Shown: piece after piece, positions 1 to 64,000 of the stretch
Position numbering within the stretch: the stretch's first letter is position 1
Layout: each line of letters opens with the position of its first letter
From: Phragmitibacter flavus
Lineage (GTDB): Bacteria > Verrucomicrobiota > Verrucomicrobiia > Verrucomicrobiales > Verrucomicrobiaceae
Direction of reading: 5' to 3'
Assembly (NCBI RefSeq): GCF_005780165.1
Contig: NZ_VAUV01000007.1
Span: 62,001 to 126,000 of the forward strand
Length of the DNA: 64,000 nucleotides
Notes under the pieces: model-generated
What the model was told of the DNA's origin: nothing
Databases searched by the model: none
The model's input: only the letters and a program-made list of their open reading frames with translations
Program-made: the position numbers and the translations under genes

Positions 1-1
1 G

Positions 2-46
2 GTTTGGGCACTGATCAATGTGCCGAGCTGGATTTCGGCTCCCTGA
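2..46 (+). CDS. C-terminal tail of a probable DUF1553-family protein (partial)
   Basis: Only the last 14 codons and the stop (44-46) are inside the window. They read VWALINVPSWISAP. DUF1553 proteins usually end with a Trp-Ala-Leu-(L/I)-Asn segment followed by a short tail, and a DUF1553 gene directly upstream of a DUF1501 gene is the standard arrangement in Verrucomicrobiota and Planctomycetota. The stop lies 30 bases before the DUF1501 start. The assignment rests on a very short segment plus context. Another frame also stops here (49-51), so the reading frame itself is not certain. Confidence 0.4.
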   Translation, partial: VWALINVPSWISAP

Positions 47-76
47 TTTGACCGATAGAATTTGCTGAATACGATT

Positions 77-1378
77 ATGAAAACGAATGCATCTCTAACT
101 ATAAGTCGCCGTCATTTCATGCAGCGGGCAGCTACTTTGGCAGCGACTCCATGGCTTGGTCAATGGGGCGGGGCGACAGAGTCAACGTCATTGCCAATGG
201 GCAATGCTGAGCATTGCATCTTCGTCTGGTTGGGCGGCGGAATGTCGCAGATCGATACTTTTGACCCCAAACGTCGCGGCAATGCCAAGGCGTCGCCGAA
301 GGTGGCCGGTTCAGACTACGCGGCGATCGACACGGCGGTTCCGGGGGTGCAATTTACTGAGCACCTGCCGGGGATGGCGCGGCTTGCGGAACGGATGACG
401 GTGGTGCGCACGGTCAATCATCATGTGGTAGATGAGCATGCTTTTGCGACCAATCTGGTTCACACCGGGCGGATGATCAGCGGCACGGTGATTTACCCTT
501 CGATCGGTTCCATCGTGGCCCAGCAGCGGGGTGCGGTCAGTGCGGATGTGCCGGCCTACATGCTCATGGGATTTCCGAACGTGAGTCGCGGACCTGGTTT
601 TTTGGGGGCGAGACATGGGTATGTGTATCTGCTGGATACGGAGTCAGGACCGGCGGGGTTTTCCCGTCCGGAATGGGTGAACATGGACCGGGCGGACCGG
701 CGGCAGGCTTTGTTGAAACCTTTGTTGGAACGGGCTCCGGCGGGCACGATGAGCGGAGAGTATGAGGTGGCTCAACGCGAGGCGCTGCGGCTTGCGGGGC
801 CGGATTTCATGCGGCACTTCAAGCTGGGTGAGGAGCCGGATGTTTTGCGACAGAAGTATGGAGGTGAGTTTGGACAGCGCTGTCTGCTGGCGCGGCGGCT
901 GGTGCAGGCGGGGGTGCGTTTTGTTGAGGTGTCGCACAACCTGAATTTCATCAATGGCACGGGCTGGGACACCCACAATGAGGGGCAGGTCAATCAGCAC
1001 ACGTTGGTCAAGGAACTGGACACGGCGATGTCGGCATTGATCGTTGATCTGGAAGAGAAAAAATTGCTCGACAAGACATTGGTGGTGATCGCCACGGAAT
1101 TTGGCCGTCCAGCGGAGTTTGATGGTCGGGGTGGACGCGGGCACCAGGGGGCGGCGTTCAGCATGGTGCTGGCGGGTGGCGGATTAAAACATCGGGGGGT
1201 GTTTGGGGTGACGGATGAGCTGTCGAAAAAGATTGTGGAGAGTCCGGTGTCGATTCCAGATTTTCATGCGACGATTCATGCCGCGCTGGGGATTGATCCG
1301 CACCGGTCATTGATGGATGGCACCCGCCCGATTCCGATCACGGATGAAGGTAAACCTATTGCAGCGTTGTTTGGTTGA
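77..1378 (+). CDS. DUF1501 domain-containing secreted protein
   Basis: A 433-residue DUF1501 protein with an alkaline-phosphatase/sulfatase-like fold. The N-terminus carries a Tat-type signal ([10 protein letters not shown] followed by a hydrophobic stretch), so export in folded form is likely. Family landmarks include [17 protein letters not shown] near the start, the [15 protein letters not shown] segment, WDTHNEG, and the C-terminal [10 protein letters not shown] and GRGHQG metal-site-like region. No enzymatic activity is established for the family; it is usually paired with PSCyt1/DUF1549/DUF1553 proteins. The ATG at 77 is preferred over an in-frame TTG at 62 because the Tat motif follows it directly. 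The stop overlaps the longest possible frame of the next gene. Confidence 0.85.
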
Positions 1379-1413
1379 GGTGTAGGCTGGTGGGCATGGT
1401 CGAGGGCATCTGC

Positions 1414-3486
1414 ATGAATGTGATGGGCAAGGCGGGTATCCGCTGGTCAATCATGCTGGCCATGGGCTTGGGTGGCGTGACAGGTGTTGCTGCTGAAGTT
1501 CCGGTGTTGAGAACGGCTTTGGAAGTGCGTTCGTTGCCTGTTGAGGAGGCGGAGAAGGGGCTTCCGGTGGAAATACGTGGCACGGTGATTTTTGTTGATC
1601 TGAAGATCGGTTCCGCACTGATCCAGGATGACACGGCCGGGACCTATTTTCGTGGCCATGGTCTTTCCGGACTGCGTCTGGGTGACGAGGTGGAGGTGAA
1701 GGGTATCACTTTTCCTGGTTTGTATCTGACGGGGATTGAAAAGGCGAGTTATAAGAAGCTGGGGCAGCGGCAAATGCCGGAGGCATCAACGGCCACTTAC
1801 GGAGATTTGCTTTCCGGTCGGTTTCATTACCAGCTTGTCGCTGTGGAGGGAGTTGTTCATGCGGCGGGGGAGGCAGGGGATGGAAATCACGCCACGCTTC
1901 TGGTGGCGATGAATCAGGACTTGCTGGAAGTGCAGGTGTTTGCACTGCCGGAGCAGATGGATTCGCTGGTGGACAGTTATGTGCGCATTGAAGGACTGGC
2001 GGCCGGTGCCATCAACCATCGGCGACAATTGGTGCAGCCGGTTTTATGGATGCAGGATTGGGATCATTTGAAGATCGTGAAGACGGCACCGGCCATGGAT
2101 GAGGTTCCGGCGATTTCGGGCAGCAAACTTCTGGCTTTTAAAGTGGTGGGTCAAGGGGGACATCGGGTGCGCGTGACAGGGACGGTGGTTGCGGCTTTTC
2201 CTGATGGCGACGTGTATATTCGCGATGAGGATACGGCAATCCGATTGCGGCTTCAGGAGCCGGATGGGTTGCGGGTGGGAACGCGGATTGAAGCGGTGGG
2301 GTTTCCCAAGATGCAGCAGTTCAACGCATCACTGACCAATGCAGTGGTGCTTGAGCAGAGGTTTGAGCAGGAACCTTCGGCGATCGATTTGAGGTTGAAT
2401 GAGTTATTGGGTGGCGAGCATGATAATGAACTGGTGTCGATAAGTGCGACTATCTCCGGATGTTTCAGGACGGAGGAGGGACATGTATTGGTGCTGGAGG
2501 AGAAGGGCGCGACGATTCGTGCCCAGTCGCCGGTTTTGGAATACGAGCCGCAGATAGGGACTCGGGTGCGTGTCACCGGGATTTGCCAGGTGGAAGCCAA
2601 CGAGATTGCCCATCATGGCGTGGTGTCGAGACCACGCGCGTTGAGTTTGCGCTGTCGCAGTGGCGATGATGTGATGGTGCTTAAATCTCCTTCGTGGTGG
2701 ACGGCGCAGCGGCTTGCGATGATCGTTGGGGTGTTGTTGTTGTTGGTCAGTATGGCGGCGTTATGGATTGCGATTTTGCAGCGTCAGGTAAGTCGGCAAA
2801 CGTCGGCATTGCGTCGGCGGATTGAACGTGAAGCGGCATTGGAAGAGCGTCATCGAATTGCGCGAGAGTTTCACGACACTTTGGAGCAGGGACTTACCGG
2901 GTTGATGCTTCGGCTTGAAGCGGTGCAGGCACGTGGGGTCAATGACAAGAGTGGACAACTGCTGCGTGCTTCGCGGGGGCTGGTTTCACAAATGCAGGCT
3001 GAGACACGGAGTTTGGTTTCAGGGTTGCGCGAGCCGTCGCAGGAGGGTGGGGATCTAGTTTCTTCTTTACGGGCGATGGTCGAGGAGCAGCCTGCCGGTT
3101 GCGGTCCCCAATTGACACTGGAGACGGATGCACGGCTGCCGCTTTTGCCCTCGCGCACCATTCATCATTTGCGCATGATCGCGAGGGAGGGGGTGACCAA
3201 TGCATTGAAGCATGCAGACGCACGGGAGATTCGGCTCATGGTTGAGATGAGGGAGGGATGTCTGTGTTTGAAGATCGTCGATGATGGCCGTGGATTTGAT
3301 CCCGAAGGGCCTTGTGCGGGTAGGGCGGGGCACTTTGGGTGTGTTGGCATTGAGGAGCGTTGTGAGAAGATTGGTGCGGTGGCGCGCTGGCTTTCGATAC
3401 CGGGCAAGGGCACGACTTTGGAGATTAAGTTGCCGATGGAAAGTTCTGACCAACACGACCGTAGTCACTTGATCACGGAAGGTTGA
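1414..3486 (+). CDS. Membrane sensor histidine kinase (NarX/DesK type) with OB-like sensor domains
   Basis: A 690-residue sensor kinase. A signal peptide is followed by about 400 residues that look like four consecutive OB-fold-like units (each roughly V-x-G-x-V ... G-x-x-V-x-V-x-G). A single transmembrane helix follows (LAMIVGVLLLLVSMAALWIAIL), then a HisKA_3 dimerisation helix with phospho-acceptor His487 in AREFHDTLEQG. The HATPase domain has NALKHAD (N box) and DDGRGFDP (G1 box). The start at 1414 is chosen because GAGGG at 1402-1406 lies 7 bases upstream; ATG 1396 and TTG 1375 are alternatives. It lies 7 bases before a NarL-type regulator, its likely partner. The sensed signal is unknown. 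Confidence 0.85.
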   Translation: MNVMGKAGIRWSIMLAMGLGGVTGVAAEVPVLRTALEVRSLPVEEAEKGLPVEIRGTVIFVDLKIGSALIQDDTAGTYFRGHGLSGLRLGDEVEVKGITFPGLYLTGIEKASYKKLGQRQMPEASTATYGDLLSGRFHYQLVAVEGVVHAAGEAGDGNHATLLVAMNQDLLEVQVFALPEQMDSLVDSYVRIEGLAAGAINHRRQLVQPVLWMQDWDHLKIVKTAPAMDEVPAISGSKLLAFKVVGQGGHRVRVTGTVVAAFPDGDVYIRDEDTAIRLRLQEPDGLRVGTRIEAVGFPKMQQFNASLTNAVVLEQRFEQEPSAIDLRLNELLGGEHDNELVSISATISGCFRTEEGHVLVLEEKGATIRAQSPVLEYEPQIGTRVRVTGICQVEANEIAHHGVVSRPRALSLRCRSGDDVMVLKSPSWWTAQRLAMIVGVLLLLVSMAALWIAILQRQVSRQTSALRRRIEREAALEERHRIAREFHDTLEQGLTGLMLRLEAVQARGVNDKSGQLLRASRGLVSQMQAETRSLVSGLREPSQEGGDLVSSLRAMVEEQPAGCGPQLTLETDARLPLLPSRTIHHLRMIAREGVTNALKHADAREIRLMVEMREGCLCLKIVDDGRGFDPEGPCAGRAGHFGCVGIEERCEKIGAVARWLSIPGKGTTLEIKLPMESSDQHDRSHLITEG

Positions 3487-3493
3487 TTCTTTT

Positions 3494-4117
3494 ATGCGCG
3501 CTCCACTAACGGTTCTTATTGTTGACGATCATTTTGTTGTGCGCAGCGGGTTGGGCGCAGCGCTCGAAGTGGAGGATGACATTCAGGTGATCGGTGAGGC
3601 CAAGCGCGGAGATGAGGCATTGGCGGCTTATCAGCGTTGGCAACCGAGTGTGGTGTTGATGGATTTGCAACTTCCTGGCCTCACGGGGGTGCAGGCGACG
3701 GCAGCATTGGTTGCTCATGATGTTAATGCGCGTGTTTTGGTTTATTCGACGTTTGTGCATGAGGATGATGTGCAGTCGGCGCTGGATGCGGGGGCATCGG
3801 GTTTTGTTCAAAAATCTGCGTCGCGCGACGAGCTGCTGAAGGCTTTGCGACGGGTGGCCGCTGGAGGAACGTATCTTCCGCCTGAGCTGGATCAACATCT
3901 CGCCAATCTGCGGTTGTGTGCCGCAGTGACCAGTCGCGAACGCGAGATTCTGGAGCTGATTGCCCACGGACATGCCAATAAACAAATTGCCGCGTTGTTT
4001 GAGATCTCTGAGGATACCGTCAAACGTCACGTCAGCCACATTCTCGAAAAGTTGGGCGCTCATGACCGTGCCCAAGCCACTGCCGAAGCCATTCGACGCG
4101 GGATCATCAAGGTGTGA
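3494..4117 (+). CDS. NarL/FixJ-family response regulator
   Basis: A 207-residue two-domain regulator. The receiver has the acidic pair Asp11-Asp12 (LIVDDH), phospho-acceptor Asp57 (VVLMDLQLPG), a conserved Ser/Thr after a beta strand (VLVYSTF) and the FVQKS lysine. The C-terminal LuxR-type helix-turn-helix has LTSREREILELIA and SEDTVKRHVSHILEKL (here VTSRERE opens it). It starts 7 bases after the histidine kinase, so both are probably made from one message and form a cognate pair. All phosphorelay residues are present. Target promoters cannot be inferred from the window. Confidence 0.9.
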   Translation: MRAPLTVLIVDDHFVVRSGLGAALEVEDDIQVIGEAKRGDEALAAYQRWQPSVVLMDLQLPGLTGVQATAALVAHDVNARVLVYSTFVHEDDVQSALDAGASGFVQKSASRDELLKALRRVAAGGTYLPPELDQHLANLRLCAAVTSREREILELIAHGHANKQIAALFEISEDTVKRHVSHILEKLGAHDRAQATAEAIRRGIIKV

Positions 4118-4274
4118 TCGGCAGGGCCTCACCATGCTGGGGGAGTGATGGATACGGATGTTGTCAAGCAATTCGTCATCACCCGATGGTGGACGGTGTG
4201 AAGGGTGACGGGGGCTACGGATTTTGGGATGATCGCGCTTCAAAGAAAAGAACCGCATCAATAAATTTGTTATT

Positions 4275-5216
4275 ATGAAAGCCACTGTCGCTCAGCCGGA
4301 TGAAGTTAATAGAAGCAGATACTGTATAGGAATCGTCGGCGGCAATCCCAACACCAACACCAACGCGAAGGCCAAAGCCGTGTGTTGCCTGATGGTGTTG
4401 ACCTTGATGAGTTTTATCGCGCCCGCCCAATCGGCGGTCACTTTAGGACTGTGGGATTTTGACAATAATGCGGAATTGAATTTCTTAAACACCGCGCCGA
4501 CCGCTGGCCCTTATGGAGGAAGTGTGTATTCAAATTCCGCTGGTGCTGTGGCTCAAGTGTCGGTTTCAAGCCTGACCGTGGGTTCTGGTTTGACTGGATC
4601 TTCGGCTGGAGCCATCAGCGGCACAGGCACCGCGGCTCCTCCGGCTTACAATGGGGTCAGAGGGGCGGATGGAAGCAATGTTTATGTCTTTCCTGCGTCC
4701 AGTGCGGTAACGGGATCTCCGGCGACGGCGACGGCGGCGGTGGACTATTTCAGCGTCACGTTGACGCCGGATGCCTCTAGTTGGCTTTCGGTGAGCGGGA
4801 TCAGTTTTTATGCATGGGCCAACCAGAACTTCACATCAGGAAGTTATAGTTTTTTTGTGCAAAGCAGCCTGACGGGCAACACGATTTTGGGCAGTTTCAC
4901 GAAGGTTCCTGGGGATGCGGGTGCCGCCGTGAACAACAACACGGCCCCGACAGATGCCAACAATTTGTATGCCTTTGATCTCAGTGGGCATTCAGAACTC
5001 ACCAATGTCACCGGCCCTGTCACCTTTTTTGTTGGTGTGTATGGCAATGCCAACGGAAGTTTGCGGTTGGATGAGTTGCAGATCACGGGGAGTGTCGTTC
5101 CGGAACCCAGTCGGGCGATTCTGGTTGGGTTCGCTTTGACGGGATGTCTGTTGCAGCGTCTGCGTCGGAGAAAGTCTTGGAAAAATGGTATAAAGACCTC
5201 TTTTCCAGTCAGTTAG
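4275..5216 (+). CDS. PEP-CTERM sorting domain-containing exported protein
   Basis: A 313-residue protein ending in a PEP-CTERM signal: VVPEPSRA, then a hydrophobic helix (ILVGFALTGCLL), then a basic cluster (RLRRRK). Such tails are recognised by exosortase, usually in exopolysaccharide-producing Gram-negatives; no exosortase gene is in this window. The central part is rich in Gly, Ser, Thr and Ala and resembles other low-complexity PEP-CTERM proteins; no enzymatic motif is visible. Residues about 40-55 (MVLTLMSFIAPAQSA) form the signal-peptide core, so ATG 4392 (second Met of that region) is a plausible shorter start. A 14-residue extension follows the basic cluster, longer than usual. Confidence 0.75.
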   Translation: MKATVAQPDEVNRSRYCIGIVGGNPNTNTNAKAKAVCCLMVLTLMSFIAPAQSAVTLGLWDFDNNAELNFLNTAPTAGPYGGSVYSNSAGAVAQVSVSSLTVGSGLTGSSAGAISGTGTAAPPAYNGVRGADGSNVYVFPASSAVTGSPATATAAVDYFSVTLTPDASSWLSVSGISFYAWANQNFTSGSYSFFVQSSLTGNTILGSFTKVPGDAGAAVNNNTAPTDANNLYAFDLSGHSELTNVTGPVTFFVGVYGNANGSLRLDELQITGSVVPEPSRAILVGFALTGCLLQRLRRRKSWKNGIKTSFPVS

Positions 5217-5267
5217 GCAATATCTGGCCGAGTGATGTCACTGATTATTTTTATTTTCGATTAAAAA

Positions 5268-5310
5268 AGTGTCGACACTATTGTGAACTAGGGATTAAAC
5301 TGTCGACACT
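5268..5310. promoter_or_regulatory. Two palindromic operator candidates upstream of the GntR gene
   Basis: A perfect 12-base palindrome AGTGTCGACACT lies at 5268-5279. A second copy with one mismatch (ACTGTCGACACT) lies at 5299-5310, 31 bases away start to start, about three helical turns. The second copy ends 14 bases before the regulator's ATG. GntR/FadR proteins bind short palindromes as dimers and often repress their own gene, so these are the natural operator candidates for GntR and perhaps for the genes after it. Binding is an inference. Confidence 0.6.
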
Positions 5311-5323
5311 TCAATTTTCTGCC

Positions 5324-6121
5324 ATGACAAAAAACCACATCCCACCTCGGCGAAATTTGGCCAACGAAATCGTTTCCCAATTGCGTAGCGACATCATTTC
5401 TGGCGTCGTCAAGCAAGGCGAAGCCCTTGCCGAACCGGTGCTGGCAAAACGTTTTGGGGTCAGTCGCGCTCCGGTGAGGGAGGCCATCATCGAACTGGAA
5501 CGGGCAGGACTGGTGCAGTTTGAGAGCACCGGCAGGACCCATGTGAGAACGCTTGAGGAGAGGGACATTGCCGAAATCATTGAGACGCGGGTGGCGTTGG
5601 AAACGATGGGGGCGCGGCTGGCTGCCATTCATTGGAATGCGAAGGATTCGCGCTGGGTGGAAGCGAATATTGCGGCGCAAATGGAAGCGGCCACAGGGGC
5701 GGAATTCAGTCAGTTGGACATCGCCATGCATGAATACATCATGAAGTGCAGTGGCAACGGGCGTCTGGTGGTGTTGTGGCAAAACATTCGCTGGCAGTTT
5801 GAGATGGCGTTGACATATATTCACCAGCTCCAGGAAAAACTGGCCTATGATTTGCGCCGGTTCACGGTGACCTGGCATTGGAAGGTGCTGGAGGCGTTGG
5901 CGGCGCGTCAGCCGGAGATGGCGGCGAGGATGATGGGGCAGCACATCACGGGTGCCCTTGAATGGTCCATCCCAGGAATTTCGGAGCCGCCGCCCGGTGC
6001 GCGTCTTGCCCGGAATTACCGGCCAGGCATGAATGCCACCCGTCCTACTGATGATGACGATGATGCCAATGAAGAAATGATCGCCATTGCCAAGGCATTG
6101 GCCAGCAACCGGCCCTCGTAA
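5324..6121 (+). CDS. GntR-family transcriptional regulator, FadR (FCD) subfamily
   Basis: A 265-residue regulator. The N-terminal winged helix-turn-helix has the GntR hallmarks IVSQLRSDIISG, LAKRFGVSRAPVREAIIELERAGLV. The C-terminal all-helical FCD-type ligand domain starts near IAEIIETRVALETMGARLAA; conserved Asp and His residues (including LDIAMHEYIM and the later HWKVLEAL and GQHI) suit a metal/carboxylate-binding site. The ATG at 5324 is chosen because the open frame upstream (from 5144) overlaps the PEP-CTERM gene and the operator-like palindromes, and because the GntR fold begins right here. FCD regulators usually respond to organic or sugar acids, consistent with the aldolase gene 4.7 kb downstream in the same direction. 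The C-terminus is Asp/Ala-rich and unconserved. Confidence 0.9.
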   Translation: MTKNHIPPRRNLANEIVSQLRSDIISGVVKQGEALAEPVLAKRFGVSRAPVREAIIELERAGLVQFESTGRTHVRTLEERDIAEIIETRVALETMGARLAAIHWNAKDSRWVEANIAAQMEAATGAEFSQLDIAMHEYIMKCSGNGRLVVLWQNIRWQFEMALTYIHQLQEKLAYDLRRFTVTWHWKVLEALAARQPEMAARMMGQHITGALEWSIPGISEPPPGARLARNYRPGMNATRPTDDDDDANEEMIAIAKALASNRPS

Positions 6122-6191
6122 ACATCTGCCCATTTCCGCTGAAAAATTCCTCTATCTGACCCCCGCCATTCACCCGCTTCCACCCAGTTAA

Positions 6192-9100
6192 ATGTCCCGG
6201 TTTTCCATCGCACCAATTACCCTATTGATTTTCTCCACGGCTACTTCCGTTTTGGGGGTCGATGACGCGCAGCGTGCGGCGATAAAATTTTTTGAGACCG
6301 ATGTGCGGCCAATTCTGGTAAACCGTTGCTATGACTGCCATGGCGAGTCCAAACAAAAAGGGGGACTTAGGGCGGATCATATTGGCTATCTGAAGGCAGG
6401 CGGTGACACTGGTCCGGCATTGGTGCCTGGAAAGCCGGAGGAATCGACGCTGATGGAAGCGGTGCATTATAAGAATGAAGATTTTCAGATGCCCCCGAAA
6501 GAGAAACTACCGGACGCCGAGATCGCGGTGTTGGAAAAGTGGATCAAGATGGGCGCACCATGGCCGGACAATGACGCCAAGAAAGTGACGTTGACTGAAG
6601 GCGGATTTACTGAGGAACAGCGCAATTACTGGTTCTTCAAGCCGGTGGCCAAAGTGTTGCCACCCAAGGCTGGCGGAGAGTGGGTCCGCAACAAGCTCGA
6701 CCATTTCATCGCTGAAAAACATGCTGAGTTCAAACTGTCGCCTGCACCAGAGGCGGGCCGGCATGAACTGGTGCGTCGTGTGTATTTTGACCTTCATGGT
6801 TTGCCTCCGACGAAGCAACAAATCGACGCGTTTGTGAATGACACCGATCCGAAGTCTTATGAGAAGTTGGTCGATCAATTGCTGGCGAGTCCGCGTTATG
6901 GTGAACGCTGGGCGCAGCATTGGCTGGATCTGGTGCGTTATGCGGAGAGTGATGGTTACAACCAGGATGCCTATCGTCCGTCGGTCTGGCCATACCGGGA
7001 TTATGTGATCCGATCATTCAACGACGACAAACCCTACAATCGGTTTGTGCAGGAGCAACTGGCGGGCGACGAAATAGCCCCTGACGATCCGAATGTGCTC
7101 ATCGGAACCGCTTACATGCGGCACAGCATGTATGAATACAATCTGCGCGATGTGCGTGGTCAATGGGATGTTATTCTTACTGATCTAACCGATACCACGG
7201 GAGAGCTTTTTCTGGGATTGAGCATGGGTTGCGCCCGTTGCCACAACCATAAGTTCGATCCTATCTTACAAAGCGATTATTATCGTCTGCGGGCTTTCTT
7301 TGCCCCGGTGCAATGGCGGGATGATTTGAAGTTGGCGACACCGGTGGAGAACCGGGCGTTTGAGGAACAACAGGCAAAATGGGAGGCGGCGACCGCCGGG
7401 ATACGCGCTAGATTGGACGCCATTGAAAAGCCGCATGTCGAGGAAGCGGTCGAACGCTGGAGGGTTAGTTTTCCTGAGGACCTTCAGGCGATGACGCGCA
7501 AGCCTGTTGAGCAACGGAATGAATTGGAGAAACAACTCGCGGGGTTGTGCGAGCGACAGTTGGAATTTGCCCGCAAGGGGGTCAACGTGCTGGGTCGACT
7601 GAAAACGGACGAGGCCAAGAAGGAATACACGGCCATCAAGGAGGAACTGAAGAAGTTTGATCACTTGAAGCCGAAACCACTGCCGCATGCCTTTGTGGCG
7701 ACGGATGCGGGTCCGGTGGCTCCACCCAACACGCTGACCAACCGCAAAGGTGAACAGGAAGTGGCACCGGGATTCCTTTCGATTGTGGCGCCTGAGTTGC
7801 CGCAGATTGAGGCGACAGAAACATCCACCGGGCGTCGCAAGGCGTTGGCAGACTGGATTACGCGTCCGGACAATCCGTTCACCTCGCGGGTGATGGTGAA
7901 CCGCATCTGGCAATATCATTTCGGACGCGGCATCGTGGCGACCGCCAGTGACTTTGGAACCCTGGGAGAGCCGCCGACCCATCCGGAGTTGCTCGACTAT
8001 CTTGCAGACAAATTCGTGGCAGGCGGCTGGCATTTCAAGCCGTTGCATCGGGAGATCATGTTATCCGCGACTTACCGCCAGACGGCGCGTCGTGAGCCGG
8101 ACCAGAAGGCGGCGGAGATTGATCCAACCAACCGTTATTTGTGGCGCTTTCATCCTCGTCGGCTTGATGCGGAACAGGTGCGCGATTCCTTGCTGGCGGT
8201 GAGCGGCGAGCTGGATGCCAAGAGCAGCGGTCCTGCCGGTGATGGCAACGGCACCAATCGTTCGATCTTCACCATCAAAAAACGCAATACGCCGAATGAA
8301 CTGTTGCGTGCCCTCGACATGCCGGGTGGCTTTGCCAGCACTTCGGAGCGTCAGAGCACCACCACCCCGACACAGGCGTTGCAGTTGCTCAATGGTGATT
8401 GGGTGATTGAGCGCTCCCGCAAGCTGGCTTCGCGAGTGGATAATGTTGAGGATGCCTTTCTCGCGGTTTTGGGCCGTCCACCAAGAGACAGCGAACGAGT
8501 GGCGGCGGAGAACTTCATCGAAAAACGGGTGTCCAAGTCAAAGCCTGTTTCAGCATCCTCGCAGGTTTCCGAGAGTTCATCGTCAGCAGGCGTCTTCAAA
8601 ATCAAAAGTCCGCGTGAGCGTTTGTTGGTCAACACGATGGATAAAGAGGGCGATGAATTCACCGTCGAGGCGGTGGTGAAGCTCGACAGCGTCGACCCGA
8701 ACAGGGAACTGCGCACGCTGGTGTCGCGTTGGGATGGTGGCAAGGGGAGTCTCGAATCCTTCGGCTGGAGCATTGATGTGACCGGCAAGAAGTCGCTCTA
8801 CAAGCCGGGCAACCTTCTGATGCAGCTGGTTGGTGAGGATGAGAATGCGAACATAGGATATCAGGTGGTGGCTTCCAACATCCTCCTTCAAGTGGGTCGC
8901 CGGTATCATTTGGTGATTCGAGTCTCTGCTTCCCGTCACGAGGTGGCATTTACGGTGCATGATCTCGACACCCCAGGTGCGGTGGCGCAATCGGCGGTGG
9001 CACGCATGGACAACCTGGTAAAGCTAAGTCAGGGTGATTCGCCGATTGTTCTTGGGGGACTAAGCAAGCGCACGCCAACGCGGCAGTGGGATGGGAACAT

Positions 9101-9332
9101 CGAAGCCTTGCGCATCATGGTGGGCAATGGCTCGGGAGGCGAGATCCAGCGCGATTCTGGAAAATGGGGGGCAGGGCTGTTTGTGTGGCGCGCGGAAGAT
9201 CCGCCAAGTCCCCAGTTTGCCTGGAGCGGCATCGATTCCGAGGAGAGCGAGGCCAATCAACCCTTCCGTCAGGCAATGAATGACCTGTGCCAGATGTTGC
9301 TCAACACCAATGAATTTTTCTATCTGCATTAA
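6192..9332 (+). CDS. PSCyt1/DUF1549/DUF1553 protein with a LamG-like insertion
   Basis: A 1046-residue exported protein. Order: signal peptide (about 1-22); PSCyt1 cytochrome-like domain with a single CYDCH haem-type motif near residue 50 and the typical MPPK segment; DUF1549 (about 155-390) with LVRRVYFDLHGLPPT, GERWAQHWLDLVRYAES and a second CARCHNHKFDPI motif; a spacer; DUF1553 starting near RRKALADWITRPDNPFTSRVMVNRIWQ; then about 250 residues of LamG/concanavalin-like sequence (FTVEAVVKL ... HLVIRVS ... NIEALRIMVGN) placed before the usual DUF1553 terminus (LCQMLLNTNEFFYLH). Family function is not experimentally established; a surface or periplasmic redox/polymer role is inferred. It precedes a DUF1501 gene by 38 bases, the standard pairing. 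Confidence 0.85.
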   Translation: MSRFSIAPITLLIFSTATSVLGVDDAQRAAIKFFETDVRPILVNRCYDCHGESKQKGGLRADHIGYLKAGGDTGPALVPGKPEESTLMEAVHYKNEDFQMPPKEKLPDAEIAVLEKWIKMGAPWPDNDAKKVTLTEGGFTEEQRNYWFFKPVAKVLPPKAGGEWVRNKLDHFIAEKHAEFKLSPAPEAGRHELVRRVYFDLHGLPPTKQQIDAFVNDTDPKSYEKLVDQLLASPRYGERWAQHWLDLVRYAESDGYNQDAYRPSVWPYRDYVIRSFNDDKPYNRFVQEQLAGDEIAPDDPNVLIGTAYMRHSMYEYNLRDVRGQWDVILTDLTDTTGELFLGLSMGCARCHNHKFDPILQSDYYRLRAFFAPVQWRDDLKLATPVENRAFEEQQAKWEAATAGIRARLDAIEKPHVEEAVERWRVSFPEDLQAMTRKPVEQRNELEKQLAGLCERQLEFARKGVNVLGRLKTDEAKKEYTAIKEELKKFDHLKPKPLPHAFVATDAGPVAPPNTLTNRKGEQEVAPGFLSIVAPELPQIEATETSTGRRKALADWITRPDNPFTSRVMVNRIWQYHFGRGIVATASDFGTLGEPPTHPELLDYLADKFVAGGWHFKPLHREIMLSATYRQTARREPDQKAAEIDPTNRYLWRFHPRRLDAEQVRDSLLAVSGELDAKSSGPAGDGNGTNRSIFTIKKRNTPNELLRALDMPGGFASTSERQSTTTPTQALQLLNGDWVIERSRKLASRVDNVEDAFLAVLGRPPRDSERVAAENFIEKRVSKSKPVSASSQVSESSSSAGVFKIKSPRERLLVNTMDKEGDEFTVEAVVKLDSVDPNRELRTLVSRWDGGKGSLESFGWSIDVTGKKSLYKPGNLLMQLVGEDENANIGYQVVASNILLQVGRRYHLVIRVSASRHEVAFTVHDLDTPGAVAQSAVARMDNLVKLSQGDSPIVLGGLSKRTPTRQWDGNIEALRIMVGNGSGGEIQRDSGKWGAGLFVWRAEDPPSPQFAWSGIDSEESEANQPFRQAMNDLCQMLLNTNEFFYLH

Positions 9333-9370
9333 AGCGGTTCTTCAATCACTCATCCTATCCTAGTCAAGTT

Positions 9371-10777
9371 ATGTCCTGTTATCGTTACGATCATCCTACT
9401 TCACGACGTGATTTTTTACAAACTGCCGGTGGTGGTTTTGGTGCGGTGGCACTGGCTGCACTAATGAGTGAAAAGAGTGAAGCGGCGCCGGTTCTTTTGC
9501 CTCATCGTGCGGCCAAGGCCAGGAGTGTTATCTTTCTATTTATGGAAGGTGGCCCAAGCCATCTGGATACCTTTGATTACAAACCGCTGTTGAACAAGCT
9601 GGCTGGGCAATCGTTGCCGGGGAGCTTCAAGGCACCCCTCACGGCTGCGGGTGAGGCGATGTCTCCACTGTTGGAAAGCAAACGATCATGGAAACAATAC
9701 GGGCAGGGGGGGTTGTGGGTTTCGGACTGGTTTCCCCATGTTGCCCAGCATGCCGATGATCTCGCCATGATCCATTCGTGTGCCTCCAGCGGCATCAATC
9801 ACGCGGGCGGTGTGTGTTCGATGAACACTGGTTCGATCTTTGGTGGCCGGCCATCCCTTGGTGCGTGGGCCTCTTATGGGCTCGGTAGTGAGAACCGGAA
9901 TCTGCCGGGTTTTGTGGTGATCAAAGACAGTGAAGCCACGGTGGTCAATGGTGTGCGCAACTGGGGCAGCGGTTTTATGCCAGCGGTTTATCAGGGGGTG
10001 GAGTTTAACTCTGAGGGAACACCGATCAAGTTCCTCGACAACCCGAAAGGGATGGACCGCGAGCGCCAGCGCGACCGGCTGGACTTTCTTGCGGAGCTAA
10101 ACCGTGAGTTCAATTCCACGCGTGTCAGCAATACGGAGCTTGATGCCCGCATCAAAGGTTATGAACTCGCCTACCAGATGCAGGCCGAAGCCCCTGGAGC
10201 GGTGGATCTGAGCAACGAAACAAGCGCCACAAAAAAGCTTTACGGCATGGACGACAAAAACACGGCCACCTTTGGCAGGAACTGCCTGCTTGCCCGTCGG
10301 CTTGTCGAAAATGGGGTGCGTTTTGTGCAGCTCTACAGCGGTGCCGGCAGCAAGTGGGACAGTCACAAAGGCATTGAGGGCAATCACTCCAGGTTGTGCC
10401 ATTCGGTAGACAAACCCATTGCTGGTCTGCTGGCGGATTTGAAGGCTCGTGGCATGCTTGAGGAAACGCTGGTGATCTGGGGCGGCGAGTTTGGTCGCAC
10501 TCCCATGAGTGAACAGGGGGACGGTCGCGATCATAATCCGACCGGCTTTACCATGTGGATGGCCGGTGGAGGGGTGAGAGCCGGGCAGGCCTACGGTGCC
10601 ACCGACGAACTGGGGTTGTATGCCGTGGAAGACTGTCTGCATGTTCACGACATCCATGCCACCATCCTGCATCTGCTGGGCGTCGATCATACCCAACTTG
10701 TTTACCATCATAAAGGGCGCCCGGAGCGCATCGACCAGAACGAGGGGCATGCGTATAAAAAGCTGTTGGAGGCTTGA
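9371..10777 (+). CDS. DUF1501 domain-containing secreted protein
   Basis: A 468-residue DUF1501 protein. The N-terminus has a Tat signal (TSRRDFLQTAGGGFGAVALAALM). Landmarks are VIFLFMEGGPSHLDTFDYKP, the [26 protein letters not shown] segment, WDSHKG, WGGEFGRTPMSE and GRDHNPTGFTMWMAGGGV, all in family order, followed by HDIHATILHLLGVDH and the YHHKGRPERI tail. It belongs to the longer, classical planctomycete/verrucomicrobial type, unlike the shorter DUF1501 protein at the left edge. Paired with the preceding PSCyt1/DUF1553 gene and followed after 24 bases by an aldolase gene, so all three probably share a transcript. Confidence 0.9.
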   Translation: MSCYRYDHPTSRRDFLQTAGGGFGAVALAALMSEKSEAAPVLLPHRAAKARSVIFLFMEGGPSHLDTFDYKPLLNKLAGQSLPGSFKAPLTAAGEAMSPLLESKRSWKQYGQGGLWVSDWFPHVAQHADDLAMIHSCASSGINHAGGVCSMNTGSIFGGRPSLGAWASYGLGSENRNLPGFVVIKDSEATVVNGVRNWGSGFMPAVYQGVEFNSEGTPIKFLDNPKGMDRERQRDRLDFLAELNREFNSTRVSNTELDARIKGYELAYQMQAEAPGAVDLSNETSATKKLYGMDDKNTATFGRNCLLARRLVENGVRFVQLYSGAGSKWDSHKGIEGNHSRLCHSVDKPIAGLLADLKARGMLEETLVIWGGEFGRTPMSEQGDGRDHNPTGFTMWMAGGGVRAGQAYGATDELGLYAVEDCLHVHDIHATILHLLGVDHTQLVYHHKGRPERIDQNEGHAYKKLLEA

Positions 10778-10801
10778 GCAGGACCACTCACCAAACATTT
10801 T

Positions 10802-11677
10802 ATGGATACTTCACCGCCTACTCAACGTCTCCCGCAATTTGGCACGTGGTTGCAGACCGGATCTCCCATTATTGCCGAACTCGCGGATGTGAGCGGTTTC
10901 GATTGGTTGCTCATTGATCTCGAACACGGCTGCGGAACGGATGCATCCGTGCTTCCGCAACTTCAGGTGATTCGCCGCGCTTCGGCCATCGTCCGTGTCA
11001 GCGCGCCGCATCCTGATCAGATAGCGCGAGCCCTCGACTGGGGCGCGGCTGGCATCATGGTTCCGATGGTGTCGACGGTGGAAAAAGCCGAAGCATGCGT
11101 TCGTTCCATGTATCATCCGCCGCGAGGGAATCGTGGGCTGGCGCGAATGGTGCGGGCCTATCAGTTCGGTCTGGAAAGTGAAACTCCACCGCCGCTTTTC
11201 TTTGCCCAGATTGAATCGATCGAAGGGGTGGAGAATGCCCGGGCGATTGCGGAAGTGGATGGGGTGGATGTCCTTTTTGTAGGGCCAATGGACCTGCAGC
11301 ACAACCTGGATGCTTTTCCACACAACACCACGCGCGACTACGCCGCCTGCTTGCGGGAAGTCGCTGCGGCTGCGGCGTCAGCAGGCAAAGCCTGTGGTTT
11401 GCTGTTGCGGCCTGTTGATGATGCATCAGTGCTTCAAGATCTCGGCTTTACCTATATGGCCAGCGGCACGGACATCACGTTTTTGCGTGACAGCTACCGC
11501 AAAGTTCTTGAGTTGCAGTGGGGTAATCCTGGGAAAACGAATCGGTTGAACGGGTCTAATGGTTCAGCTCCTGACCTTCAAACTGCGCAGACACTTCTAA
11601 CCAGCAAGAATGGTTCAAATGGAGGAATTGCCAAAGCCGAATCTGCCTCAAACGGACAATGGCATTCGAATCCATAA
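10802..11677 (+). CDS. HpcH/HpaI aldolase-family protein (class II, pyruvate aldolase type)
   Basis: A 291-residue protein of the HpcH/HpaI family, which cleaves 2-keto-3-deoxy acids into pyruvate and an aldehyde using a divalent metal. Visible sites are GTWLQTGSP at the start, LIDLEHG with His42, the GAAGIMVPMVST strand, and metal ligands Glu138 (QIESIEG) and Asp164 (GPMDLQ). The arginine of VRVSAPHPDQI is also conserved. About 45 residues at the C-terminus (from about 247) are Asn/Gly/Ser-rich and outside the fold. It is last in the GntR-PSCyt1-DUF1501-aldolase run, suggesting breakdown of a sugar acid whose level GntR senses. The exact substrate cannot be read from sequence. Confidence 0.85.
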   Translation: MDTSPPTQRLPQFGTWLQTGSPIIAELADVSGFDWLLIDLEHGCGTDASVLPQLQVIRRASAIVRVSAPHPDQIARALDWGAAGIMVPMVSTVEKAEACVRSMYHPPRGNRGLARMVRAYQFGLESETPPPLFFAQIESIEGVENARAIAEVDGVDVLFVGPMDLQHNLDAFPHNTTRDYAACLREVAAAAASAGKACGLLLRPVDDASVLQDLGFTYMASGTDITFLRDSYRKVLELQWGNPGKTNRLNGSNGSAPDLQTAQTLLTSKNGSNGGIAKAESASNGQWHSNP

Positions 11678-11783
11678 ACCCTACATCGAAGCACCGAAGC
11701 ATGTTCATGCTCCTCTGATTTTTGATCGGAGATACGTCAACCGTTTCAGTCAGTCATTCACGCAATCCTCACTTCGACATTCT

Positions 11784-12713
11784 ATGAATACGACGCTTTC
11801 ATCCTATAAAACGCATGAGTTCGGCAGGGCCAATATCCTGGGCGCAATTTTCATCGGAATTCTCCATTTTGGGCCCAACACGGAGGCTGCGGTAACTCTT
11901 TCTGTGAGTGGGATCTATGACGAGAACACGCGGGCTGCCAACACCATTGATGCAGAGGCCCCTGGCAATTCAGTGACACTGGCCGCCCATACAGCGGTTG
12001 TCAACGCGGCTTTTAATTTGGGCACAGGGGGAGTGATTAATTTCGACCAGCCAAATGGAGTCAATGCTGACGCGAAGGGTAATTCAGATACCAACAATGC
12101 CGGCTCAAAGACTTTGATCAACGTCAACTATGGTTCCGGAAAGAGTTTTGCGATCAACACTAGTCTGGAGTTTGACATGCACGTATTTACCAGTCTGGCC
12201 GCAATCTCCGGCAATCCAGGGTCTGGGGGGAATTCAAAAGGTATCGCTATGGCAGGGGGTTTGGGGCATGACTTAAAGCCAGGATGGTCGCTTGCATTCG
12301 GGCCAATCAGTGGAGGTGACCCTGGTGAAGCCATTACCACAATGAGCTTTGCCTTGCTATCTCGTGATTTCACCGGTGCTAGGGACCCTATGCAGGTCAC
12401 CGTCGAATGGTTTCTCAACGGAAGTGCCACTCCCTCGTTCACACAAACCGATATGATTGATGACACCAGATATACCGCCGGTGGCGCAACTGGTGACGAT
12501 ACGTTTTTCTCCTACACTGCTCCAATTGGAACTTATATCAGTGGGTTTTCGACAATTTACGGAGGCACAGTGAATACCGACCGTCGCCTGGGCATTGATG
12601 ACATTGGATTCACGACCTCGATTGTTCCAGAGCCTTCACGTGCTCTTTTTATGGGCATGGCGTTTGTTGGTTGCTTGATGAGCCGTCGTCGCGCGGGAGC
12701 AAATTGCGGCTGA
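11784..12713 (+). CDS. PEP-CTERM sorting domain-containing exported protein
   Basis: A 309-residue protein with an N-terminal hydrophobic signal (ILGAIFIGILHFGPNTEAA) and a C-terminal PEP-CTERM tail: VPEPSRA, hydrophobic helix (LFMGMAFVGCLM), then SRRRA. The body is beta-rich, Gly/Asn/Thr-rich, without recognisable catalytic residues. The open frame reaches back to 11610 inside the aldolase gene, but ATG 11784 is chosen because a signal peptide follows it and because the earlier stretch lacks coding character. It ends 31 bases before the Verru_Chthon cassette and points the same way, so it may be a cargo or partner of that cassette; this is inference. Confidence 0.75.
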   Translation: MNTTLSSYKTHEFGRANILGAIFIGILHFGPNTEAAVTLSVSGIYDENTRAANTIDAEAPGNSVTLAAHTAVVNAAFNLGTGGVINFDQPNGVNADAKGNSDTNNAGSKTLINVNYGSGKSFAINTSLEFDMHVFTSLAAISGNPGSGGNSKGIAMAGGLGHDLKPGWSLAFGPISGGDPGEAITTMSFALLSRDFTGARDPMQVTVEWFLNGSATPSFTQTDMIDDTRYTAGGATGDDTFFSYTAPIGTYISGFSTIYGGTVNTDRRLGIDDIGFTTSIVPEPSRALFMGMAFVGCLMSRRRAGANCG

Positions 12714-12744
12714 GGCAGACAATTTTCCCCACTATCTATCTGCC

Positions 12745-13425
12745 ATGGATTCGTTCCAGATATCCAACCGTCTTCGTGAGACTCGCGTTCGCGCCGGTTT
12801 CACCCTGGTGGAGATTCTTGTGGTGATGGTCGTCATGCTGGTCATCTTGACGGTGTCGTTCACTGGACTTGGTGGAGCGATGCGGGGGCTGGCATTGACG
12901 GATGCGGGTAATAAATTCACGCAACTTTGCGATGCGGCGCGGCAGCGGGCGATGAGTGCCAATGTGTTGACGGCGGTGGTCGCGGTGACGGCATTGGGTG
13001 TGCCCGAGGATGGGCGGGCGTTTTGCATTCTTGAATGTCCGCCGGGCGGGCCATGGAAACAGACGAGGGAGTGGGAATTTATTCCGGATGGGATGACACT
13101 TGATCTTTCGACCACGACCGAAAATTTGCAGACGTTTGCGGAGTTGTCTCCAGCAGTGTTTCCATTTAACGGCGGCACAACGGGGGCTCCGGTGGGATTC
13201 CGGAATCATAACAAACTTGCCGAGGGAACTTATGCGGCGCGAATTTTCCTGCCGGGTGGAAGTTTGAAAAATGCCAGTGAGCCAGCGAGGTTTCAGATTG
13301 TGGAGGGAGTGAGTTCTGGTGGGGAGACCACTTATAGTCAGGTGGGCGATGGGCAGACGCCGGTGAACTATTACAGGATCACGCTAATTGGGGCAACCGG
13401 AGGGACCAAGGTGGAGAGGCCATGA
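12745..13425 (+). CDS. Verru_Chthon cassette protein D (GspH-like minor pseudopilin)
   Basis: A 226-residue prepilin-like protein. A short basic leader (to Gly18) is followed by FTLVEILVVMVVMLVILTVSFTGL, a canonical type IV prepilin peptidase site with Glu at mature position +5 (Glu23) and a hydrophobic helix. The rest is a soluble domain without clear motifs. Position, size and motif match the TIGRFAM Verru_Chthon cassette protein D and, by order, the minor pseudopilin GspH of type II secretion. It overlaps the next gene by an ATGA at 13422-13425, implying translational coupling. Processing would need a prepilin peptidase encoded elsewhere. Confidence 0.8.
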   Translation: MDSFQISNRLRETRVRAGFTLVEILVVMVVMLVILTVSFTGLGGAMRGLALTDAGNKFTQLCDAARQRAMSANVLTAVVAVTALGVPEDGRAFCILECPPGGPWKQTREWEFIPDGMTLDLSTTTENLQTFAELSPAVFPFNGGTTGAPVGFRNHNKLAEGTYAARIFLPGGSLKNASEPARFQIVEGVSSGGETTYSQVGDGQTPVNYYRITLIGATGGTKVERP

Positions 13426-13880
13426 TACACCAACGACCCCTTCGTTCTCAGCCTGCGTTCTCACTGGTGGAGGTTGCTCTGGCGCTTGCGGTGGCGAGCC
13501 TGGCCATCATGTCGGTGTTGGGGTTGATGCCGATGTTGATGAATTCGGAAAGGGAGAACACGGCGACGAGTGTGTTCCCGGCGATGTGTTCACAGGTCAT
13601 GGGGAAATTGCGTGATGAAGCTTATCCTGCCGCGCTGCCGGAAGAGGTCCGTTTGATGTTTTTTACCGACCAGGGCACGCTGACTGGGAATCCGACGGAT
13701 GCCGTTTATCGATGCGAGATTTCTCATCGGCCCCTGCCGGTGGAGGCCGCAAGAAGTGGTGGTTCCAATGCGCCGACACCCGGGCACCACTGTCACCTGG
13801 TAGAATTGAAATTCCGCTGGCCGGTGGGTGCATCGGCGGGAGATGTTCGAATTTTCCATGCCACTCTAGCCAATGACTGA
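13422..13880 (+). CDS. Verru_Chthon cassette protein B (GspI-like minor pseudopilin)
   Basis: A 152-residue prepilin-like protein, the shortest of the cassette, as GspI is in type II secretion systems. The cleavage site reads PAFSLVEVALALAVASLAIMSVLGL: the residue before cleavage is Ala12 instead of the usual Gly, Phe13 is +1 and Glu17 is +5. Alanine at -1 is tolerated by some prepilin peptidases. The C-terminal half is a small domain ending in HHCHLVELKFRWPVGAS. The start overlaps the D gene stop by four bases and the stop overlaps the C gene start by eight bases (13873-13880). Confidence 0.8.
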   Translation: MIHQRPLRSQPAFSLVEVALALAVASLAIMSVLGLMPMLMNSERENTATSVFPAMCSQVMGKLRDEAYPAALPEEVRLMFFTDQGTLTGNPTDAVYRCEISHRPLPVEAARSGGSNAPTPGHHCHLVELKFRWPVGASAGDVRIFHATLAND

Positions 13881-14835
13881 CCCCAATTCCATTCCCGAAT
13901 CAAACACCCAGACGCGCCGGACCCAACGAGCAGGACCTTTCAGCGAGAAGGGTTTTACCTTGGTGGAAATTATGGTGGCTTCCGGGGTGCTGGGGCTGTT
14001 GCTGATTTCACTGGCTCAAGTTGCCAGCACGGTGGCCGATACCTGGAGCTCCGGTCATGCCCGGGCCGAGCGTCGTCAACATGGTCGTGCCATCGTTGAT
14101 TTTATTGGCAAGGAGTTGCGATCGGCGGCGCTGCCGGTGCATCGGGAGGTGTTGAGTGGCAAGGCGGATTTGCAGTTCATGCTCAATCCGACCCAGGTGA
14201 GTTCGGAATTAAAAAATCCGCATGCTTTGTTCTGGCAGGCACCGGTGGCAACGGACACTGGGCATGGGTCCTTGGCCAAGCTGGGTTATTTTGTGCGATG
14301 GGATGGCAACAAGCCGATGTTATGTCGTTTGTTCATCAATCCGAATGACAGCAACTACCTGATTTATGATGAGGAGAAGATTGGTTCATGGATGAACGCA
14401 GGCATCAGCCAGTCGGGGACACCAACCTTGCAGAATGGATGGGTTGGACTCTTTGCGGAGAATGTGCTTGGCTTCTGGGCGCGCTGTCTTGATCGCAATG
14501 GTCAACCTATCACCCAGACAGGGGGGGAAGGGCTATTTGATTCGAGAGTCAGTTATACCAGCACCGTGGAAGGGGAGGCGACCACTTATCAGGCGCCGGT
14601 GCTGCCTTTCAGTGTGGAGATTTCCATTGTCATGGTGGATTCACGTTCGGCATCTCGATTTAACGCGGGAGTCAAGACGGCGATCATGGACATGGCAAGC
14701 CGGGCAGGCACGGTCAATGCCGCCACCTTTATTGAGGCGTTGAAAACCGCGTCGGCGCAAGATAGCAAGATGCTTCCGGTGTTGCGCAGTGCGGTGCCTT
14801 ACCAAATGCAAGTTTACCTGGAGAATTCGCCATGA
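13873..14835 (+). CDS. Verru_Chthon cassette protein C (GspJ-like minor pseudopilin)
   Basis: A 320-residue prepilin-like protein. After a 27-residue basic leader comes the class III signal with Gly27 at -1 and Phe28 at +1 (GFTLVEIMVASGVLGLLLISL), with Glu32 at +5. The large soluble part contains RRQHGRAIVDFIGKELRSA, resembling the GspJ region after the helix, and several Trp residues. It matches Verru_Chthon cassette protein C in position and size. Its eight-base overlap with gene B and four-base ATGA overlap with gene A (14832-14835) indicate one tightly coupled translation unit. No catalytic motif is visible. Confidence 0.8.
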   Translation: MTDPNSIPESNTQTRRTQRAGPFSEKGFTLVEIMVASGVLGLLLISLAQVASTVADTWSSGHARAERRQHGRAIVDFIGKELRSAALPVHREVLSGKADLQFMLNPTQVSSELKNPHALFWQAPVATDTGHGSLAKLGYFVRWDGNKPMLCRLFINPNDSNYLIYDEEKIGSWMNAGISQSGTPTLQNGWVGLFAENVLGFWARCLDRNGQPITQTGGEGLFDSRVSYTSTVEGEATTYQAPVLPFSVEISIVMVDSRSASRFNAGVKTAIMDMASRAGTVNAATFIEALKTASAQDSKMLPVLRSAVPYQMQVYLENSP

Positions 14836-17807
14836 AGTTCAAAAGAGATGGGTTCCTGTCAGGGCGTTGCGGGGGAGCGGCGCTGATCATGACGGTGATT
14901 TTGCTGGCCTTGATCACCGTCATGGTGATGGGGTTTGCGAATCTGGTGCGGAATGAAACGGCGTCTGCCAGCTCCCATCAAGGGCGGGGGCGGGCACTGC
15001 TTTTTGCTCAGATGGGCACGGACATGGTGACTTCGACCCTGCGCAATTTGACGGCTGACCCCTCACTAACTTGGGCGAGCCGGCCTGGCGCACTTATCAC
15101 TGCATTGCCTGAACATCCTACTAAACTGGTGGTGCAAACGGATTTGCATTCAGGCATGCCTTCAGCGCGTTTGCTTGATGTCACATCTGATGTTAAAGAG
15201 ATCTTTCGCCCGGCCAACCTGAATGTGTCGACGCTGCATGACAATGGCAGCCATCTTATTACGGACCAGAGTTTGGCTGGTGGTTCTTCGCCGATTTCAT
15301 TGCCATTGCGTTGGGTTTATCTTCGCCAGGATGGTTCGGTGGATTTTGCTGAGGAACCGGATTTGACGGACGAGGACAACCCCGTCACCGGACGTTTTGC
15401 TTATTGGGCGGATGATGAATCGAGCAAGGTGAACATCAACACGGCGTGGAAACGCAACGCCCCTGGGGACAGTAATACGGCGGAGAACTACAATTCGTTT
15501 TTTCCGACGCATCCCAGCGGTGTTGATCTGGCCAGTGTGTTTGCGGAGGCGGATTCTTCTCTTGATGCAGAGGCGGCGCGATTGAAGGCCGACTTTCTGC
15601 ATGCTTACATTACTCCCAATCATCGTTATACCGACATGGCCGGCAGTGCGGGACGGTTCTTTAATGATCTTTCGGAAATGCGCCGGTTGGACCATCTGCC
15701 AGGGTCGCCTGGTGGGTTTGCGACGGCGTTGTCGAATTCGAAGTTTCAGCTCACGCATTACAATCATGATCCTGATACGACGTTTTTTAATGAGCCGCGA
15801 TTTGTGCTTACCACGCAAGAAAAGTATGCGCCGCGCAATCCAGATGGAACGCTGATGAGAGATGCGAACGGGGTTCCTTATTTTCTTGATATTCTTAATG
15901 TGGCGAACAGCGATCCGGGCGAGGCGTCCAGTCAGAATCTTAGCCGGGTGAAACTCGACAAGACGATTCGCAAACTCATCACCTATCTTCAGCGGGTGGA
16001 CTGGCCGATGACATCGAACGAGACGGCCAGTCTTCAGTCGAAATATTATCCCGGGACCAATGAGCTGCGGCTGACGCAACTGGCACTTAACATTCTGGAG
16101 TATGTGCGTAGTGCGGAGTCGTCTTTGGATCTGGTGGAGCCAATCCGGGGGATTATTGATTTGCCGGGCACTTATGGAACACCTGGTGCTTTTGTTGCCA
16201 ATGCGCATGTTTCGGGGGTTATCAACGTAGGGTCCGGTGTGGCGAATATTTATAAAGGCAGCACGAGGAATCTTTTTATCACGGAGGTGTCGGCCTGGGT
16301 GGGAGATACTCCGGTGGTGCGTGGGGGAAATAACTACTGGCCTTGTGAATTGTTTTGCGAGATACACCTGCCTAAGCATGGCGGGCTGGAACAGATTAAC
16401 TTGGCGGACGTGGATGGGAAGATGGTTTCGGTGGGATTTTCCACTTATCTGAAAAGTCCGGGTGAGTTCTTTTCACCGGATACCTTCGCGACTTTTACGG
16501 GGAAATACATTCCCTGTCATGCCACCACCATCATGGGGGGGAATACGATGATTGGGGCGGGGGAATACCGGGTGGTGCGACTTAAGACGGTGATCCGAAT
16601 CAACAACAGGCCCACGACGATGCCGTTGCGACTGGGGTTGGCGTTGGGTCCTAAATTGACTCCTTCGCAGGTGGCGACTGAAGGGGTTCCTGATCCGGGT
16701 TCGGTGGTCAATCATGCGCGGCGGCTGGAGTTGGTGCCGGTGGGGCAGACCTTTACGATGACTTTGGATGGCGCTTCTGTCAGTCCAGAGAGCATCAGAT
16801 CTTATGAGGTGACGGAATACAATGTGAACAGTGTGGCGCGCAGTTGGACTCATGATGAAAACGGCGTGCTGCTCCCGCGGTTGGATCATAGCTTTGGAAA
16901 TGTGAACCAGCGGACGCTGGGTATCTTGGGGAAAGAGGCTTCCTCCTTGACGTTCCTTCCTACGGGTGCACCTGAGCTTGATGTCGACAAGGATGGTAAG
17001 TTGACGGACGTTGGGTTACGCATGCCGTATCCCAAAGGCCATGCGAAAAATCCTCATGGCATTGTGTATTCAGCGGGCGAGTTGGGGTTTATTCATACAG
17101 GGATTGAATCGAACCGGAATGCGACCACGGGTGGTGTGCCGTTTCGCACGTTGAGGCTGCAACCCAGCAGGCACGACACTTCGGTGGTGCCGGACTGGGC
17201 TTTTATGGATTTGTTTTCGGCTCCGGTGGTGGTTCCCAATGCGGTGCGGACGGTGTTTGCTCCGAATGATTCGGCGGTGGCGGGTCGGGTGAATGTGAAC
17301 GCCTTGGTGGAGCCGTATGCGGACGTGACTCGGCACCCGCAACTCGCGGGTTCATTGGAACGTAATCTGCCGCTGATTGCCTTGCTTGCTGGGGTGCCAA
17401 ATCCATCGGAGACGGATGAGGATCGGTTGTTAACCACGGAGCAGGCCAGGACAATTGCCGAGAACATTTATTTTCGTAGGCTGGCGAGCGGGGGGAAGAA
17501 TTATGGTTATGCGGGGGCTTATGATTCGCCGGGAGAGATTGCGGAGATTGAGGGGGTGGCGGATCAGGGGGAGTTGTCGGAGTCGGTGCTGCGGGGGATT
17601 GCGAGTCTTGTGACGACGCGTGGCAGTGTGATCAGCATTTATACGATTGGTCAATCATTGCAACAGACGCGAAGCCGGGAGCTGATGGTGACGGGTGAGC
17701 AGCGACAGCGCACGATGTTGGAGGCGTTGCGCGAGTTGGATCCGACGACGGGTTTGGCGACGCAGGTGAGGTTCCGGAAGGTTGGACACAATGATTTGTA
17801 TCCGTGA
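14832..17807 (+). CDS. Verru_Chthon cassette protein A (giant GspK-like minor pseudopilin)
   Basis: A 991-residue protein, far longer than GspK (about 320 residues). The N-terminus has a basic leader and GGAALIMTVILLALITVMVM without Glu at +5, as in GspK, which is the pseudopilin that normally lacks it. Two copies of a GspK hallmark occur: DDESSKVNINTA at residues 194-205 and AGRVNVNA near 816-823, each followed by helical SAM-like segments with Pro/Leu-rich patterns. The long middle part is beta-rich. In type II secretion GspK caps the pseudopilus tip, so this protein is the expected tip subunit of the cassette. It is followed after 48 bases by the convergent pst operon. Confidence 0.8.
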   Translation: MKFKRDGFLSGRCGGAALIMTVILLALITVMVMGFANLVRNETASASSHQGRGRALLFAQMGTDMVTSTLRNLTADPSLTWASRPGALITALPEHPTKLVVQTDLHSGMPSARLLDVTSDVKEIFRPANLNVSTLHDNGSHLITDQSLAGGSSPISLPLRWVYLRQDGSVDFAEEPDLTDEDNPVTGRFAYWADDESSKVNINTAWKRNAPGDSNTAENYNSFFPTHPSGVDLASVFAEADSSLDAEAARLKADFLHAYITPNHRYTDMAGSAGRFFNDLSEMRRLDHLPGSPGGFATALSNSKFQLTHYNHDPDTTFFNEPRFVLTTQEKYAPRNPDGTLMRDANGVPYFLDILNVANSDPGEASSQNLSRVKLDKTIRKLITYLQRVDWPMTSNETASLQSKYYPGTNELRLTQLALNILEYVRSAESSLDLVEPIRGIIDLPGTYGTPGAFVANAHVSGVINVGSGVANIYKGSTRNLFITEVSAWVGDTPVVRGGNNYWPCELFCEIHLPKHGGLEQINLADVDGKMVSVGFSTYLKSPGEFFSPDTFATFTGKYIPCHATTIMGGNTMIGAGEYRVVRLKTVIRINNRPTTMPLRLGLALGPKLTPSQVATEGVPDPGSVVNHARRLELVPVGQTFTMTLDGASVSPESIRSYEVTEYNVNSVARSWTHDENGVLLPRLDHSFGNVNQRTLGILGKEASSLTFLPTGAPELDVDKDGKLTDVGLRMPYPKGHAKNPHGIVYSAGELGFIHTGIESNRNATTGGVPFRTLRLQPSRHDTSVVPDWAFMDLFSAPVVVPNAVRTVFAPNDSAVAGRVNVNALVEPYADVTRHPQLAGSLERNLPLIALLAGVPNPSETDEDRLLTTEQARTIAENIYFRRLASGGKNYGYAGAYDSPGEIAEIEGVADQGELSESVLRGIASLVTTRGSVISIYTIGQSLQQTRSRELMVTGEQRQRTMLEALRELDPTTGLATQVRFRKVGHNDLYP

Positions 17808-17855
17808 CCGGGGGGGAGGGAATGGAGCCTCCTTGCGTCGGCTGCTACGGGTTAA

Positions 17856-18695
17856 TCAACTGAAGCGGCCGGTGATGTATTCTTCGGTTTGTTTCTGGCC
17901 GGGGTTCTGGAAAAGCTGAAGAGTGGGGGCGTATTCGATCAGTTTGCCAAGGTAGTAGAAGGCGGTGCGGTCGGAACAGCGGGTGGCTTGTTCCATGTTG
18001 TGGGTGACCATGACGATGGTGAACTCACTTTTCAACTGCACGATGAGTTCTTCGACCTTGGCGGTGGCGATGGGGTCGAGGGCGGAGCAGGGTTCGTCCA
18101 TGAGGATGATCTCGGGACGGACGGCGACGGCGCGGGCGATGCAGAGACGCTGCTGCTGACCGCCGGAGAGGCCGAAGGCGCTGGTTTGGAGGCGGTCTTT
18201 GACTTCGTCCCAGAGGGCGGCGCCTCGGAGGCTGGTTTCAACGGCTTCATCGAGGATGTTTTTGTCTTTAACGCCGGCGATGCGGAGTCCGTAGGTGATG
18301 TTGCCGTAGATGCTGTCGGGGAAGGGGTTCGATTTCTGGAACACCATGCCGACGCGTTTGCGCAATTCGGTGATGTCCTGGGTGGGGCGGTTGATGTCGT
18401 CGCCGTCGATGGAGAGGGTGCCGGAGGTGACGCGGGCACCGACGACCATGTCGTTCATACGGTTGATGCAACGCAGCACGGTGGACTTGCCGCAGCCGGA
18501 GGGTCCAATGAAAGCAGTGACCTGGCGGGGCGGAATGTCGAGGTGGATGTCGTAAAGCGCCTGCTGGGTGCCGTAGGAAAAGTTCACATGGTCGAAGCGG
18601 ATTTTGGCTTCGGCGGCAGGTGTCGGGGTCGATTCGGACATCGCGGAACTGGGGCGGGCTTTGGTTTGTGGAGGTGATTCAATGGTGGCTTGCAT
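17856..18695 (-). CDS. pstB: Phosphate ABC transporter ATP-binding protein PstB (second copy in operon)
   Basis: A 279-residue ATPase subunit of the Pst phosphate importer. About 30 non-conserved residues precede the domain ([11 protein letters not shown]). Motifs: Walker [12 protein letters not shown] loop [15 protein letters not shown] (typical of PstB), signature [14 protein letters not shown], Walker [14 protein letters not shown] and switch His in VTHNMEQA. It is last in pstS-pstC-pstA-pstB-pstB, 10 bases after the other pstB. The two paralogues are similar but clearly diverged, so this is an old duplication. A Met at residue 19 is an alternative start. It ends 48 bases from the convergent pseudopilin-like gene. 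Confidence 0.93.
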
Positions 18696-18705
18696 GGCGG
18701 TCGGG

Positions 18706-19528
<823 letters not shown>

Positions 19529-19548
<20 letters not shown>

Positions 19549-21202
19549 ATTTCTTGCGGAGATTGTTACGGATGCGGATGGCGGCTACGTTCATGATGAC
19601 CACGAGGAGGATGAGGAGCATGGTGGTGGCAAACACCATGGGTTTGGCGGCCTCGGAGTCGGGTGATTGGAAGCCGAGGTCATAAATGTGGAAGCCAAGG
19701 TGCATGAACTTGCGTTCGGCGTGAATGAAGGGGGCAGTGAGGTCAAGGGGCAGGGAAGGGGCGAGTTTGACGACGCCGACGAGCATGAGCGGGGCGACTT
19801 CGCCGGCACCTCGGGCCATGGCAAGGATGACGCCGGTGAGGATGCCTGGGAGGGCACTGGGAAGAACGACGCGCTGGATCATCTGCCATTTGGAGGCTCC
19901 ACAGGCGAGCCCGGCTTCGCGAACTCCGCGTGGGACTGCAACCAGGGCTTCCTCGGTGGCGACGATGACGACCGGGAGGGTGAGGAGGGCGAGGGTGAAG
20001 GAGGCCCAGAGGACACCGCCGGTGCCGAAGGTCGGGGTGGGGAGTGCGGAACTGAAGAAGAGCTGGTCAACGCTGGCTCCGACGAAATAGACGAAGAATC
20101 CGAGGCCGAAAACACCAAACACGATGGAAGGGACACCGGCGAGGTTGTTGACGGAAATGCGCACGGACTGGACGAGAAGTCCTTGTTTGGCGTATTCGCG
20201 GAGGTAGATGGCGGCAATGACTCCGAGCGGGGTAACGAGAACGCTCATGAGGATGGTCATGACGAAGGTGCCGAAGATGGCGGGGAAGATGCCGCCCTCG
20301 GTGTTGGCTTCCCGCGGTTCGTCGACGATGAAGTTCCACAGGCCTTGGATGAAGTGGCTGACCTTGCCGAGGAAGCTAAGATCGTTGGGCATATAGTAGT
20401 GGACGATCTCGCCGATGTGCTGGGTGCGTTCGGTGTTGTCGGCCAGTTTGTAGACGAGGGTGTTTTCGTGCTGGCGGGCGCGAAGCGCCTGGGCTTCCTT
20501 GGCAAGAACCTCGTAGTCGGCCTGGAGGGCCGCGCGCTTTTCAGTAATTTCGGCGAGCTTCTGTTGTTTGTTCGAATCGTTGCCCTGGGTGAGGACTTTT
20601 TCGTCGAGTGCGAGGCTGGAGAGCTTGTTGTTGATTTTGCCGATCTTGCCCTTTTCGACCTTCTTGATCTCGCCGCGGCGATTGTTGACCTCTTTGACGA
20701 CGCGTTTGAATTCGGTCTGAAAGGTCGGGTCGGTGGCGGAGATCACCCTGCCATCGACAAGTTTGAGGGAGACGGGGAAGAAGATGGAATCACCGTATTC
20801 CAAACGTTCGGCCATGTAGATGCCGGAGGGTTTGGTCTGGTTGCTGATGCTGTTGACATCGAGGTAGCGGAAACCGTTGCCGTAGGCGTCTTTGTTGCCG
20901 GTGAAGAAAAGGTATTCCTGGACGATTTCGCCGGGTTTGGTGGGGTCGCGCCGTTCCTGGGTTTTGCGGACCTCACCGGCAATGACTTCAGCCTTGCCAT
21001 TGGCAGTGGTGGTAAACTGCAGGACTTCGCGGGGCCAGAAGACCACGAGCCCTTGGATGAGGATGAGCAGCATGAGGCTGATCACCATGATGATGCCGGT
21101 GGTGAGTCCAAGGGCGGAAAGCCAGACGTTGGTTTCACCGAGCTGGGAGTTGGAGACACGGGCTCCGGGAACGCCGAATTTTGGTTTTGCGATGTCGTGC
21201 AT
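19529..21202 (-). CDS. pstA: Phosphate ABC transporter permease PstA (long form)
   Basis: A 557-residue permease, nearly twice the length of E. coli PstA. After a first transmembrane helix (about 31-55) there is an insert of roughly 230 residues, predicted outside the cytoplasm. It contains a charged coiled-coil stretch (about residues 170-250). The conserved BPD_transp_1 domain occupies the last 250 residues, with [29 protein letters not shown] and the ATP-subunit contact loop [40 protein letters not shown]. It overlaps pstB and follows pstC by 57 bases. The insert's role is unknown; contact with PstS or the envelope is possible. Confidence 0.9.
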
Positions 21203-21259
21203 GAAGGGGACGTGCTGAAAGGTTTCGCGAAAGGTTGGGTGCGTGCGTTGCGGTGGGGG

Positions 21260-23584
21260 TTAGACGAGCTTGAATTTTTCGCGCAGGCGATGACGCATGA
21301 TTTCGGCGACGGTGTTGAGGGCGAAGGTCAACATGAAGAGCACCATGGCACCGAGGAAGAGAACTCGGTAGTGGGTGGAGTGGACGGGGGCTTCGGGGAG
21401 TTCCACGGCGATGTTGGCGGAGAGCGTTCGCATGCCGGTGAAGATGCTCATGTCGATGATTGGAGTATTTCCGGCGGCCATCACGACGATCATGGTTTCT
21501 CCAACGGCGCGACCGAAGCCGATCATCAGGGCGGAGAAGATACCGGCGGAGGCAATGGGCAGGACGATGGTGCGGACCATTTGCCAGCGGGTGGCACCGA
21601 GGGCGAGGGAGGCGGCCTTGAGTTGTGGCGGGACGTTGCTGAGAGCGTCTTCGGTGATGGTGAAGATGATGGGGATGACAGCGAAGCCCATCATGAAGCC
21701 GACGCTGACGCAGTTACGCTGGTCGTAGGGAGTGCCGGTGACGTTGGGCCACCAGAGGCGGAAGTCGGCGATGGAACGACCGGTGCCGGGATCAGTGACC
21801 ACGAACGCCCAGCTTTCGAGCCATGGTCCGAGCGACCAGGCGATCCAGGCGAGGAGAGCCATGGGGATGAGGAGCAGGAGGTATTCGCTGCCGACGGGGA
21901 CTTTGGCGCGGACACCGACAGGGAGTTTGGTGTAGACGAGGCCGAGGATCATGACGCCGATGGGCAGTGAGATGATGGTGAGCAGGATGGAGGGGATTTT
22001 GTCCTCAATGAGCGGGGCAAGCCAGAGACCGGCAAGGAAACCAAGAACGACGGAGGGGAGGGAGGCCATGATCTCCATGGCGGGTTTCACGATGGTCTTG
22101 ATGCGCTGGGGCAGGAAGTTGGCGCTGTAGATGGCGGCGAGGAGAGCGATGGGGACCGCGAAGATGAGGGCATAAAAGGTGCCTTTGAGGGAACCGACGA
22201 TGAGGGGAATGAGGGAAAGTTTGGGTTCGAAGTCGTCGGTGCCGGAGGTGGACTGCCAGGTGTATTCGGGCTGGCTGGCACCTTCATACCAGATTTTGCC
22301 GAAGAACGCCCTGATGCCGGATTCGGGGTGTGGGTCGTGGTAGAGGTAGCGGTGCAGGGTGCCTTCGGTATCAAGGAAGAACAGGTGCTCGCACTTGCTG
22401 TCGAGGATAGCGTCCTTGATCTGGAAGGGGAGCTTCTTTTCCCAGCGCACGGATTCGGAGGTGGTGTGGCGCATGGAGACGTAGTCGCCTCCGGCGCTCA
22501 TGAACACCTTGTTGCGGAGGCTGTTGGCGAAGAAGGTGGTGGCGTTTTCGAGTTTTGGGAGGGTTTTGATTTGACCGTAGAGACGCTGGGTTTGTTTGAT
22601 GCCCTCGGGGTTGGTGATTTCCTGGTTGTAGAGGCTCCAGACTTCCTGGTGGCCTTCCATGCTGGTGACGACGACGGAGACGTCGCCAAAGACGAAGCCG
22701 ATGCTGGCGATGCGTTTGTCTTCGAATTCGCTGAACGGCTGAAGTTCCTGGCGGAGCTGGAGGTTGGTGCCGTTGGTGATGTGGAAGTAGTAGAGGCGGC
22801 CTTCGGTGTCGGTGACCATGACGCTGTCGCCGACGTTGGAGGCCATGATGCGGTCGGGTTTGCCTTTGAGGAAGGGGGTGAGGTCGAAGTTGCCGCCAAC
22901 GGTGGGGGCGCTGGAACCCATGAGGCCGCGCCGGGAGACGATGGTCATGGCGTGGACTTGGGGGGTGCCGTCGACATCTTGAACGGCGGCGAGGACTTTG
23001 GCGGCTCCGCCATCGCCGTAGGAGACGGTGGTGAGGGGTTTGCCGGGGACGCCGAGCGGGTAAAATTCTTCCATGGTCACTTCGGCGGTGATGGCGGGAA
23101 GGTCGTCGGCTTTGACGGCGAGCTGGCTTTTGTAGCCGACACGGAAGGAGCCGATGCGGCCATCGGTGGTGCCGATGACGACGCGGTTGTGGCGGGCTTC
23201 GAGTTTGATGGCGTTGGATATGACGCCTTCGGGAAGAGGCACGGGCATTTCCTCGAGTCGGGCGTCTTTGGCTTCGAGGTCGGCGAAGCGGAGGGAGTTG
23301 CCGTCGAAGAAGAAAGGTTTACGAGCCCACTCGTCGACGCCGATGACGCCCTTGCCGGTGATGCCAAGGGGGAAAGATTTTTCCTCATGAGCCTCGGCAC
23401 CGCCGAAGAGCGGGAGGATTTCCATGAGGATGAAAAAGAAGATGCCGAAGACGGCAACGATGATGCCAAGGCCGCCAATCTGGATGGCGCGGGTCATGAA
23501 ACGGTCGAGCAGCAGGGTGCTTTTGGAGGCGAGGAAGCGCTCGGGCACGGGGCGGGAAGAGGTCGGCGACGGCTGGTCAGGCAT
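21260..23584 (-). CDS. pstC: Phosphate ABC transporter permease PstC (long form with beta-propeller-like insert)
   Basis: About 774 residues, more than double typical PstC. A first transmembrane helix (IQIGGLGIIVAVFGIFFFILM) is followed by about 430 residues that read like repeated beta strands (for example RHNRVVIGTTDGRIGSFRVG, DSVMVTDTEGRLYYFHI, DVSVVVTSMEGHQEVWSLY), suggesting a propeller-like extracytoplasmic domain. The permease core follows with GSLKGTFYALIFAVPIALLAAIYSANF and the coupling loop DALSNVPPQLKAASLALGATRWQMVRTIVLPIASAGI. Start 23584 is preferred over 23647 because the intervening 21 residues lack coding character; neither has a clear ribosome binding site. It lies behind a terminator-like hairpin after pstS. 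Confidence 0.88.
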   Translation of the reverse strand: MPDQPSPTSSRPVPERFLASKSTLLLDRFMTRAIQIGGLGIIVAVFGIFFFILMEILPLFGGAEAHEEKSFPLGITGKGVIGVDEWARKPFFFDGNSLRFADLEAKDARLEEMPVPLPEGVISNAIKLEARHNRVVIGTTDGRIGSFRVGYKSQLAVKADDLPAITAEVTMEEFYPLGVPGKPLTTVSYGDGGAAKVLAAVQDVDGTPQVHAMTIVSRRGLMGSSAPTVGGNFDLTPFLKGKPDRIMASNVGDSVMVTDTEGRLYYFHITNGTNLQLRQELQPFSEFEDKRIASIGFVFGDVSVVVTSMEGHQEVWSLYNQEITNPEGIKQTQRLYGQIKTLPKLENATTFFANSLRNKVFMSAGGDYVSMRHTTSESVRWEKKLPFQIKDAILDSKCEHLFFLDTEGTLHRYLYHDPHPESGIRAFFGKIWYEGASQPEYTWQSTSGTDDFEPKLSLIPLIVGSLKGTFYALIFAVPIALLAAIYSANFLPQRIKTIVKPAMEIMASLPSVVLGFLAGLWLAPLIEDKIPSILLTIISLPIGVMILGLVYTKLPVGVRAKVPVGSEYLLLLIPMALLAWIAWSLGPWLESWAFVVTDPGTGRSIADFRLWWPNVTGTPYDQRNCVSVGFMMGFAVIPIIFTITEDALSNVPPQLKAASLALGATRWQMVRTIVLPIASAGIFSALMIGFGRAVGETMIVVMAAGNTPIIDMSIFTGMRTLSANIAVELPEAPVHSTHYRVLFLGAMVLFMLTFALNTVAEIMRHRLREKFKLV

Positions 23585-23666
23585 GACGTGTTGGCGAAGT
23601 GGGAGTGTTGGGAGAGAGGTAGGGATGGGGAGCTTGGATCCGATCATCCAGCCGGATGGAAGTGGG

Positions 23667-23700
23667 AGAAAACATCGGCCAGCGTGGAAGCTGGCCGATG
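23667..23700 (-). terminator. Intercistronic terminator/attenuator between pstS and pstC
   Basis: A perfect 11-base stem CATCGGCCAGC (23673-23683) / GCTGGCCGATG (23690-23700) with a 6-base loop. On the minus strand it is followed by a short T run. It begins 14 bases after the pstS stop and lies before pstC. Partial termination here would give more PstS than transporter, as in many Pst operons; the hairpin could also protect the pstS message 3' end. Confidence 0.75.
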
Positions 23701-23713
23701 CAGAAGGAAGTGA

Positions 23714-24673
23714 TTACTTCACGAATTTGACGGACTCTTCGGAGACCGCAGCTGGGATTGGGAAGTAGCCGTCTTTGATGACGATTTCCTGACCGGCTTT
23801 GGACACGACGTATTTGATGAACTCTGCGGTGAGAGTGTCAGCAGGAGCGTCGGGTTTGCGGTTGATGTAGAGGTAGAGGAAACGGGCCAGTGGGAAATCA
23901 CCGCTGATGCAGTTCTCGTAGCTGGCTTCGAAGAACTTACCGTCTTCAGTGCCGAGGGGCACGGCGCGGACGCCGGAGGTCATGTAACCGATGCCCGAGT
24001 AACCGAGGCCGTAGATGTCGCTGGAGATGCCTTGCACAACGGCGGAGGAACCTGGCTGCTCTTTGACGGTGTTTTTGAAGTCACCTTTGGCAAGAGCGAC
24101 TTCTTTGAAGAAGCCGTAGGTGCCGGAGGCGCTGTTACGTCCGTAAAGGCTGATGGCGCGGCCTGCCCAGTCGGAAAGACCAACTTGGTCCCAGGTGGTG
24201 ATGTCCTGGCCACCGGCTTTGCGGGTGCTGGAGAAGATCGAGTCAACTTGGGCAAGGGTGAGGCCTTTGATTGGGTTGTCCTTGTGGGCAAACACGGCAA
24301 GGGCGTCAACGGAGACTTTGATTTCAGTTGGCTTGTAGCCGAACTTTTTCTCAAAGGCGTCGATTTCTTCAGCTTTCATGGCGCGGCTCATAGGAGCGAT
24401 CTGGGCGGTGCCTTCGATCAGCGCAGGAGGGCCGGTGGCGGAGCCTTTGCCTTCGATCTGCACGTTGACGTTAGGGTAGAGGGCGTTGAAGCCTTCAGCC
24501 CAGAGGGTCATGAGGTTGTTGAGGGTATCGGAACCGATGGAGTTGAGGTTACCAGAGACGCCGGAGACCTGTTTGTATTCGCCGATGGCGGCGTCAACGG
24601 TAGGCTTTGCAGCCTGAGCGAAACCTGCGACGCCAGCGATAGCGAAGAGGGGAAGAATAATATTGGGTTTCAT
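23714..24673 (-). CDS. pstS: Phosphate ABC transporter substrate-binding protein PstS
   Basis: A 319-residue periplasmic phosphate-binding protein. The start at 24673 gives a good signal peptide (MKPNIILPLFAIAGVAGFAQA); the longer frame to 24721 adds 16 residues of no signal character. Family motifs include SGNLNSIGSDTLNNLMTLWAEGF near the mature N-terminus, GKGSATGPPALIEGTAQIAPMSRAMK, the phosphate-contact region GRNSASGTYGFFKEV, and GLGYSGIGYMTSGVRAVPL. It is the first gene of the pst operon and has its own terminator-like hairpin downstream. No phoU, phoR or phoB is near; a Pho-box match upstream was not found. Confidence 0.93.
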   Translation of the reverse strand: MKPNIILPLFAIAGVAGFAQAAKPTVDAAIGEYKQVSGVSGNLNSIGSDTLNNLMTLWAEGFNALYPNVNVQIEGKGSATGPPALIEGTAQIAPMSRAMKAEEIDAFEKKFGYKPTEIKVSVDALAVFAHKDNPIKGLTLAQVDSIFSSTRKAGGQDITTWDQVGLSDWAGRAISLYGRNSASGTYGFFKEVALAKGDFKNTVKEQPGSSAVVQGISSDIYGLGYSGIGYMTSGVRAVPLGTEDGKFFEASYENCISGDFPLARFLYLYINRKPDAPADTLTAEFIKYVVSKAGQEIVIKDGYFPIPAAVSEESVKFVK

Positions 24674-24856
24674 GCTGTTTATATTCAGTCTTGTGTTTGG
24701 TGAACCGGATGGTTCCGGCACCCCGCATCAATCGGGAAACGGGGCACAGGGGCAACCGGGGGAGGGTGAACAAAACGTCACAGAGGGGGTTTTACGTAGG
24801 TAGATTTGGGGGTGGAATGTCACACAACGCGGGGTTGGGTAGAGGCGTGTAAAACG

Positions 24857-24896
24857 AAAAATCGTGTTCGTCCGATGAGGGTTGAACACGATTTTT
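24857..24896. terminator. 13-base-stem hairpin in the gap upstream of pstS
   Basis: Perfect inverted repeat AAAAATCGTGTTC (24857-24869) / GAACACGATTTTT (24884-24896), loop 14 bases. The A/T ends make it a possible bidirectional terminator; on the minus strand it would end transcription from the FG-GAP gene before the pstS promoter region. It could instead be an operator for the pst operon. The 297-base gap 24674-24970 also holds the dispersed palindrome at 24941 and otherwise shows no gene. Confidence 0.55.
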
Positions 24897-24940
24897 GGGA
24901 GAGTTCGAGGCTCGATCCGAGCCTTGGATTCGGGAGGGAA

Positions 24941-24965
24941 AAGGCCCGGGACGGGCCTGCTACTT
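24941..24965. repeat. Dispersed intergenic palindrome, copy 1
   Basis: The stem AGGCCCG (24942-24948) / CGGGCCT (24952-24958) with loop GGA is followed by GCTACTTT. The 25 bases match the copy at 43822-43847 with one mismatch. Both copies lie just downstream of a minus-strand gene's stop. It behaves like a REP-type intergenic element and may serve as a terminator for the FG-GAP gene. Confidence 0.6.
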
Positions 24966-24970
24966 TTATA

Positions 24971-26167
24971 TCAACCTTCGTTCCAGAGGATGTGGGTGCC
25001 GGATTTGCCGGCGCAGACGACGTCTTTTTTGCCGTCGCCATTGAGGTCAACCACACGGATTTGCAGGCCGATGCCGGGTCCGCCTTCGGCGATGGTGAAG
25101 CGCTTGAAGGTTTTGGTCTCCTTGTTCCACTTGAAGTAGTAGATCACGCCGGGGTCGTTGTCGCCGGGGTCGTTGCCGCTGTGTCCGCGCACTCGGCGAC
25201 CGGTGATGAGTTCAGGCTGGCCGTCACCGTCGATGTCTTCCCATTCGAGGGAGTGGGGTTGGGAGAATTTGTTGTCGATAAGATGGGTGCGCCAGTTGGT
25301 GCTGCCGTCCTTGTTGTCGTCGCGACGTTCCTCCCACCAGAGGCCGTAGTTGTGACCATCGCCCCAGATGATGTCGGCGCGACCGTCGCCGCTGAGGTCG
25401 ACCACCTGCATGGGGCAGCTGGCGTGGACAAAGGTGAAGTCGTTGTGGAGTTTCCAAGGCTGGGTGGTGGCGTCTTTGGCGGGGCGTTCATACCAGCCAT
25501 TTTTGAAGATGATGTCTTCCAGTCCGTCGCCATTGATGTCGCCGAAACCGAGGCCGTGGCCATTGGTGGATTTGCCGGCGGGGTGGATGATCCACTGCTG
25601 CATGGCGGGTTCGCCTTTGTCGTTTTTGATCAGTTTGTAGCAGGCCATGGGGTTGTCGTCGTTCCAGGAGTTGACGACGAATTCGGGGATGCCGTCGCCG
25701 TCCATGTCGCGGAAGGTGGTCCACTCGTTTTGCTGGAGTTTGGTGTCGATGAGCACGTGTTTTTCCCAGGGCGTGCCGTTGGCAAGGCCTTCGGTGCCGG
25801 GGTTTTTGAACCAGGAAATTTCTCCATCCATGAAGGAACCGCTGACAATGTCGATCCAGCCGTCGCCGTCGACGTCATAGGCGTGCTCGGCGTTGTTGGT
25901 CATGTAGTCCTTGCCGAAGGGAAGCAGTCTGCGGAGGGGTTTTTTCTCGGTGAAATCGGGTCCGGCATACCAGTATTCACCGGCGCTGATGTCAAGTTTT
26001 CCGTCCTTGTTGTAGTCGGCCACGGCGCAGCCTTCATTGTTGTCGACGTGGAGTTGCTGGACGCGGAATTTGAGGCCGGCGGGTTTGGCGTTGGCGTTTT
26101 GGGCGTGGGCAAACGTCAGCGGCGAGCTGAGAGCAATGGTGAGGAGGGCGGCGTGGCGGAATTTCAT
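24971..26167 (-). CDS. Secreted FG-GAP/VCBS repeat protein
   Basis: A 398-residue exported protein. The start at 26167 gives a signal peptide (MKFRHAALLTIALSSPLTFAHA); the frame extends to 26215 without signal character. The rest consists of about seven FG-GAP-type repeats with calcium-loop motifs DxDGDGxxDI: DYNKDGKLDI, DVDGDGWIDI, DMDGDGIPEF, DINGDGLEDI, DLSGDGRADI, DIDGDGQPEL and DLNGDGKKDV. This predicts a seven-bladed beta-propeller that binds calcium. Such proteins are common in Verrucomicrobiota and Planctomycetota; the ligand is unknown. It is followed by two hairpins before pstS and is divergent from the small Dabb gene. Confidence 0.85.
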   Translation of the reverse strand: MKFRHAALLTIALSSPLTFAHAQNANAKPAGLKFRVQQLHVDNNEGCAVADYNKDGKLDISAGEYWYAGPDFTEKKPLRRLLPFGKDYMTNNAEHAYDVDGDGWIDIVSGSFMDGEISWFKNPGTEGLANGTPWEKHVLIDTKLQQNEWTTFRDMDGDGIPEFVVNSWNDDNPMACYKLIKNDKGEPAMQQWIIHPAGKSTNGHGLGFGDINGDGLEDIIFKNGWYERPAKDATTQPWKLHNDFTFVHASCPMQVVDLSGDGRADIIWGDGHNYGLWWEERRDDNKDGSTNWRTHLIDNKFSQPHSLEWEDIDGDGQPELITGRRVRGHSGNDPGDNDPGVIYYFKWNKETKTFKRFTIAEGGPGIGLQIRVVDLNGDGKKDVVCAGKSGTHILWNEG

Positions 26168-26258
26168 GGAGATGAGTGTATCAAAACGCTTTTCAGCGGG
26201 GCTGTCATGCTTCAAAATGATTTTTCAATCGAATCACCTCATCGCACCCATCTCTCTC

Positions 26259-26567
26259 ATGTTTCATAATGTTTATTTTTGGCTGAAGGCGGACACGACG
26301 TCGGAACAACGCTCGATGTTCGAATCGGAATTGATCAAGTTGAAGGAGATTCCTTATCTGGTGCATGGTTTTGTGGGCAAACCAGCGCCGACGGAGGAAC
26401 GTCCGGTGACGGATCATAGTTTTGATTATTCACTGACGCTGCACTTCAAGAATCTGGAGGATCACGATCATTACCAGACGAAGTGTGAACGTCATCTGCA
26501 CTTTGTGGAGGTGTGCAGGCCGTTGTTTGACCGGGTGGTGGTGTATGACACCTCGCCGATTCATTGA
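26259..26567 (+). CDS. Dabb (stress-responsive A/B barrel) family protein
   Basis: A 102-residue dimeric alpha/beta-barrel domain protein. Landmarks are MFHNVYFWLK at the start, then FVGKPAPTEERPVTDHSFDYSLTLHFKNLEDHDHYQTKCERHLHFVEVCRPLFDRVVVYD, matching the Dabb pattern in order (VxHxVxFxLK, G..., SFD..L...F.....l..Y..HP.H..F). The ATG at 26259 is chosen because the open frame upstream to 26037 runs antisense through the FG-GAP gene, and the domain starts exactly here. Its cellular role is not established; related proteins include small enzymes and stress proteins. It is divergent from the FG-GAP gene, 91 bases away. Confidence 0.85.
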   Translation: MFHNVYFWLKADTTSEQRSMFESELIKLKEIPYLVHGFVGKPAPTEERPVTDHSFDYSLTLHFKNLEDHDHYQTKCERHLHFVEVCRPLFDRVVVYDTSPIH

Positions 26568-26670
26568 TGGGGACGGGCCGCGCCGTTGTTATCTGCAATC
26601 CGAAAATCCCAGATAGGTGAAGTCGGCTTAAGTAAGCGAACGTTGACTGAGACCACCCGATTTCAACGTC

Positions 26671-27636
26671 ATGCTTACCTCAACCGTTTGTCCTAGGATC
26701 GATCCACGCTTGTTGGTTCTACTCTGGCTTGTCTTTTTCTCGTGCTGGTCGTTCCTGGCCGCGCACCCAGATCACTCCGTCAACCAGCGCGGTGTGGTCA
26801 AACCTGTTCCATCCACCCAGGCCGCACCCGCTGATGCGACGGTTACGATCACCATTGAGGGTGACAAACGTGTCATTACCGCCAACGGCCTGCCTGACCA
26901 TGCCACCGGTCGCTTCCCCAATCGGGACAATCCACACCGCATCACCGCCCAGCGCTATCAGTTCACGGTGCCGCTCTCGCCTGTTCCTGCCCCCCAACCT
27001 GTGCCACTCGTGCGCCAGCCTTTCGGCATCGCGCTCAACGGTGTTGTCTTCGATCCCGGCACGGCTGAGACTTGGCAAAACGACCGCGACTCGGGCTGGC
27101 ACTACGAGGCGCTTGGAAGTGCGTTTTCGCTCGGTCTAGACACGAATCACGGTCACGTGCAGCCATCGGGAGCCTATCACTATCATGGCATTCCGGTCGC
27201 TCTGCTTGAACGCCTCTCCGGCGGACGACCGGGTCTCACGCTCCTGGGATGGGCAGCCGACGGATACCCAATTTACGGTCGCTGGGGTTACCGCGATGCA
27301 CGGGATGCCGCCACCGAGATCGTTGTCCTGCGCTCCAGTTACCGCCTCAAATCCGGCTTGCGTCCGACCTCGAACGGGCAACCCGGATGCACCTACGATG
27401 GGGTTTTCATTGAGGATTTTGAGTTCGTCGCTGGCTCCGGCGATCTCGACGCGTGCGGAGGCCGCTTCGGCGTCAGCCCCGAGTTTCCGAAGGGCACCTA
27501 TCATTACGTGCTCACTGATGACTTTCCTTTCGTCCCGCGCCTCTTTTACGGAACGCCGGATCCGAGTTTTGCCCGTCGTGGTGGCCCTGGCCCGAACAAC
27601 GCCCGCCGCCCGCCGCCTCGCGGCAACGCGCCTTGA
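26671..27636 (+). CDS. YHYH domain-containing secreted protein
   Basis: A 321-residue exported protein with an N-terminal hydrophobic signal (LLVLLWLVFFSCWSFLAAH). The YHYH region is clear: GIALNGVVFDPG, GHVQPSGAYHYHGIP, LLGWAADGYPIYGRWGY, YDGVFIEDFEFVAGSGDLDACGGRFG and GTYHYVLTDDFPFVPRLFYGTPDPSF. The His/Tyr/Asp/Cys pattern suggests metal binding but no reaction is known. Third codon positions are strikingly rich in C, unlike the G-ending, G-rich neighbours, which hints at horizontal acquisition or a different expression history. The C-terminus is Arg/Pro/Gly-rich. Confidence 0.85.
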   Translation: MLTSTVCPRIDPRLLVLLWLVFFSCWSFLAAHPDHSVNQRGVVKPVPSTQAAPADATVTITIEGDKRVITANGLPDHATGRFPNRDNPHRITAQRYQFTVPLSPVPAPQPVPLVRQPFGIALNGVVFDPGTAETWQNDRDSGWHYEALGSAFSLGLDTNHGHVQPSGAYHYHGIPVALLERLSGGRPGLTLLGWAADGYPIYGRWGYRDARDAATEIVVLRSSYRLKSGLRPTSNGQPGCTYDGVFIEDFEFVAGSGDLDACGGRFGVSPEFPKGTYHYVLTDDFPFVPRLFYGTPDPSFARRGGPGPNNARRPPPRGNAP

Positions 27637-27706
27637 TGCCTTCATTTCATTGATGGCGCCTCCGTTCTGGAGGGGAAGCCGGGAATCGAATGTCCGCGAT
27701 ACTTTT

Positions 27707-28156
27707 TCAAGGGGTGATGGCCCAGGCGCTGACGCGGCTGTTGGTGAATTCGGCCCATTTACGCTCAAAAGGGAGGTAGGTGACGGTGGGCTGGTAGTAG
27801 ATGCCTATGTCGTGGTAGTAGGGATGGCCATAGCCATGGTAGCCGCCGCCGTATCCATAACCATAACCGAGGCTGGTGCTGTGGACGGCATCATAACCGG
27901 CATAGCTCCAACGTTCGGTTTTGGTGCCTTGACGACTGCCACCAGATTTGCGGTTGGGGTTACCCCAGGCAAGGAAGACGGCCTGTTTGCTCATGCCTTC
28001 GGAGATTTGGCCGGTGGCGACGAGGCGTTTCTGGGACTCAGGAAGATCGTTGTAGATTTGCGGGTTGTGTTCAATGCGTTTGGCGATGGGAGACACGCAA
28101 CTGGCCAGCAACAAGGCACAAAGAGCGGGGAGAAGGTAAACAATGTTCTTCTTCAT
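27707..28156 (-). CDS. BamE/SmpA-like lipoprotein
   Basis: A 149-residue lipoprotein. The signal peptide MKKNIVYLLPALCALLLASC carries a lipobox (LASC) with the lipidated Cys at residue 20. The region QISEGMSKQAVFLAWGNPNRK ... ERWSYAGYD matches the SmpA/OmlA (BamE-like) pattern: I..GM....V...WG.P followed by a W-x-Y strand. A Gly/Tyr/His-rich stretch (YGYGYGGGYHGYGHPYYHD) follows and is unusual. Start 28156 gives the lipoprotein signal; the longer frame to 28201 does not. It lies between two plus-strand genes. A role in outer-membrane assembly is possible but unproven. Confidence 0.75.
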   Translation of the reverse strand: MKKNIVYLLPALCALLLASCVSPIAKRIEHNPQIYNDLPESQKRLVATGQISEGMSKQAVFLAWGNPNRKSGGSRQGTKTERWSYAGYDAVHSTSLGYGYGYGGGYHGYGHPYYHDIGIYYQPTVTYLPFERKWAEFTNSRVSAWAITP

Positions 28157-28305
28157 GGGATAGGATTTTCGATTTGCGGAAGTTGCACGCGAAATGAGCA
28201 TTACGTCAAGAGGATAGACCGAGGTGGGGGTGTTCTGTTCACTTCCCCGCGCGAGGCAGTGGAAAAATTTGGCAGCGTTGACGGGCAGGTGTTAGGGTGG
28301 AGGGA

Positions 28306-28758
28306 ATGTCGCTTACACATATCAATGAACAGGGCAAGGCCAGCATGGTGGATGTGTCTGCAAAGCCGGTGATGGCGAGGGAGGCAGTTGCCAGGGGGCG
28401 GATTCAGTTGCAGGCGGCCACGTTGGAGTTGATCCGGCAGAATGAAATCAAAAAAGGTGATGTGCTGGCGGTGGCACGGATCGCGGGCGTCCAGGCGGCG
28501 AAGCAGACGGCGAATTTGATTCCGTTGTGTCATCAGTTGCCGCTGAGCAAGGTGGGGATGGACTTCGAGTTTGAGGAAGACGGGATCAGCGTGACGGCGG
28601 TGGCGAAGACGGCGGCACAAACAGGGGTGGAGATGGAGGCGTTGACGGCGGTTAGTGTGGCGTTGCTGACGATCTACGACATGTGCAAGGCGGTGGACAA
28701 GGCGATGCGGCTTGACGGAGTGCATTTGGTGAGCAAGACGAAGGAAGTCATTGAGTGA
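28306..28758 (+). CDS. moaC: Cyclic pyranopterin monophosphate synthase MoaC
   Basis: A 150-residue molybdenum cofactor enzyme, converting 3',8-cH2GTP to cyclic pyranopterin monophosphate. The sequence follows E. coli MoaC from the first residue (MSLTHINEQGKASMVDVSAK), so ATG 28306 is chosen over GTG 28297. Hallmarks are AGVQAAKQTANLIPLCHQLPLSKV (His in LCHQL), GVEMEALTAVSVALLTIYDMCKAVDK with the Met-Glu-Ala segment, and the final catalytic-side Lys of MCKAVDK. It is followed by a MoaB/MogA gene in the same direction. Other Moa genes are not in the window. Confidence 0.95.
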   Translation: MSLTHINEQGKASMVDVSAKPVMAREAVARGRIQLQAATLELIRQNEIKKGDVLAVARIAGVQAAKQTANLIPLCHQLPLSKVGMDFEFEEDGISVTAVAKTAAQTGVEMEALTAVSVALLTIYDMCKAVDKAMRLDGVHLVSKTKEVIE

Positions 28759-28771
28759 GCTGCCTAATTTT

Positions 28772-29302
28772 ATGAATGCTGTTTTCCAAAGTCCGCTGGT
28801 TGGTATCGCTGCCAATGTTGCACCGATCCTAGTGGGAATCGTGACGGTGTCGGATCGTGCGAGTGCCGGTGAATACGAGGACCAGGCGGGGCCGGCGTTG
28901 CAGGGAGTGGTGGAACAGCGGGGATGGAAGGTGTTGGCGCAAGCGTTGGTGCCCGATGAGATCGGCATGATTCAACAAGCTGTGAAGTCGCTGGCGGCGC
29001 AGGGATGTGGCTTGGTGTTGACGACCGGTGGAACGGGCATGGCGGAACGCGATGTGACACCGGAGGCGTTGCGTGGGTTGATGCGGGTGGAGTTGCCGGG
29101 TTTTGGGGAGTTGATGAGGATGAGGTCAGTGGCGTTGACGCCGAATGCGATTTTGAGCCGTTGTCTGGCGGTGGTGGTGGAGGATGCGCTGGTGATTGCA
29201 CTGCCGGGCAAACCGCAGGGGGCGGTGGATTGTTTGGGGTTTGTGTCAGGAGCGGTGCCGCATGCGGTGAAACTGGCGCGGCGTGAACCCACCAGTTGCT
29301 GA
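28772..29302 (+). CDS. Molybdenum cofactor biosynthesis protein of the MoaB/MogA family
   Basis: A 176-residue member of the MoaB/MogA molybdopterin-binding family, which activates molybdopterin by adenylation or, for MoaB, acts in a related step. Landmarks are GIVTVSDRASAGEYEDQAGPAL at the N-terminus, VLTTGGTGMAERDVTPEALRGLMRVELPGFGELMR and ALPGKPQGAVDCLGFV. The TTGGTG and PGKP motifs form the binding pocket. MoaB and MogA cannot be separated with certainty from motifs alone. ATG 28772 is chosen over TTG 28751, which overlaps the moaC stop. It lies 13 bases after moaC and probably shares its message. Confidence 0.9.
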   Translation: MNAVFQSPLVGIAANVAPILVGIVTVSDRASAGEYEDQAGPALQGVVEQRGWKVLAQALVPDEIGMIQQAVKSLAAQGCGLVLTTGGTGMAERDVTPEALRGLMRVELPGFGELMRMRSVALTPNAILSRCLAVVVEDALVIALPGKPQGAVDCLGFVSGAVPHAVKLARREPTSC

Positions 29303-29323
29303 AGCAGCATTGAAAACCGAGGC

Positions 29324-29743
29324 ATGAATGCACACGCTGAAACTTTTGGCATCAACACCCGGGGCAAAGGGACGTATGAAATCACCGAGCTGGCACAGCG
29401 GGTGGTGCGGGCCAGTGGGATACGGACTGGAACAGCCACGGTGTTTGTGCAGCACACGAGTTGCAGTCTGGTAATTTTCGAGAATGCGGATCCATCGGCG
29501 CGGACCGATTTGCATGCGTATTTCGATCGCCTGGTTCCAGAAGATGCGCCGTATTTTGTGCATACTCATGAAGGCCCGGATGACATGCCGAGTCATTTGC
29601 GCATGGTGCTGACAAGGACCAGTGAAGTCATCCCGGTGGTGAATGGGGAACTGGCGCTGGGGACCTGGCAGGGATTGTTTTTGTTTGAGCATCGGCGGGC
29701 ACCGCATGAGCGAAAGATCGTGGTGTCTGTTTTGGGAGTTTGA
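29324..29743 (+). CDS. YjbQ-family (UPF0047) protein
   Basis: A 139-residue YjbQ protein. Motifs in family order are NTRGKGTYEITELAQRVV, GTATVFVQHTSCSLVIFENADPSARTDLHAYFDRLVP, FVHTHEGPDDMPSHLRMVLT and GELALGTWQGLFLFEHR. The conserved His, Cys, Glu and Asp residues form the family's putative metal/active site. YjbQ has been linked to thiamine-phosphate synthase side activity in E. coli, but its physiological role is unclear. It starts 21 bases after the MoaB/MogA gene and is 19 bases before the M20 gene, consistent with one operon of mixed functions. Confidence 0.9.
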   Translation: MNAHAETFGINTRGKGTYEITELAQRVVRASGIRTGTATVFVQHTSCSLVIFENADPSARTDLHAYFDRLVPEDAPYFVHTHEGPDDMPSHLRMVLTRTSEVIPVVNGELALGTWQGLFLFEHRRAPHERKIVVSVLGV

Positions 29744-29762
29744 TTCCTCAATTTTCGCGGTA

Positions 29763-31034
29763 ATGGATGGCATGACAGATGATCTGAGCAGGTCGATGAT
29801 TTCACCCACGCGCACGATTGACGAGTTAAAGGAGCTGCGGGCGTTGACGGGGGATGAGGAAGGGGCGCAGCGGCTCGCGTTTACGGATACCTGGGTGGTG
29901 GCAAGGTCGTGGTTAATGAGCAAGCTGCAGGAATTGCCGGTGGAAACGCATCGGGATGCGGCGGGCAATTTGTGGAGCACGCTGAAAGGGGAGTCGGAGA
30001 AGGCGGTGTTGATTGGCGGTCATATCGATTCCGTTCCGAACGGAGGCTGGCTGGATGGATCGTTGAATGTGCTGGCGGGATTGGAGGTGCTGAGGCGGGT
30101 CGCGGCGCAATACGATGGACGGCCTCCGGTAACGGTGAGGTTGGTGGATTGGGCGGATGAGGAAGGAGCGCGTTTTGGCATGAGTCTGTTTGGATCCTCG
30201 GCTTGCGCGGGGAGTCTGGATGTGGAGGTGGCGCGGGGATTGGTGGACAAGCAGGGGGTGAGTTTGCCGGAGGGTTTGCAGCGGGTTGGCATTGATTTTG
30301 AAAAGGTGAAGGAGAGTCATGCCGAGTTGGAAAATGCGGCGGCTTATGTGGAGTTGCACATTGAACAGGGACCGGTGCTGCTGGATCTGGATCTGCCGTT
30401 GGGTGCGGTGCTGGGGACGTTTGGGGTGGAGAGGAATGCGATCATTTTTCGAGGTCAGGCGGCGCATTCAGGAAGCACGCCGATGAATCGTCGCAAGGAT
30501 GCTTTGCTGGCGGCGGCGAAGATGAGTTTGGAGATTTACAACATCGCGGAATTGCATGGCGGGGTTTGCACGATCGGGTCGTGTGTGACGAAGCCGGGGA
30601 TTGTGACGAGTGTGGTGGAGGAGTGTCGGATCACGCTCGATCAAAGGCATCTGGATCCGGCTGCCTTGGCGGAGATGTTGAAGGATGCGCGGAAGGCGAG
30701 CGAGCGGTTTGCGACGGAAGGGAAGGTGGTGGTGGAATGGGAGCCGATCTGGTCGATCCCGCCGCGTCCGTTTGATGAGGCGTTGATCGATTTTTGTGAT
30801 GAGGCGATCAGGGAGACGTGCGGGGTGTCGCATCGATTGCCGTCAGGGCCGTTGCATGATGCGGCGGAGATGGCGGGGGCGGGGATCCCGACGGTGATGA
30901 TGTTCACGCAGAGTTTGCATGGGATCAGTCACAACAAGATCGAGGATACGAAAGAGGAGCACTTGGAGTTGGCGGTGCTGGCCTTGGACCGGTTGGTGGG
31001 CAAGGTGATGGAGAGGGTGGCCGCAGCGAGCTAA
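29763..31034 (+). CDS. Zn-dependent M20 hydrolase (N-carbamoyl-amino acid/allantoate amidohydrolase type)
   Basis: A 423-residue M20-family amidohydrolase. Metal-site and catalytic motifs are GGHIDSVPNGGWLDGSLNVLAGLEVLRR (His and Asp), DWADEEGARFG (catalytic Glu and metal Glu), VELHIEQGPVL (metal His), GQAAHSGSTPMNRRKDAL (dimerisation-domain His/Arg), SGPLHDAAEMAG and SLHGISHNKIEDTKEEHL (last metal His). This pattern is that of the hydantoinase/carbamoylase branch, which releases ammonia or carbamate from ureido or N-carbamoyl compounds. The exact substrate is not readable. The frame extends to 29643, but 29763 (or ATG 29772) is chosen since the earlier part overlaps yjbQ. It converges with the DUF3820 gene. 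Confidence 0.88.
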   Translation: MDGMTDDLSRSMISPTRTIDELKELRALTGDEEGAQRLAFTDTWVVARSWLMSKLQELPVETHRDAAGNLWSTLKGESEKAVLIGGHIDSVPNGGWLDGSLNVLAGLEVLRRVAAQYDGRPPVTVRLVDWADEEGARFGMSLFGSSACAGSLDVEVARGLVDKQGVSLPEGLQRVGIDFEKVKESHAELENAAAYVELHIEQGPVLLDLDLPLGAVLGTFGVERNAIIFRGQAAHSGSTPMNRRKDALLAAAKMSLEIYNIAELHGGVCTIGSCVTKPGIVTSVVEECRITLDQRHLDPAALAEMLKDARKASERFATEGKVVVEWEPIWSIPPRPFDEALIDFCDEAIRETCGVSHRLPSGPLHDAAEMAGAGIPTVMMFTQSLHGISHNKIEDTKEEHLELAVLALDRLVGKVMERVAAAS

Positions 31035-31043
31035 GAAGGACGC

Positions 31044-31358
31044 TCAGTCATCGCTGGCACGCCATTCGCGCTGGCGGGGTTTGCGGAACTGGGTGGGGCC
31101 GCCATTGGCTTTGCGTAGGGGGTCGAAGGCGGTGTCGGAACCGTCGGCTTTCATTTGATGCACGATACGAAGCAGTTCGCCAAGCCGACCTTTTGGCCAG
31201 GAGTTTTTGCTGGCAAACCAGCCAAGGTATTCGGCGGGGAGATCGTAGATGGGGACGCCATCGGGTGGGAAGGATGCAGGGCCGTATTTACCAAACGGCA
31301 TGCGCATGGTGCCGATGGCTTTGAGGTCGTCCACCATGCGTTGTTGGATGTCGTCCAT
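31044..31358 (-). CDS. DUF3820 family protein
   Basis: A 104-residue protein of the DUF3820 family, recognised from the sequence MRMPFGKYGPASFPPDGVPIYDLPAEYLGWFASKN, which contains the family's MPFGKY...I.DLP..YL.W pattern. No enzymatic role is established. The ATG at 31358 (MDDIQQRM) is chosen because the frame upstream to 31433 overlaps metX and has a different composition. It starts 19 bases after the metX stop and ends 9 bases before the convergent M20 gene, so it probably shares the metX transcript. The C-terminal 30 residues are basic and unconserved. Confidence 0.7.
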   Translation of the reverse strand: MDDIQQRMVDDLKAIGTMRMPFGKYGPASFPPDGVPIYDLPAEYLGWFASKNSWPKGRLGELLRIVHQMKADGSDTAFDPLRKANGGPTQFRKPRQREWRASDD

Positions 31359-31377
31359 GGAGGCGCGATAGGTTTTT

Positions 31378-32598
31378 TTACATGCCGAACTCGGTGGCTT
31401 CTTCGCGTTCTTCGATCGGGGGCAAACTGGCATCGGCCTGCATGAGGGTGTAGGCGAGATGAGGGGTGTAAAGCTCGGGTTCGAGAAGGAAGGAGTCGTG
31501 GCCTTTGTCGGAGTGCGTGGTGATGTGCATCACGGGCACCTGACTAGTTTCGAGCGCGCGGACGAGTTCGGCCTGTTCTTCCGGGTAGAAGCAGAAGTCG
31601 GAGTCGATGCTGAAGACGAGCCATTTGTGTCCGGCGGCGGCGGAGATGGCGAAGAGTTGTTCAGTGGTTTCAACTCCGGCGGCACGCAGGGGATCGTAGC
31701 GAAGCCAGAGGTTGCAGATGCGCAGGTAGGTGTTGGCATCAAATCGTTTCACGAACTTGCGACCTTGATGAAGCATGTAGCTTTCCACATTGTGGCTGAG
31801 CTGATACCAGCCCAGGGCATTGTTGCGTTGCTGCACTTCGCCACGGGCGCGGCGCTCGATGGCATCGAGATGGACAAACGTTTTGTGGGAGATCATGCGT
31901 GCAAGAGCAAGGCCGAGTTCGGGCGCTTTGCTTTCGTCGTAATTGCCGCCCTGGAAGTGGGGATCGTTTTCAATCGCGAGGACCTGTTCAAAAACGGTGA
32001 GCCGACTGAGGACGGTGGTGCGCAGACCGCTGGCGCAGGAGATAACCAGGTGCACACGCTCAGGGAACATGGTGGCGAGGTTGAGCGTGAGGAGTCCGCC
32101 GATGGAGTTGCCGAGCACGGCGTGGAGTTTGTTGATGCCGAGTTGATCCAGCAATCGCACTTGGGAACGAACGACGTCGGCACTGGTGACTTGAGGGAAG
32201 TCGGGACCGTAGGGGTTGCCGGTGGCAGGGTTGATCGAGGTCGGACCGCTCGTGCCGTAACAACCGCCAAGGTAGTTGGCGCAAATGATGAAGAACTTGT
32301 CGGTGTCGAGCGCCTTGCCGGGTCCGATGAAGAGGTCCCACCAGCCGTGTTTGCAATCATCGGTCCAGCGCTGGCTGGTGCCGGGAACGCTTTCACAATA
32401 ACCGGCGGCATGTTGTGTTCCGGAGAGCGCATGGAACAAAAGAATGGCGTTGTTTTTGCGGGCGTTGAGGGTGCCGTAGGTTTCGTAAGCGAGGGTGAGG
32501 TCATCCATCACGGAACCACTGTCAAAGGCGAACGGCTGGCCGGGCGTAGCGATGCGGGCGAACTGAGCCTGCGTGGTGAAGGAAACGGATGCTGACAT
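31378..32598 (-). CDS. metX: Homoserine O-acetyltransferase MetX
   Basis: A 406-residue alpha/beta-hydrolase that acetylates (or succinylates) homoserine in methionine biosynthesis. Landmarks: LAYETYGTLN, NAILLFHALSGTQHAAGY, WWDLFIGPGKALDTDKFFIICANYLGGCYGTSGP, the nucleophile elbow GNSIGG with Ser165, and the C-terminal catalytic Asp (SIDSDFCFYPEEQ) and His (GHDSFL). The elbow reads Asn-Ser-Ile where most MetX have Ala/Gly-Ser-Met, a mild variation. Start 32598 (MSASVSF) is preferred to 32628. The gene is divergent from dnaA across 517 bases and followed by a DUF3820 gene. Acyl-CoA specificity is not determined from the sequence. Confidence 0.93.
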   Translation of the reverse strand: MSASVSFTTQAQFARIATPGQPFAFDSGSVMDDLTLAYETYGTLNARKNNAILLFHALSGTQHAAGYCESVPGTSQRWTDDCKHGWWDLFIGPGKALDTDKFFIICANYLGGCYGTSGPTSINPATGNPYGPDFPQVTSADVVRSQVRLLDQLGINKLHAVLGNSIGGLLTLNLATMFPERVHLVISCASGLRTTVLSRLTVFEQVLAIENDPHFQGGNYDESKAPELGLALARMISHKTFVHLDAIERRARGEVQQRNNALGWYQLSHNVESYMLHQGRKFVKRFDANTYLRICNLWLRYDPLRAAGVETTEQLFAISAAAGHKWLVFSIDSDFCFYPEEQAELVRALETSQVPVMHITTHSDKGHDSFLLEPELYTPHLAYTLMQADASLPPIEEREEATEFGM

Positions 32599-33115
32599 GG
32601 AACGGGTAATGATGAATGGGATACGCAAGCGGGCAAGTGCAATCGCGGTGGGAGTTCCCGACGATCAAAGGCGGTGCGTCCAGAGGAGGCGTGGGGCCGA
32701 GGTTTTTTGATTAAATCAGCGGCAATTGAGCCGGGCTTCGTCGATTGAAAGTGTCAAACAAATGCCACTTTATCCGTGACCATTTCAAACAAATTAAGGA
32801 AAAAAGCAGAGCGAGTGGTTGGGTGACGGGAAGACAGGTCGGAACTTACTTTTTGAAAGTTTTTTATGATTATTTGAAAGCTCAAAAAGCAAGCAGAGAA
32901 ATGTTTAAAATTTGCAAGGAATGGCTTGTTCAATGGCCAAGTCGCGCTACAAAAGAGGCATGATTTTTGAGAATTCTCTTCCGCGCTTGGGCAACAGTTC
33001 TGGGTCTCCCAGAGTGGAGTTGGTGGGGACGGGAATCGTTTTGTCGGCGCGTCGTGGGTAGGCGGTGAAGTGGACCGTTTGGAATTGAGAGAAAGTTGAT
33101 CGGAGCGATTGCGTC
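32599..33115. other. AT-rich divergent intergenic region metX-dnaA (possible oriC/dnaA control region)
   Basis: This 517-base gap has an AT-rich core at about 32705-32960 in an otherwise GC-rich window. Repeated words are TCAAACAAAT at 32754-32763 and 32785-32794 (31 bases apart) and TTTGAAAG at 32852-32859 and 32873-32880 (21 bases apart), with a third TTGAAAG near 32745. A TTATCC at about 32770 resembles only the first part of a DnaA box. No strong DnaA-box cluster was found by eye. An open frame with a TTG start at 32745 (72 codons) has no support as a gene. Confidence 0.35.
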
Positions 33116-34570
33116 ATGGAAGAATCTTCTGCTGGCTGGTATCAGGGCGGCTCGAAACATCATCTCGAGATGATGTGGGAGCGCATCAGCCATTTGTTAA
33201 AAGAGCGTGTGGGCGGTCTGTTGTATGAGCGTTGGCTTGCGGATCTTCAGTTGCTGTCCCTGCAAGGCGGCAAAGTGGTTTTTGAGGTGCCGAGCATCAT
33301 GCATGAATGCTGGATCTTGGACAACTTCATGCCGGTATTGGATGGGGTGTTGCATGAGGTGTTGGGCACCCGGTGTGAGGTGGAATTTGTCGCCGCCGAG
33401 GCGAAGGACCGGCGTTCGTCGCCCATGCCGGTGATGGAGGCGGCGCGTTCGATGGAATCGGCACCGGTGGTGAAGGAAGTGGTGGAACTGACGGCGGGTC
33501 CGTTGTTCCAGGGCGACCAGCGTTTGTTGAAGTCGATCAGCACGGCGGGGATCAATCATCGCAACTCGTTCGATACCTTTGTGGAGGGGCCAAACTGCTC
33601 CTATTCTTATGCGGTGGCGCGTGCGGTGGCGGAGAAGCCGGGCAAGACTTACAACCCGTTGTTTTTGCATGGTCCGGTAGGGCTTGGCAAAACGCATTTG
33701 ATGCAGGCAATCGGCCAGGAAATTTTGCGCACCAAGTCGCGCAAGGTGGTGCGTTATGTGACGAGCGAATCGTTCACGAATGAATACATTGATGCGCTTC
33801 GGCACGGCAGTGTGACGGACTTTCGCAAGAAATATCGCAAGGTGGATGTGCTGTTGATTGATGACATCCAGTTCTTTGCGGGCAAGGGCAGCACCCAGGA
33901 GGAGTTTTTCCACACGTTTAACGATTTGTTCAACAACTTCAAACAGATCGTGCTGACCAGTGATCGTGCGCCGAGTGAGATTCGCAATTTGGAAAGTCGG
34001 TTGGTGTCCCGCTTTGAGTGGGGCATGGCGACGCAGATTGAGTCGCCGGATTTGGAGACGCGCATGGCGATCCTGAAGCAGAAGACCAGTTACTGGTCGG
34101 TGCCGGTGGAGGACTGGGTGCTGACGTTCCTGGCGGAGAACATTCGCACCAACATTCGCCGCCTTGAAGGGGCCTTGATGAGGGTGGCTGCGCACGTGTC
34201 GTTGAACACCGGTAAGCCGTTGACACCGCCAGTTTTGGAAGGGTTGCTGCGCGATATCTTGGAAGAGGCAGATGCAAAGAACATCACCATCGATTGGATT
34301 CAAAAAGTGGTGGCAGAGCATTTTGATGTGAGGCTTGCGGACATGACCGGCAAGCGACGCCCGGCGAACATCGCAGGTCCACGGCAGCTGGCGATGTATC
34401 TGGCGCGTGAGTTGACCAAGAGTTCTCTGGTGGAGATTGGCGAGGCGTTTGGTGGTCGCGATCACGGCACGGTGATTCACGCCTGCAAAGCGGTGGTGAA
34501 GCGTCTGGAGCAGGAGGAGTTTCGTCGTCTGGTGGGGCAACTGACTGAGAAGATCAAGCGAATCGGATGA
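33116..34570 (+). CDS. dnaA: Chromosomal replication initiator protein DnaA
   Basis: A 484-residue DnaA. Domain I (about 15-95) has WERISHLLKERVGGLLYERWL; a short, charged domain II follows; the AAA+ domain III starts near NSFDTFVEGPNCSYSYAVA with Walker A GPVGLGKT (186-193), Walker B VLLIDDIQFFAGK and sensor motif VLTSDRAPSEI. Domain IV ends with the DnaA signature region LARELTKSSLVEIGEAFGGRDHGTVIHACKAV. In most bacteria dnaA is near dnaN; here it sits between metX and glgP, as often seen in this phylum, and shows no recF/gyrB neighbours. A second copy elsewhere cannot be excluded. Confidence 0.95.
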   Translation: MEESSAGWYQGGSKHHLEMMWERISHLLKERVGGLLYERWLADLQLLSLQGGKVVFEVPSIMHECWILDNFMPVLDGVLHEVLGTRCEVEFVAAEAKDRRSSPMPVMEAARSMESAPVVKEVVELTAGPLFQGDQRLLKSISTAGINHRNSFDTFVEGPNCSYSYAVARAVAEKPGKTYNPLFLHGPVGLGKTHLMQAIGQEILRTKSRKVVRYVTSESFTNEYIDALRHGSVTDFRKKYRKVDVLLIDDIQFFAGKGSTQEEFFHTFNDLFNNFKQIVLTSDRAPSEIRNLESRLVSRFEWGMATQIESPDLETRMAILKQKTSYWSVPVEDWVLTFLAENIRTNIRRLEGALMRVAAHVSLNTGKPLTPPVLEGLLRDILEEADAKNITIDWIQKVVAEHFDVRLADMTGKRRPANIAGPRQLAMYLARELTKSSLVEIGEAFGGRDHGTVIHACKAVVKRLEQEEFRRLVGQLTEKIKRIG

Positions 34571-34638
34571 GGCAAGGTGGGGGGAGACCTCCCCAAAGAG
34601 TGAAGCGTTTGGCGCTCTCGAAGTGCCATGCATGGCGC

Positions 34639-34670
34639 AAAAAAACCGTGCAGCTTGGAGGCTGCACGGT
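34639..34670 (-). terminator. Rho-independent terminator of glgP
   Basis: Perfect 10-base stem ACCGTGCAGC (34645-34654) / GCTGCACGGT (34661-34670), loop 6 bases, preceded on the plus strand by seven A. On the minus strand this is a GC-rich hairpin followed by a T run, 20 bases after the glgP stop. It also separates the converging dnaA gene. Confidence 0.88.
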
Positions 34671-34690
34671 TGGCTCGAACCTGATGAAGT

Positions 34691-37186
34691 TTACTGCACT
34701 TTGATGCTGGGGAGATTCCAGATGTCTTTCGCGTATTCAGCGATGGTGCGATCGCTGGAGAAGAAGCCCATCCTGGCGGTGTTGAGGATGGCCATTTTGG
34801 TCCAGTGGGTTTGATCGGCGTAAGCGGCATCGACTTTGGCTTGGGTGTCGACATAATCGCGGTAATCGGCGCAAACGAGGAATGGGTCGCCATGGTCGAG
34901 GAGGCTGTTGCGCAGCGGCTTGAAGTCATCGGCGTTGCCGGTGAAGTAGTCGCTGGCGAGCCAGTCGATGGCGGCGCGCAGTTCGGCATCGGCCCAGTAG
35001 AAATCATAGGGGTTGTAGCCTTTGGCATACAATGCTTCGACCTGCTCGACGGTGAGGCCGAAGATGAAGATGTTTTCGTCGCCGACTTCGTCTTTGATCT
35101 CCACGTTGGCACCGTCGAGGGTGCCGATGGTGAGGGAGCCGTTCAGCGCAAGCTTCATGTTGCCGGTGCCGGAGGCTTCTTTTCCTGCGGTGGAGATTTG
35201 CTCGGAGAGGTCGGAGGCCGGGATGATTTTCTCAGCCAATGTGACGCCGTAGTTGGGGAGGTAGACGACCTTGATCTGGTTGTTGATGCGTGGGTCGTTG
35301 TTGACCTTCTCGGCCAGGGCATTGATGGCGTGGATGATGTTTTTGGCGAGGAAATATCCTGGCGCGGCCTTGGCACCGAAGATGAAGACCCGCGGTTGGA
35401 TTTTCAGCTCGGGATTCTGCAGCAGTCGGCGATAAAGGGTGACGATGTGCAGCAAGTTGAGGTGCTGGCGTTTGTATTCGTGAAGACGTTTGATCTGGAC
35501 GTCGAAGAGGGCGTCGGGACTGACTTCGTATCCGGTGAGCTTGAGGATGATTTCGCAGAGAGTGACTTTGTGGCCGCGTTTGATGTCGCGATAACGCTGC
35601 TGGAACTCTGGGTTGTCGGCGAAAGCTTCGAGGGCTTTCAATTTGGAGGCGTCCTTGGTCCAGTCGGTGCCGATGGACTCATTGATGAGGGCGGTAAGCT
35701 CCGGATTGCAGACCATGAGCCAGCGGCGGAAAGTCACGCCGTTGGTCATGTTGAGGAACTTGCCGGGATAGAGTTCGTCGAATTCAGGGAAGAGCTTTTC
35801 CTTGAGAAGGCGGGTGTGCAGGGCGGCGACACCGTTGGTGGCGTGTCCACCGACGACGGAGAGGTGGGCCATGCGCACGGCTTTGGCACCGCGATCGTCG
35901 ATAATCGAGAGCTTCTGGAGTTTTTCGAGGTCACCAGGCCATTTGACGGCGACTTCGTTTTCGAGGAAACGCTGGTTGATTTCGAAGATGATTTGAAGGT
36001 GGCGAGGGAGAACGCGACCGAAGAGGGGGACGCTCCAGGTTTCGAGGGCTTCGGGAAGAAGAGTATGGTTGGTGTAGGAGAATACTTTTTGGCAGATGCC
36101 CCAGGCGTGATCCCAAGTAAGACCTTCCATGTCGAGAAGCAGGCGCATGAGCTCAGGAACCGCGACGGCCGGGTGGGTGTCGTTGAGCTGGACCGCAACT
36201 TTATCGGGGAAGAGGTTCCAGTCGGTGTTGTCGCGTTTGAAGCGGCGGATGATGTCGTGCAGGGAGCACGATACGAAGAAGTATTGCTGAACGAGGCGGA
36301 GTTCCTTGCCGGATTCGGTGGCGTCGTTCGGATAGAGGACTTTGGAGACGGTTTCGCCGTTGGCTTTTTCCTGGATGGCTTCGACGTAGGCACCCTGGTT
36401 GAAAATTTCGAGATTGAACTCGTCAGAGGCGCGGCTTTCCCAGAGACGGAGAAAGTTCACGGTGCTGGATTGGAAGCCGATGATGGGGATGTCCCATGGA
36501 AGGCCGATGATGGAGCGGGTGTCTTCCCAGACATAGCTGGCATTGCCGCAGTCATCAAACTGCTGGGTGACATGCCCGTAGAGTTTGACGGTGACGCTGT
36601 ATTCAGGGCGGACGAGTTTCCAAGGGTTGCCGTTGCGGGTCCAAGCGTCGGGTTGTTCGATCTGTTTGCCGTTGACGAACTCCTGGCGGAAGAGGCCGAA
36701 TTCGTAATGAATGCCGTAGCCGACGGCCGGGAGGTCGAGAGTGGAGAGGGAGTCGAGGAAGCAGGCGGCGAGGCGTCCGAGACCGCCGTTGCCGAGACCC
36801 ATGTCGGGTTCTTTATTGACGATGGATTCAAGGTCCTGGCCGAGTTCGCCGAGGGCTTGTTTGGCGGTGTCGTAGAGGCCGGTGTTGCGGAGGTTGTTCT
36901 CCAAAAGGCGACCCATGAGATATTCAAGGGAGAGGTAATGGACGCGGCGGACGTTGAGGCGGCGATGTTCGGCCATCGCTTTGAAGGAGGTGTTGAGGGC
37001 GCGGTCGCGAACGGCGAGGCAGGTGGCGATCCACCAATGCTGCGGTTGGGCGGCGGGAAGGGAGTGACCCAGGGTGAAAAGGAGATGGCTCTCGATGGAT
37101 TTTTTTAGCGAAGCGCAATCGTTTTGGGTGAGAAAGTCGTAAGGCTGGTCGGTGGGGGTGGTATTGGGATCGTAGGTCGTTGACAT
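34691..37186 (-). CDS. glgP: Glycogen/alpha-glucan phosphorylase
   Basis: An 831-residue GT35 phosphorylase that releases glucose-1-phosphate from glycogen. Motifs include [56 protein letters not shown], the [15 protein letters not shown] segment and the pyridoxal-phosphate lysine motif [19 protein letters not shown] with TLDGANVEI after it. Length is typical. The most common residue after NMK is Phe; here it is Leu. It follows rsmI by 75 bases and ends at a strong terminator. No glycogen synthase or branching enzyme is nearby. ATG start at 37186 gives the usual N-terminus. Confidence 0.96.
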
Positions 37187-37261
37187 AAAAGTGGCGGAGT
37201 GGGGTGGAGGGTGTGAAAGGCGAGGAGGGAGACTGGCTTCAGATTAGGCGGGGCACGTTGG

Positions 37262-37966
37262 TCATGCTTCGGCGCGGATCATCCAGTTGGGAAGATCGCG
37301 TGGTGCGATGACGAGGGGGATTTCGCCTTTGGGTGTTGTGGATTCATAGTGTTCAAGCACGGACTGAGCCGAACCGCGATGGAATTCCTCAAACATTTTG
37401 GTCAGTTCCCGCGCAACGACGATTCGGTGATCGGGTCGACAAGTGGCGGCCATTCGGAGGGTGTCGACGAGGCGGTAGGGCGATTCAAAATAGAGGCTGG
37501 TGCATTCGCGATCCATGGCGGCGATCACTTCCTTTTCGCGCTGGCCTTTTTTGTGGGGGAGAAATCCGCCGAAGTAGAAGGGGACCGTGGGAAGTCCAGA
37601 ACCGATGAGGGCGGTGAGGACGGCGCTGGGGCCGGGGATCACTTCGATTTCATGACCCGCATGGATGGCGGCATGAACGAGGCGCTGGCCGGGATCTGAA
37701 AGGGTGGGGTTGCCGGCATCGGAGACGAGGGCGATGTTTTTGTCATCGGTGAGTTTCTGAAGAAGTTCGGGGATGCGTCGTGCTTCGTTGTGTTCGGTGA
37801 GGGAGAGCAGGGGACGGTGAAGGCCGTGATGCTGGAGGAGGCGTCCACTGTGGCGGGTGTCTTCGCAGGCGACCTGGTCGGCGAGGCGCAGAGTTTCGAT
37901 GGCGCGCAGGGAGAGGTCGTTGAGGTTGCCGATCGGGGTGGCGATGAGCTGGAGTTTGCCGGGCAT
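37262..37966 (-). CDS. rsmI: 16S rRNA (cytidine-1402-2'-O)-methyltransferase RsmI
   Basis: A 234-residue tetrapyrrole-methylase-fold enzyme that 2'-O-methylates C1402 of 16S rRNA. Hallmarks in order are LQLIATPIGNLNDLSLRAIETL, VACEDTRHSGRLL, LTEHNEARR, ALVSDAGNPTLSDPGQRLVHAA, VIPGPSAVLTALIGSGLPTVPFYFGGFLP and CTSLYFESPYRLVDTL. The usual C-terminal extension is short here (234 residues against about 285 in E. coli). It lies between lptE and glgP on the minus strand. The start is followed immediately by the family's conserved beta strand, so 37966 is well supported. Confidence 0.93.
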   Translation of the reverse strand: MPGKLQLIATPIGNLNDLSLRAIETLRLADQVACEDTRHSGRLLQHHGLHRPLLSLTEHNEARRIPELLQKLTDDKNIALVSDAGNPTLSDPGQRLVHAAIHAGHEIEVIPGPSAVLTALIGSGLPTVPFYFGGFLPHKKGQREKEVIAAMDRECTSLYFESPYRLVDTLRMAATCRPDHRIVVARELTKMFEEFHRGSAQSVLEHYESTTPKGEIPLVIAPRDLPNWMIRAEA

Positions 37967-38024
37967 CGAAGGAATTTTGAATGAGGAATTTTAAATTTTT
38001 AGATGGGGAACAGGGAATGGGCAG

Positions 38025-38052
38025 AAAAAAGGCGCTGCGGATGGCAGCGCCT
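38025..38052 (-). terminator. Rho-independent terminator downstream of lptE
   Basis: Perfect 9-base stem AGGCGCTGC (38030-38038) / GCAGCGCCT (38044-38052) with a 5-base loop, and six A on the plus strand (38025-38030), giving a T run on the minus strand. It lies 32 bases after the lptE stop and separates lptE from rsmI. Confidence 0.85.
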
Positions 38053-38083
38053 TACGGGAATCATCATGGAATAGAAGGCAGGA

Positions 38084-38587
38084 TTACCAGCCTTCGCTGA
38101 TCTGGCTGGCCATGGAAGTGGACAGGTTTTCGGCAGCATCCGCGAGACCTTGACGCTCGGAAAGTTGCACGTTGGGATCAAGAACAATGTTGGACTGACC
38201 GCGGGCGGAACCGGCGTAGACAGGGAGACCGGCGCTGTCTTCAATGGTGTAGTTAACTTGAAGACGCATCAGCAGTTCGCTGGTGCGAAGGGTATTGCTG
38301 CGGGCGGAGCGGAACTGGCTGCGCTCAATGGTGGTGATGGTTCCGCGAAGGACGGCGTCGGCCTCGCTGACGGGAACGATCTGATAGGCGCCATCCATCT
38401 GGATTTTTTTGATGAGAGCGTTGGTCGCAAGGACTTCCAGGCGGGGCTCAAGCGTGTCGTTTTTGAAGGTCGGCACGGCGAGCTTTTGAATGCCGGCAAG
38501 TTGCGAAGGCTTGCTCGATCCGAGTTGGTAGCCAGAGCATCCGGTGAGGGCGAGAATGAGAACGGGCAGGCAGAGGAATTTCTTCAT
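38084..38587 (-). CDS. lptE: LPS-assembly lipoprotein LptE-like
   Basis: A 167-residue lipoprotein. The start at 38587 gives a lipobox signal, MKKFLCLPVLILALTGCSGY (Cys17). The body matches LptE: GYQLGSSKPSQLAGIQKLAVPTFKNDTLEPRLEVLATNALIKKIQMDGAYQIVPVSEADAVLRGTI, showing the usual VP-F-N-T-EP-LE and D-A-L-G motifs in order. LptE plugs LptD in the outer membrane during lipopolysaccharide insertion. The longer frame to 38689 is rejected. It lies 98 bases after the TPR-like protein gene and has its own terminator. LptE is the likely family; the fold is poorly conserved across phyla. Confidence 0.85.
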   Translation of the reverse strand: MKKFLCLPVLILALTGCSGYQLGSSKPSQLAGIQKLAVPTFKNDTLEPRLEVLATNALIKKIQMDGAYQIVPVSEADAVLRGTITTIERSQFRSARSNTLRTSELLMRLQVNYTIEDSAGLPVYAGSARGQSNIVLDPNVQLSERQGLADAAENLSTSMASQISEGW

Positions 38588-38685
38588 GGACGATGGGTGA
38601 ATGGGAGAGAGGAGTGCTTGGGAGAAGGATGCCAGAATCAGCCGATGACAATCAGGAGACGGTGGGAGTGCCGTCCCCAGTTTGG

Positions 38686-40122
38686 TCATGGCTTGGGTTC
38701 CGTGACTGGTTCAGGTGTTGCTGCCGGAGCCGGTGCTGGTTTTTCTTCTGCGGCAGGAGCGGGAGTTGGTGCAGCTTCAGATGCTGGTGCAGGAGCTGGT
38801 GCGGCAGGAACTGGAAGCTCTGGCGTTGGAGCTTTCATGTCGGGAGCAGCAGCATCAGGGGCAGGAGGGACGGGGAGAAGGAGCGGGTTGGTGCCTTCAG
38901 CAGGTGGGAGGAGCATGCCTGGCTGCGTTTGATCGGCAGGACGAACGGGAAGATCTGGCTCCACAAGGGGGATGGGCTGGAAGTTGTCTTCTTCGATGCG
39001 CATTTCGGATTTGCGGGACATTTGAGCGATGACAGGGGCTGGAGGACCAGCATATTCGTCACGGTTTTTAATTTGGGTGGCCGCTGGAACGGTGAAGTTT
39101 TGGTCCTGCATGGCAGGGGTATTCTTCATTTCCTCAGGGTAGGCTGAGGTGATGGCGGCGAGACGCTCGCGAGCGGCAACGGCAATCTCGGGCGAGCCGC
39201 TGGTGAGGGCCTCATTGTAATAGATGGCGGCTGCGGCGGGTTTGCCGGCTTTCTCGTAAAATTTGGCGACTTCGAGCGACTTGAGCGCGAGGGCTTCGTT
39301 GCTCTGGCTGAGGAGGGCTTCGGCTTCGCTCATGCGTTCGCCATCGGGATTGGCGAGACGGTAGGTTTCCAAAGCATCTCGGGTGGTGTTGAGATTGGCA
39401 CTGTCCTGGGTGCGCTGGGCAGCGGCGCTGCTGATGGCACCGATACGGAACTGGGCTTCAGAGGCGAGCTTGGTTCTCGGGTAGTTTTCGACGACGGTTT
39501 GAAACGCGATGTTGGCGTTGACCTTGTCGCCGTCGTCCTGGTAGACTTCACCGATGGCGAACTGGGAATAGGAGGCATACTTGCCGTAAGGAGAGTTGCG
39601 AATGACACCCTGATACATGGTGACCAGCTCGCTGCGGTCCATCTTCATCGGAATGAGCAACAAGGTGGGCTGCTTTTTGCCGGCGCGGGCTTCTTCAGCA
39701 ATTTGAAACTGCTGTTCGATGGCGTTGTCGAACAAAGAGCTCTGACGGTAGTCGGTGATGAACTTTTGGAAGGCTTCAAAGGCGTCCTTCAGTTTATCCT
39801 GGGAGCGAAGGATGGAGGCGTATTCAAACTGGGCGTTGGCGGCGCTGTTGGTGAAGCGGTAGCGGCTGACGATGTCGCGGTAGATGGAAAGAGCCTTGCC
39901 TGCGTCGCCGGTGGACTGGGCGGTTTTGGCGTCGCGCAGCATGGCTTGGGCGGCGGCTTCCTGGGATTGTTGCTCGGAGGCGGAAGGGACGCTGTCAGGG
40001 GTCTTTTTGAACCAGTTGACAGGGTTGAGTTTGCTTTGGGCGGCAAGCGGAGTGTCGATTGCTGTCACGGCAAAAACAGTGGCGGTCATCAGGGCGACAC
40101 GAAAATAAGGCTGCGCGTTCAT
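38686..40122 (-). CDS. Secreted TPR/BamD-YbgF-like repeat protein with Pro/Ala-rich tail
   Basis: A 478-residue exported protein. The start at 40122 is followed by a signal peptide (ALMTATVFAVTAIDTPLAAQS). Residues about 60-330 contain helical TPR-like repeats: GDAGKALSIYRDIVSRYRFTNSAANAQFEYASIL, KDAFEAFQKFITDYRQSSLFDNAIEQQFQIAEEA and further KYASYSQFAIGEVYQDDGDKVNANIAFQTVVENYPRTKLASEAQFRIG; the pattern is that of BamD/YbgF. The last 130 residues are Pro/Ala/Glu-rich low complexity. The gene precedes lptE on the minus strand, so an envelope-assembly role is suggested by both. No lipobox is visible, unlike BamD. Confidence 0.75.
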   Translation of the reverse strand: MNAQPYFRVALMTATVFAVTAIDTPLAAQSKLNPVNWFKKTPDSVPSASEQQSQEAAAQAMLRDAKTAQSTGDAGKALSIYRDIVSRYRFTNSAANAQFEYASILRSQDKLKDAFEAFQKFITDYRQSSLFDNAIEQQFQIAEEARAGKKQPTLLLIPMKMDRSELVTMYQGVIRNSPYGKYASYSQFAIGEVYQDDGDKVNANIAFQTVVENYPRTKLASEAQFRIGAISSAAAQRTQDSANLNTTRDALETYRLANPDGERMSEAEALLSQSNEALALKSLEVAKFYEKAGKPAAAAIYYNEALTSGSPEIAVAARERLAAITSAYPEEMKNTPAMQDQNFTVPAATQIKNRDEYAGPPAPVIAQMSRKSEMRIEEDNFQPIPLVEPDLPVRPADQTQPGMLLPPAEGTNPLLLPVPPAPDAAAPDMKAPTPELPVPAAPAPAPASEAAPTPAPAAEEKPAPAPAATPEPVTEPKP

Positions 40123-40202
40123 TATGGTGGCGAAACTAAGAGAGGCTTTTGTGGGCGTCAAGGGATTCGGAATGCGGATTGCGGAAATGGGGGCGGGGCT
40201 TT

Positions 40203-40238
40203 GGAAGTCGGAGGTGGGAAGTGGGAAGTCGGAGGTGG
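40203..40238. repeat. 15-base direct repeat, 21-base period, in the leuB downstream gap
   Basis: GGAAGTCGGAGGTGG occurs at 40203-40217 and again at 40224-40238, 21 bases apart. A partly complementary CTCCGACCTCC follows at about 40262-40272 and could pair with either copy to form a hairpin after leuB. The gap 40123-40283 shows no gene. Confidence 0.5.
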
Positions 40239-40283
40239 ACTTGTTAACTCCGCTTTCTGCCTCCGACCTCCGTCATTGATGGA

Positions 40284-41432
<1,149 letters not shown>

Positions 41433-41510
41433 TCATTGTGGCTACCCAGCGAAGTCGGCAGAAGGATGATTCTGCTTTCGATGATCGGAGTTTTGGTTTC
41501 TACTAAGGGA

Positions 41511-42485
41511 ATGCGTCTTGTAATTCATCAAAGTGGGGTGCCGTCGGAGGTGGTTTTTTTGGAGGAGTTTGAAGCGGGGGAGCCGCAGGGGCATGAGGTC
41601 CGGGTAAGAATGTTGTATGCGCCGATCAATCCGGCGGATTTGAATTTCATCGAGGGGACCTATGGAAAGGCACCGAATTTTCCGGCCGTGCCAGGTGTTG
41701 AGGGTTGTGGACGGGTGGAATCGGTTGGGGAGGCGGTGGAATCTCTGGAGGTGGGGGATTTGGTGATTCCGTTGTCGGCCTGGGGTTCGTGGACGACGAC
41801 GATGGTGCTGGCCGAGAATCAGTTCGCGAAATTGCCCAAAGATTTTGATGAGGTGCAGGCGGCGATGCTACGGGTGAATCCGACGACAGCATGGCGGTTG
41901 TTGCATGAATATCGACTGCTGGAACAGGGTGACTGGGTGGTGCAGAATGCGGGGAATTCCGGGGTGGGCAGGGCGGTGATTCAAATTGCGAAGTCGCAGG
42001 GGTTTCGAACGATCAGTTTTGTGCGGCGGCAGGAGTTGATTGCCGAATTGAAGGCGTTGGGCGGTGACGCGGTGTTTTTGGATGATGCGGAAGGAGTTCG
42101 GTTGGCGTTGGAGCTGGTGGGCGAGGAAAAAGTGCGATTGGCTCTGAACGCGGTGGGCGGTGACAGTGCGTTGCGGTTGATGGAGGTGGTGTCGGTGTCG
42201 GGAGCGGTGGTGACGTATGGGGCGATGAGTCGTCGAAGTTTGAAAGTCCCCAATAAGTATTTGATTTTCAAGGACTTGGAGATCCGGGGCTGCTGGTTGA
42301 GCCGGTGGATGGATCATGCGAGTTCGGCGGAGATTGCGGAGGTGATGCAGCCGCTGGTGGCGATGGTCATGAAGGGGGATTTGCTGCAGCCGGTGGAGCG
42401 GGTGTTTGAGGTGGGTGAGTATCGGGAAGCATTGGCGAGGGCGCAGGAGTCGGGCCGGGCAGGGAAGGTATTACTGAAGTTTTAA
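41511..42485 (+). CDS. MDR zinc-independent oxidoreductase (2-enoyl thioester/quinone reductase type)
   Basis: A 324-residue medium-chain dehydrogenase/reductase, probably NADPH-dependent and lacking the structural zinc lobe. Motifs are APINPADLNFIEGTYGKAPNFPAVPGVEGCGRVESVG, a cofactor-binding segment (VVQNAGNSGVGRAVIQIAKSQGFRTISFVRR), ALNAVGGDSALRLMEVVSVSGAVVTYGAMSRRSL, and a C-terminal EYREALARAQESGRAGKVLLKF. The pattern is closest to the trans-2-enoyl-CoA/ACP reductase (ETR1/MECR) group. The frame is open from 40470 but leuB occupies the opposite strand there; ATG 41511 is preferred (AAGGG just before), with ATG 41481 possible. It is 96 bases before tatA. Confidence 0.82.
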   Translation: MRLVIHQSGVPSEVVFLEEFEAGEPQGHEVRVRMLYAPINPADLNFIEGTYGKAPNFPAVPGVEGCGRVESVGEAVESLEVGDLVIPLSAWGSWTTTMVLAENQFAKLPKDFDEVQAAMLRVNPTTAWRLLHEYRLLEQGDWVVQNAGNSGVGRAVIQIAKSQGFRTISFVRRQELIAELKALGGDAVFLDDAEGVRLALELVGEEKVRLALNAVGGDSALRLMEVVSVSGAVVTYGAMSRRSLKVPNKYLIFKDLEIRGCWLSRWMDHASSAEIAEVMQPLVAMVMKGDLLQPVERVFEVGEYREALARAQESGRAGKVLLKF

Positions 42486-42581
42486 TGATATGGAAGATGT
42501 CAGGGATGCGTATTTATCGTAGGCGCAGGGACGAAACTTCCCATTGCGTGAACCCGTTAAAGACCTTATTATCTAGTTATT

Positions 42582-42833
42582 ATGAACCACCCTTTCCTCG
42601 CCATCGGTCCTCTCGGCACCACGGAAATGATCATCATCGCAGTGTTGATCCTTGTGCTGTTTGGTGCCAAAAAACTTCCTTCTTTTGCCCGCAGTCTCGG
42701 GAAGAGCATGGGGGAATTCAAGAAAGCTCGTGAAGAGTTTGAGCATGAATTGACTACTGCTCAGGACGAAGCTGCCCGCCCTGTGACAAAAGCTCCTGAG
42801 CAGCAGCGCATTCCTACGACGACGGACGCGTAA
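42582..42833 (+). CDS. tatA: Sec-independent translocase subunit TatA/E
   Basis: An 83-residue TatA-type protein. A short N-terminus is followed by the membrane helix MIIIAVLILVLFGAKKLPSFARSLGKSMGEFKKA, which carries the family's Phe-Gly motif (FGAKKLP) and the amphipathic helix after it, and by a charged tail. It forms the pore of the twin-arginine translocase, relevant because Tat-type DUF1501 proteins are encoded at both DUF1501 loci in this window. tatB and tatC are not seen. The transcript probably ends at the hairpin at 42860-42893, which overlaps the next gene's start. Confidence 0.9.
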   Translation: MNHPFLAIGPLGTTEMIIIAVLILVLFGAKKLPSFARSLGKSMGEFKKAREEFEHELTTAQDEAARPVTKAPEQQRIPTTTDA

Positions 42834-42859
42834 TTCCCGTTTTACTTCTTGCCAATATC

Positions 42860-42901
42860 ACCGCTTCATGTTGCCTGTGGGCCATGAAGCGGTTTTGTTT
42901 T
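42860..42901 (+). terminator. Hairpin after tatA overlapping the next gene's start codon
   Basis: Perfect 11-base stem ACCGCTTCATG (42860-42870) / CATGAAGCGGT (42883-42893), loop 12 bases, followed by TTT, G and six T. It looks like the tatA terminator, 26 bases after its stop. Its 3' arm contains the ATG (42884) of the following gene, so the same structure would hide that start codon in any read-through message. Confidence 0.75.
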
Positions 42902-43813
42902 TTGCCTGGTGTCATCGGAGTTTTGCTTGGGCTGATTGTTGACCTGAGTGCACAAGTCGTTCGGGAACCGGGTGAGGTGGTGTTTTGCGCCTACAACGTA
43001 AAGAACTACTTGAAGATGCAGCGTTTTGTGGATGGACAGCGGACGGAAGGGGTGGGCAAGCCGGAGAGGGAAATCAAGGCGGTGGTGAAGTTTTTGACGG
43101 AGATCAATGCGGATGTGGTGGGTTTGACCGAGATTGGGTCAAAGGAGGATCTGGAGGATCTGCGGTCGCGATTGAAGAAGAACGGGATCGACTATCCGCA
43201 TGTGGAGCATGCGCATGGCGGCGACCCGGTGAGGTGTCAGGGGTTGCTGAGCAAGTTGCCGATTGTGGCGAGGGATTCGCAGAAGAGTCTGACGTATAAA
43301 TTGGGAGAAGTGGTGTTTCCTCTGCAGCGGGGGATTTTGGATGTGACCTTGCAGACGGCTGGTGGAGCTCGGTTCCGCTGCATGGGGGTCCACTTGAAGT
43401 CGAAGCGGGAAGTGCCGGAGGCGGATGAGTCATTGATGCGTCGCAATGAGGCGGCGTTGTTGAGGCAGCATGTGGAAGCGGTTCTGGTGAAGGCACCGGA
43501 GACAGAATTGTTGGTGTATGGGGATTTTAACGAGAACAGTCATGAAGCCCCGATGGTGGAACTGAGGGGGCGGTCACGTGCGGAGTTGTCGCTATCGGAT
43601 GTCAAACTGGTGGACACGCGCGGCCAGACCTGGACGTATTATTGGGCGGCTGCGGACGTGTATTCGCGATTTGATTATGTGCTGGCGAACCGGGCGTTGA
43701 TGAAGCGGGTGAACATGAAAAGTTCTTATGTGTATGACGTGCCAGATTTTTTAACTGGCAGCGATCACCGGCCGGTGGTGGTGAAGTTGGGGTTTGGGGA
43801 TGTGAAAAAGTAG
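42884..43813 (+). CDS. Secreted endonuclease/exonuclease/phosphatase-fold protein
   Basis: A 309-residue exported member of the endonuclease/exonuclease/phosphatase superfamily. A signal peptide (FCFLPGVIGVLLGLIVDLSAQ) precedes the fold: VVFCAYNVKNYLK, INADVVGLTEIGSKEDLEDLRSRL, FRCMGVHLKSKRE with the catalytic His-type strand, LLVYGDFNENSHEAP and the terminal GSDHRPVVVKL. Glu, Asp/Asn and the final Asp-His residues of the metal site are present. It may be a nuclease or phosphoesterase; the substrate is unknown. Its ATG lies in the hairpin described at 42860. A TTG at 42902 is a less likely start because it loses part of the signal peptide. Confidence 0.85.
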   Translation: MKRFCFLPGVIGVLLGLIVDLSAQVVREPGEVVFCAYNVKNYLKMQRFVDGQRTEGVGKPEREIKAVVKFLTEINADVVGLTEIGSKEDLEDLRSRLKKNGIDYPHVEHAHGGDPVRCQGLLSKLPIVARDSQKSLTYKLGEVVFPLQRGILDVTLQTAGGARFRCMGVHLKSKREVPEADESLMRRNEAALLRQHVEAVLVKAPETELLVYGDFNENSHEAPMVELRGRSRAELSLSDVKLVDTRGQTWTYYWAAADVYSRFDYVLANRALMKRVNMKSSYVYDVPDFLTGSDHRPVVVKLGFGDVKK

Positions 43814-43821
43814 AAATCCAC

Positions 43822-43847
43822 CAAGGCCCGGGACGGGCCTTCTACTT
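43822..43847. repeat. Dispersed intergenic palindrome, copy 2
   Basis: Stem AGGCCCG (43824-43830) / CGGGCCT (43834-43840), loop GGA, followed by TCTACTTT. It matches the copy at 24941-24965 with one mismatch over 25 bases. It lies between two converging genes and its right end includes the DUF1460 gene's stop codon (43842-43844). It may act as a bidirectional terminator. Confidence 0.6.
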
Positions 43848-44780
43848 TGTGGTGAGGCGTTGCAGATTGGCGAGGTAGGTGGGTTTCTCTCGGATGGTCT
43901 GACTGCGGGGCAGCGGACGGGCGACGATGATACCGATGTGGCTGTTGAACTCGTGGAGGTAGCCGGAGATGGATTTGTCGATGACCACTTTTTTGTAATT
44001 GCGCGAAGCGTGCATGAGGCGCATGACGCCGTCGCTGCCGCGATAAGCGAGGCCGACGTGGGAACAGTGACCGCCGGTGTGTTTGGTGACGATGCCGATG
44101 ATGTCGCCGGGCTGAATGTTTTTTTCGATGGCGGCAACCTTGGATTTGTGGATGTAGCGGAAGGGCAAAGCGCTTTCGCGGGCTTCGATTTTGGCCATTT
44201 GTGGCAGCAGCGAGGGGTTTTTGCGGAGATACCGGTAGCCTTTCCAGAGCACGGTCATTTCCTGGCATTTGCGACCGACGAGGGAAACGGTGGGGCCGAC
44301 TTTGGTGGTCACCTTGACGACGTTGCCGCGGGCTTCGTTGTCGTAATACCATTCGGCGAGGTAGTGGATGCGGTCCAGGTAATTGCCATTGCAGACGCCG
44401 CCGCGGTAGCGGGTCCATTCGATTTCGGCGAGGAGATCGGAGGGGGTGTAGGTGGGTTTGGGCACTTCGATCATGCGGGCAAGGCCGAGGGCGATTTCGA
44501 AGAAGGTCCAGCAGTCGAGTCCGGAGAAATTGGCGGAGGCGGATTCGGTGTGATCGTGGATTTCAAGGGTGTAGCCGACGTAGGGTGTGCCGCGCATGGC
44601 AAGGCCGAACTTCGCAACGCGTTCGCCCATGGGGAGGGCACGCCAGTTTTGTTGTTGGGCAGTGGCGACGATTTTGTTGAAGGCGGTTTTGTTGGGAAAG
44701 GTGAGGGATTGGGGAAGGTGTTCGGCGGCGGGGGCGAGGGGGGCGAGGAACAGGAAGGTGAGAAGGATGAGGCGGGGCAT
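43842..44780 (-). CDS. DUF1460 (N-acetylmuramoyl-L-alanine amidase-like) secreted protein
   Basis: A 312-residue exported protein. The start at 44780 gives a signal (MPRLILLTFLFLAPLAPAAEH). DUF1460 landmarks are YVGYTLE, GLDCWTFFEIALGLARM with the catalytic-type Cys, TRYRGGVCNGNYLDRIHYLAEWYYDNEARG, and later IQPGDIIGIVTKHTGGHCSHVGLAYR with the His and HASRN. This Cys-His arrangement resembles NlpC/P60 peptidases that act on cell-wall peptides, so peptidoglycan cleavage is a likely role. The longer frame to 44867 is not supported. It lies between converging and same-strand neighbours without obvious operon links. Confidence 0.85.
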   Translation of the reverse strand: MPRLILLTFLFLAPLAPAAEHLPQSLTFPNKTAFNKIVATAQQQNWRALPMGERVAKFGLAMRGTPYVGYTLEIHDHTESASANFSGLDCWTFFEIALGLARMIEVPKPTYTPSDLLAEIEWTRYRGGVCNGNYLDRIHYLAEWYYDNEARGNVVKVTTKVGPTVSLVGRKCQEMTVLWKGYRYLRKNPSLLPQMAKIEARESALPFRYIHKSKVAAIEKNIQPGDIIGIVTKHTGGHCSHVGLAYRGSDGVMRLMHASRNYKKVVIDKSISGYLHEFNSHIGIIVARPLPRSQTIREKPTYLANLQRLTTK

Positions 44781-44933
44781 GGGATTGGGATTTGGGGACG
44801 TTGGGTGTGGCGAAAGCGGTGTCGACGACGCCAGGATGGCCTTGGCATCTTGGCCACCGCAGTCCAAAAATCGGCGGGACTGGAAATGTGGATACCTTAA
44901 GTCTGCGCTCTAAATGGCGATGAGACGAGATCT

Positions 44934-46355
44934 TTAGGCGGCTACGTTTGAATTTTTCTTGATGACACACTCCGCAGCCCAGTAGCCGCACATGCCGTGG
45001 ACACCGCCGCCGGGGGGGGTGGAGGCGGAGCAAAGGAAGATTTTTGGGTTGGGAGTGGCGTAGGGATCGATGAGGCTGACAGGGCGGGTGAGGAGTTGCC
45101 GCCAGTCGGTGACGCCACCAACAACGTCGCCGCCGATGTAATTGGGGTTGTAGTGCTCCATGTGCTCGGTGTTGAGCACGTGGGCGTCGAGGATGGTGTC
45201 GCGGAAACCGGGGGCAAAACGTTCGATTTGGGCCTCGATGGCGGGCCGCATGTCGCGGGTGCAGCCGTTGGGGACATGGCAATAGGTCCAGGCGATGTGC
45301 TGATCTTTGGGGGCGCGACCGGGGTCGGTGATGGTGGGTTGGGCGACGAGGAGGAAGGGATGCTCGCTGGGTTTGCCTTCCCACGCGGCGCGTTCGGAGG
45401 CGGCGACTTCGTCGATGGTGCCGCCGACGTGGACGGTGCCGGCTTTGCGACAGGCTTCGTTGCGCCAGGGGATGGGGGCGTTGAGGGCGTAGTCGATTTT
45501 GAAGACGCCGGGGCCGTGGCGGTAACGGTTGAGTTTACCGAGGTAACGTTTGGGCAGGGAATCGGCGCAGATCTTGGCGAGGTTCTTGGGGCTGATGTCG
45601 AAGAGGTAGGCGTCGGCGTCGGGGAGGTCGGTGAATTTGGTGACGGGAGTGTTGAGCTGGATTTTGCCGTTGAGAGATTTAAGGATTTTGATGAGGGCTT
45701 TGGTGATGGACTGGGAGCCGCCTTTGGGGATGGGCCAGCCGCCGACGTGGGCGCTCATTTGCAGCATGAGGCCGATGGCGGAGGTGAAAGGGTTTTCGAG
45801 GGCGATGACCGAGTGGGCGGCGTTGCCGGCGAACAGGGCACGGGCTTCGGGGGTGGAGAAGTATTTTGCGAGGAGGGTGGCAGGAAGGGCGGCGGGAATG
45901 CCGAAGCGGGCGGCCGCGAGCGGGTTGGTGGGGATGGCGGCGGGGCGGAGGAGGTCGGAATAGAGGTCGAGGGCGTTTTTGACGAGGGGTTCGAAAAGGC
46001 GGCGATAGCGTGGGGCATCTTTGCCGAGGGCGGCGGCGGTTTGGCTGAGCGATTGGTAGAGGACGACGGCGTGACCGGGGGTAATCGGGTGGGCGAGGGG
46101 GATTTCGGGATGCAGCCACTTGAGGCCGTGCGATTCGAGGTCGAGGCTGCGGAGGTAGGGCGAGGCGACGCCCATGGGATGGACGGCGGAGCAGACGTCG
46201 TGATGAAAGCCGGGGAGGGTGAGGTCTTTGGTGCGGGTGCCACCGCCGGGGGTGTCGGAACCTTCAAGGACCGTGGTTTCCCAACCGGCCTGGGCGAGGC
46301 GGATGGCAGCGGTGAGTCCGTTGGGGCCGGAGCCGATGATGATCGCAGTGGGCAC
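44934..46355 (-). CDS. FAD-dependent oxidoreductase, phytoene desaturase-like
   Basis: About 473 residues. The FAD-binding motif IIIGSGPNGLTAAIRLAQAGWETTVLEGSDTPGGGTRT opens the protein, and PGFHHDVCSAVHPMG follows, as in phytoene desaturase/PYROXD2-like enzymes. C-terminally the family's GGDVVGGVTDWRQL and CSASTPPGGGVHGMCGYWAA match the second FAD-contact region. Substrate unknown; no carotenoid genes are in the window. Start: the frame extends to 46427 through a 21-base tandem repeat that would encode FILHPFAFILHPF, which looks like noncoding sequence; the GTG at 46355 directly precedes the FAD fold and is preferred, though no clear ribosome binding site is visible. Confidence 0.8.
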   Translation of the reverse strand: MPTAIIIGSGPNGLTAAIRLAQAGWETTVLEGSDTPGGGTRTKDLTLPGFHHDVCSAVHPMGVASPYLRSLDLESHGLKWLHPEIPLAHPITPGHAVVLYQSLSQTAAALGKDAPRYRRLFEPLVKNALDLYSDLLRPAAIPTNPLAAARFGIPAALPATLLAKYFSTPEARALFAGNAAHSVIALENPFTSAIGLMLQMSAHVGGWPIPKGGSQSITKALIKILKSLNGKIQLNTPVTKFTDLPDADAYLFDISPKNLAKICADSLPKRYLGKLNRYRHGPGVFKIDYALNAPIPWRNEACRKAGTVHVGGTIDEVAASERAAWEGKPSEHPFLLVAQPTITDPGRAPKDQHIAWTYCHVPNGCTRDMRPAIEAQIERFAPGFRDTILDAHVLNTEHMEHYNPNYIGGDVVGGVTDWRQLLTRPVSLIDPYATPNPKIFLCSASTPPGGGVHGMCGYWAAECVIKKNSNVAA

Positions 46356-46359
46356 TTTG

Positions 46360-46401
46360 AAAGGATGAAGGATGAAGGCGAAAGGATGAAGGATGAAGCG
46401 A
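46360..46401. repeat. 21-base tandem repeat before the oxidoreductase start
   Basis: Two adjacent units, 46360-46380 and 46381-46401, share their first 18 bases (AAAGGATGAAGGATGAAG), so the word GGATGAA occurs four times. A perfect 7-base hairpin, GCGAAGT (46398-46404) / ACTTCGC (46408-46414), follows. The repeats lie in the gap between the ABC gene's end (46435) and the oxidoreductase start. Confidence 0.65.
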
Positions 46402-46434
46402 AGTAAAACTTCGCGGTCCCTTTTCAATTATCAA

Positions 46435-49400
46435 CTACACTCTGGAGAGTTGTCGGCGGAGGGCGGCGTGGACGGTGATGATGACGCCGATGAGGGTGAG
46501 GATCATGATGACGAAATTCAGCCACAGGGTGTTGATTTTGATCTCCTGCCACCAGGGTTTCTTTTCTTTCACACCTGTGAAGCTTTGCACGGCTTCAAGG
46601 GTGTTGGGCTGAGGGAGGGGTTTTTCTTTTTCCTGAATGAGGCTGAAGGTTTTTATGGTGCCGAAGAAGACGTTGGGGGTGGACTCTCGACGGTAGTCTT
46701 CGCGTTCCATTTCGGCTTTGGTGACGAGGTCAAGAACCTTGCGGTTGACATAAATTTCCTCGGCGCTGACGCTGTTCCTGCTGCTGTGATCGGCGGCGAT
46801 TTCGGGATCGAGTTTGCCGGTGGACAGGACTTCGTTGATAATGTTGCCAAGGCGGCTGCTGACAGCTTGTGGATCGCGGTCCTGGAGGCCGGAGACAACG
46901 GCGAGGGCTTGTTTGGTGACGTCGAGTTCTTCGCGCTGGGCTTCGGTCATTTCCACGTCTTCGGGGAGGTTGATGAGGGTCTGAATGCGTTCTTCGAGTT
47001 TGCTCTGGGCACTGCTAAGGGGGTTGAGTTTGGCCTGGGCGATGATGGCGCTTTCATAGGACCAGCGAAGCGGCATGATCTGGCAGATGAGGGGGACTTT
47101 CAATTTGCTGGCTTCGACGGGATCGCCGCCCTGTTTCTCGATCCATTGACGGATGGAGTAGACGAAGTCGAGGTTGCGGTTCATTTCCTCGTATTTGATG
47201 AGGGCGCCGCCGAGGATGATCTGCGGGATGAGGAGAAGCGGGATGATGTTGAGGGCGGTGCGGATGTCGTGGACCAGCGTGGAGACGAGCAGGCCAAGAC
47301 AGACCCCGGTCAAAGAGGTGAGGAACATCCAGAAGAGGTGGATGGTGAACATCTCGCGCAGTTCCAGGACGGCGTTGCCGATGAGCAGATAAATGACGCA
47401 CTGGATGAGGGAGAAGGTGGAGAGGGAGAGGATTTTGCCGATGATGTAGTAGCTGATGCGCAGATTGTGATTGCGCTCGCGGCTGAGCATGGGTCGGTCG
47501 CGGATGATTTCGTCGGCGCTGTTGGTGAGGCCGAGGAACATGGCGACAACCAAGGTGAGGAAGAGGTAGGTGGGGATGTGGAAGGCGCTGGCGAAGGTGT
47601 AGGTGGAGTCGTCTTCGGAATAGCGAAGCACCATCGAGATGAGCAGCGCGAGGGTGGGGGCTTCGAGAAGGGTGGTGAGGAGGTTGGCGCGGTTGCGGAG
47701 TTTGCTGAGGAACGCACGTTTGACCATGGTGGCGAAGAGGATGGTCTCTTCGCGGAAGGTGTGCTGGGGGGGGATGGGGAGCTTGCGTTGGGTATGGGCG
47801 AGCGAGTCGAGAAGGGTGGCGTCGCGGTTGGGGCTGGGGGCTTCAACGGTTTTGGGGGCCATGCTGTGCATGACGGAATGGGTCTGGAAGCGGTCGCGCC
47901 AGAAGTTGGGGGGGAATCGGCGTGCGGCGACCATGTGTCCATCGCCGGTTTGTTCGTGGATGACGTCACCGCTGATGTCGCGAAGAGGGGTTTCAAGCAC
48001 GTCGAATACCAGGTCGGGCGTGACGCTGTCGGGCATGGGCTGTGCCTGGGGTTCCTCGATCTGGCCGGTTTCTTCGTGGAGGGCCTGCCAGAAGTATTCG
48101 AGCATGCCGCGCGGGGTGCCGAAGAAGGCCATTTTGCCGCCTTTGTCGAGGAGCAGGGCCTTGTCGAATTTTTGCAGGAGTTTGGTGCTGGGCTGGTGGA
48201 TCGACGCGAAAACGATCTTGTTTTTGGCGAGGTTGCGGATGAGGTCGAGGACGTGTTCGGAGTCTTTGGAGGAAAGGCCGGAGGTGGGTTCGTCGAAGAG
48301 GTAGACGTCGGCGATGCCGATCATGTCGAGACCGGCGTTGAGGCGTTTGCGTTCGCCACCTGAGAGGAATTTTTGCTGCGGAGTGCCGGCCAGGCGGTTG
48401 CGGAGTTCGTTGAGGCCGAGTTCGATGAGTTTGGCGTCGACGCGTTTGCGGCGTTCCTCACGCGGAAGGTGGGGGCAGCGGACGGCGACGGAGAAGTCGA
48501 GGTTTTCTTTGACCTTGAGGAGGGTGTCGTAGGCGTCCTCCTGGGGGATGTAGGCGATGTAGGGACAGAGGTTGTCGAGGTTTTCGTAAAGCGGGTGGCT
48601 GTTGAGCAGAATGTCTCCGCTGCGGGGTTTGAGCTGGCCGCCGAGGGTGCGAAGGAGGGTGGATTTGCCGCAACCGGAGGGGCCCATGACGCAGATCATT
48701 TCACCGCGACGGGCGAGCAGGCTGATGCCGTCGAGGGCGGTGTCCTGTCGGTCGTAACGATGGCCGACTTCGCGGAGTTCAAGTTGGCGGACGACGTTGC
48801 GTTCCTCTTCGATGATGCGGTCGGCAAAGTGGCAGCGGAGGTATTGGCCTTCGCCGAGAATGATGGTGTCGCCGTCGTGGAGGAGGGCGCGTTCGCGAAT
48901 GGTGTGGTTGCCGACGTAGATGGGCCGGTCGGTGCGGAGGATCTCGAGTTCTCCGGTTTTGTCCTCGTAATGGATGACGATTTTGAGGAGGATCTCACCT
49001 TCGCCGTTTTGGGTGAGGAGGATGTCGCCTTCGTCGAGGAGGTCGGGGTTGTTGGAGACGAGGTAGGTGTTGCGGGAGCCTTCAAGGCGGAATTGTTCTC
49101 CGAATTCACGGGCGCGGCGGCGCAGTTCGTGGAGGGAGATTTCGATGTCGCCCTGGGCGATGATTTTGTCCTCGATGGAGGCTTCAATGGAGGTGCCTTC
49201 TTTGAGGGCGAGGCCGTTGATTTTGGCGTCGGTATCGCGCAGGGCCTCGATGAGGACGGTAAGGCCGAAGGAGATGCGCAGGTTGGTGCCGCGGCTGCGG
49301 GTCTGGGTGATTTCGGCGGAGCCTTCTTCGGTAAGGGTCAGGTAGAGCTGGGTGCCGGTGAGGTTTTTCTTGGCGTTGAAATAGGAGATAAGGTCGGCGT

Positions 49401-50181
49401 AGTCGAGGGAGATGTCTTCGAGGACGAGGCGTTCGCTGGTGTAGAGTCGGGAAAAGTCGCCGGGACGCAGGATACGGGAGCGGACGAGGATGTTGACGGA
49501 GCCGGTGTTTTTGAGGAGGAGGAGGTTTTGGAAACGGAAGGCGGTGACGTTGCAGCCGGGACTTAGGGAGCGGAGGAGGACGTCGCTGGGCTGCTGCGAG
49601 GCGATGCGAAGGGTTTCAAGAGGCTGGCCGCTTTTGGTGCGGAAGTCGGTTTCGTCGGAGGGTTTGTCTTCGGCGTTGAGCTGGTAAACGATGTCAATGG
49701 CCTGGGCAGCGATGCCCAGGTTGGTCATGAAAAGGTAGAATTCGACAAGCTGCTGGCGGGAGTTTTCGGAACGGGAGATGAGCAGGTAGAGCTGAACGCC
49801 GAGGAGGATTTTTTGTTCAACGGATAGGCTGCGGGACAGTTCGCGAGCGCGTGCGGAGAGATCCTGGGGTTTTTGGAGGGCTTCGAAGTAGATGCGGCGC
49901 AGTTCGGAGTAGATGGCCTCCGGGTAGTCGTAGCGCATGAAGCCGAGGGAGGAGTCGATCTCTTCCTCCATGATTTCTCCGTCAATCATGGAGAATCCGG
50001 CGAACACTTCCATGAGCACGGGAAGCATGGAGCTGTTGACGGTTTCGGGGGAGAGTCCGCGCAGTCGGCGCAGGGCGCGTCGCCACCAGGGCTGGCGGGC
50101 GCCGAGGACGCTGGCCATGGCCTTGCTCGCCGCGCGGGTGGGGCGCTGGGTGGGTGGCGTTGGCTCGGTGATATGACTCAT
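46435..50181 (-). CDS. TerB-like/FHA-like/ABCG-type ABC transporter fusion
   Basis: A 1248-residue polypeptide. Residues about 50-165 resemble a TerB-type helical domain (LMEVFAGFSMIDGEIMEEEIDSSLG). A middle part (about 195-455) ends in an FHA-like segment, IYVGNHTIRERALLHDGDTIILGEGQYLRC. The ABC ATPase (about 460-700) has Walker A at 500-507 (GPSGCGKS), Q loop IPQED, signature LSGGERKRL (606-614) and Walker B VYLFDEPTSGL (626-636). An ABC2 (ABCG) membrane domain follows from about 815, with helices near 840-870, 915-940, 945-985 and a last helix near 1217-1240. White/ABCG-type transporters move lipids or drugs; the cargo is unknown. Divergent from the kinase gene. Confidence 0.82.
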   Translation of the reverse strand: MSHITEPTPPTQRPTRAASKAMASVLGARQPWWRRALRRLRGLSPETVNSSMLPVLMEVFAGFSMIDGEIMEEEIDSSLGFMRYDYPEAIYSELRRIYFEALQKPQDLSARARELSRSLSVEQKILLGVQLYLLISRSENSRQQLVEFYLFMTNLGIAAQAIDIVYQLNAEDKPSDETDFRTKSGQPLETLRIASQQPSDVLLRSLSPGCNVTAFRFQNLLLLKNTGSVNILVRSRILRPGDFSRLYTSERLVLEDISLDYADLISYFNAKKNLTGTQLYLTLTEEGSAEITQTRSRGTNLRISFGLTVLIEALRDTDAKINGLALKEGTSIEASIEDKIIAQGDIEISLHELRRRAREFGEQFRLEGSRNTYLVSNNPDLLDEGDILLTQNGEGEILLKIVIHYEDKTGELEILRTDRPIYVGNHTIRERALLHDGDTIILGEGQYLRCHFADRIIEEERNVVRQLELREVGHRYDRQDTALDGISLLARRGEMICVMGPSGCGKSTLLRTLGGQLKPRSGDILLNSHPLYENLDNLCPYIAYIPQEDAYDTLLKVKENLDFSVAVRCPHLPREERRKRVDAKLIELGLNELRNRLAGTPQQKFLSGGERKRLNAGLDMIGIADVYLFDEPTSGLSSKDSEHVLDLIRNLAKNKIVFASIHQPSTKLLQKFDKALLLDKGGKMAFFGTPRGMLEYFWQALHEETGQIEEPQAQPMPDSVTPDLVFDVLETPLRDISGDVIHEQTGDGHMVAARRFPPNFWRDRFQTHSVMHSMAPKTVEAPSPNRDATLLDSLAHTQRKLPIPPQHTFREETILFATMVKRAFLSKLRNRANLLTTLLEAPTLALLISMVLRYSEDDSTYTFASAFHIPTYLFLTLVVAMFLGLTNSADEIIRDRPMLSRERNHNLRISYYIIGKILSLSTFSLIQCVIYLLIGNAVLELREMFTIHLFWMFLTSLTGVCLGLLVSTLVHDIRTALNIIPLLLIPQIILGGALIKYEEMNRNLDFVYSIRQWIEKQGGDPVEASKLKVPLICQIMPLRWSYESAIIAQAKLNPLSSAQSKLEERIQTLINLPEDVEMTEAQREELDVTKQALAVVSGLQDRDPQAVSSRLGNIINEVLSTGKLDPEIAADHSSRNSVSAEEIYVNRKVLDLVTKAEMEREDYRRESTPNVFFGTIKTFSLIQEKEKPLPQPNTLEAVQSFTGVKEKKPWWQEIKINTLWLNFVIMILTLIGVIITVHAALRRQLSRV

Positions 50182-50717
50182 GGGCGACTTGTAAGAGTAG
50201 GCGTTAGGCGTGCTGGCACAAGGCGCAAATTGGCGGATGTGAAGGGTTGACTGGGGGTGTGGAGGAACGGGTGGATCAGGCCACGGGGACCTGGTTGCTT
50301 GGCAGCATGGCGATGGCGTTGTCGCGGATTTCGACGCCGAGTTTTCGGACGCACTCCGGCAGTCAAGGGCGAGACGAGGAGGGGATGCGGGGGGAATCGA
50401 ATTTCCGTGCAGGATCTGAACCCCACATCAAGAAGTTTAGACGGCCGTTTCGACGCAGCAATCGGCTGGAGGTGGAAGTGTTGCTGTAAGACAATGCCTT
50501 ATCGTTGAGGGGATGTGCATTTTTGTGTCTACTTGGCACGAAACTTGTGCTCGATTGAACAAGTGACATGCTAAACTTTGGGTCGCGGGGCGATCGATGC
50601 TTTGACATTTCTTTTCTTGATCGGTGCTATTTGTGTCGAAAAATTCGCCGAGAAGATAAGAAATAAGTGCCGTTAATATGGGTAACAAGGCATGTGACAA
50701 GTTAACTAATTCTTAAG
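50182..50717. other. Divergent intergenic region, no gene seen
   Basis: A 536-base gap between the divergent ABC fusion and kinase genes. The left part is GC-rich, the right part (about 50490-50717) is AT-richer and should hold the kinase promoter. A 6-base inverted repeat ACTTGT (50543-50548) / ACAAGT (50559-50564) is present. Short open frames here lack family similarity. A T-loop-like TTCGATTCC on the minus strand near 50395-50403 does not extend to a tRNA. Confidence 0.4.
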
Positions 50718-53700
50718 ATGAATGATCTACCCATTGACGGTGATTCGGGGGACGTAGAAGCTGACTTTCAGCTGAAGAGACCGCAATCGGGTTCGCGACC
50801 GTCGGTGTATTGGGAGCCACCAACATTGGGCGAATTGCAGGAGATGTTGCCGTCGTATGAGTTTTTGGATCTTTTGGGACGTGGAGGTATGGGGGCGGTG
50901 TTCCGGGCGAGGCAGCTTTCTTTGGACCGATTGGTGGCGATCAAGGTGTTACCCGGGGATGTTTTCGATGATGAGGATGCGACGTTTGTGCAGCGTTTTC
51001 AAAACGAAGCGCGGACGATGGGGCGGATGAATCATCCTGGCATCGTCAACGTGTTTGACTTCGGAGAGGCGGTGGGAACGGGGTCCGGGCAGCGGCTGTT
51101 GTATTTTGTGATGGAGTATGTGGAGGGGACGGACGTGTCGAAGATGGTGTTGGATCAGGGGCGTCTGGCACCGGCGCATGCGCTGGCCATTGCGGCGCAT
51201 GTGTGTGATGCCCTGACCTATGCCCATGGTCATGGGGTAATCCATCGCGACATCAAGCCGGCGAACGTGCTGATCAATCGCGAGGGGCAGGTGAAGGTGG
51301 CGGATTTTGGTTTGGCCAAGGGTGCGGAAACTGAGGAAAAGTTGGGCATGACGCGGCAGGACGTGGCGCTCGGGACGCCGGATTATGTGGCGCCGGAAGC
51401 ACTGGTGGTGGGAATGGAGTCGGATCATCGCGGGGATCTTTATGCGGTGGGGGTGATGCTTTACAACATGCTGACCGGAGAAATTCCGCGTGGGATGTTT
51501 CAGTTGCCGAGCGACAAGGTGGGGTCGGATTCACGTTTTGATAAGATCATTGTGAAGGCGATGCAGGCGGATCGGGAATTGCGATATCAAAGTGCGGGCG
51601 AGATTCGTCGAGCGCTGGATGAGATTCTGACGACACCGATGGTAAAACTCGAGGCGGACGATGACGACATTCCGAGAGCAGTGTTGGCGGATTCTCGACC
51701 GATGGGTCAGCGTCCGGGGCCGGGCGGGGGTGTGGGGCGGCATTCCGGGCCGGTGAAAGTGCAGGGCCAAGCGCATGCGCATGGCCAGCAGGTTTTGCCC
51801 CAGCGGAGGACGGCTCCGGTTCAAGTGATGAAGCACGAGGAACCCACAAAGCCGGGGTGGTTGATTCCTGCGTTGGTGATGGTGCCGGTGTTGGCGGTGA
51901 GTGGGTGGTTTTTGATGAAGCCTGCGGTGAAGGTGGAATCGCGCGTCGGTGGGCCTGAACCGGTGCTGGTCGTTGAAAAGGCTCCTGTGGAAGAGGGGCT
52001 TTATCCTCGAGGCAAATGGGTGGGAGTGTTTACGAAGGCGGCGGATGTCGCGAGATTCACGCAGGGGGATAGTCCTGCCATGCGGTTTGATCCTGACGGG
52101 GGGATGAGGTTTGCCAAGTATGTGTCGTTGGCGGTGCCTGAGGCCAGTGGCAAGGATTGGGGGATTCGCGCCAGGTTTCGGATGATGAAGGATCGGGATG
52201 TGGAGGTGAAGCTGCGCAACAGCGCGAATCATTTTTATGGAGTGAGGATCAAGAAAGGGATGGCATCGTTGGTGTATCATCGGCGGCATGATGACAAGGC
52301 GATGGCGGGAATGAGTTTTCCGGAGCCGATCAAGCTGGATTTTTTGCGTGAGAATGAGGAGTTCGACGTGGAGTTTTTTGCCGTTGGAAAACGGTTGGTG
52401 GCGAGGGTGGCAAATCGATATTTGGGCAGGGCGGTGGATGATAAAATTGAGCAGGGCGAACTGAGCATTTATGGGTGCATGAACGTGCGGAACATTCAGG
52501 TCATGAGGCTTGATGGGATGGAGGAAGGGGAGGCGCTGAGGCTGGCGCGGGTGGACCGGATTGGGGTGGATGTGAGTCCGGATGCGGTTCCCATTCGTCG
52601 TCCATCGGCACCACCGGCATCGAAACCAATGCTGGCTGAAAGCACAGGCGGGGTGAAAGTGTTTCCGCCAGGCGAGTGGGTGCGGTTGTTTGAAAAATGG
52701 GAGCAGCTGCCGACCAAGTTGCGGCAGGATGGAGAGTCGAAAATGGAGGCAGATGGATGGCTCACGACAAAGTATGATTTTCATTTGAATGACTTCAAAG
52801 TGAGGAATGGCGGGATACGCGCCACCTTCCGTAAGGTGGATGGTTTGCCTTCGCCAATGTTGCGGATTCGCATGAACAACGATCCGACAGGCGGAGGTTA
52901 TGAGTATGCGATCGCCGGTCGCCGCAAGGTTCGCGTGATCCAGAGAGGATCGGGGGCTTTTGTAACGGACATCGCGGGGGAGACGGCTCCCAACGCGGCT
53001 TCAGTGGTCGAGAATGGTGGGGAGTTTAACCTGGAACTGTTTGCCGTCGGTTCACGTCTGTGGGGTCGGCATAACGGCGAGGTGGTAAGTGTGGCGGATC
53101 ATGACCGCTGGAGTGAAGGCTTCATGGCGTTGTTTCCGAAGAACCAGCCGGTGCGTGGCATTGAGGTGATCAATCTGGATGGATTGTCGGAGGCGGAGGC
53201 GCTGGCGAAAGTGGGGCTTGATGAGAAGGCGGCGGCGGATACTGGCGGAAAAATGCTGGCGGCGGGGAAAACCCAAGAGGGAGATCTGCGCGGGCTGCCG
53301 CCCGAGTTTGCCGAGTTGCAGAAGCGCATGGAGGGGTTGATGACGGAGCGTGTGACCGGTCCGTATGAGCAGGCGTTGAAGAAGTTGAATGCGGGTTACC
53401 TGGTGGCTCTGGGACGGGAGGACACCAATGCCCGGCAGGCGGGCAATCTGGATGAAGTGTTGGTTTTTCAACAGGCCGCAGCGCTGGTGAAGTCAGATGC
53501 CCTTGCGCTGGTCCCGGCGGAGGATGGAGCGGGGGTGCCGGAGGTGCTCAAACGACTACGCAGCACGTGGCGGGGGACCTATGCGGGTATTGTCCAGACA
53601 CGTGAGGGGGCGGCGAAGGGATTACAGTCCCAATTTGATGCAGCGCTGGTGAAGCTGGAGGCTACCTTGACGCAGCAGGATCGGGTGCAGGACGCTTTAG

Positions 53701-54947
53701 CGGTTCGCGGTTGGCGGGAGGGGATGATGAAGCCGGGACAGGCGGGGACGATGGCAACGGCGGCTTTGGAGCAGGTGAGTTTGGAAACGAAACCGGTGCC
53801 GGCATCGCCTGCTCCATCTCCAATTCCAACTCCAACTCCAGCTAAAGAGGTTCCCAAGGTTGCGGAGGCTAAAACGCGAGACACGGAAGTTGCAGCGGGA
53901 CCGGGAGATGCAAAAGCGGCGGCGTTGATGGTTTTCAGCAAGGAAGGCACGGTGGAGATTCAAGTGGGAAGGGAGGTTCGCACCGCGAAGGCGGAGTCGG
54001 ACCTGCCCGAGCGGGGATTTGAATTGGTGGGTGTCCGCATGGTAGGGGCGGCGGCGAATCGTCGTCCCATTTCCAAAGAGGAGATGCAAACTTTGGGTGG
54101 GTTGCGGGAATTGAAGGTGTTGCGGATGGAGTATATGAATGTGGAGGATGAGGCCTTGCGGGTTTTGGCCAGCCTTTCGGCCTTGCGTGAGCTGGTGATG
54201 AGGGAGAATCAGTCGATGACAGATGAAGGGCTGGCCATTTTGGGGACACTGAAGGATTTGGAGCGGCTCAACCTTGAGGGGTCGCGGCAAGTGACCAGTG
54301 CAGGGATTGGTCATTTGCGAGGACTAAAGAACCTGAGGGATTTGCACCTGGCGCATTGTCCGAAGCTGGATGTCGCGATGCTGCCTCATCTCGCTGACAT
54401 GAAATCGCTGACCTTGCTGTCGCTGCATGCCTGCCTTGCGATTGCGGGCGAGGATCTGGAGAGGGCGATTTCATTGCCGTCCTTGAGGTCAACCTCTTTC
54501 AGCGCGTCCCAAGTGGAAACTCCCATCGATCTGAAGGCCGCCAAATCACTGATGACCTGCCGGTTTTATGGGAACAATCCGAATGATTTAATGACCGAGG
54601 TCGAGATGATCACTCTCACTTCTTCCCCCAGTGTGAATCATCTTTTGCTGGATGGCAGGATGCTGAACGAGGGTCATTTGGTCAGGCTGGGCGAAATGCC
54701 GGGGTTGACGAGCGTCATGTTTCAGAATGTGGCGCTGCCCGGGAGTGGACTGACTTCCATCAAGGGAGGAAGAATTGAGCGGGTGGGGCTGCGTGGGATG
54801 AGATTTACGGATGGAATGCTGGCGGAGATGGCGCAGATAAAATCTCTCAAGGTGATCGAAATCTTTCCGGGCACCCAGGTAACGGCCGAGGGGTTGGCGA
54901 AATTCTCCAAGCTGCGGGCCGATGTAAGAATCGATCATCGGAGCTAG
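50718..54947 (+). CDS. Giant Ser/Thr protein kinase with membrane helix and C-terminal leucine-rich repeats
   Basis: A 1409-residue kinase. The N-terminal catalytic domain (about 48-305) has the glycine loop GRGGMGAVFRA, VAIK with Lys76, HRDIKPAN with Asp177, DFG at 196-198 and APE, all intact and typical of Hanks-type PknB kinases. A Gly/Gln/Pro-rich juxtamembrane stretch and one helix (about 381-399) follow. Outside the membrane come two similar beta-rich units (GKWVGVFTKA... and GEWVRLFEKW...), each ending in a GMEEGEALRLARV or GLSEAEALAKVG type phrase. After a coiled, Pro-rich part, leucine-rich repeats run from about 1120 to 1300 (LRELKVLRMEYMNVEDEAL and similar). Ligand unknown. Confidence 0.88.
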   Translation: MNDLPIDGDSGDVEADFQLKRPQSGSRPSVYWEPPTLGELQEMLPSYEFLDLLGRGGMGAVFRARQLSLDRLVAIKVLPGDVFDDEDATFVQRFQNEARTMGRMNHPGIVNVFDFGEAVGTGSGQRLLYFVMEYVEGTDVSKMVLDQGRLAPAHALAIAAHVCDALTYAHGHGVIHRDIKPANVLINREGQVKVADFGLAKGAETEEKLGMTRQDVALGTPDYVAPEALVVGMESDHRGDLYAVGVMLYNMLTGEIPRGMFQLPSDKVGSDSRFDKIIVKAMQADRELRYQSAGEIRRALDEILTTPMVKLEADDDDIPRAVLADSRPMGQRPGPGGGVGRHSGPVKVQGQAHAHGQQVLPQRRTAPVQVMKHEEPTKPGWLIPALVMVPVLAVSGWFLMKPAVKVESRVGGPEPVLVVEKAPVEEGLYPRGKWVGVFTKAADVARFTQGDSPAMRFDPDGGMRFAKYVSLAVPEASGKDWGIRARFRMMKDRDVEVKLRNSANHFYGVRIKKGMASLVYHRRHDDKAMAGMSFPEPIKLDFLRENEEFDVEFFAVGKRLVARVANRYLGRAVDDKIEQGELSIYGCMNVRNIQVMRLDGMEEGEALRLARVDRIGVDVSPDAVPIRRPSAPPASKPMLAESTGGVKVFPPGEWVRLFEKWEQLPTKLRQDGESKMEADGWLTTKYDFHLNDFKVRNGGIRATFRKVDGLPSPMLRIRMNNDPTGGGYEYAIAGRRKVRVIQRGSGAFVTDIAGETAPNAASVVENGGEFNLELFAVGSRLWGRHNGEVVSVADHDRWSEGFMALFPKNQPVRGIEVINLDGLSEAEALAKVGLDEKAAADTGGKMLAAGKTQEGDLRGLPPEFAELQKRMEGLMTERVTGPYEQALKKLNAGYLVALGREDTNARQAGNLDEVLVFQQAAALVKSDALALVPAEDGAGVPEVLKRLRSTWRGTYAGIVQTREGAAKGLQSQFDAALVKLEATLTQQDRVQDALAVRGWREGMMKPGQAGTMATAALEQVSLETKPVPASPAPSPIPTPTPAKEVPKVAEAKTRDTEVAAGPGDAKAAALMVFSKEGTVEIQVGREVRTAKAESDLPERGFELVGVRMVGAAANRRPISKEEMQTLGGLRELKVLRMEYMNVEDEALRVLASLSALRELVMRENQSMTDEGLAILGTLKDLERLNLEGSRQVTSAGIGHLRGLKNLRDLHLAHCPKLDVAMLPHLADMKSLTLLSLHACLAIAGEDLERAISLPSLRSTSFSASQVETPIDLKAAKSLMTCRFYGNNPNDLMTEVEMITLTSSPSVNHLLLDGRMLNEGHLVRLGEMPGLTSVMFQNVALPGSGLTSIKGGRIERVGLRGMRFTDGMLAEMAQIKSLKVIEIFPGTQVTAEGLAKFSKLRADVRIDHRS

Positions 54948-55096
54948 CCAGGGCGTTGTCAGATGGAAGGAGATTTGGGGGCTTTAGAGTGGCACAACTC
55001 GCAAGTCGGGCGATTGAACGTGAAAAAACTGTGTTTGGTGGAGATCAGTGCACGTATTCAAACTTGAACGGAAAAGTAGCCTTTGGTGTCTTTTCT

Positions 55097-55124
55097 TTGC
55101 CACATCCTGCTTAGGGTGTATGCT
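55097..55124 (+). promoter_or_regulatory. Candidate sigma-70 promoter of ftsH
   Basis: TTGCCA (55097-55102) and TATGCT (55119-55124) are separated by 16 bases, 34 bases before the chosen ftsH ATG. Each hexamer differs from the consensus at two positions. No other support is available. Confidence 0.4.
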
Positions 55125-55157
55125 GCCCGGTATTTTCTCTTTTCGCCCCTAATCTCC

Positions 55158-57212
55158 ATGCTTGACGAAGACCCTAACGCCCAACGTAACAATCGCCGCG
55201 CTCCAGAACCTCAGTTTAACTGGAAAGGTGTCGTGTTGCTTGGTGCCTCCGCCCTAATCATTGCCTGGGCATTTTTCCTGAATCAAGGTGGTGGGATGAG
55301 CGATCCGCCGATTGACTACATGAAGTTCAAGGAGTTGGTGGTGCAGAATAAGGTGCTGTCTTCGACGAAGAACCCGCTTTATCTGGTGGAGAATCCATCC
55401 AAGCGTGAGCAATACATTCAGGGTTCTTATGACAACGGCGCAAAGGCCGATGGGAAGCCTGACATTCGTGAATTCACCACGCCGGTGAACATCGCCTATC
55501 AAAAGGAGGAGATTGCGGAATTGCTGAAGGACAAAAAGGATCCAGACGGCAACGCGCTGACCTTGACCCCGAGATATTTCTCTGATCCAACGGGCATGAT
55601 TTTCATGACCTTGCTGCCGATTTTGATCTTGGTGGGCTTGTTTTTGTTGATTCGGCAGCAGATGAAAATGGCCGGCCGGGGAGCGATGAGCTTTGGCAAG
55701 AGCCGTGCGAAAATGCTTAATCAGGATCGCAACAAGATCACGTTCAAGGACGTGGCTGGGTGCGATGAGGCCAAGGAAGAGGTTTGGGAGCTGGTGGAGT
55801 TCTTGAAGGACCCGAAAAAGTTCCAGCGTCTCGGTGGTAAGATTCCAAAAGGCATTTTGATGGTGGGTTCCCCAGGAACGGGCAAAACCTTGCTGGCCAA
55901 AGCGATCGCGGGTGAGGCCGATGTGCCGTTCTTTAGCATCAGCGGTTCGGATTTTGTGGAGATGTTTGTGGGCGTTGGGGCGAGCCGTGTGCGCGACATG
56001 TTTGAGCAGGGCAAAAAGAATGCGCCTTGCTTGATCTTCATTGATGAGATCGATGCGGTGGGTCGTCATCGTGGTCACGGCATGGGCGGTGGTCATGACG
56101 AACGTGAACAGACGCTCAATGCGATGCTGGTGGAGATGGATGGTTTTGATACTCAAGAAGGGGTCATCATCATTGCCGCCACCAACCGTCCTGACGTGTT
56201 GGACCCTGCGTTGCTTCGTCCCGGTCGTTTTGACCGTCAGGTGACCGTGAGCCTTCCCGATGTGAAAGGTCGCGAGGAAATTTTGAGGGTGCATGCGAAG
56301 CGCGTGAAAATGAGCGAGGCGGCCGATTTGAACAAGATTGCCCGTGGCACTCCCGGTTTCTCGGGTGCGGAACTGGCCAACATCATCAACGAAGCCGCGT
56401 TGCTTGCTGCCCGCCGTAACTTGAAGGCGATCGGAACGCCGGAACTTGAAGAAGCGCGCGACAAGGTGCGCTGGGGTCGTGAACGTCGCAGTCTGGCCCT
56501 GAGCGAGAAAGAAAAGGAGAACACGGCTTACCATGAGGCGGGTCACGCGATCTTGATCGAAGTGCTCGAACATACCGATCCTTTGCACAAGGTGACCATC
56601 ATTCCTCGTGGTCCATCGTTGGGCTCCACCATGTGGTTGCCTGAGGAAGACAAGTTTACGCATCGCAAAAGCGAATTGTTGGATGACCTGGTGGTGGCCA
56701 TGGGTGGTCGTGTGGCTGAAGAGATTCAGTTCGGCGACGTGACCAATGGTGCCATGGGCGACATTCGTCAGGCGACCAACATTGCCCGCAGCATGGTTTG
56801 TGCCTGGGGCATGAGCGACAAGCTGGGAATGGTTGAGTATGGCGAGGGCGAAAGCGCGGTGTTTTTAGCCCGTGATCTGGGGCGTTCCCGCAACTACAGC
56901 GGAGCTACGGCACAGAAGATTGATGAAGAGGTGAAACTCTTCATTGATGAGGCCTACAACAAGGCGCGTGCGTTGCTGCTACAGCACAAGGACAAGTTGG
57001 ATGCGATTGCGCATGCGCTGCTTGAGTATGAGACCTTGGATGGCAGCCATATTCGTGAAATCATGGAGACCGGACGAATTCAGAACCCACCGCAGTCGCC
57101 CAAACCGCCAACGCCTCCTCCGGTGCAAAATGCTCCGGCTGAGCGTCCGGTCAATTCGCAGGAGGATGATGATGGTGGCCTTCCTGGTGGAGTGATTGGA
57201 GTGCCTGCCTAA
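55158..57212 (+). CDS. ftsH: ATP-dependent zinc metalloprotease FtsH
   Basis: A 684-residue membrane AAA+ protease that degrades membrane and short-lived proteins. After two membrane helices (about 22-41 and 148-165) flanking an extracytoplasmic part come the AAA+ motifs: Walker A GSPGTGKT (237-244), Walker B LIFIDEID, second region of homology [18 protein letters not shown], and the zinc motif HEAGH with His459, Glu460 and His463; the third metal residue lies in the later [13 protein letters not shown] region. The tail is Pro-rich. The ATG at 55158 (MLDEDPN) is preferred to 55083 because FtsH normally begins with a short cytoplasmic segment. The gene ends with a strong terminator. No ftsH-linked tilS or hpt gene is seen. 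Confidence 0.96.
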
Positions 57213-57235
57213 GGATTGCAATTGACCTTTGATGG

Positions 57236-57269
57236 ACCGCCGTTGCCGATTTGGCGACGGCGGTTTTTT
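57236..57269 (+). terminator. Rho-independent terminator of ftsH
   Basis: Stem ACCGCCGTTGCC (57236-57247) / GGCGACGGCGGT (57253-57264) with one wobble pair, loop 5 bases, followed by six T (57264-57269). It begins 24 bases after the ftsH stop. Confidence 0.93.
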
Positions 57270-57360
57270 GTTGGCTTTGGAAAGGCGCGGCATCTCTTGA
57301 ATCCAGTGTTTCGAAGCCCAACGTTCTGCTTTCGTAATTCGGCGCATAGCGCTGTGGAGT

Positions 57361-57489
57361 GCTGCGGCTTGCCGCAGCTGTTTCAGAACCGGCCTGCCGG
57401 TTCGTGTTTGATGGTCCCGACCGCGGCGCAGCAGGCTGCACCCACCTACAGCGGCGGCAGGCCGCAGCAGTCCACGACGACTGCGTCGT
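57361..57489. repeat. Array of five short GC-rich hairpins
   Basis: Five near-consecutive perfect palindromes: GCTGCGGC-TT-GCCGCAGC (57361-57378), AACCGGC-CT-GCCGGTT (57387-57402), GCAGC-AG-GCTGC (57428-57439), GCGGC-AG-GCCGC (57454-57465), and ACGACG-ACTG-CGTCGT (57474-57489). Four share a two-base loop (TT, CT, AG, AG). The 357-base gap between ftsH and the DUF1552 gene holds this array and the ftsH terminator and no gene. It resembles a mosaic intergenic palindromic element. Confidence 0.6.
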
Positions 57490-57569
57490 AGGCCGGGCCA
57501 GGACGCGCTTGTCTTCTGCTGAGCAATGTGATTGGAAATATCGTTGGGTTGGGTTACGTAGATAAGACA

Positions 57570-58973
57570 ATGGCCAATCTTCTCTTCCGACGTGATCCGA
57601 TGTCCCGGCGTTCTGTGCTTCGGGGCATGGGAGCGACGATTGCTTTGCCGTTTTTGAATGCGATGGCTCCAACGGCAAGAGCGGCGCAATCCCAGGCGCA
57701 GGCTTTTCCGGTGCGGATGGGGGTGGTGTTTATGCCGAATGGGGTGCATCCACAGAGATGGACACCAGAGGGTGCAGGGCATGATTTTAAGCTGTCACCA
57801 ATTTTGCAGCCTTTGGAGAAACATCGCGGTGACATCAATGTGCTGACGAACCTGGGGCATCACAACTGCCGCGAAGGTGACGGGCATTATGCGAAGACGG
57901 CCAACTGGTTGACGGGAACGCCGATTGCGAAAACGACGGGCAAGGATCTGCGTTGCGGGGTGAGCATGGACCAGTTTTTTGCCCGCGAGATGGGGCATCA
58001 TACGAGATTCCCTTCGCTGGAGATGGGCACGGAGCCGGTGATGACCGGGGTGGATTTTAACGTGAACTATACGATGTTGTATGGTTCGCATATTTCGTGG
58101 AGAACGCCGACGACGCCGTTGCCGCCGGAGATCAATCCGCGATTTGTTTTCGACCGTTTGTTCCGTGAAAACGCGGATCAGCGCAAGGCATCAGCGATGG
58201 AGAACAAGAGTGTCCTTGATTTGGTGTTGTCGGATGCGAAGTCGTTGCGCGGTCGGGTGGGGCAGGAAGATCAACAGCGGTTGGACGAGTATTTGGAGAG
58301 CATTCGCAGTGTCGAGCAACGCATTGAGGCGGACATCGCGCGGGTGGCGAAGGGGGACAATCTTGATCCCTTGGCGCAGGAAGAATTGGCGCGTTTGGAC
58401 AAGCGGATTGCTGCAGCGATGAAAGACAAAAGTGATCCCGGTGGTCGGCTGCGGTTGGATCATACGGAGCATTCGCGACTGATGCTTGATCTGATGACGC
58501 TGGCTTTCTGGAGCGACAGCACGCGGGTGAGCAGCTTCATGTTTGGTTGGGCGGTGAGCAGCAAAAGTTTTACGTTTTTGCCGGGGGTGAATCATAGTCA
58601 CCATGAAAACTCCCATCACGAAAATCATGCGGACAAGCTGGAGCAGTATCAAAAGATCTGCACCTGGCATGTGGAGCAGTTCAGTTATTTGATGGATCGG
58701 ATGAAGTCGATCAAGGAAGGCGAAGGAACCTTGCTGGACAACACGATGTTATTGTTTGGGTCAAGCATGCGGGATGGCAATGCACATGATCCGCGCAACC
58801 TTCCGCTGGTCCTCGCCGGTGGTGGGAACGCGGGGGTGAAAACGGGTCAGCATCTGGTGGCCGAGAAAGACACGCCGATGTGCAATTTGTTCCTCAGCAT
58901 GCTGCAGGGAGCAGGGATGAACGTGAAGGAATTCGGCGACAGCGCCGGGGTGTTGAAGGGTTTGACTGCTTAA
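57570..58973 (+). CDS. DUF1552 domain-containing secreted protein
   Basis: A 467-residue protein of the DUF1552 family. A Tat-type N-terminus (RRDPMSRRSVLRGMGATIALPFLNAM) suggests folded export. Family landmarks are MGVVFMPNGVHPQRWTPEGAG, LQPLEKHRGDINVLTNLGHHNCREGDGHY, GVSMDQFFAREMG, SLEMGTEPVM, EDQQRLDEYLESIRSVEQRIE, and DNTMLLFGSSMRDGNAHDPRNLPLVLAGGGN near the end. Members usually neighbour DUF1592/1588/1587-type cytochrome proteins in Planctomycetota and Verrucomicrobiota; none is adjacent here, so it may be a stand-alone copy. ATG 57570 is chosen over 57528 because it starts the conserved N-terminus. Function is not established. Confidence 0.85.
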   Translation: MANLLFRRDPMSRRSVLRGMGATIALPFLNAMAPTARAAQSQAQAFPVRMGVVFMPNGVHPQRWTPEGAGHDFKLSPILQPLEKHRGDINVLTNLGHHNCREGDGHYAKTANWLTGTPIAKTTGKDLRCGVSMDQFFAREMGHHTRFPSLEMGTEPVMTGVDFNVNYTMLYGSHISWRTPTTPLPPEINPRFVFDRLFRENADQRKASAMENKSVLDLVLSDAKSLRGRVGQEDQQRLDEYLESIRSVEQRIEADIARVAKGDNLDPLAQEELARLDKRIAAAMKDKSDPGGRLRLDHTEHSRLMLDLMTLAFWSDSTRVSSFMFGWAVSSKSFTFLPGVNHSHHENSHHENHADKLEQYQKICTWHVEQFSYLMDRMKSIKEGEGTLLDNTMLLFGSSMRDGNAHDPRNLPLVLAGGGNAGVKTGQHLVAEKDTPMCNLFLSMLQGAGMNVKEFGDSAGVLKGLTA

Positions 58974-58988
58974 GGTCAGCGAGGTGCC

Positions 58989-60293
58989 TTAGAGCATCTC
59001 GCTCAGCGTCTGACTGTTGATGTCGAAGAGGCGTTGGTGGGTGCGAAGGGCGGTGCGGTCGGTGAGGCTGGAGAGCCAGTCGCAAATGAGGCGGGCACGG
59101 GTGCGTTCGTCTTCGGCTTGTTCGATGGGGGCGGCGATGTCGGCAGGGAGGAGTTGCAGTTTGTGTTTGGCCGGACGCTCGATGTAGCGGTCGCGCAGGG
59201 CTTCGAAGAGACGTTCAAGAACGGTGCTGGCTTTGAAGTCGAGTTGGTGGAGCTGGGGGGTGTTGAAGACGAGTTCAACAGCGATGCGTTTGTTGAGTTT
59301 AGCGCGGGTGCGTTCGGTTTCGTCGATGACAAGCTTCCATTGGTGGCGCTGGGTGAAGCGACTGAGATGATTGTTGTCGGGAGCGAGGGTGCAGGCACGA
59401 ATGTGTTGTCCAATGCAACGGCCGAGTCGGGATTCGACGCGTTGGTCACGCATGGCTTTGAGGAGGAAATCGAGGTGATCGCTTTGGATGGTGTTGAGCG
59501 ATTGATTGGCTGCCCAGGCTTCGAGTTTGGGGAGGGTGATGAAGCCGGTTTGAATGGCGTCGGCGAGGTCGTTGATGGAGTAGGCGGTGTCGTCGGCCCA
59601 GTCCATGATCTGGCATTCGATGCTGCGGAATTGGTTGCGGAGTTTGCCGGGTGGCAGGTGATCGGGGAAGGGTTGATCGTGCAGGACGAAGTTGAGGATG
59701 GGGGCTTGTTCGTCGTAGAGGTAATGGTTTTCGGAGTTGGGAGTTTCGTGCTGAAGGGTTTTGTATTTGAGGATGGCATCGAGCAGGGCGCGCGTGGGAT
59801 TCATGCCTGCGCCGCTTTCGGCAAAGAGGGTGTTGGTGAGGAGTCGCAGGGTTTGGGCGTTACCTTCAAAACCTCCGTAAGGTTGCATCAGTCGATGCAG
59901 CGCACGCTCGCCGGTGTGGCCAAAGGGGGGATGGCCGAGGTCGTGGGCGAGGCAGGCGGCTTCGACAAGATCGGAGTCGATGGTGATGTTCGCGTCGCTG
60001 GTTTTGCTGAGCCAGTGGACGATGGAGCGTCCGATTTGGGCGACTTCCAGGCTGTGGGTGAGGCGGGTGCGGTAGAAGTCGTATTCGCCGATGAGGAATG
60101 AATGGAAGACCTGGGTTTTCCCCTGAAGTCGGCGCAGGGCAGGACTATGCAGGATTCGGTCGCGGTCGATTTGAAAAGGGCTGCGGTGCTCGGTGCTGGT
60201 GGAGGTGGATGATTGAAAACGCGGTTCGAAGGTTTCGCTGTCGGAGCGTTGGTAGAAAGGGGGGTGGGCTGGCGCTGGAGAAGTGGATGACAT
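58989..60293 (-). CDS. dgt: Deoxyguanosinetriphosphate triphosphohydrolase (dGTPase)
   Basis: A 434-residue HD-domain hydrolase of the dGTPase family, which removes triphosphate from dGTP. Landmarks are RILHSPALRRLQGKTQVFHSFLIGEYDFYRTRLTHSLEVAQIGRSIV, the HD motif AACLAHDLGHPPFGHTGERAL (His-Asp and further His), and QIMDWADDTAYSINDLADAI with the second metal-site Asp. These are all in family order. The length fits the short bacterial form with the dGTPase fold. It converges with the DUF1552 gene (15 bases between stops) and is divergent from a P-type ATPase gene. Confidence 0.92.
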   Translation of the reverse strand: MSSTSPAPAHPPFYQRSDSETFEPRFQSSTSTSTEHRSPFQIDRDRILHSPALRRLQGKTQVFHSFLIGEYDFYRTRLTHSLEVAQIGRSIVHWLSKTSDANITIDSDLVEAACLAHDLGHPPFGHTGERALHRLMQPYGGFEGNAQTLRLLTNTLFAESGAGMNPTRALLDAILKYKTLQHETPNSENHYLYDEQAPILNFVLHDQPFPDHLPPGKLRNQFRSIECQIMDWADDTAYSINDLADAIQTGFITLPKLEAWAANQSLNTIQSDHLDFLLKAMRDQRVESRLGRCIGQHIRACTLAPDNNHLSRFTQRHQWKLVIDETERTRAKLNKRIAVELVFNTPQLHQLDFKASTVLERLFEALRDRYIERPAKHKLQLLPADIAAPIEQAEDERTRARLICDWLSSLTDRTALRTHQRLFDINSQTLSEML

Positions 60294-60420
60294 GCGGAAA
60301 AGAACTCGTGGCGATGTTTTGAGGGGATGGCAAGGGGGAATCGCGTCGGCAAATGGCGGACGTGCGCGGGAGTCTCAGTATCTTTACATGTGGAAAACGT
60401 GCAATCACTTGTGAACGGTC

Positions 60421-60446
60421 AGGAGGTTCCTATGTTGAAGACATGA
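60421..60446 (+). promoter_or_regulatory. Strong ribosome binding site with a four-codon leader ORF
   Basis: A perfect Shine-Dalgarno AGGAGG at 60421-60426 is followed 5 bases later by ATG (60432) of a tiny frame that encodes Met-Leu-Lys-Thr and stops at 60444-60446. Its TGA overlaps the ATG (60443) of the P-type ATPase gene. AGGAGG itself is 16 bases from 60443, too far for direct use. The layout suggests that ribosomes translate the mini-ORF and re-initiate on the ATPase start. Confidence 0.6.
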
Positions 60447-62716
60447 GTTCCAACACCCGGCATGAGGCATCGCTTGATCCGGCGGTGGACTGGGCCGATG
60501 GGCTGGCGGCGTTTTTGATGGAGCAGCAGGGGGTGGAGGCGGTGTTGTTGGATCGGGATGGGCGCAAAGTGAGTGTGGCGACGCTGGGGAAGGTGGATGA
60601 AGAGGTGTTGAAGGTGCGTCTGGAACGGGTGTTGCGCGAATTGGATGTGCAGTTTGGCGGGAAGCATTTACCGAGTTTCTCACTGCCGAGGTCTGGCGAA
60701 GTGGTGTTTGGGGTGCGCAAGATGCCGGGTGATGGGTTGTTGTTGGAGAAACCGAGTTGTCCGACGGCACCGAGATTGTGGAAGTGGCGGGAGTTTCAAT
60801 GGCCGGAGGCGGAGAAGATTGAGGAGCAGAGTCGTGAAGAGTGGCAGACGCTGGCGATCCAGGCGGGGATTTGCGGGGTGGCGTTGGTGGCGGGATGGTT
60901 GCTACAGAAGACTTTGCCGATGGCGTGGCCTTCAGTGGTTTTGTTTGTGATCTCGCTGGTGGCCGGGGGATGGGATGCGGCGAAGGAAAGTTGGGAGAAG
61001 GTGCGCAAGGGGCAGTTGGACATCCACTTTTTGATGTTGTGTGTGGCCTTGGGGGCGATGTCGATTGGGGCGTGGACGGAGGGGGCGTTGTTGTTGTTCT
61101 TGTTTTCGACGTCAGGGGCGTTGGAGCATTATGCGTTGCATCGGACGCATCGGGAGATCAACGCGCTGACGAAGGCGGCTCCGCGTCAGGCGCGGGTGTT
61201 GCTGGCGAATGGGAGGACGGAGGAGCGGTTGGTATCGGAATTGAAGATTGGGGATCTATTGTCGTTGCGACCGGATGAGTTGTTTGCGGTGGATGGGACA
61301 GTGATGGAGGGCGAGTCGGCGGCGGATGAGTCGAACTTGACGGGCGAATCGGTGCCGGTGGGCAAGGGCAAGGGGGAGCAGGTGTATAGCGGGACATTGA
61401 ACTTGTGGGGTTCGCTGACGGTGCGGGTGGACAAGTTTGCGTCGCAGAGTTCGTTGCAAAAGATCATTGCATTGATCGAGAACGCGCAGCATTTGCGGGC
61501 ACCGAGCGAGCGATTTACGGACCGCTTTGGGACGCGGTATACCTGGCTGGTTTTGGGGCTGACGACGTTGATGTTTTTTGTGTGGTGGTTGGGTTTCAAG
61601 CTGCCTCCGTTTGTGAATGCGGGCGAAGTGAGTAGTGCATTTTACCGGGCGATGACGTTGCTGGTGGTGATGTCTCCCTGTGCACTGGCGTTGAGCATTC
61701 CATCGGCGATTCTGGCGGCAATTGCCTGGGGGGCGAGGCACGGAATTTTGTTCAGGGGTGGCGCGGCGATTGAAAAACTGGCGGAGGTGGATGTGGTCTG
61801 TATGGACAAAACCGGGACGCTGACGGAAGGGGAGTTGCGGGTGACGAAGGTGGAGAGTTTTCCGTCGGGTCGGGAGGTCGAGGTGGGGGAGATCGCGTTT
61901 GCGCTGGACAGTCGTTCGAATCATCCGATTTCAAGGGCGATCGGGGCTTATGGCAAGGCGCAGGATTTGAATTTGCAGGAGGTGGTGGACTTTCAGCGCA
62001 TCACCGGCGCAGGACTACGCGGGGTGGTGGGAGGCAAGGTTTGTTATGTGGGACGGCGGGAGTTGATGGCGAATGGGGATTTTTCGAAGTGGGTGAAGGA
62101 GTTGCCCGAGACGCCGTTGGGGTTCAGTGAGGTGTGGGTGTTGAGTCCGGAGGTGCTGGGCAGGATTTTGTTGTTGGACACGATTCGTGAGGACTCGAAG
62201 CGGGTGCTGCAAGAATTGAAGGCGGAAGGTTTGCGCACAGTGATGCTGACGGGTGACAGGGCGGGCGCGGCGGAGGAGATTGCACGCGAGTTGGGGTTGG
62301 ATGAGGTGCGGGCGGGGTTGCGTCCGGAGGACAAGGTGAAGGCGGTGGAGGAGTTCACCAAACAGGGGCGCAAGGTGGCGATGGTGGGGGATGGGGTGAA
62401 TGACGCGCCGAGTCTGGCGGCGGCTTATGTGAGTGTGGCGATGGGCGCGCGCGGCAGTGATGCGGCGCTGGAGCAGAGCGACGTGGTGTTGATGAAGGAC
62501 GACATCGGCCGGTTGGTGACGGCACGCGATTTGAGCTTGAGGGCGCGTGCGGTGATTCGGCAGAACCTCGCGATTGCGCTCGGGGCGATCGCTATTGCTT
62601 CGGTGGCGTCGCTAGGTGGCTGGTTGCATCTCACGGCAGGGGTGATTGCGCATGAGGGAAGCACGGTGGTGGTGTGCTTGAATAGTTTGCGGTTGTTGTT
62701 GCCGCTCAGGAAGTGA
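60443..62716 (+). CDS. P1B-type heavy-metal ATPase, probable P1B-4 (Co/Fe/Zn-type) subgroup
   Basis: A 757-residue cation-translocating P-type ATPase. The N-terminus looks HMA-like in pattern but has no CxxC metal site. Core motifs: TGES actuator (300-303), MSPCALALS in the transport helix (SPC at 411-413), phosphorylation motif DKTGTLT with Asp455, then the P-domain DRAGAAEEIA and hinge GDGVNDAPSLAAA. The last helix has HEGSTVVVCLNSLRLL with His737. SPC plus HEG-S/T define the P1B-4 subgroup, known for Co, Fe or Zn export. The exact metal is not determined. Its start codon is coupled to a mini-ORF, see 60421-60446. No metal regulator is adjacent. Confidence 0.88.
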   Translation: MSSNTRHEASLDPAVDWADGLAAFLMEQQGVEAVLLDRDGRKVSVATLGKVDEEVLKVRLERVLRELDVQFGGKHLPSFSLPRSGEVVFGVRKMPGDGLLLEKPSCPTAPRLWKWREFQWPEAEKIEEQSREEWQTLAIQAGICGVALVAGWLLQKTLPMAWPSVVLFVISLVAGGWDAAKESWEKVRKGQLDIHFLMLCVALGAMSIGAWTEGALLLFLFSTSGALEHYALHRTHREINALTKAAPRQARVLLANGRTEERLVSELKIGDLLSLRPDELFAVDGTVMEGESAADESNLTGESVPVGKGKGEQVYSGTLNLWGSLTVRVDKFASQSSLQKIIALIENAQHLRAPSERFTDRFGTRYTWLVLGLTTLMFFVWWLGFKLPPFVNAGEVSSAFYRAMTLLVVMSPCALALSIPSAILAAIAWGARHGILFRGGAAIEKLAEVDVVCMDKTGTLTEGELRVTKVESFPSGREVEVGEIAFALDSRSNHPISRAIGAYGKAQDLNLQEVVDFQRITGAGLRGVVGGKVCYVGRRELMANGDFSKWVKELPETPLGFSEVWVLSPEVLGRILLLDTIREDSKRVLQELKAEGLRTVMLTGDRAGAAEEIARELGLDEVRAGLRPEDKVKAVEEFTKQGRKVAMVGDGVNDAPSLAAAYVSVAMGARGSDAALEQSDVVLMKDDIGRLVTARDLSLRARAVIRQNLAIALGAIAIASVASLGGWLHLTAGVIAHEGSTVVVCLNSLRLLLPLRK

Positions 62717-64000
62717 TCAGATCATGGGGCTGAATTCGGGGAGGGGCTTGAGTTTGGTGCGTTTGGCGTGGTAGAGTTGGACGTCGGCCAGATGCAAAAG
62801 ATGTTCGAGGGAGGACTGGACCGGGACGGAGGCGAGTCCGATGGAGGCGGCCACATTTAACGAGACACCGGCATTGGTGGTGAGGTGGCTTTCTTGCAGA
62901 GTGATTCGAAATGACTGGCACTGTTGGGCGGCGAACTGGGAGGAGTTGGAGGAGGAAACGGCGAGGAACTCGTCGCCTCCGATTCGAAATAGTTCCCACT
63001 GATGCTGAAGCTGTTTGCGGGCGAGGCTGGCGATGTGGCGGATGGCATGGTCGCCCGTGACGTGACCGTGGACGTCGTTGATGCGTTTGAGATCGTTGAG
63101 GTCAATGAACATGACCTGGAGCATGGCGTCGGGACTGGGATGCCGCTTTTGCTGGTTCTCGATGAATCGTTCGAGGGCTCGGCGGTTGCCGAGTCCGGTC
63201 AGTCCGTCCTGCATCGAGAGGCGGCGCAGTTCACTTTCGAGACGCAGGGTTTGCAGCATCGCGGCCATGCTTTTTTGGGCAACGAGAAGGCGGACGTTGA
63301 GGTGATCGGGAGTGATGGGTTTGAGGATGAAATCGTCGGCCCCCACATCGAGAATGCGGTTGAGATTGGCGGCACGGGAATCGGTGGTGAAGATGAGCAG
63401 ATGGTGGCGGGAGCGAAGGCCGGTGGCCCGCAGTTGGCGGCAGAATTCGAGGCCTTTCATTTCGCCAAGCATCAGACCAAAGACCACCAGCGAGGGGTTA
63501 CAGGTGCGCAGGTGATCGAGTGCTGCAGAGGCGGTCGAGAAGCGGATGACGTCGAGACTTTGATGTTGGGCAACGAACTCGACGAGCTTCATCGCGACGA
63601 GATCCTCACCGACCAGCACGAGCGGGGAGATGTGGCCCTGGGCAGAGGGAAGGCGGGCGTAGGGGGCGTGGGATGGGGGTTCTGAGGGGTGCGGATGAGA
63701 TTGGGTGGGTTGGGCGCGTTGGTAGATTCGGAGGGTTTGAATCATTCGATCAACGGCGCTGGTGAGGGTCTGAACGGCGAGATCAAGTTGATGCGTCGAT
63801 TGGGATTGAAAGAGGTTTTGAATGAGCCGGCTGGTCTCAAGAATGTGGTCGGATTGATAGACGAGACAGCTGCTGCGCAGGCGGCACATGGAATGGTCGA
63901 CCTGGTGCTGATTGCCCTTCTGGAAGGCGAGGTTGAGGTCGGTTAGGCACTTTACCGACTCGTCGATGACGAGGTCGACCAGCTGGTGGAACAGGTGTCG
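62717..64000 (-). CDS. GGDEF diguanylate cyclase with degenerate receiver and Hpt-like N-terminus (5' partial)
   Basis: At least 427 residues; the frame stays open to the window edge, so the start lies beyond 64000. The N-terminal part, up to about residue 100 of the visible segment, is helical and aligns by eye with an Hpt domain, but the catalytic His position reads Cys (CRLRSS). A receiver follows (LVLVGEDLVAMK ... FILKPI), but its phospho-acceptor is Gly instead of Asp (VVFGLMLGEM). The GGDEF domain is intact: DGLTGLGNRRALERF, FIDLNDLKRINDVHGHVTGD and RIGGDEF. It should make c-di-GMP; the phospho-input domains look dead and may be protein-binding instead. No inhibitory RxxD site was clearly seen. 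Confidence 0.85.
   Translation of the reverse strand, partial: RHLFHQLVDLVIDESVKCLTDLNLAFQKGNQHQVDHSMCRLRSSCLVYQSDHILETSRLIQNLFQSQSTHQLDLAVQTLTSAVDRMIQTLRIYQRAQPTQSHPHPSEPPSHAPYARLPSAQGHISPLVLVGEDLVAMKLVEFVAQHQSLDVIRFSTASAALDHLRTCNPSLVVFGLMLGEMKGLEFCRQLRATGLRSRHHLLIFTTDSRAANLNRILDVGADDFILKPITPDHLNVRLLVAQKSMAAMLQTLRLESELRRLSMQDGLTGLGNRRALERFIENQQKRHPSPDAMLQVMFIDLNDLKRINDVHGHVTGDHAIRHIASLARKQLQHQWELFRIGGDEFLAVSSSNSSQFAAQQCQSFRITLQESHLTTNAGVSLNVAASIGLASVPVQSSLEHLLHLADVQLYHAKRTKLKPLPEFSPMI

Follow-up and report, generated by a model that had tools for sequence, protein, structure and literature searches.

A four-gene cassette of Phragmitibacter flavus as a possible exchangeable pseudopilus tip with a PEP-CTERM neighbor

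Introduction

How type II secretion systems (T2SS) choose their cargo is a long-standing open question. In the available parts of the respective papers, XcpX is described as the uppermost part of the tip complex (PMC6211770), and GspK is proposed to be the extreme tip that meets the substrates (PMC7541494). The same portion of the latter paper describes Myxococcus xanthus, in which three clusters of PilY1 and minor-pilin genes serve one type IVa pilus machine, the alternative four-pilin sets are thought to share that machine, the minor pilin PilX lacks Glu5, and each set comes with the large surface protein PilY1 (PMC7541494). Species with the GlyGly-CTERM/rhombosortase sorting system generally possess type II secretion as well, according to the part of PMC3237569 at hand. 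Here we analyze a stretch of 64,000 nucleotides from the genome of Phragmitibacter flavus (contig NZ_VAUV01000007.1, positions 62,001 to 126,000; hereinafter, the window) that contains a cassette of four overlapping genes, and compare this locus with the described systems.

The cassette and its prepilin signals

The four genes, all on the forward strand, are D (12745..13425, 226 aa, prepilin motif GFTLVE), B (13422..13880, 152 aa, AFSLVE), C (13873..14835, 320 aa, GFTLVE) and A (14832..17807, 991 aa). The ORF coordinates bear out the overlaps of 4, 8 and 4 bases given in an earlier note on this DNA, and those between D and B and between B and C recur, at 4 and 8 bases, in the gene table of L216, a syntenic locus from another genus. 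Genes were called with a home-made program, which placed some of the starts wrongly. Promoter and terminator scans yielded nothing informative. It was also claimed that three of the proteins carry Glu at position +5 of the prepilin signal and that the fourth, A, lacks it, and this is indeed the case: scanning the entire window for the prepilin motif with Glu+5 locates it in D, B and C and nowhere else, so by this motif the three are prepilin-type proteins. Across the cassettes of this genome and the related ones, Glu+5 is invariant in the D and B proteins in which the motif could be placed (72 of 72 each) and present in 77 of 78 such C proteins, and neither Glu nor Asp occupies this position in any of the 84 placed A frames (17 of the 101 A frames were not placed). 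The related loci, 79 in number, were taken as the best among 349 confirmed matches to a single pattern, and many of them are truncated at contig ends. The motif segments reported for A are present as well, namely DDES (residue 194), NINTA (201) and GRVNVNA (818), so that the two motifs span residues 194-205 and 818-824.

The genome of P. flavus encodes at least 15 A genes; complete cassettes account for 13 of them. These 13 cassettes display four gene orders, with D-B-C-A found in six (one with an extra pilin), so the order alone is weak proof of any correspondence to known subunits.

Family membership and predicted structures

Protein A is a clear member of the Verru_Chthon cassette protein A family (TIGR02600; 647.3 bits against a curated cut-off of 332.3), and for this protein the Verru_Chthon D-B-C-A naming of the earlier note stands. 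For the other three it falls short of the cut-offs: D scores 38.8 bits with TIGR02596 (cut-off 70), B 31 bits with TIGR02598 (51.4) and C 49.5 bits with TIGR02599 (256.5), and the matches cover just 55-63 N-terminal residues. Models built from paralogues give 289.2 bits for D, 70.5 for B and 297.9 for C; the C and D proteins of the window are among the seeds of these models, and B of the window is not. A phylum-wide count of A genes (matches in 207 of 387 genomes, 7 above the cut-off) was set aside because no more than two candidates were scored in any one genome, and the listed matches mostly span about 60 N-terminal residues.

All scores with the curated Gsp models are low. Protein A reaches 19.1 bits with the GspK model NF037980 over residues 15-84, below the cut-off of 130, which the GspK proteins of the same genome also miss (63.7 and 80.7 bits); the scores of the cassette with GspJ (TIGR01711), GspH (TIGR01708) and GspI (TIGR01707) are 12, 21.7 and 13.5 bits, under cut-offs of 64.85, 80 and 44.35, respectively. 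A sequence search of solved structures with the profile of A returned no match. The predicted structure of A has a low mean pLDDT of 54.9; nevertheless, it aligns with 5vtm_X over 241 of 259 residues (Z 14.3, 3.3 Å) and with 3ci0_K over 265 of 280 (Z 14.3, 3.7 Å), chains taken as XcpX and GspK from chain letter and length, compared to Z 4.0 for the best unrelated entry among the matches listed. The top two Foldseek matches of A are chains of the same kind, with E-values of 0.067 and 0.26. Thus, the predicted fold of A is related to that of GspK, and the model suggests that the GspK core is almost entire, the inserts lying between the two motifs that resemble those of GspK. The claim that A is about three times longer than GspK is accurate (991 aa, compared to 317 aa for the C9-operon GspK). 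The further suggestion that A carries a part for specific binding or catalysis is not borne out, the middle of the protein being less conserved and modeled with low confidence; residues 478-663 weakly resemble YEATS domains (Z 4.0 at most), a likeness that was not taken as real.

For C, the first ten Foldseek matches are to XcpW (GspJ) or to pseudopilin complexes with GspJ among their subunits, and realignment gives Z 11.2 (3cfi_B), 10.3 (5vtm_W), 10.1 (3nje_A, XcpW alone) and 9.9 (3ci0_J), chains recognized as GspJ from the title of the entry, the chain letter and the length. The model accordingly points to a GspJ-like core, a likeness that is not exclusive to GspJ given that C also resembles the pilin TTHA1219 (Z 12.1). 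The sequence search of solved structures with the C profile finds chiefly N-terminal pilin helices. No PilX or PilW chains were among the matches returned for the A and C models, which excludes nothing. In comparisons of full-length profiles, every cassette protein has its top score with the Gsp counterpart expected for it, B and C showing ties: D has GspH best and GspG second, B is GspI- or GspJ-like (60.5 with GspI over 120 columns and 60.4 with GspJ over 70), and by E-value GspG is as near to C as GspJ. When the globular parts alone are compared, the probabilities are below 10%. The equation of D-B-C-A with GspH-I-J-K is therefore supported for A, with its predicted GspK core, for C, with its GspJ-like model, and for D, which is closest to GspH; it is blurred for B, tied between I and J, and draws little from the gene order. 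Because A is modeled on a GspK core, C on a GspJ fold, D favors GspH and B ties between I and J, the four genes most likely encode a full set of minor pseudopilins for a tip like that of GspH-I-J-K, in which D and B are assigned by profile score only.

Tip sets and machines

The window contains no match to the ATPase and secretin families used in the genome searches, and comparison of nine machine proteins of the same genome (of E, F, G, pilin, D and L types) with the window revealed nothing credible, the best match being 12.3 bits with a 1330-residue frame, next to 12.2 bits between GspG and D itself. These searches agree with the earlier observation that ATPase, secretin, inner-membrane platform and major pseudopilin are all missing from the window; T2SS genes lie elsewhere in the genome. 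Non-tandem GspE-type ATPases, counted above 400 bits, number three in P. flavus, next to its at least 15 A genes. The corresponding numbers of A genes and ATPases are 24 and 2 in G215 (at least 24, with TIGR02600 scored on 32 of 38 candidates), 15 and 1 in G075, 4 and 3 in G187, 4 or 5 and 3 in G184, and 2 or 3 and 3 in both G196 and G231; additional, weaker full-length matches to the ATPase family (282-349 bits), one or two per genome, occur in five of these six relatives. By gene order and profile, the T2SS loci L052, L215, L218, L219, L220 and L221 bear their own pseudopilins G-K, and L054 bears G-J. Given that this genome has fewer machines than cassettes, the suggestion that the cassette borrows a machine encoded elsewhere is the natural reading. 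A locus with tandem ATPases is present in all seven genomes; in six of them, one pilin and no second convincing prepilin is found nearby, and in G075 no pilin was seen near this locus.

Genomic neighborhood

The cassette closes a unit of genes on the forward strand that is conserved, from the GntR gene to A, between two genera: a GntR/FCD regulator at its head (5144..6121; the start may be 5357), a PSCyt1-PSCyt2-PSD1 protein (6192..9332), a DUF1501 protein (9371..10777), an HpcH/HpaI aldolase (10802..11677), which is probably part of the same transcription unit, and a PEP-CTERM surface protein, the proposed partner (11784..12713; 309 aa from the listed start, in a frame that opens upstream of 11610). 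The last protein scores 14.9 bits with TIGR02595 (cut-off 16) and 18.0 bits, above the cut-off, in the genome-wide PEP-CTERM search. The cassette begins 31 bases downstream of this gene, so the description of the cassette as an orphan does not fit its context: it adjoins a PEP-CTERM gene within a unit shared by two genera, and its A gene is one of at least 15. More generally, the tip sets sit by varied surface-protein or nutrient-use genes, with several to many sets per genome.

Could the cassettes then be tips for capture rather than for secretion? Under this alternative, they are adhesive pilus tips, probably of the tandem-ATPase pilus, with the insert of A binding an outside polymer that the products of neighboring genes digest, and the PEP-CTERM protein is an extra component of the surface, not a cargo. 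The single pilin near the tandem-ATPase locus, with no minor pilins seen nearby in six genomes, is compatible with this scheme, and so are the GntR, HpcH aldolase, PSD1 and DUF1501 genes of the unit in the window. In addition, pili-like fibers of two planctomycetes bind gold-labeled dextran, as the available part of PMC5394234 reports. Among 96 genes adjoining cassettes in other genomes there are 7 of the LacI family, 4 PATR and 3 each of GH28, GH16 and GH130, compared to 3 LacI and 2 PATR among 96 genes further away (tallies over the first 25 families listed in each set, drawn from 96 of 108 near and 96 of 253 far genes, with one of each near-duplicate locus pair left out); however, the distant genes are also rich in sugar-related families, so the excess near the cassettes is just modest. 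Moreover, the models of A and C lead to GspK and GspJ, which are tips of secretion systems. On balance, we regard adhesive tips as a serious possibility, albeit somewhat unlikely.

Association with PEP-CTERM genes

In P. flavus, 10 of the 15 A genes have a PEP-CTERM frame no further than 3 kb away (3.2 expected, P = 2e-4), as do 14 of 24 in G215 (2.6 expected, P = 2e-8), under a null model that allows for the number and length of PEP-CTERM genes and leaves clustering of either kind of gene unaccounted for. The signal in P. flavus is weaker within 500 bases (6 of 15, 2.0 expected, P = 0.01). In G075, there is no excess at 3 kb (1 of 15, 1.2 expected), and at 4.5 kb 5 of 15 A genes are near a PEP-CTERM frame (P = 0.011). 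Three of the 13 complete cassettes of P. flavus and both of its lone A genes have no PEP-CTERM frame within 4.5 kb. Conversely, 11 of the 117 PEP-CTERM frames above the cut-off in this genome are within 3 kb of an A gene, in a list that may be short. The PEP-CTERM model was scored on 150 of 220 candidates in P. flavus, on 150 of 180 in G215 and on all 84 in G075, so the first two lists may be incomplete. At E-values up to 10, this model also matches 12 of 14 control genomes (2 above the cut-off), and for this reason the test was limited to matches above the cut-off, which left out 9 of 126 matches in P. flavus, 7 of 79 in G215 and 6 of 33 in G075, along with one G215 match in a 71-residue frame. 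One of the G215 matches left out (C134) directly adjoins an A gene. Where an A frame was recognized from an N-terminal match only, its far end was estimated by hand (one in G215, eight in G075), and the A frames C21 and C6:75k of P. flavus were taken from the gene calls.

In the pooled loci from other genomes, PEP-CTERM proteins account for 11 of 106 genes at distance 1 and for 7/105, 6/94, 7/83, 5/69, 1/47 and 5/51 at successive distances (the last bin covering 7 and beyond), that is, there is no excess next to the cassettes, in a count that retained the near-duplicate pairs L095/L097, L107/L108, L114/L149 and L121/L135. A phylum-wide rule of PEP-CTERM partnership is rejected given these counts and the result for G075 at 3 kb. 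A PEP-x-Arg tail was considered as a mark of cassette partners and dropped because many PEP-CTERM proteins that have no cassette also end in such a tail. Genuine tips on a shared T2SS could also have come to lie next to PEP-CTERM genes without meaning, simply because both kinds of genes gather in fast-changing regions for surface proteins, as the pooled loci and G075 would allow and as the partner, only 47% identical between the syntenic loci compared to 67-78% for the cassette, and the quite different partner of an A paralogue at L047 (about 42% identical) might indicate; this explanation appears improbable in view of the excess in two genomes against the null model, the retention of the PEP-CTERM gene in the same place in the other genus, and a PEP-CTERM frame that continues into A without a stop (L038).

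A possible mechanism

The explanation that we favor, to which we would give an even chance, is that the cassettes specify exchangeable, locus-specific tips on a shared machine, with the PEP-CTERM neighbor as the likely cargo. We infer the assembly into one fiber, the choice of machine and the cargo along the following lines. Each tip would start and cap a fiber that is built by a shared machine encoded elsewhere, either a T2SS or the tandem-ATPase pilus, for which just one pilin is seen. Protein A would form the point of the fiber, and its large, less conserved insert would recognize something specific to the locus; in P. flavus and a near relative, the most likely candidate is the PEP-CTERM surface protein of the adjacent gene. 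The fiber might then push or place this protein across the outer membrane.

A bolder and more doubtful version could be called a tool-changer pilus: a conserved machine (tandem ATPases, platform and one pilin) that lost its tip or never possessed one would be combined with 2 to 24 exchangeable H-I-J-K cassettes, each regulated with a nutrient or surface-protein locus and specific for one surface protein or polymer. If this were true, proteins sorted by exosortase (PEP-CTERM) would be tied to a pseudopilus for the last, outer-membrane step. The favored explanation, that of locus-specific tips with a likely cargo next door, would itself provide PEP-CTERM proteins with a step across the outer membrane, and it offers a likely function for protein families that so far have only been named. 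Furthermore, with at least 15 natural tip variants and few machines in one genome, cargo choice becomes testable by swapping of cassettes.

Comparison with known systems

A close counterpart is the GspH-I-J-K set of the T2SS (Xcp, Eps, ETEC Gsp), which likewise consists of four subunits, three with Glu+5 and one without, and to which the GspK- and GspJ-like folds of A and C in the predicted models correspond. The differences are that the cassette has no adjacent machine genes, that A is three times longer and has inserts, that the cassette is far under the curated Gsp cut-offs, and that this genome has at least 15 A genes and several gene orders. The four-gene set equals the named Verru_Chthon cassette A-D, but those are names without a function, and D, B and C of the window are under the family cut-offs; what is added here is the mapping onto H-I-J-K, the copy number relative to the machines and the adjacency to PEP-CTERM genes. 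The clusters of M. xanthus, so far as the available part of their description goes, are similar in having several sets per machine, one pilin without Glu5 and a large surface protein alongside. They differ in that they belong to a type IVa pilus, number three and involve PilY1, whereas the cassettes have T2SS-like predicted folds, occur with 2 to 24 A genes, and have PEP-CTERM neighbors in some genomes only. The GlyGly-CTERM/rhombosortase system shares the C-terminal sorting signal; the accessible part of PMC3237569 links it to no particular T2SS subclass, whereas here a set of pseudopilins directly adjoins the sorted protein.

Relationship of the cassette proteins to minor pseudopilins

The four plus-strand ORFs at 12745-17807 of the window, which comes from a 5.9 Mb, 99.9% complete genome (G000:C7:62001-126000), overlap by 4, 8 and 4 bases, in agreement with the earlier note, and correspond to Verru_Chthon D, B, C and A according to the NCBIfam models, known to us by their titles. 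A is the sole cassette protein to pass the NCBIfam cut-off (647 vs 332 bits); the matches of D, B and C lie under the cut-off and are confined to 55-63 N-terminal residues. Profile models built from paralogues in the same genome, with the C and D of the window among the seeds but not its B and A, bear out these assignments (D 289, B 70.5, C 298, A 352 bits). Among the matches listed, Prosthecobacter and Verrucomicrobium are the nearest named relatives for the A proteins of this genome.

The claim that three of the proteins carry a glutamate at position 5 of the prepilin motif and the fourth does not holds across the own and related cassettes: where the motif could be placed, Glu is found in 72 of 72 D, 72 of 72 B and 77 of 78 C proteins, and neither Glu nor Asp in any of the 84 placed A frames (17 of 101 A frames have no placeable motif). 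GspK and PilX also lack Glu5 (PMC7541494), so that D, B and C differ from A in the same way as the Glu5-bearing pseudopilins differ from GspK.

Profiles of 72 D, 70 B, 77 C and 41 A sequences were compared with those of GspG, H, I and J from seven type II secretion (T2SS) loci and of GspK from 54 sequences of the phylum. At full length, the top score of each cassette protein is with the expected Gsp partner: D-H 85.2 over 158 columns (D-G 74.1), B-I 60.5 over 120 (B-J 60.4 over 70), C-J 70.8 over 38 (C-G 64.9 over 37, with an equal E-value) and A-K 74.6 over 83 (next 35.4). When the N-terminal helix is removed, the probability falls below 10% for every cassette-Gsp profile pair; the raw scores then favour D-H, C-J and A-K, and B scores 17.4 with J over 15 columns vs 14.8 with I over 51.

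Structure prediction, proposed in the earlier note, yielded a GspK core for A and a GspJ-like fold for C. With the C model (42 sequences; pLDDT 77.4, pTM 0.75), each of the top ten Foldseek matches is either XcpW (GspJ) or a pseudopilin complex that includes GspJ (best E 7.7e-5). Realignment gives Z 11.2 (3cfi_B), 10.3 (5vtm_W), 10.1 (3nje, XcpW alone) and 9.9 (3ci0_J), these being taken as GspJ chains from title, letter and length; the model is also close to the Thermus pilin TTHA1219 (Z 12.1), with an ordinary pilin at 3.6. The A model (41 sequences) is weak overall (pLDDT 54.9, pTM 0.60), and its top two Foldseek matches, 3ci0_K (E 0.067) and 9a1f_T (E 0.26), are both pseudopilin-tip entries. 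Upon realignment, 5vtm_X (241 of 259 residues aligned) and 3ci0_K (265 of 280), taken as GspK chains from letter and length, both reach Z 14.3, with the aligned positions scattered over residues 44-991 of A, vs Z 4.0 for the next unrelated entry shown. Given this near-complete alignment, the modelled A very probably contains nearly the whole of GspK, split by inserts. A is highly conserved near its two Asn-rich motifs (residues 194-205 and 818-824) and over 901-960, and less so over 421-720.

Thus, judging by the predicted structures of A and C together with the profile scores, the proposed mapping of D-B-C-A on H-I-J-K is good for A and C and moderate for D, and the part that concerns B as GspI is weak, with I and J nearly tied.

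Copy number, gene order and the unit in the window

A search with TIGR02600, the model for A, detects 15 A frames in the P. flavus genome and none in 14 control genomes; 13 are flanked by D, B and C and two stand alone. The order D-B-C-A is indeed present, but as one of several among the complete cassettes (D-B-C-A five, D-D-B-C-A one, A-B-C-D four, B-C-D-A two, B-C-A-D one). A divergent sixteenth A-like gene, outside the TIGR02600 list, follows a PEP-CTERM gene, together with a D-like gene, at L215:3107-8217 (+). The related loci from other Verrucomicrobiota number 79, the best among 349 matches and many of them truncated at a contig end; 58 contain a gene of each of the four types. Where B and C are both present, own loci included, B lies immediately before C in 74 of 75 loci. 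Six related genomes hold 24 (G215), 15 (G075), 4 (G187), 4 or 5 (G184), 2 or 3 (G196) and 2 or 3 (G231) A frames, the lower figures omitting weak matches.

In the window, the cassette closes a unit at 5144-17807 in which GntR/FCD, PSCyt1-PSCyt2-PSD1, DUF1501, HpcH aldolase, PEP-CTERM and D-B-C-A genes share one orientation; successive genes are 24 to 106 bases apart as far as D and overlap from there on. This order is kept in G215 (L216), with identities of 66% (GntR/FCD), 72% (PSCyt1-PSCyt2-PSD1), 84% (DUF1501), 68% (HpcH aldolase), 47% (PEP-CTERM), 78% (D), 67% (B), 70% (C) and 78.5% (A). On these sequence identities the PEP-CTERM partner is the least conserved member, as expected of an exposed protein. 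A second PEP-CTERM gene (4275-5216; 65% identity in G215) heads the syntenic block and precedes the GntR gene. Abutting the cassette are genes, two of them for ATPases, that from their translations resemble a phosphate (pst) transporter (17856-23647, minus strand); no relative of the ATPase gene that follows the cassette in the window was found in the L216 stretch of G215.

Association with PEP-CTERM genes

A PEP-CTERM gene is directly adjacent to nine of the 13 complete own cassettes (for L041 and L046 as judged from frames with tails outside the locus), and in a tenth a single gene intervenes. One of the nine is fused in frame to A: at L038:4958-11074 (-), a stop-free frame of 2038 residues spans an A protein and a PEP-CTERM protein containing beta-strand repeats; it could reflect a genuine fusion, a start site within the frame or an error in the sequence. 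In a placement test corrected for the number and length of PEP-CTERM frames, under a null of gene independence that is not quite true, A has such a frame no more than 3 kb away in 10 of 15 own cases (expected 3.2, P 2e-4) and 14 of 24 in G215 (expected 2.6, P 2e-8). G075 shows no excess at 3 kb (1 of 15, expected 1.2); with the limit widened to 4.5 kb, the count rises to 5 of 15 (P 0.011). In the own genome the partners within 4.5 kb have longer frames, with a median of 1313 against 355 for other PEP-CTERM proteins (P 0.003); the difference is less clear in G215 (1737 vs 831, P 0.051) and is not seen in G075 (713 vs 618, P 0.93). Both large partners scanned contain PATR repeats. Pooled loci from other genomes show no PEP-CTERM excess next to cassettes; their neighbours include sugar regulators and glycoside hydrolases, as do more distant genes. 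Among 26 readable PEP-CTERM tails (L061-L090), 18 are PEP-x-Arg and six PEP-x-Ser, and given the three exosortase matches over the cut-off in this genome, the two classes may be sorted apart.

Candidate machines

The comparison of cassettes with T2SS loci envisaged in the earlier note gives, for the own genome, 15 A frames against three non-tandem GspE-type ATPases above 400 bits; G215 has two, G075 one, and G184, G187, G196 and G231 three each, with one or two weaker full-length matches (282-349 bits) in five of the six relatives. The own C9 operon matches the E, F, G, H, I, J, K, M and D models, with G alone passing the curated cut-off. By gene order and GspK matches, six T2SS loci (L052, L215, L218, L219, L220, L221) have their own G to K, and L054, by gene order, its own G to J.

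All seven genomes also possess a tandem GspE-type gene pair, accompanied in P. flavus (L053, G000:C3:400000-413899, near a contig end with one flank barely visible) by a GspF-type gene and one 212-residue pilin. In six of the seven, a single pilin and no further convincing prepilin gene were seen in the stretch read around the pair, an extra motif match in L235 being judged spurious; no pilin was seen in that of G075. A search of the tandem-pair stretches with the A model detected no A protein, and L237 is without a match of any kind; in a separate stretch of G231 (L236), a cassette lies about 17 kb from the tandem pair. The loci L053, L235 and L238-L241 thus have the appearance of a pilus machine without a tip, and we infer that this machine is a candidate recipient of the cassettes.

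Two further observations concern individual loci. An extra cassette pilin (L050:10552-11154, minus strand) aligns over its full length with GspG (E 4e-9 to that of C5), and at L048:2596-14049 (C17) a D-B-C-A cassette is separated from a secretin gene by about 4 kb that hold a short PEP-CTERM gene and two further genes.

Proposed role and comparison with known systems

Four minor pseudopilins form the T2SS tip, and GspK has been proposed as the extreme end that meets substrates (PMC7541494, PMC6211770). In the reading favoured here, each Verru_Chthon cassette would be such a tip for a shared machine, with the insert of A recognizing a locus-specific target; in P. flavus and G215 this would most likely be the neighbouring PEP-CTERM protein, and in other genomes perhaps a secreted enzyme or polymer. 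A serious rival is that the cassettes are tips that capture polymers, a role in keeping with the planctomycete fibres that bind dextran (PMC5394234).

The literature searched, with incomplete coverage, yielded no mention of Verru_Chthon, no paper on PEP-CTERM and pseudopilins together and, for Verrucomicrobiota with minor pseudopilins, a single paper on freshwater CPR bacteria. PEP-CTERM was defined starting from Verrucomicrobium spinosum (PMC1569441), in a paper whose available text contains neither TIGR02598 nor the word "cassette" and whose mentions of TIGR0260 are of TIGR02602. In Akkermansia, PEP-CTERM proteins and a pilus secretin are reported among the outer-membrane proteins, with no link drawn between them in the available text (PMC4960237). 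A precedent for several tips on a shared machine is provided by the PilY1/minor-pilin sets of Myxococcus xanthus, in which three sets of four minor pilins plus PilY1 have been suggested to serve one machine (PMC7541494).
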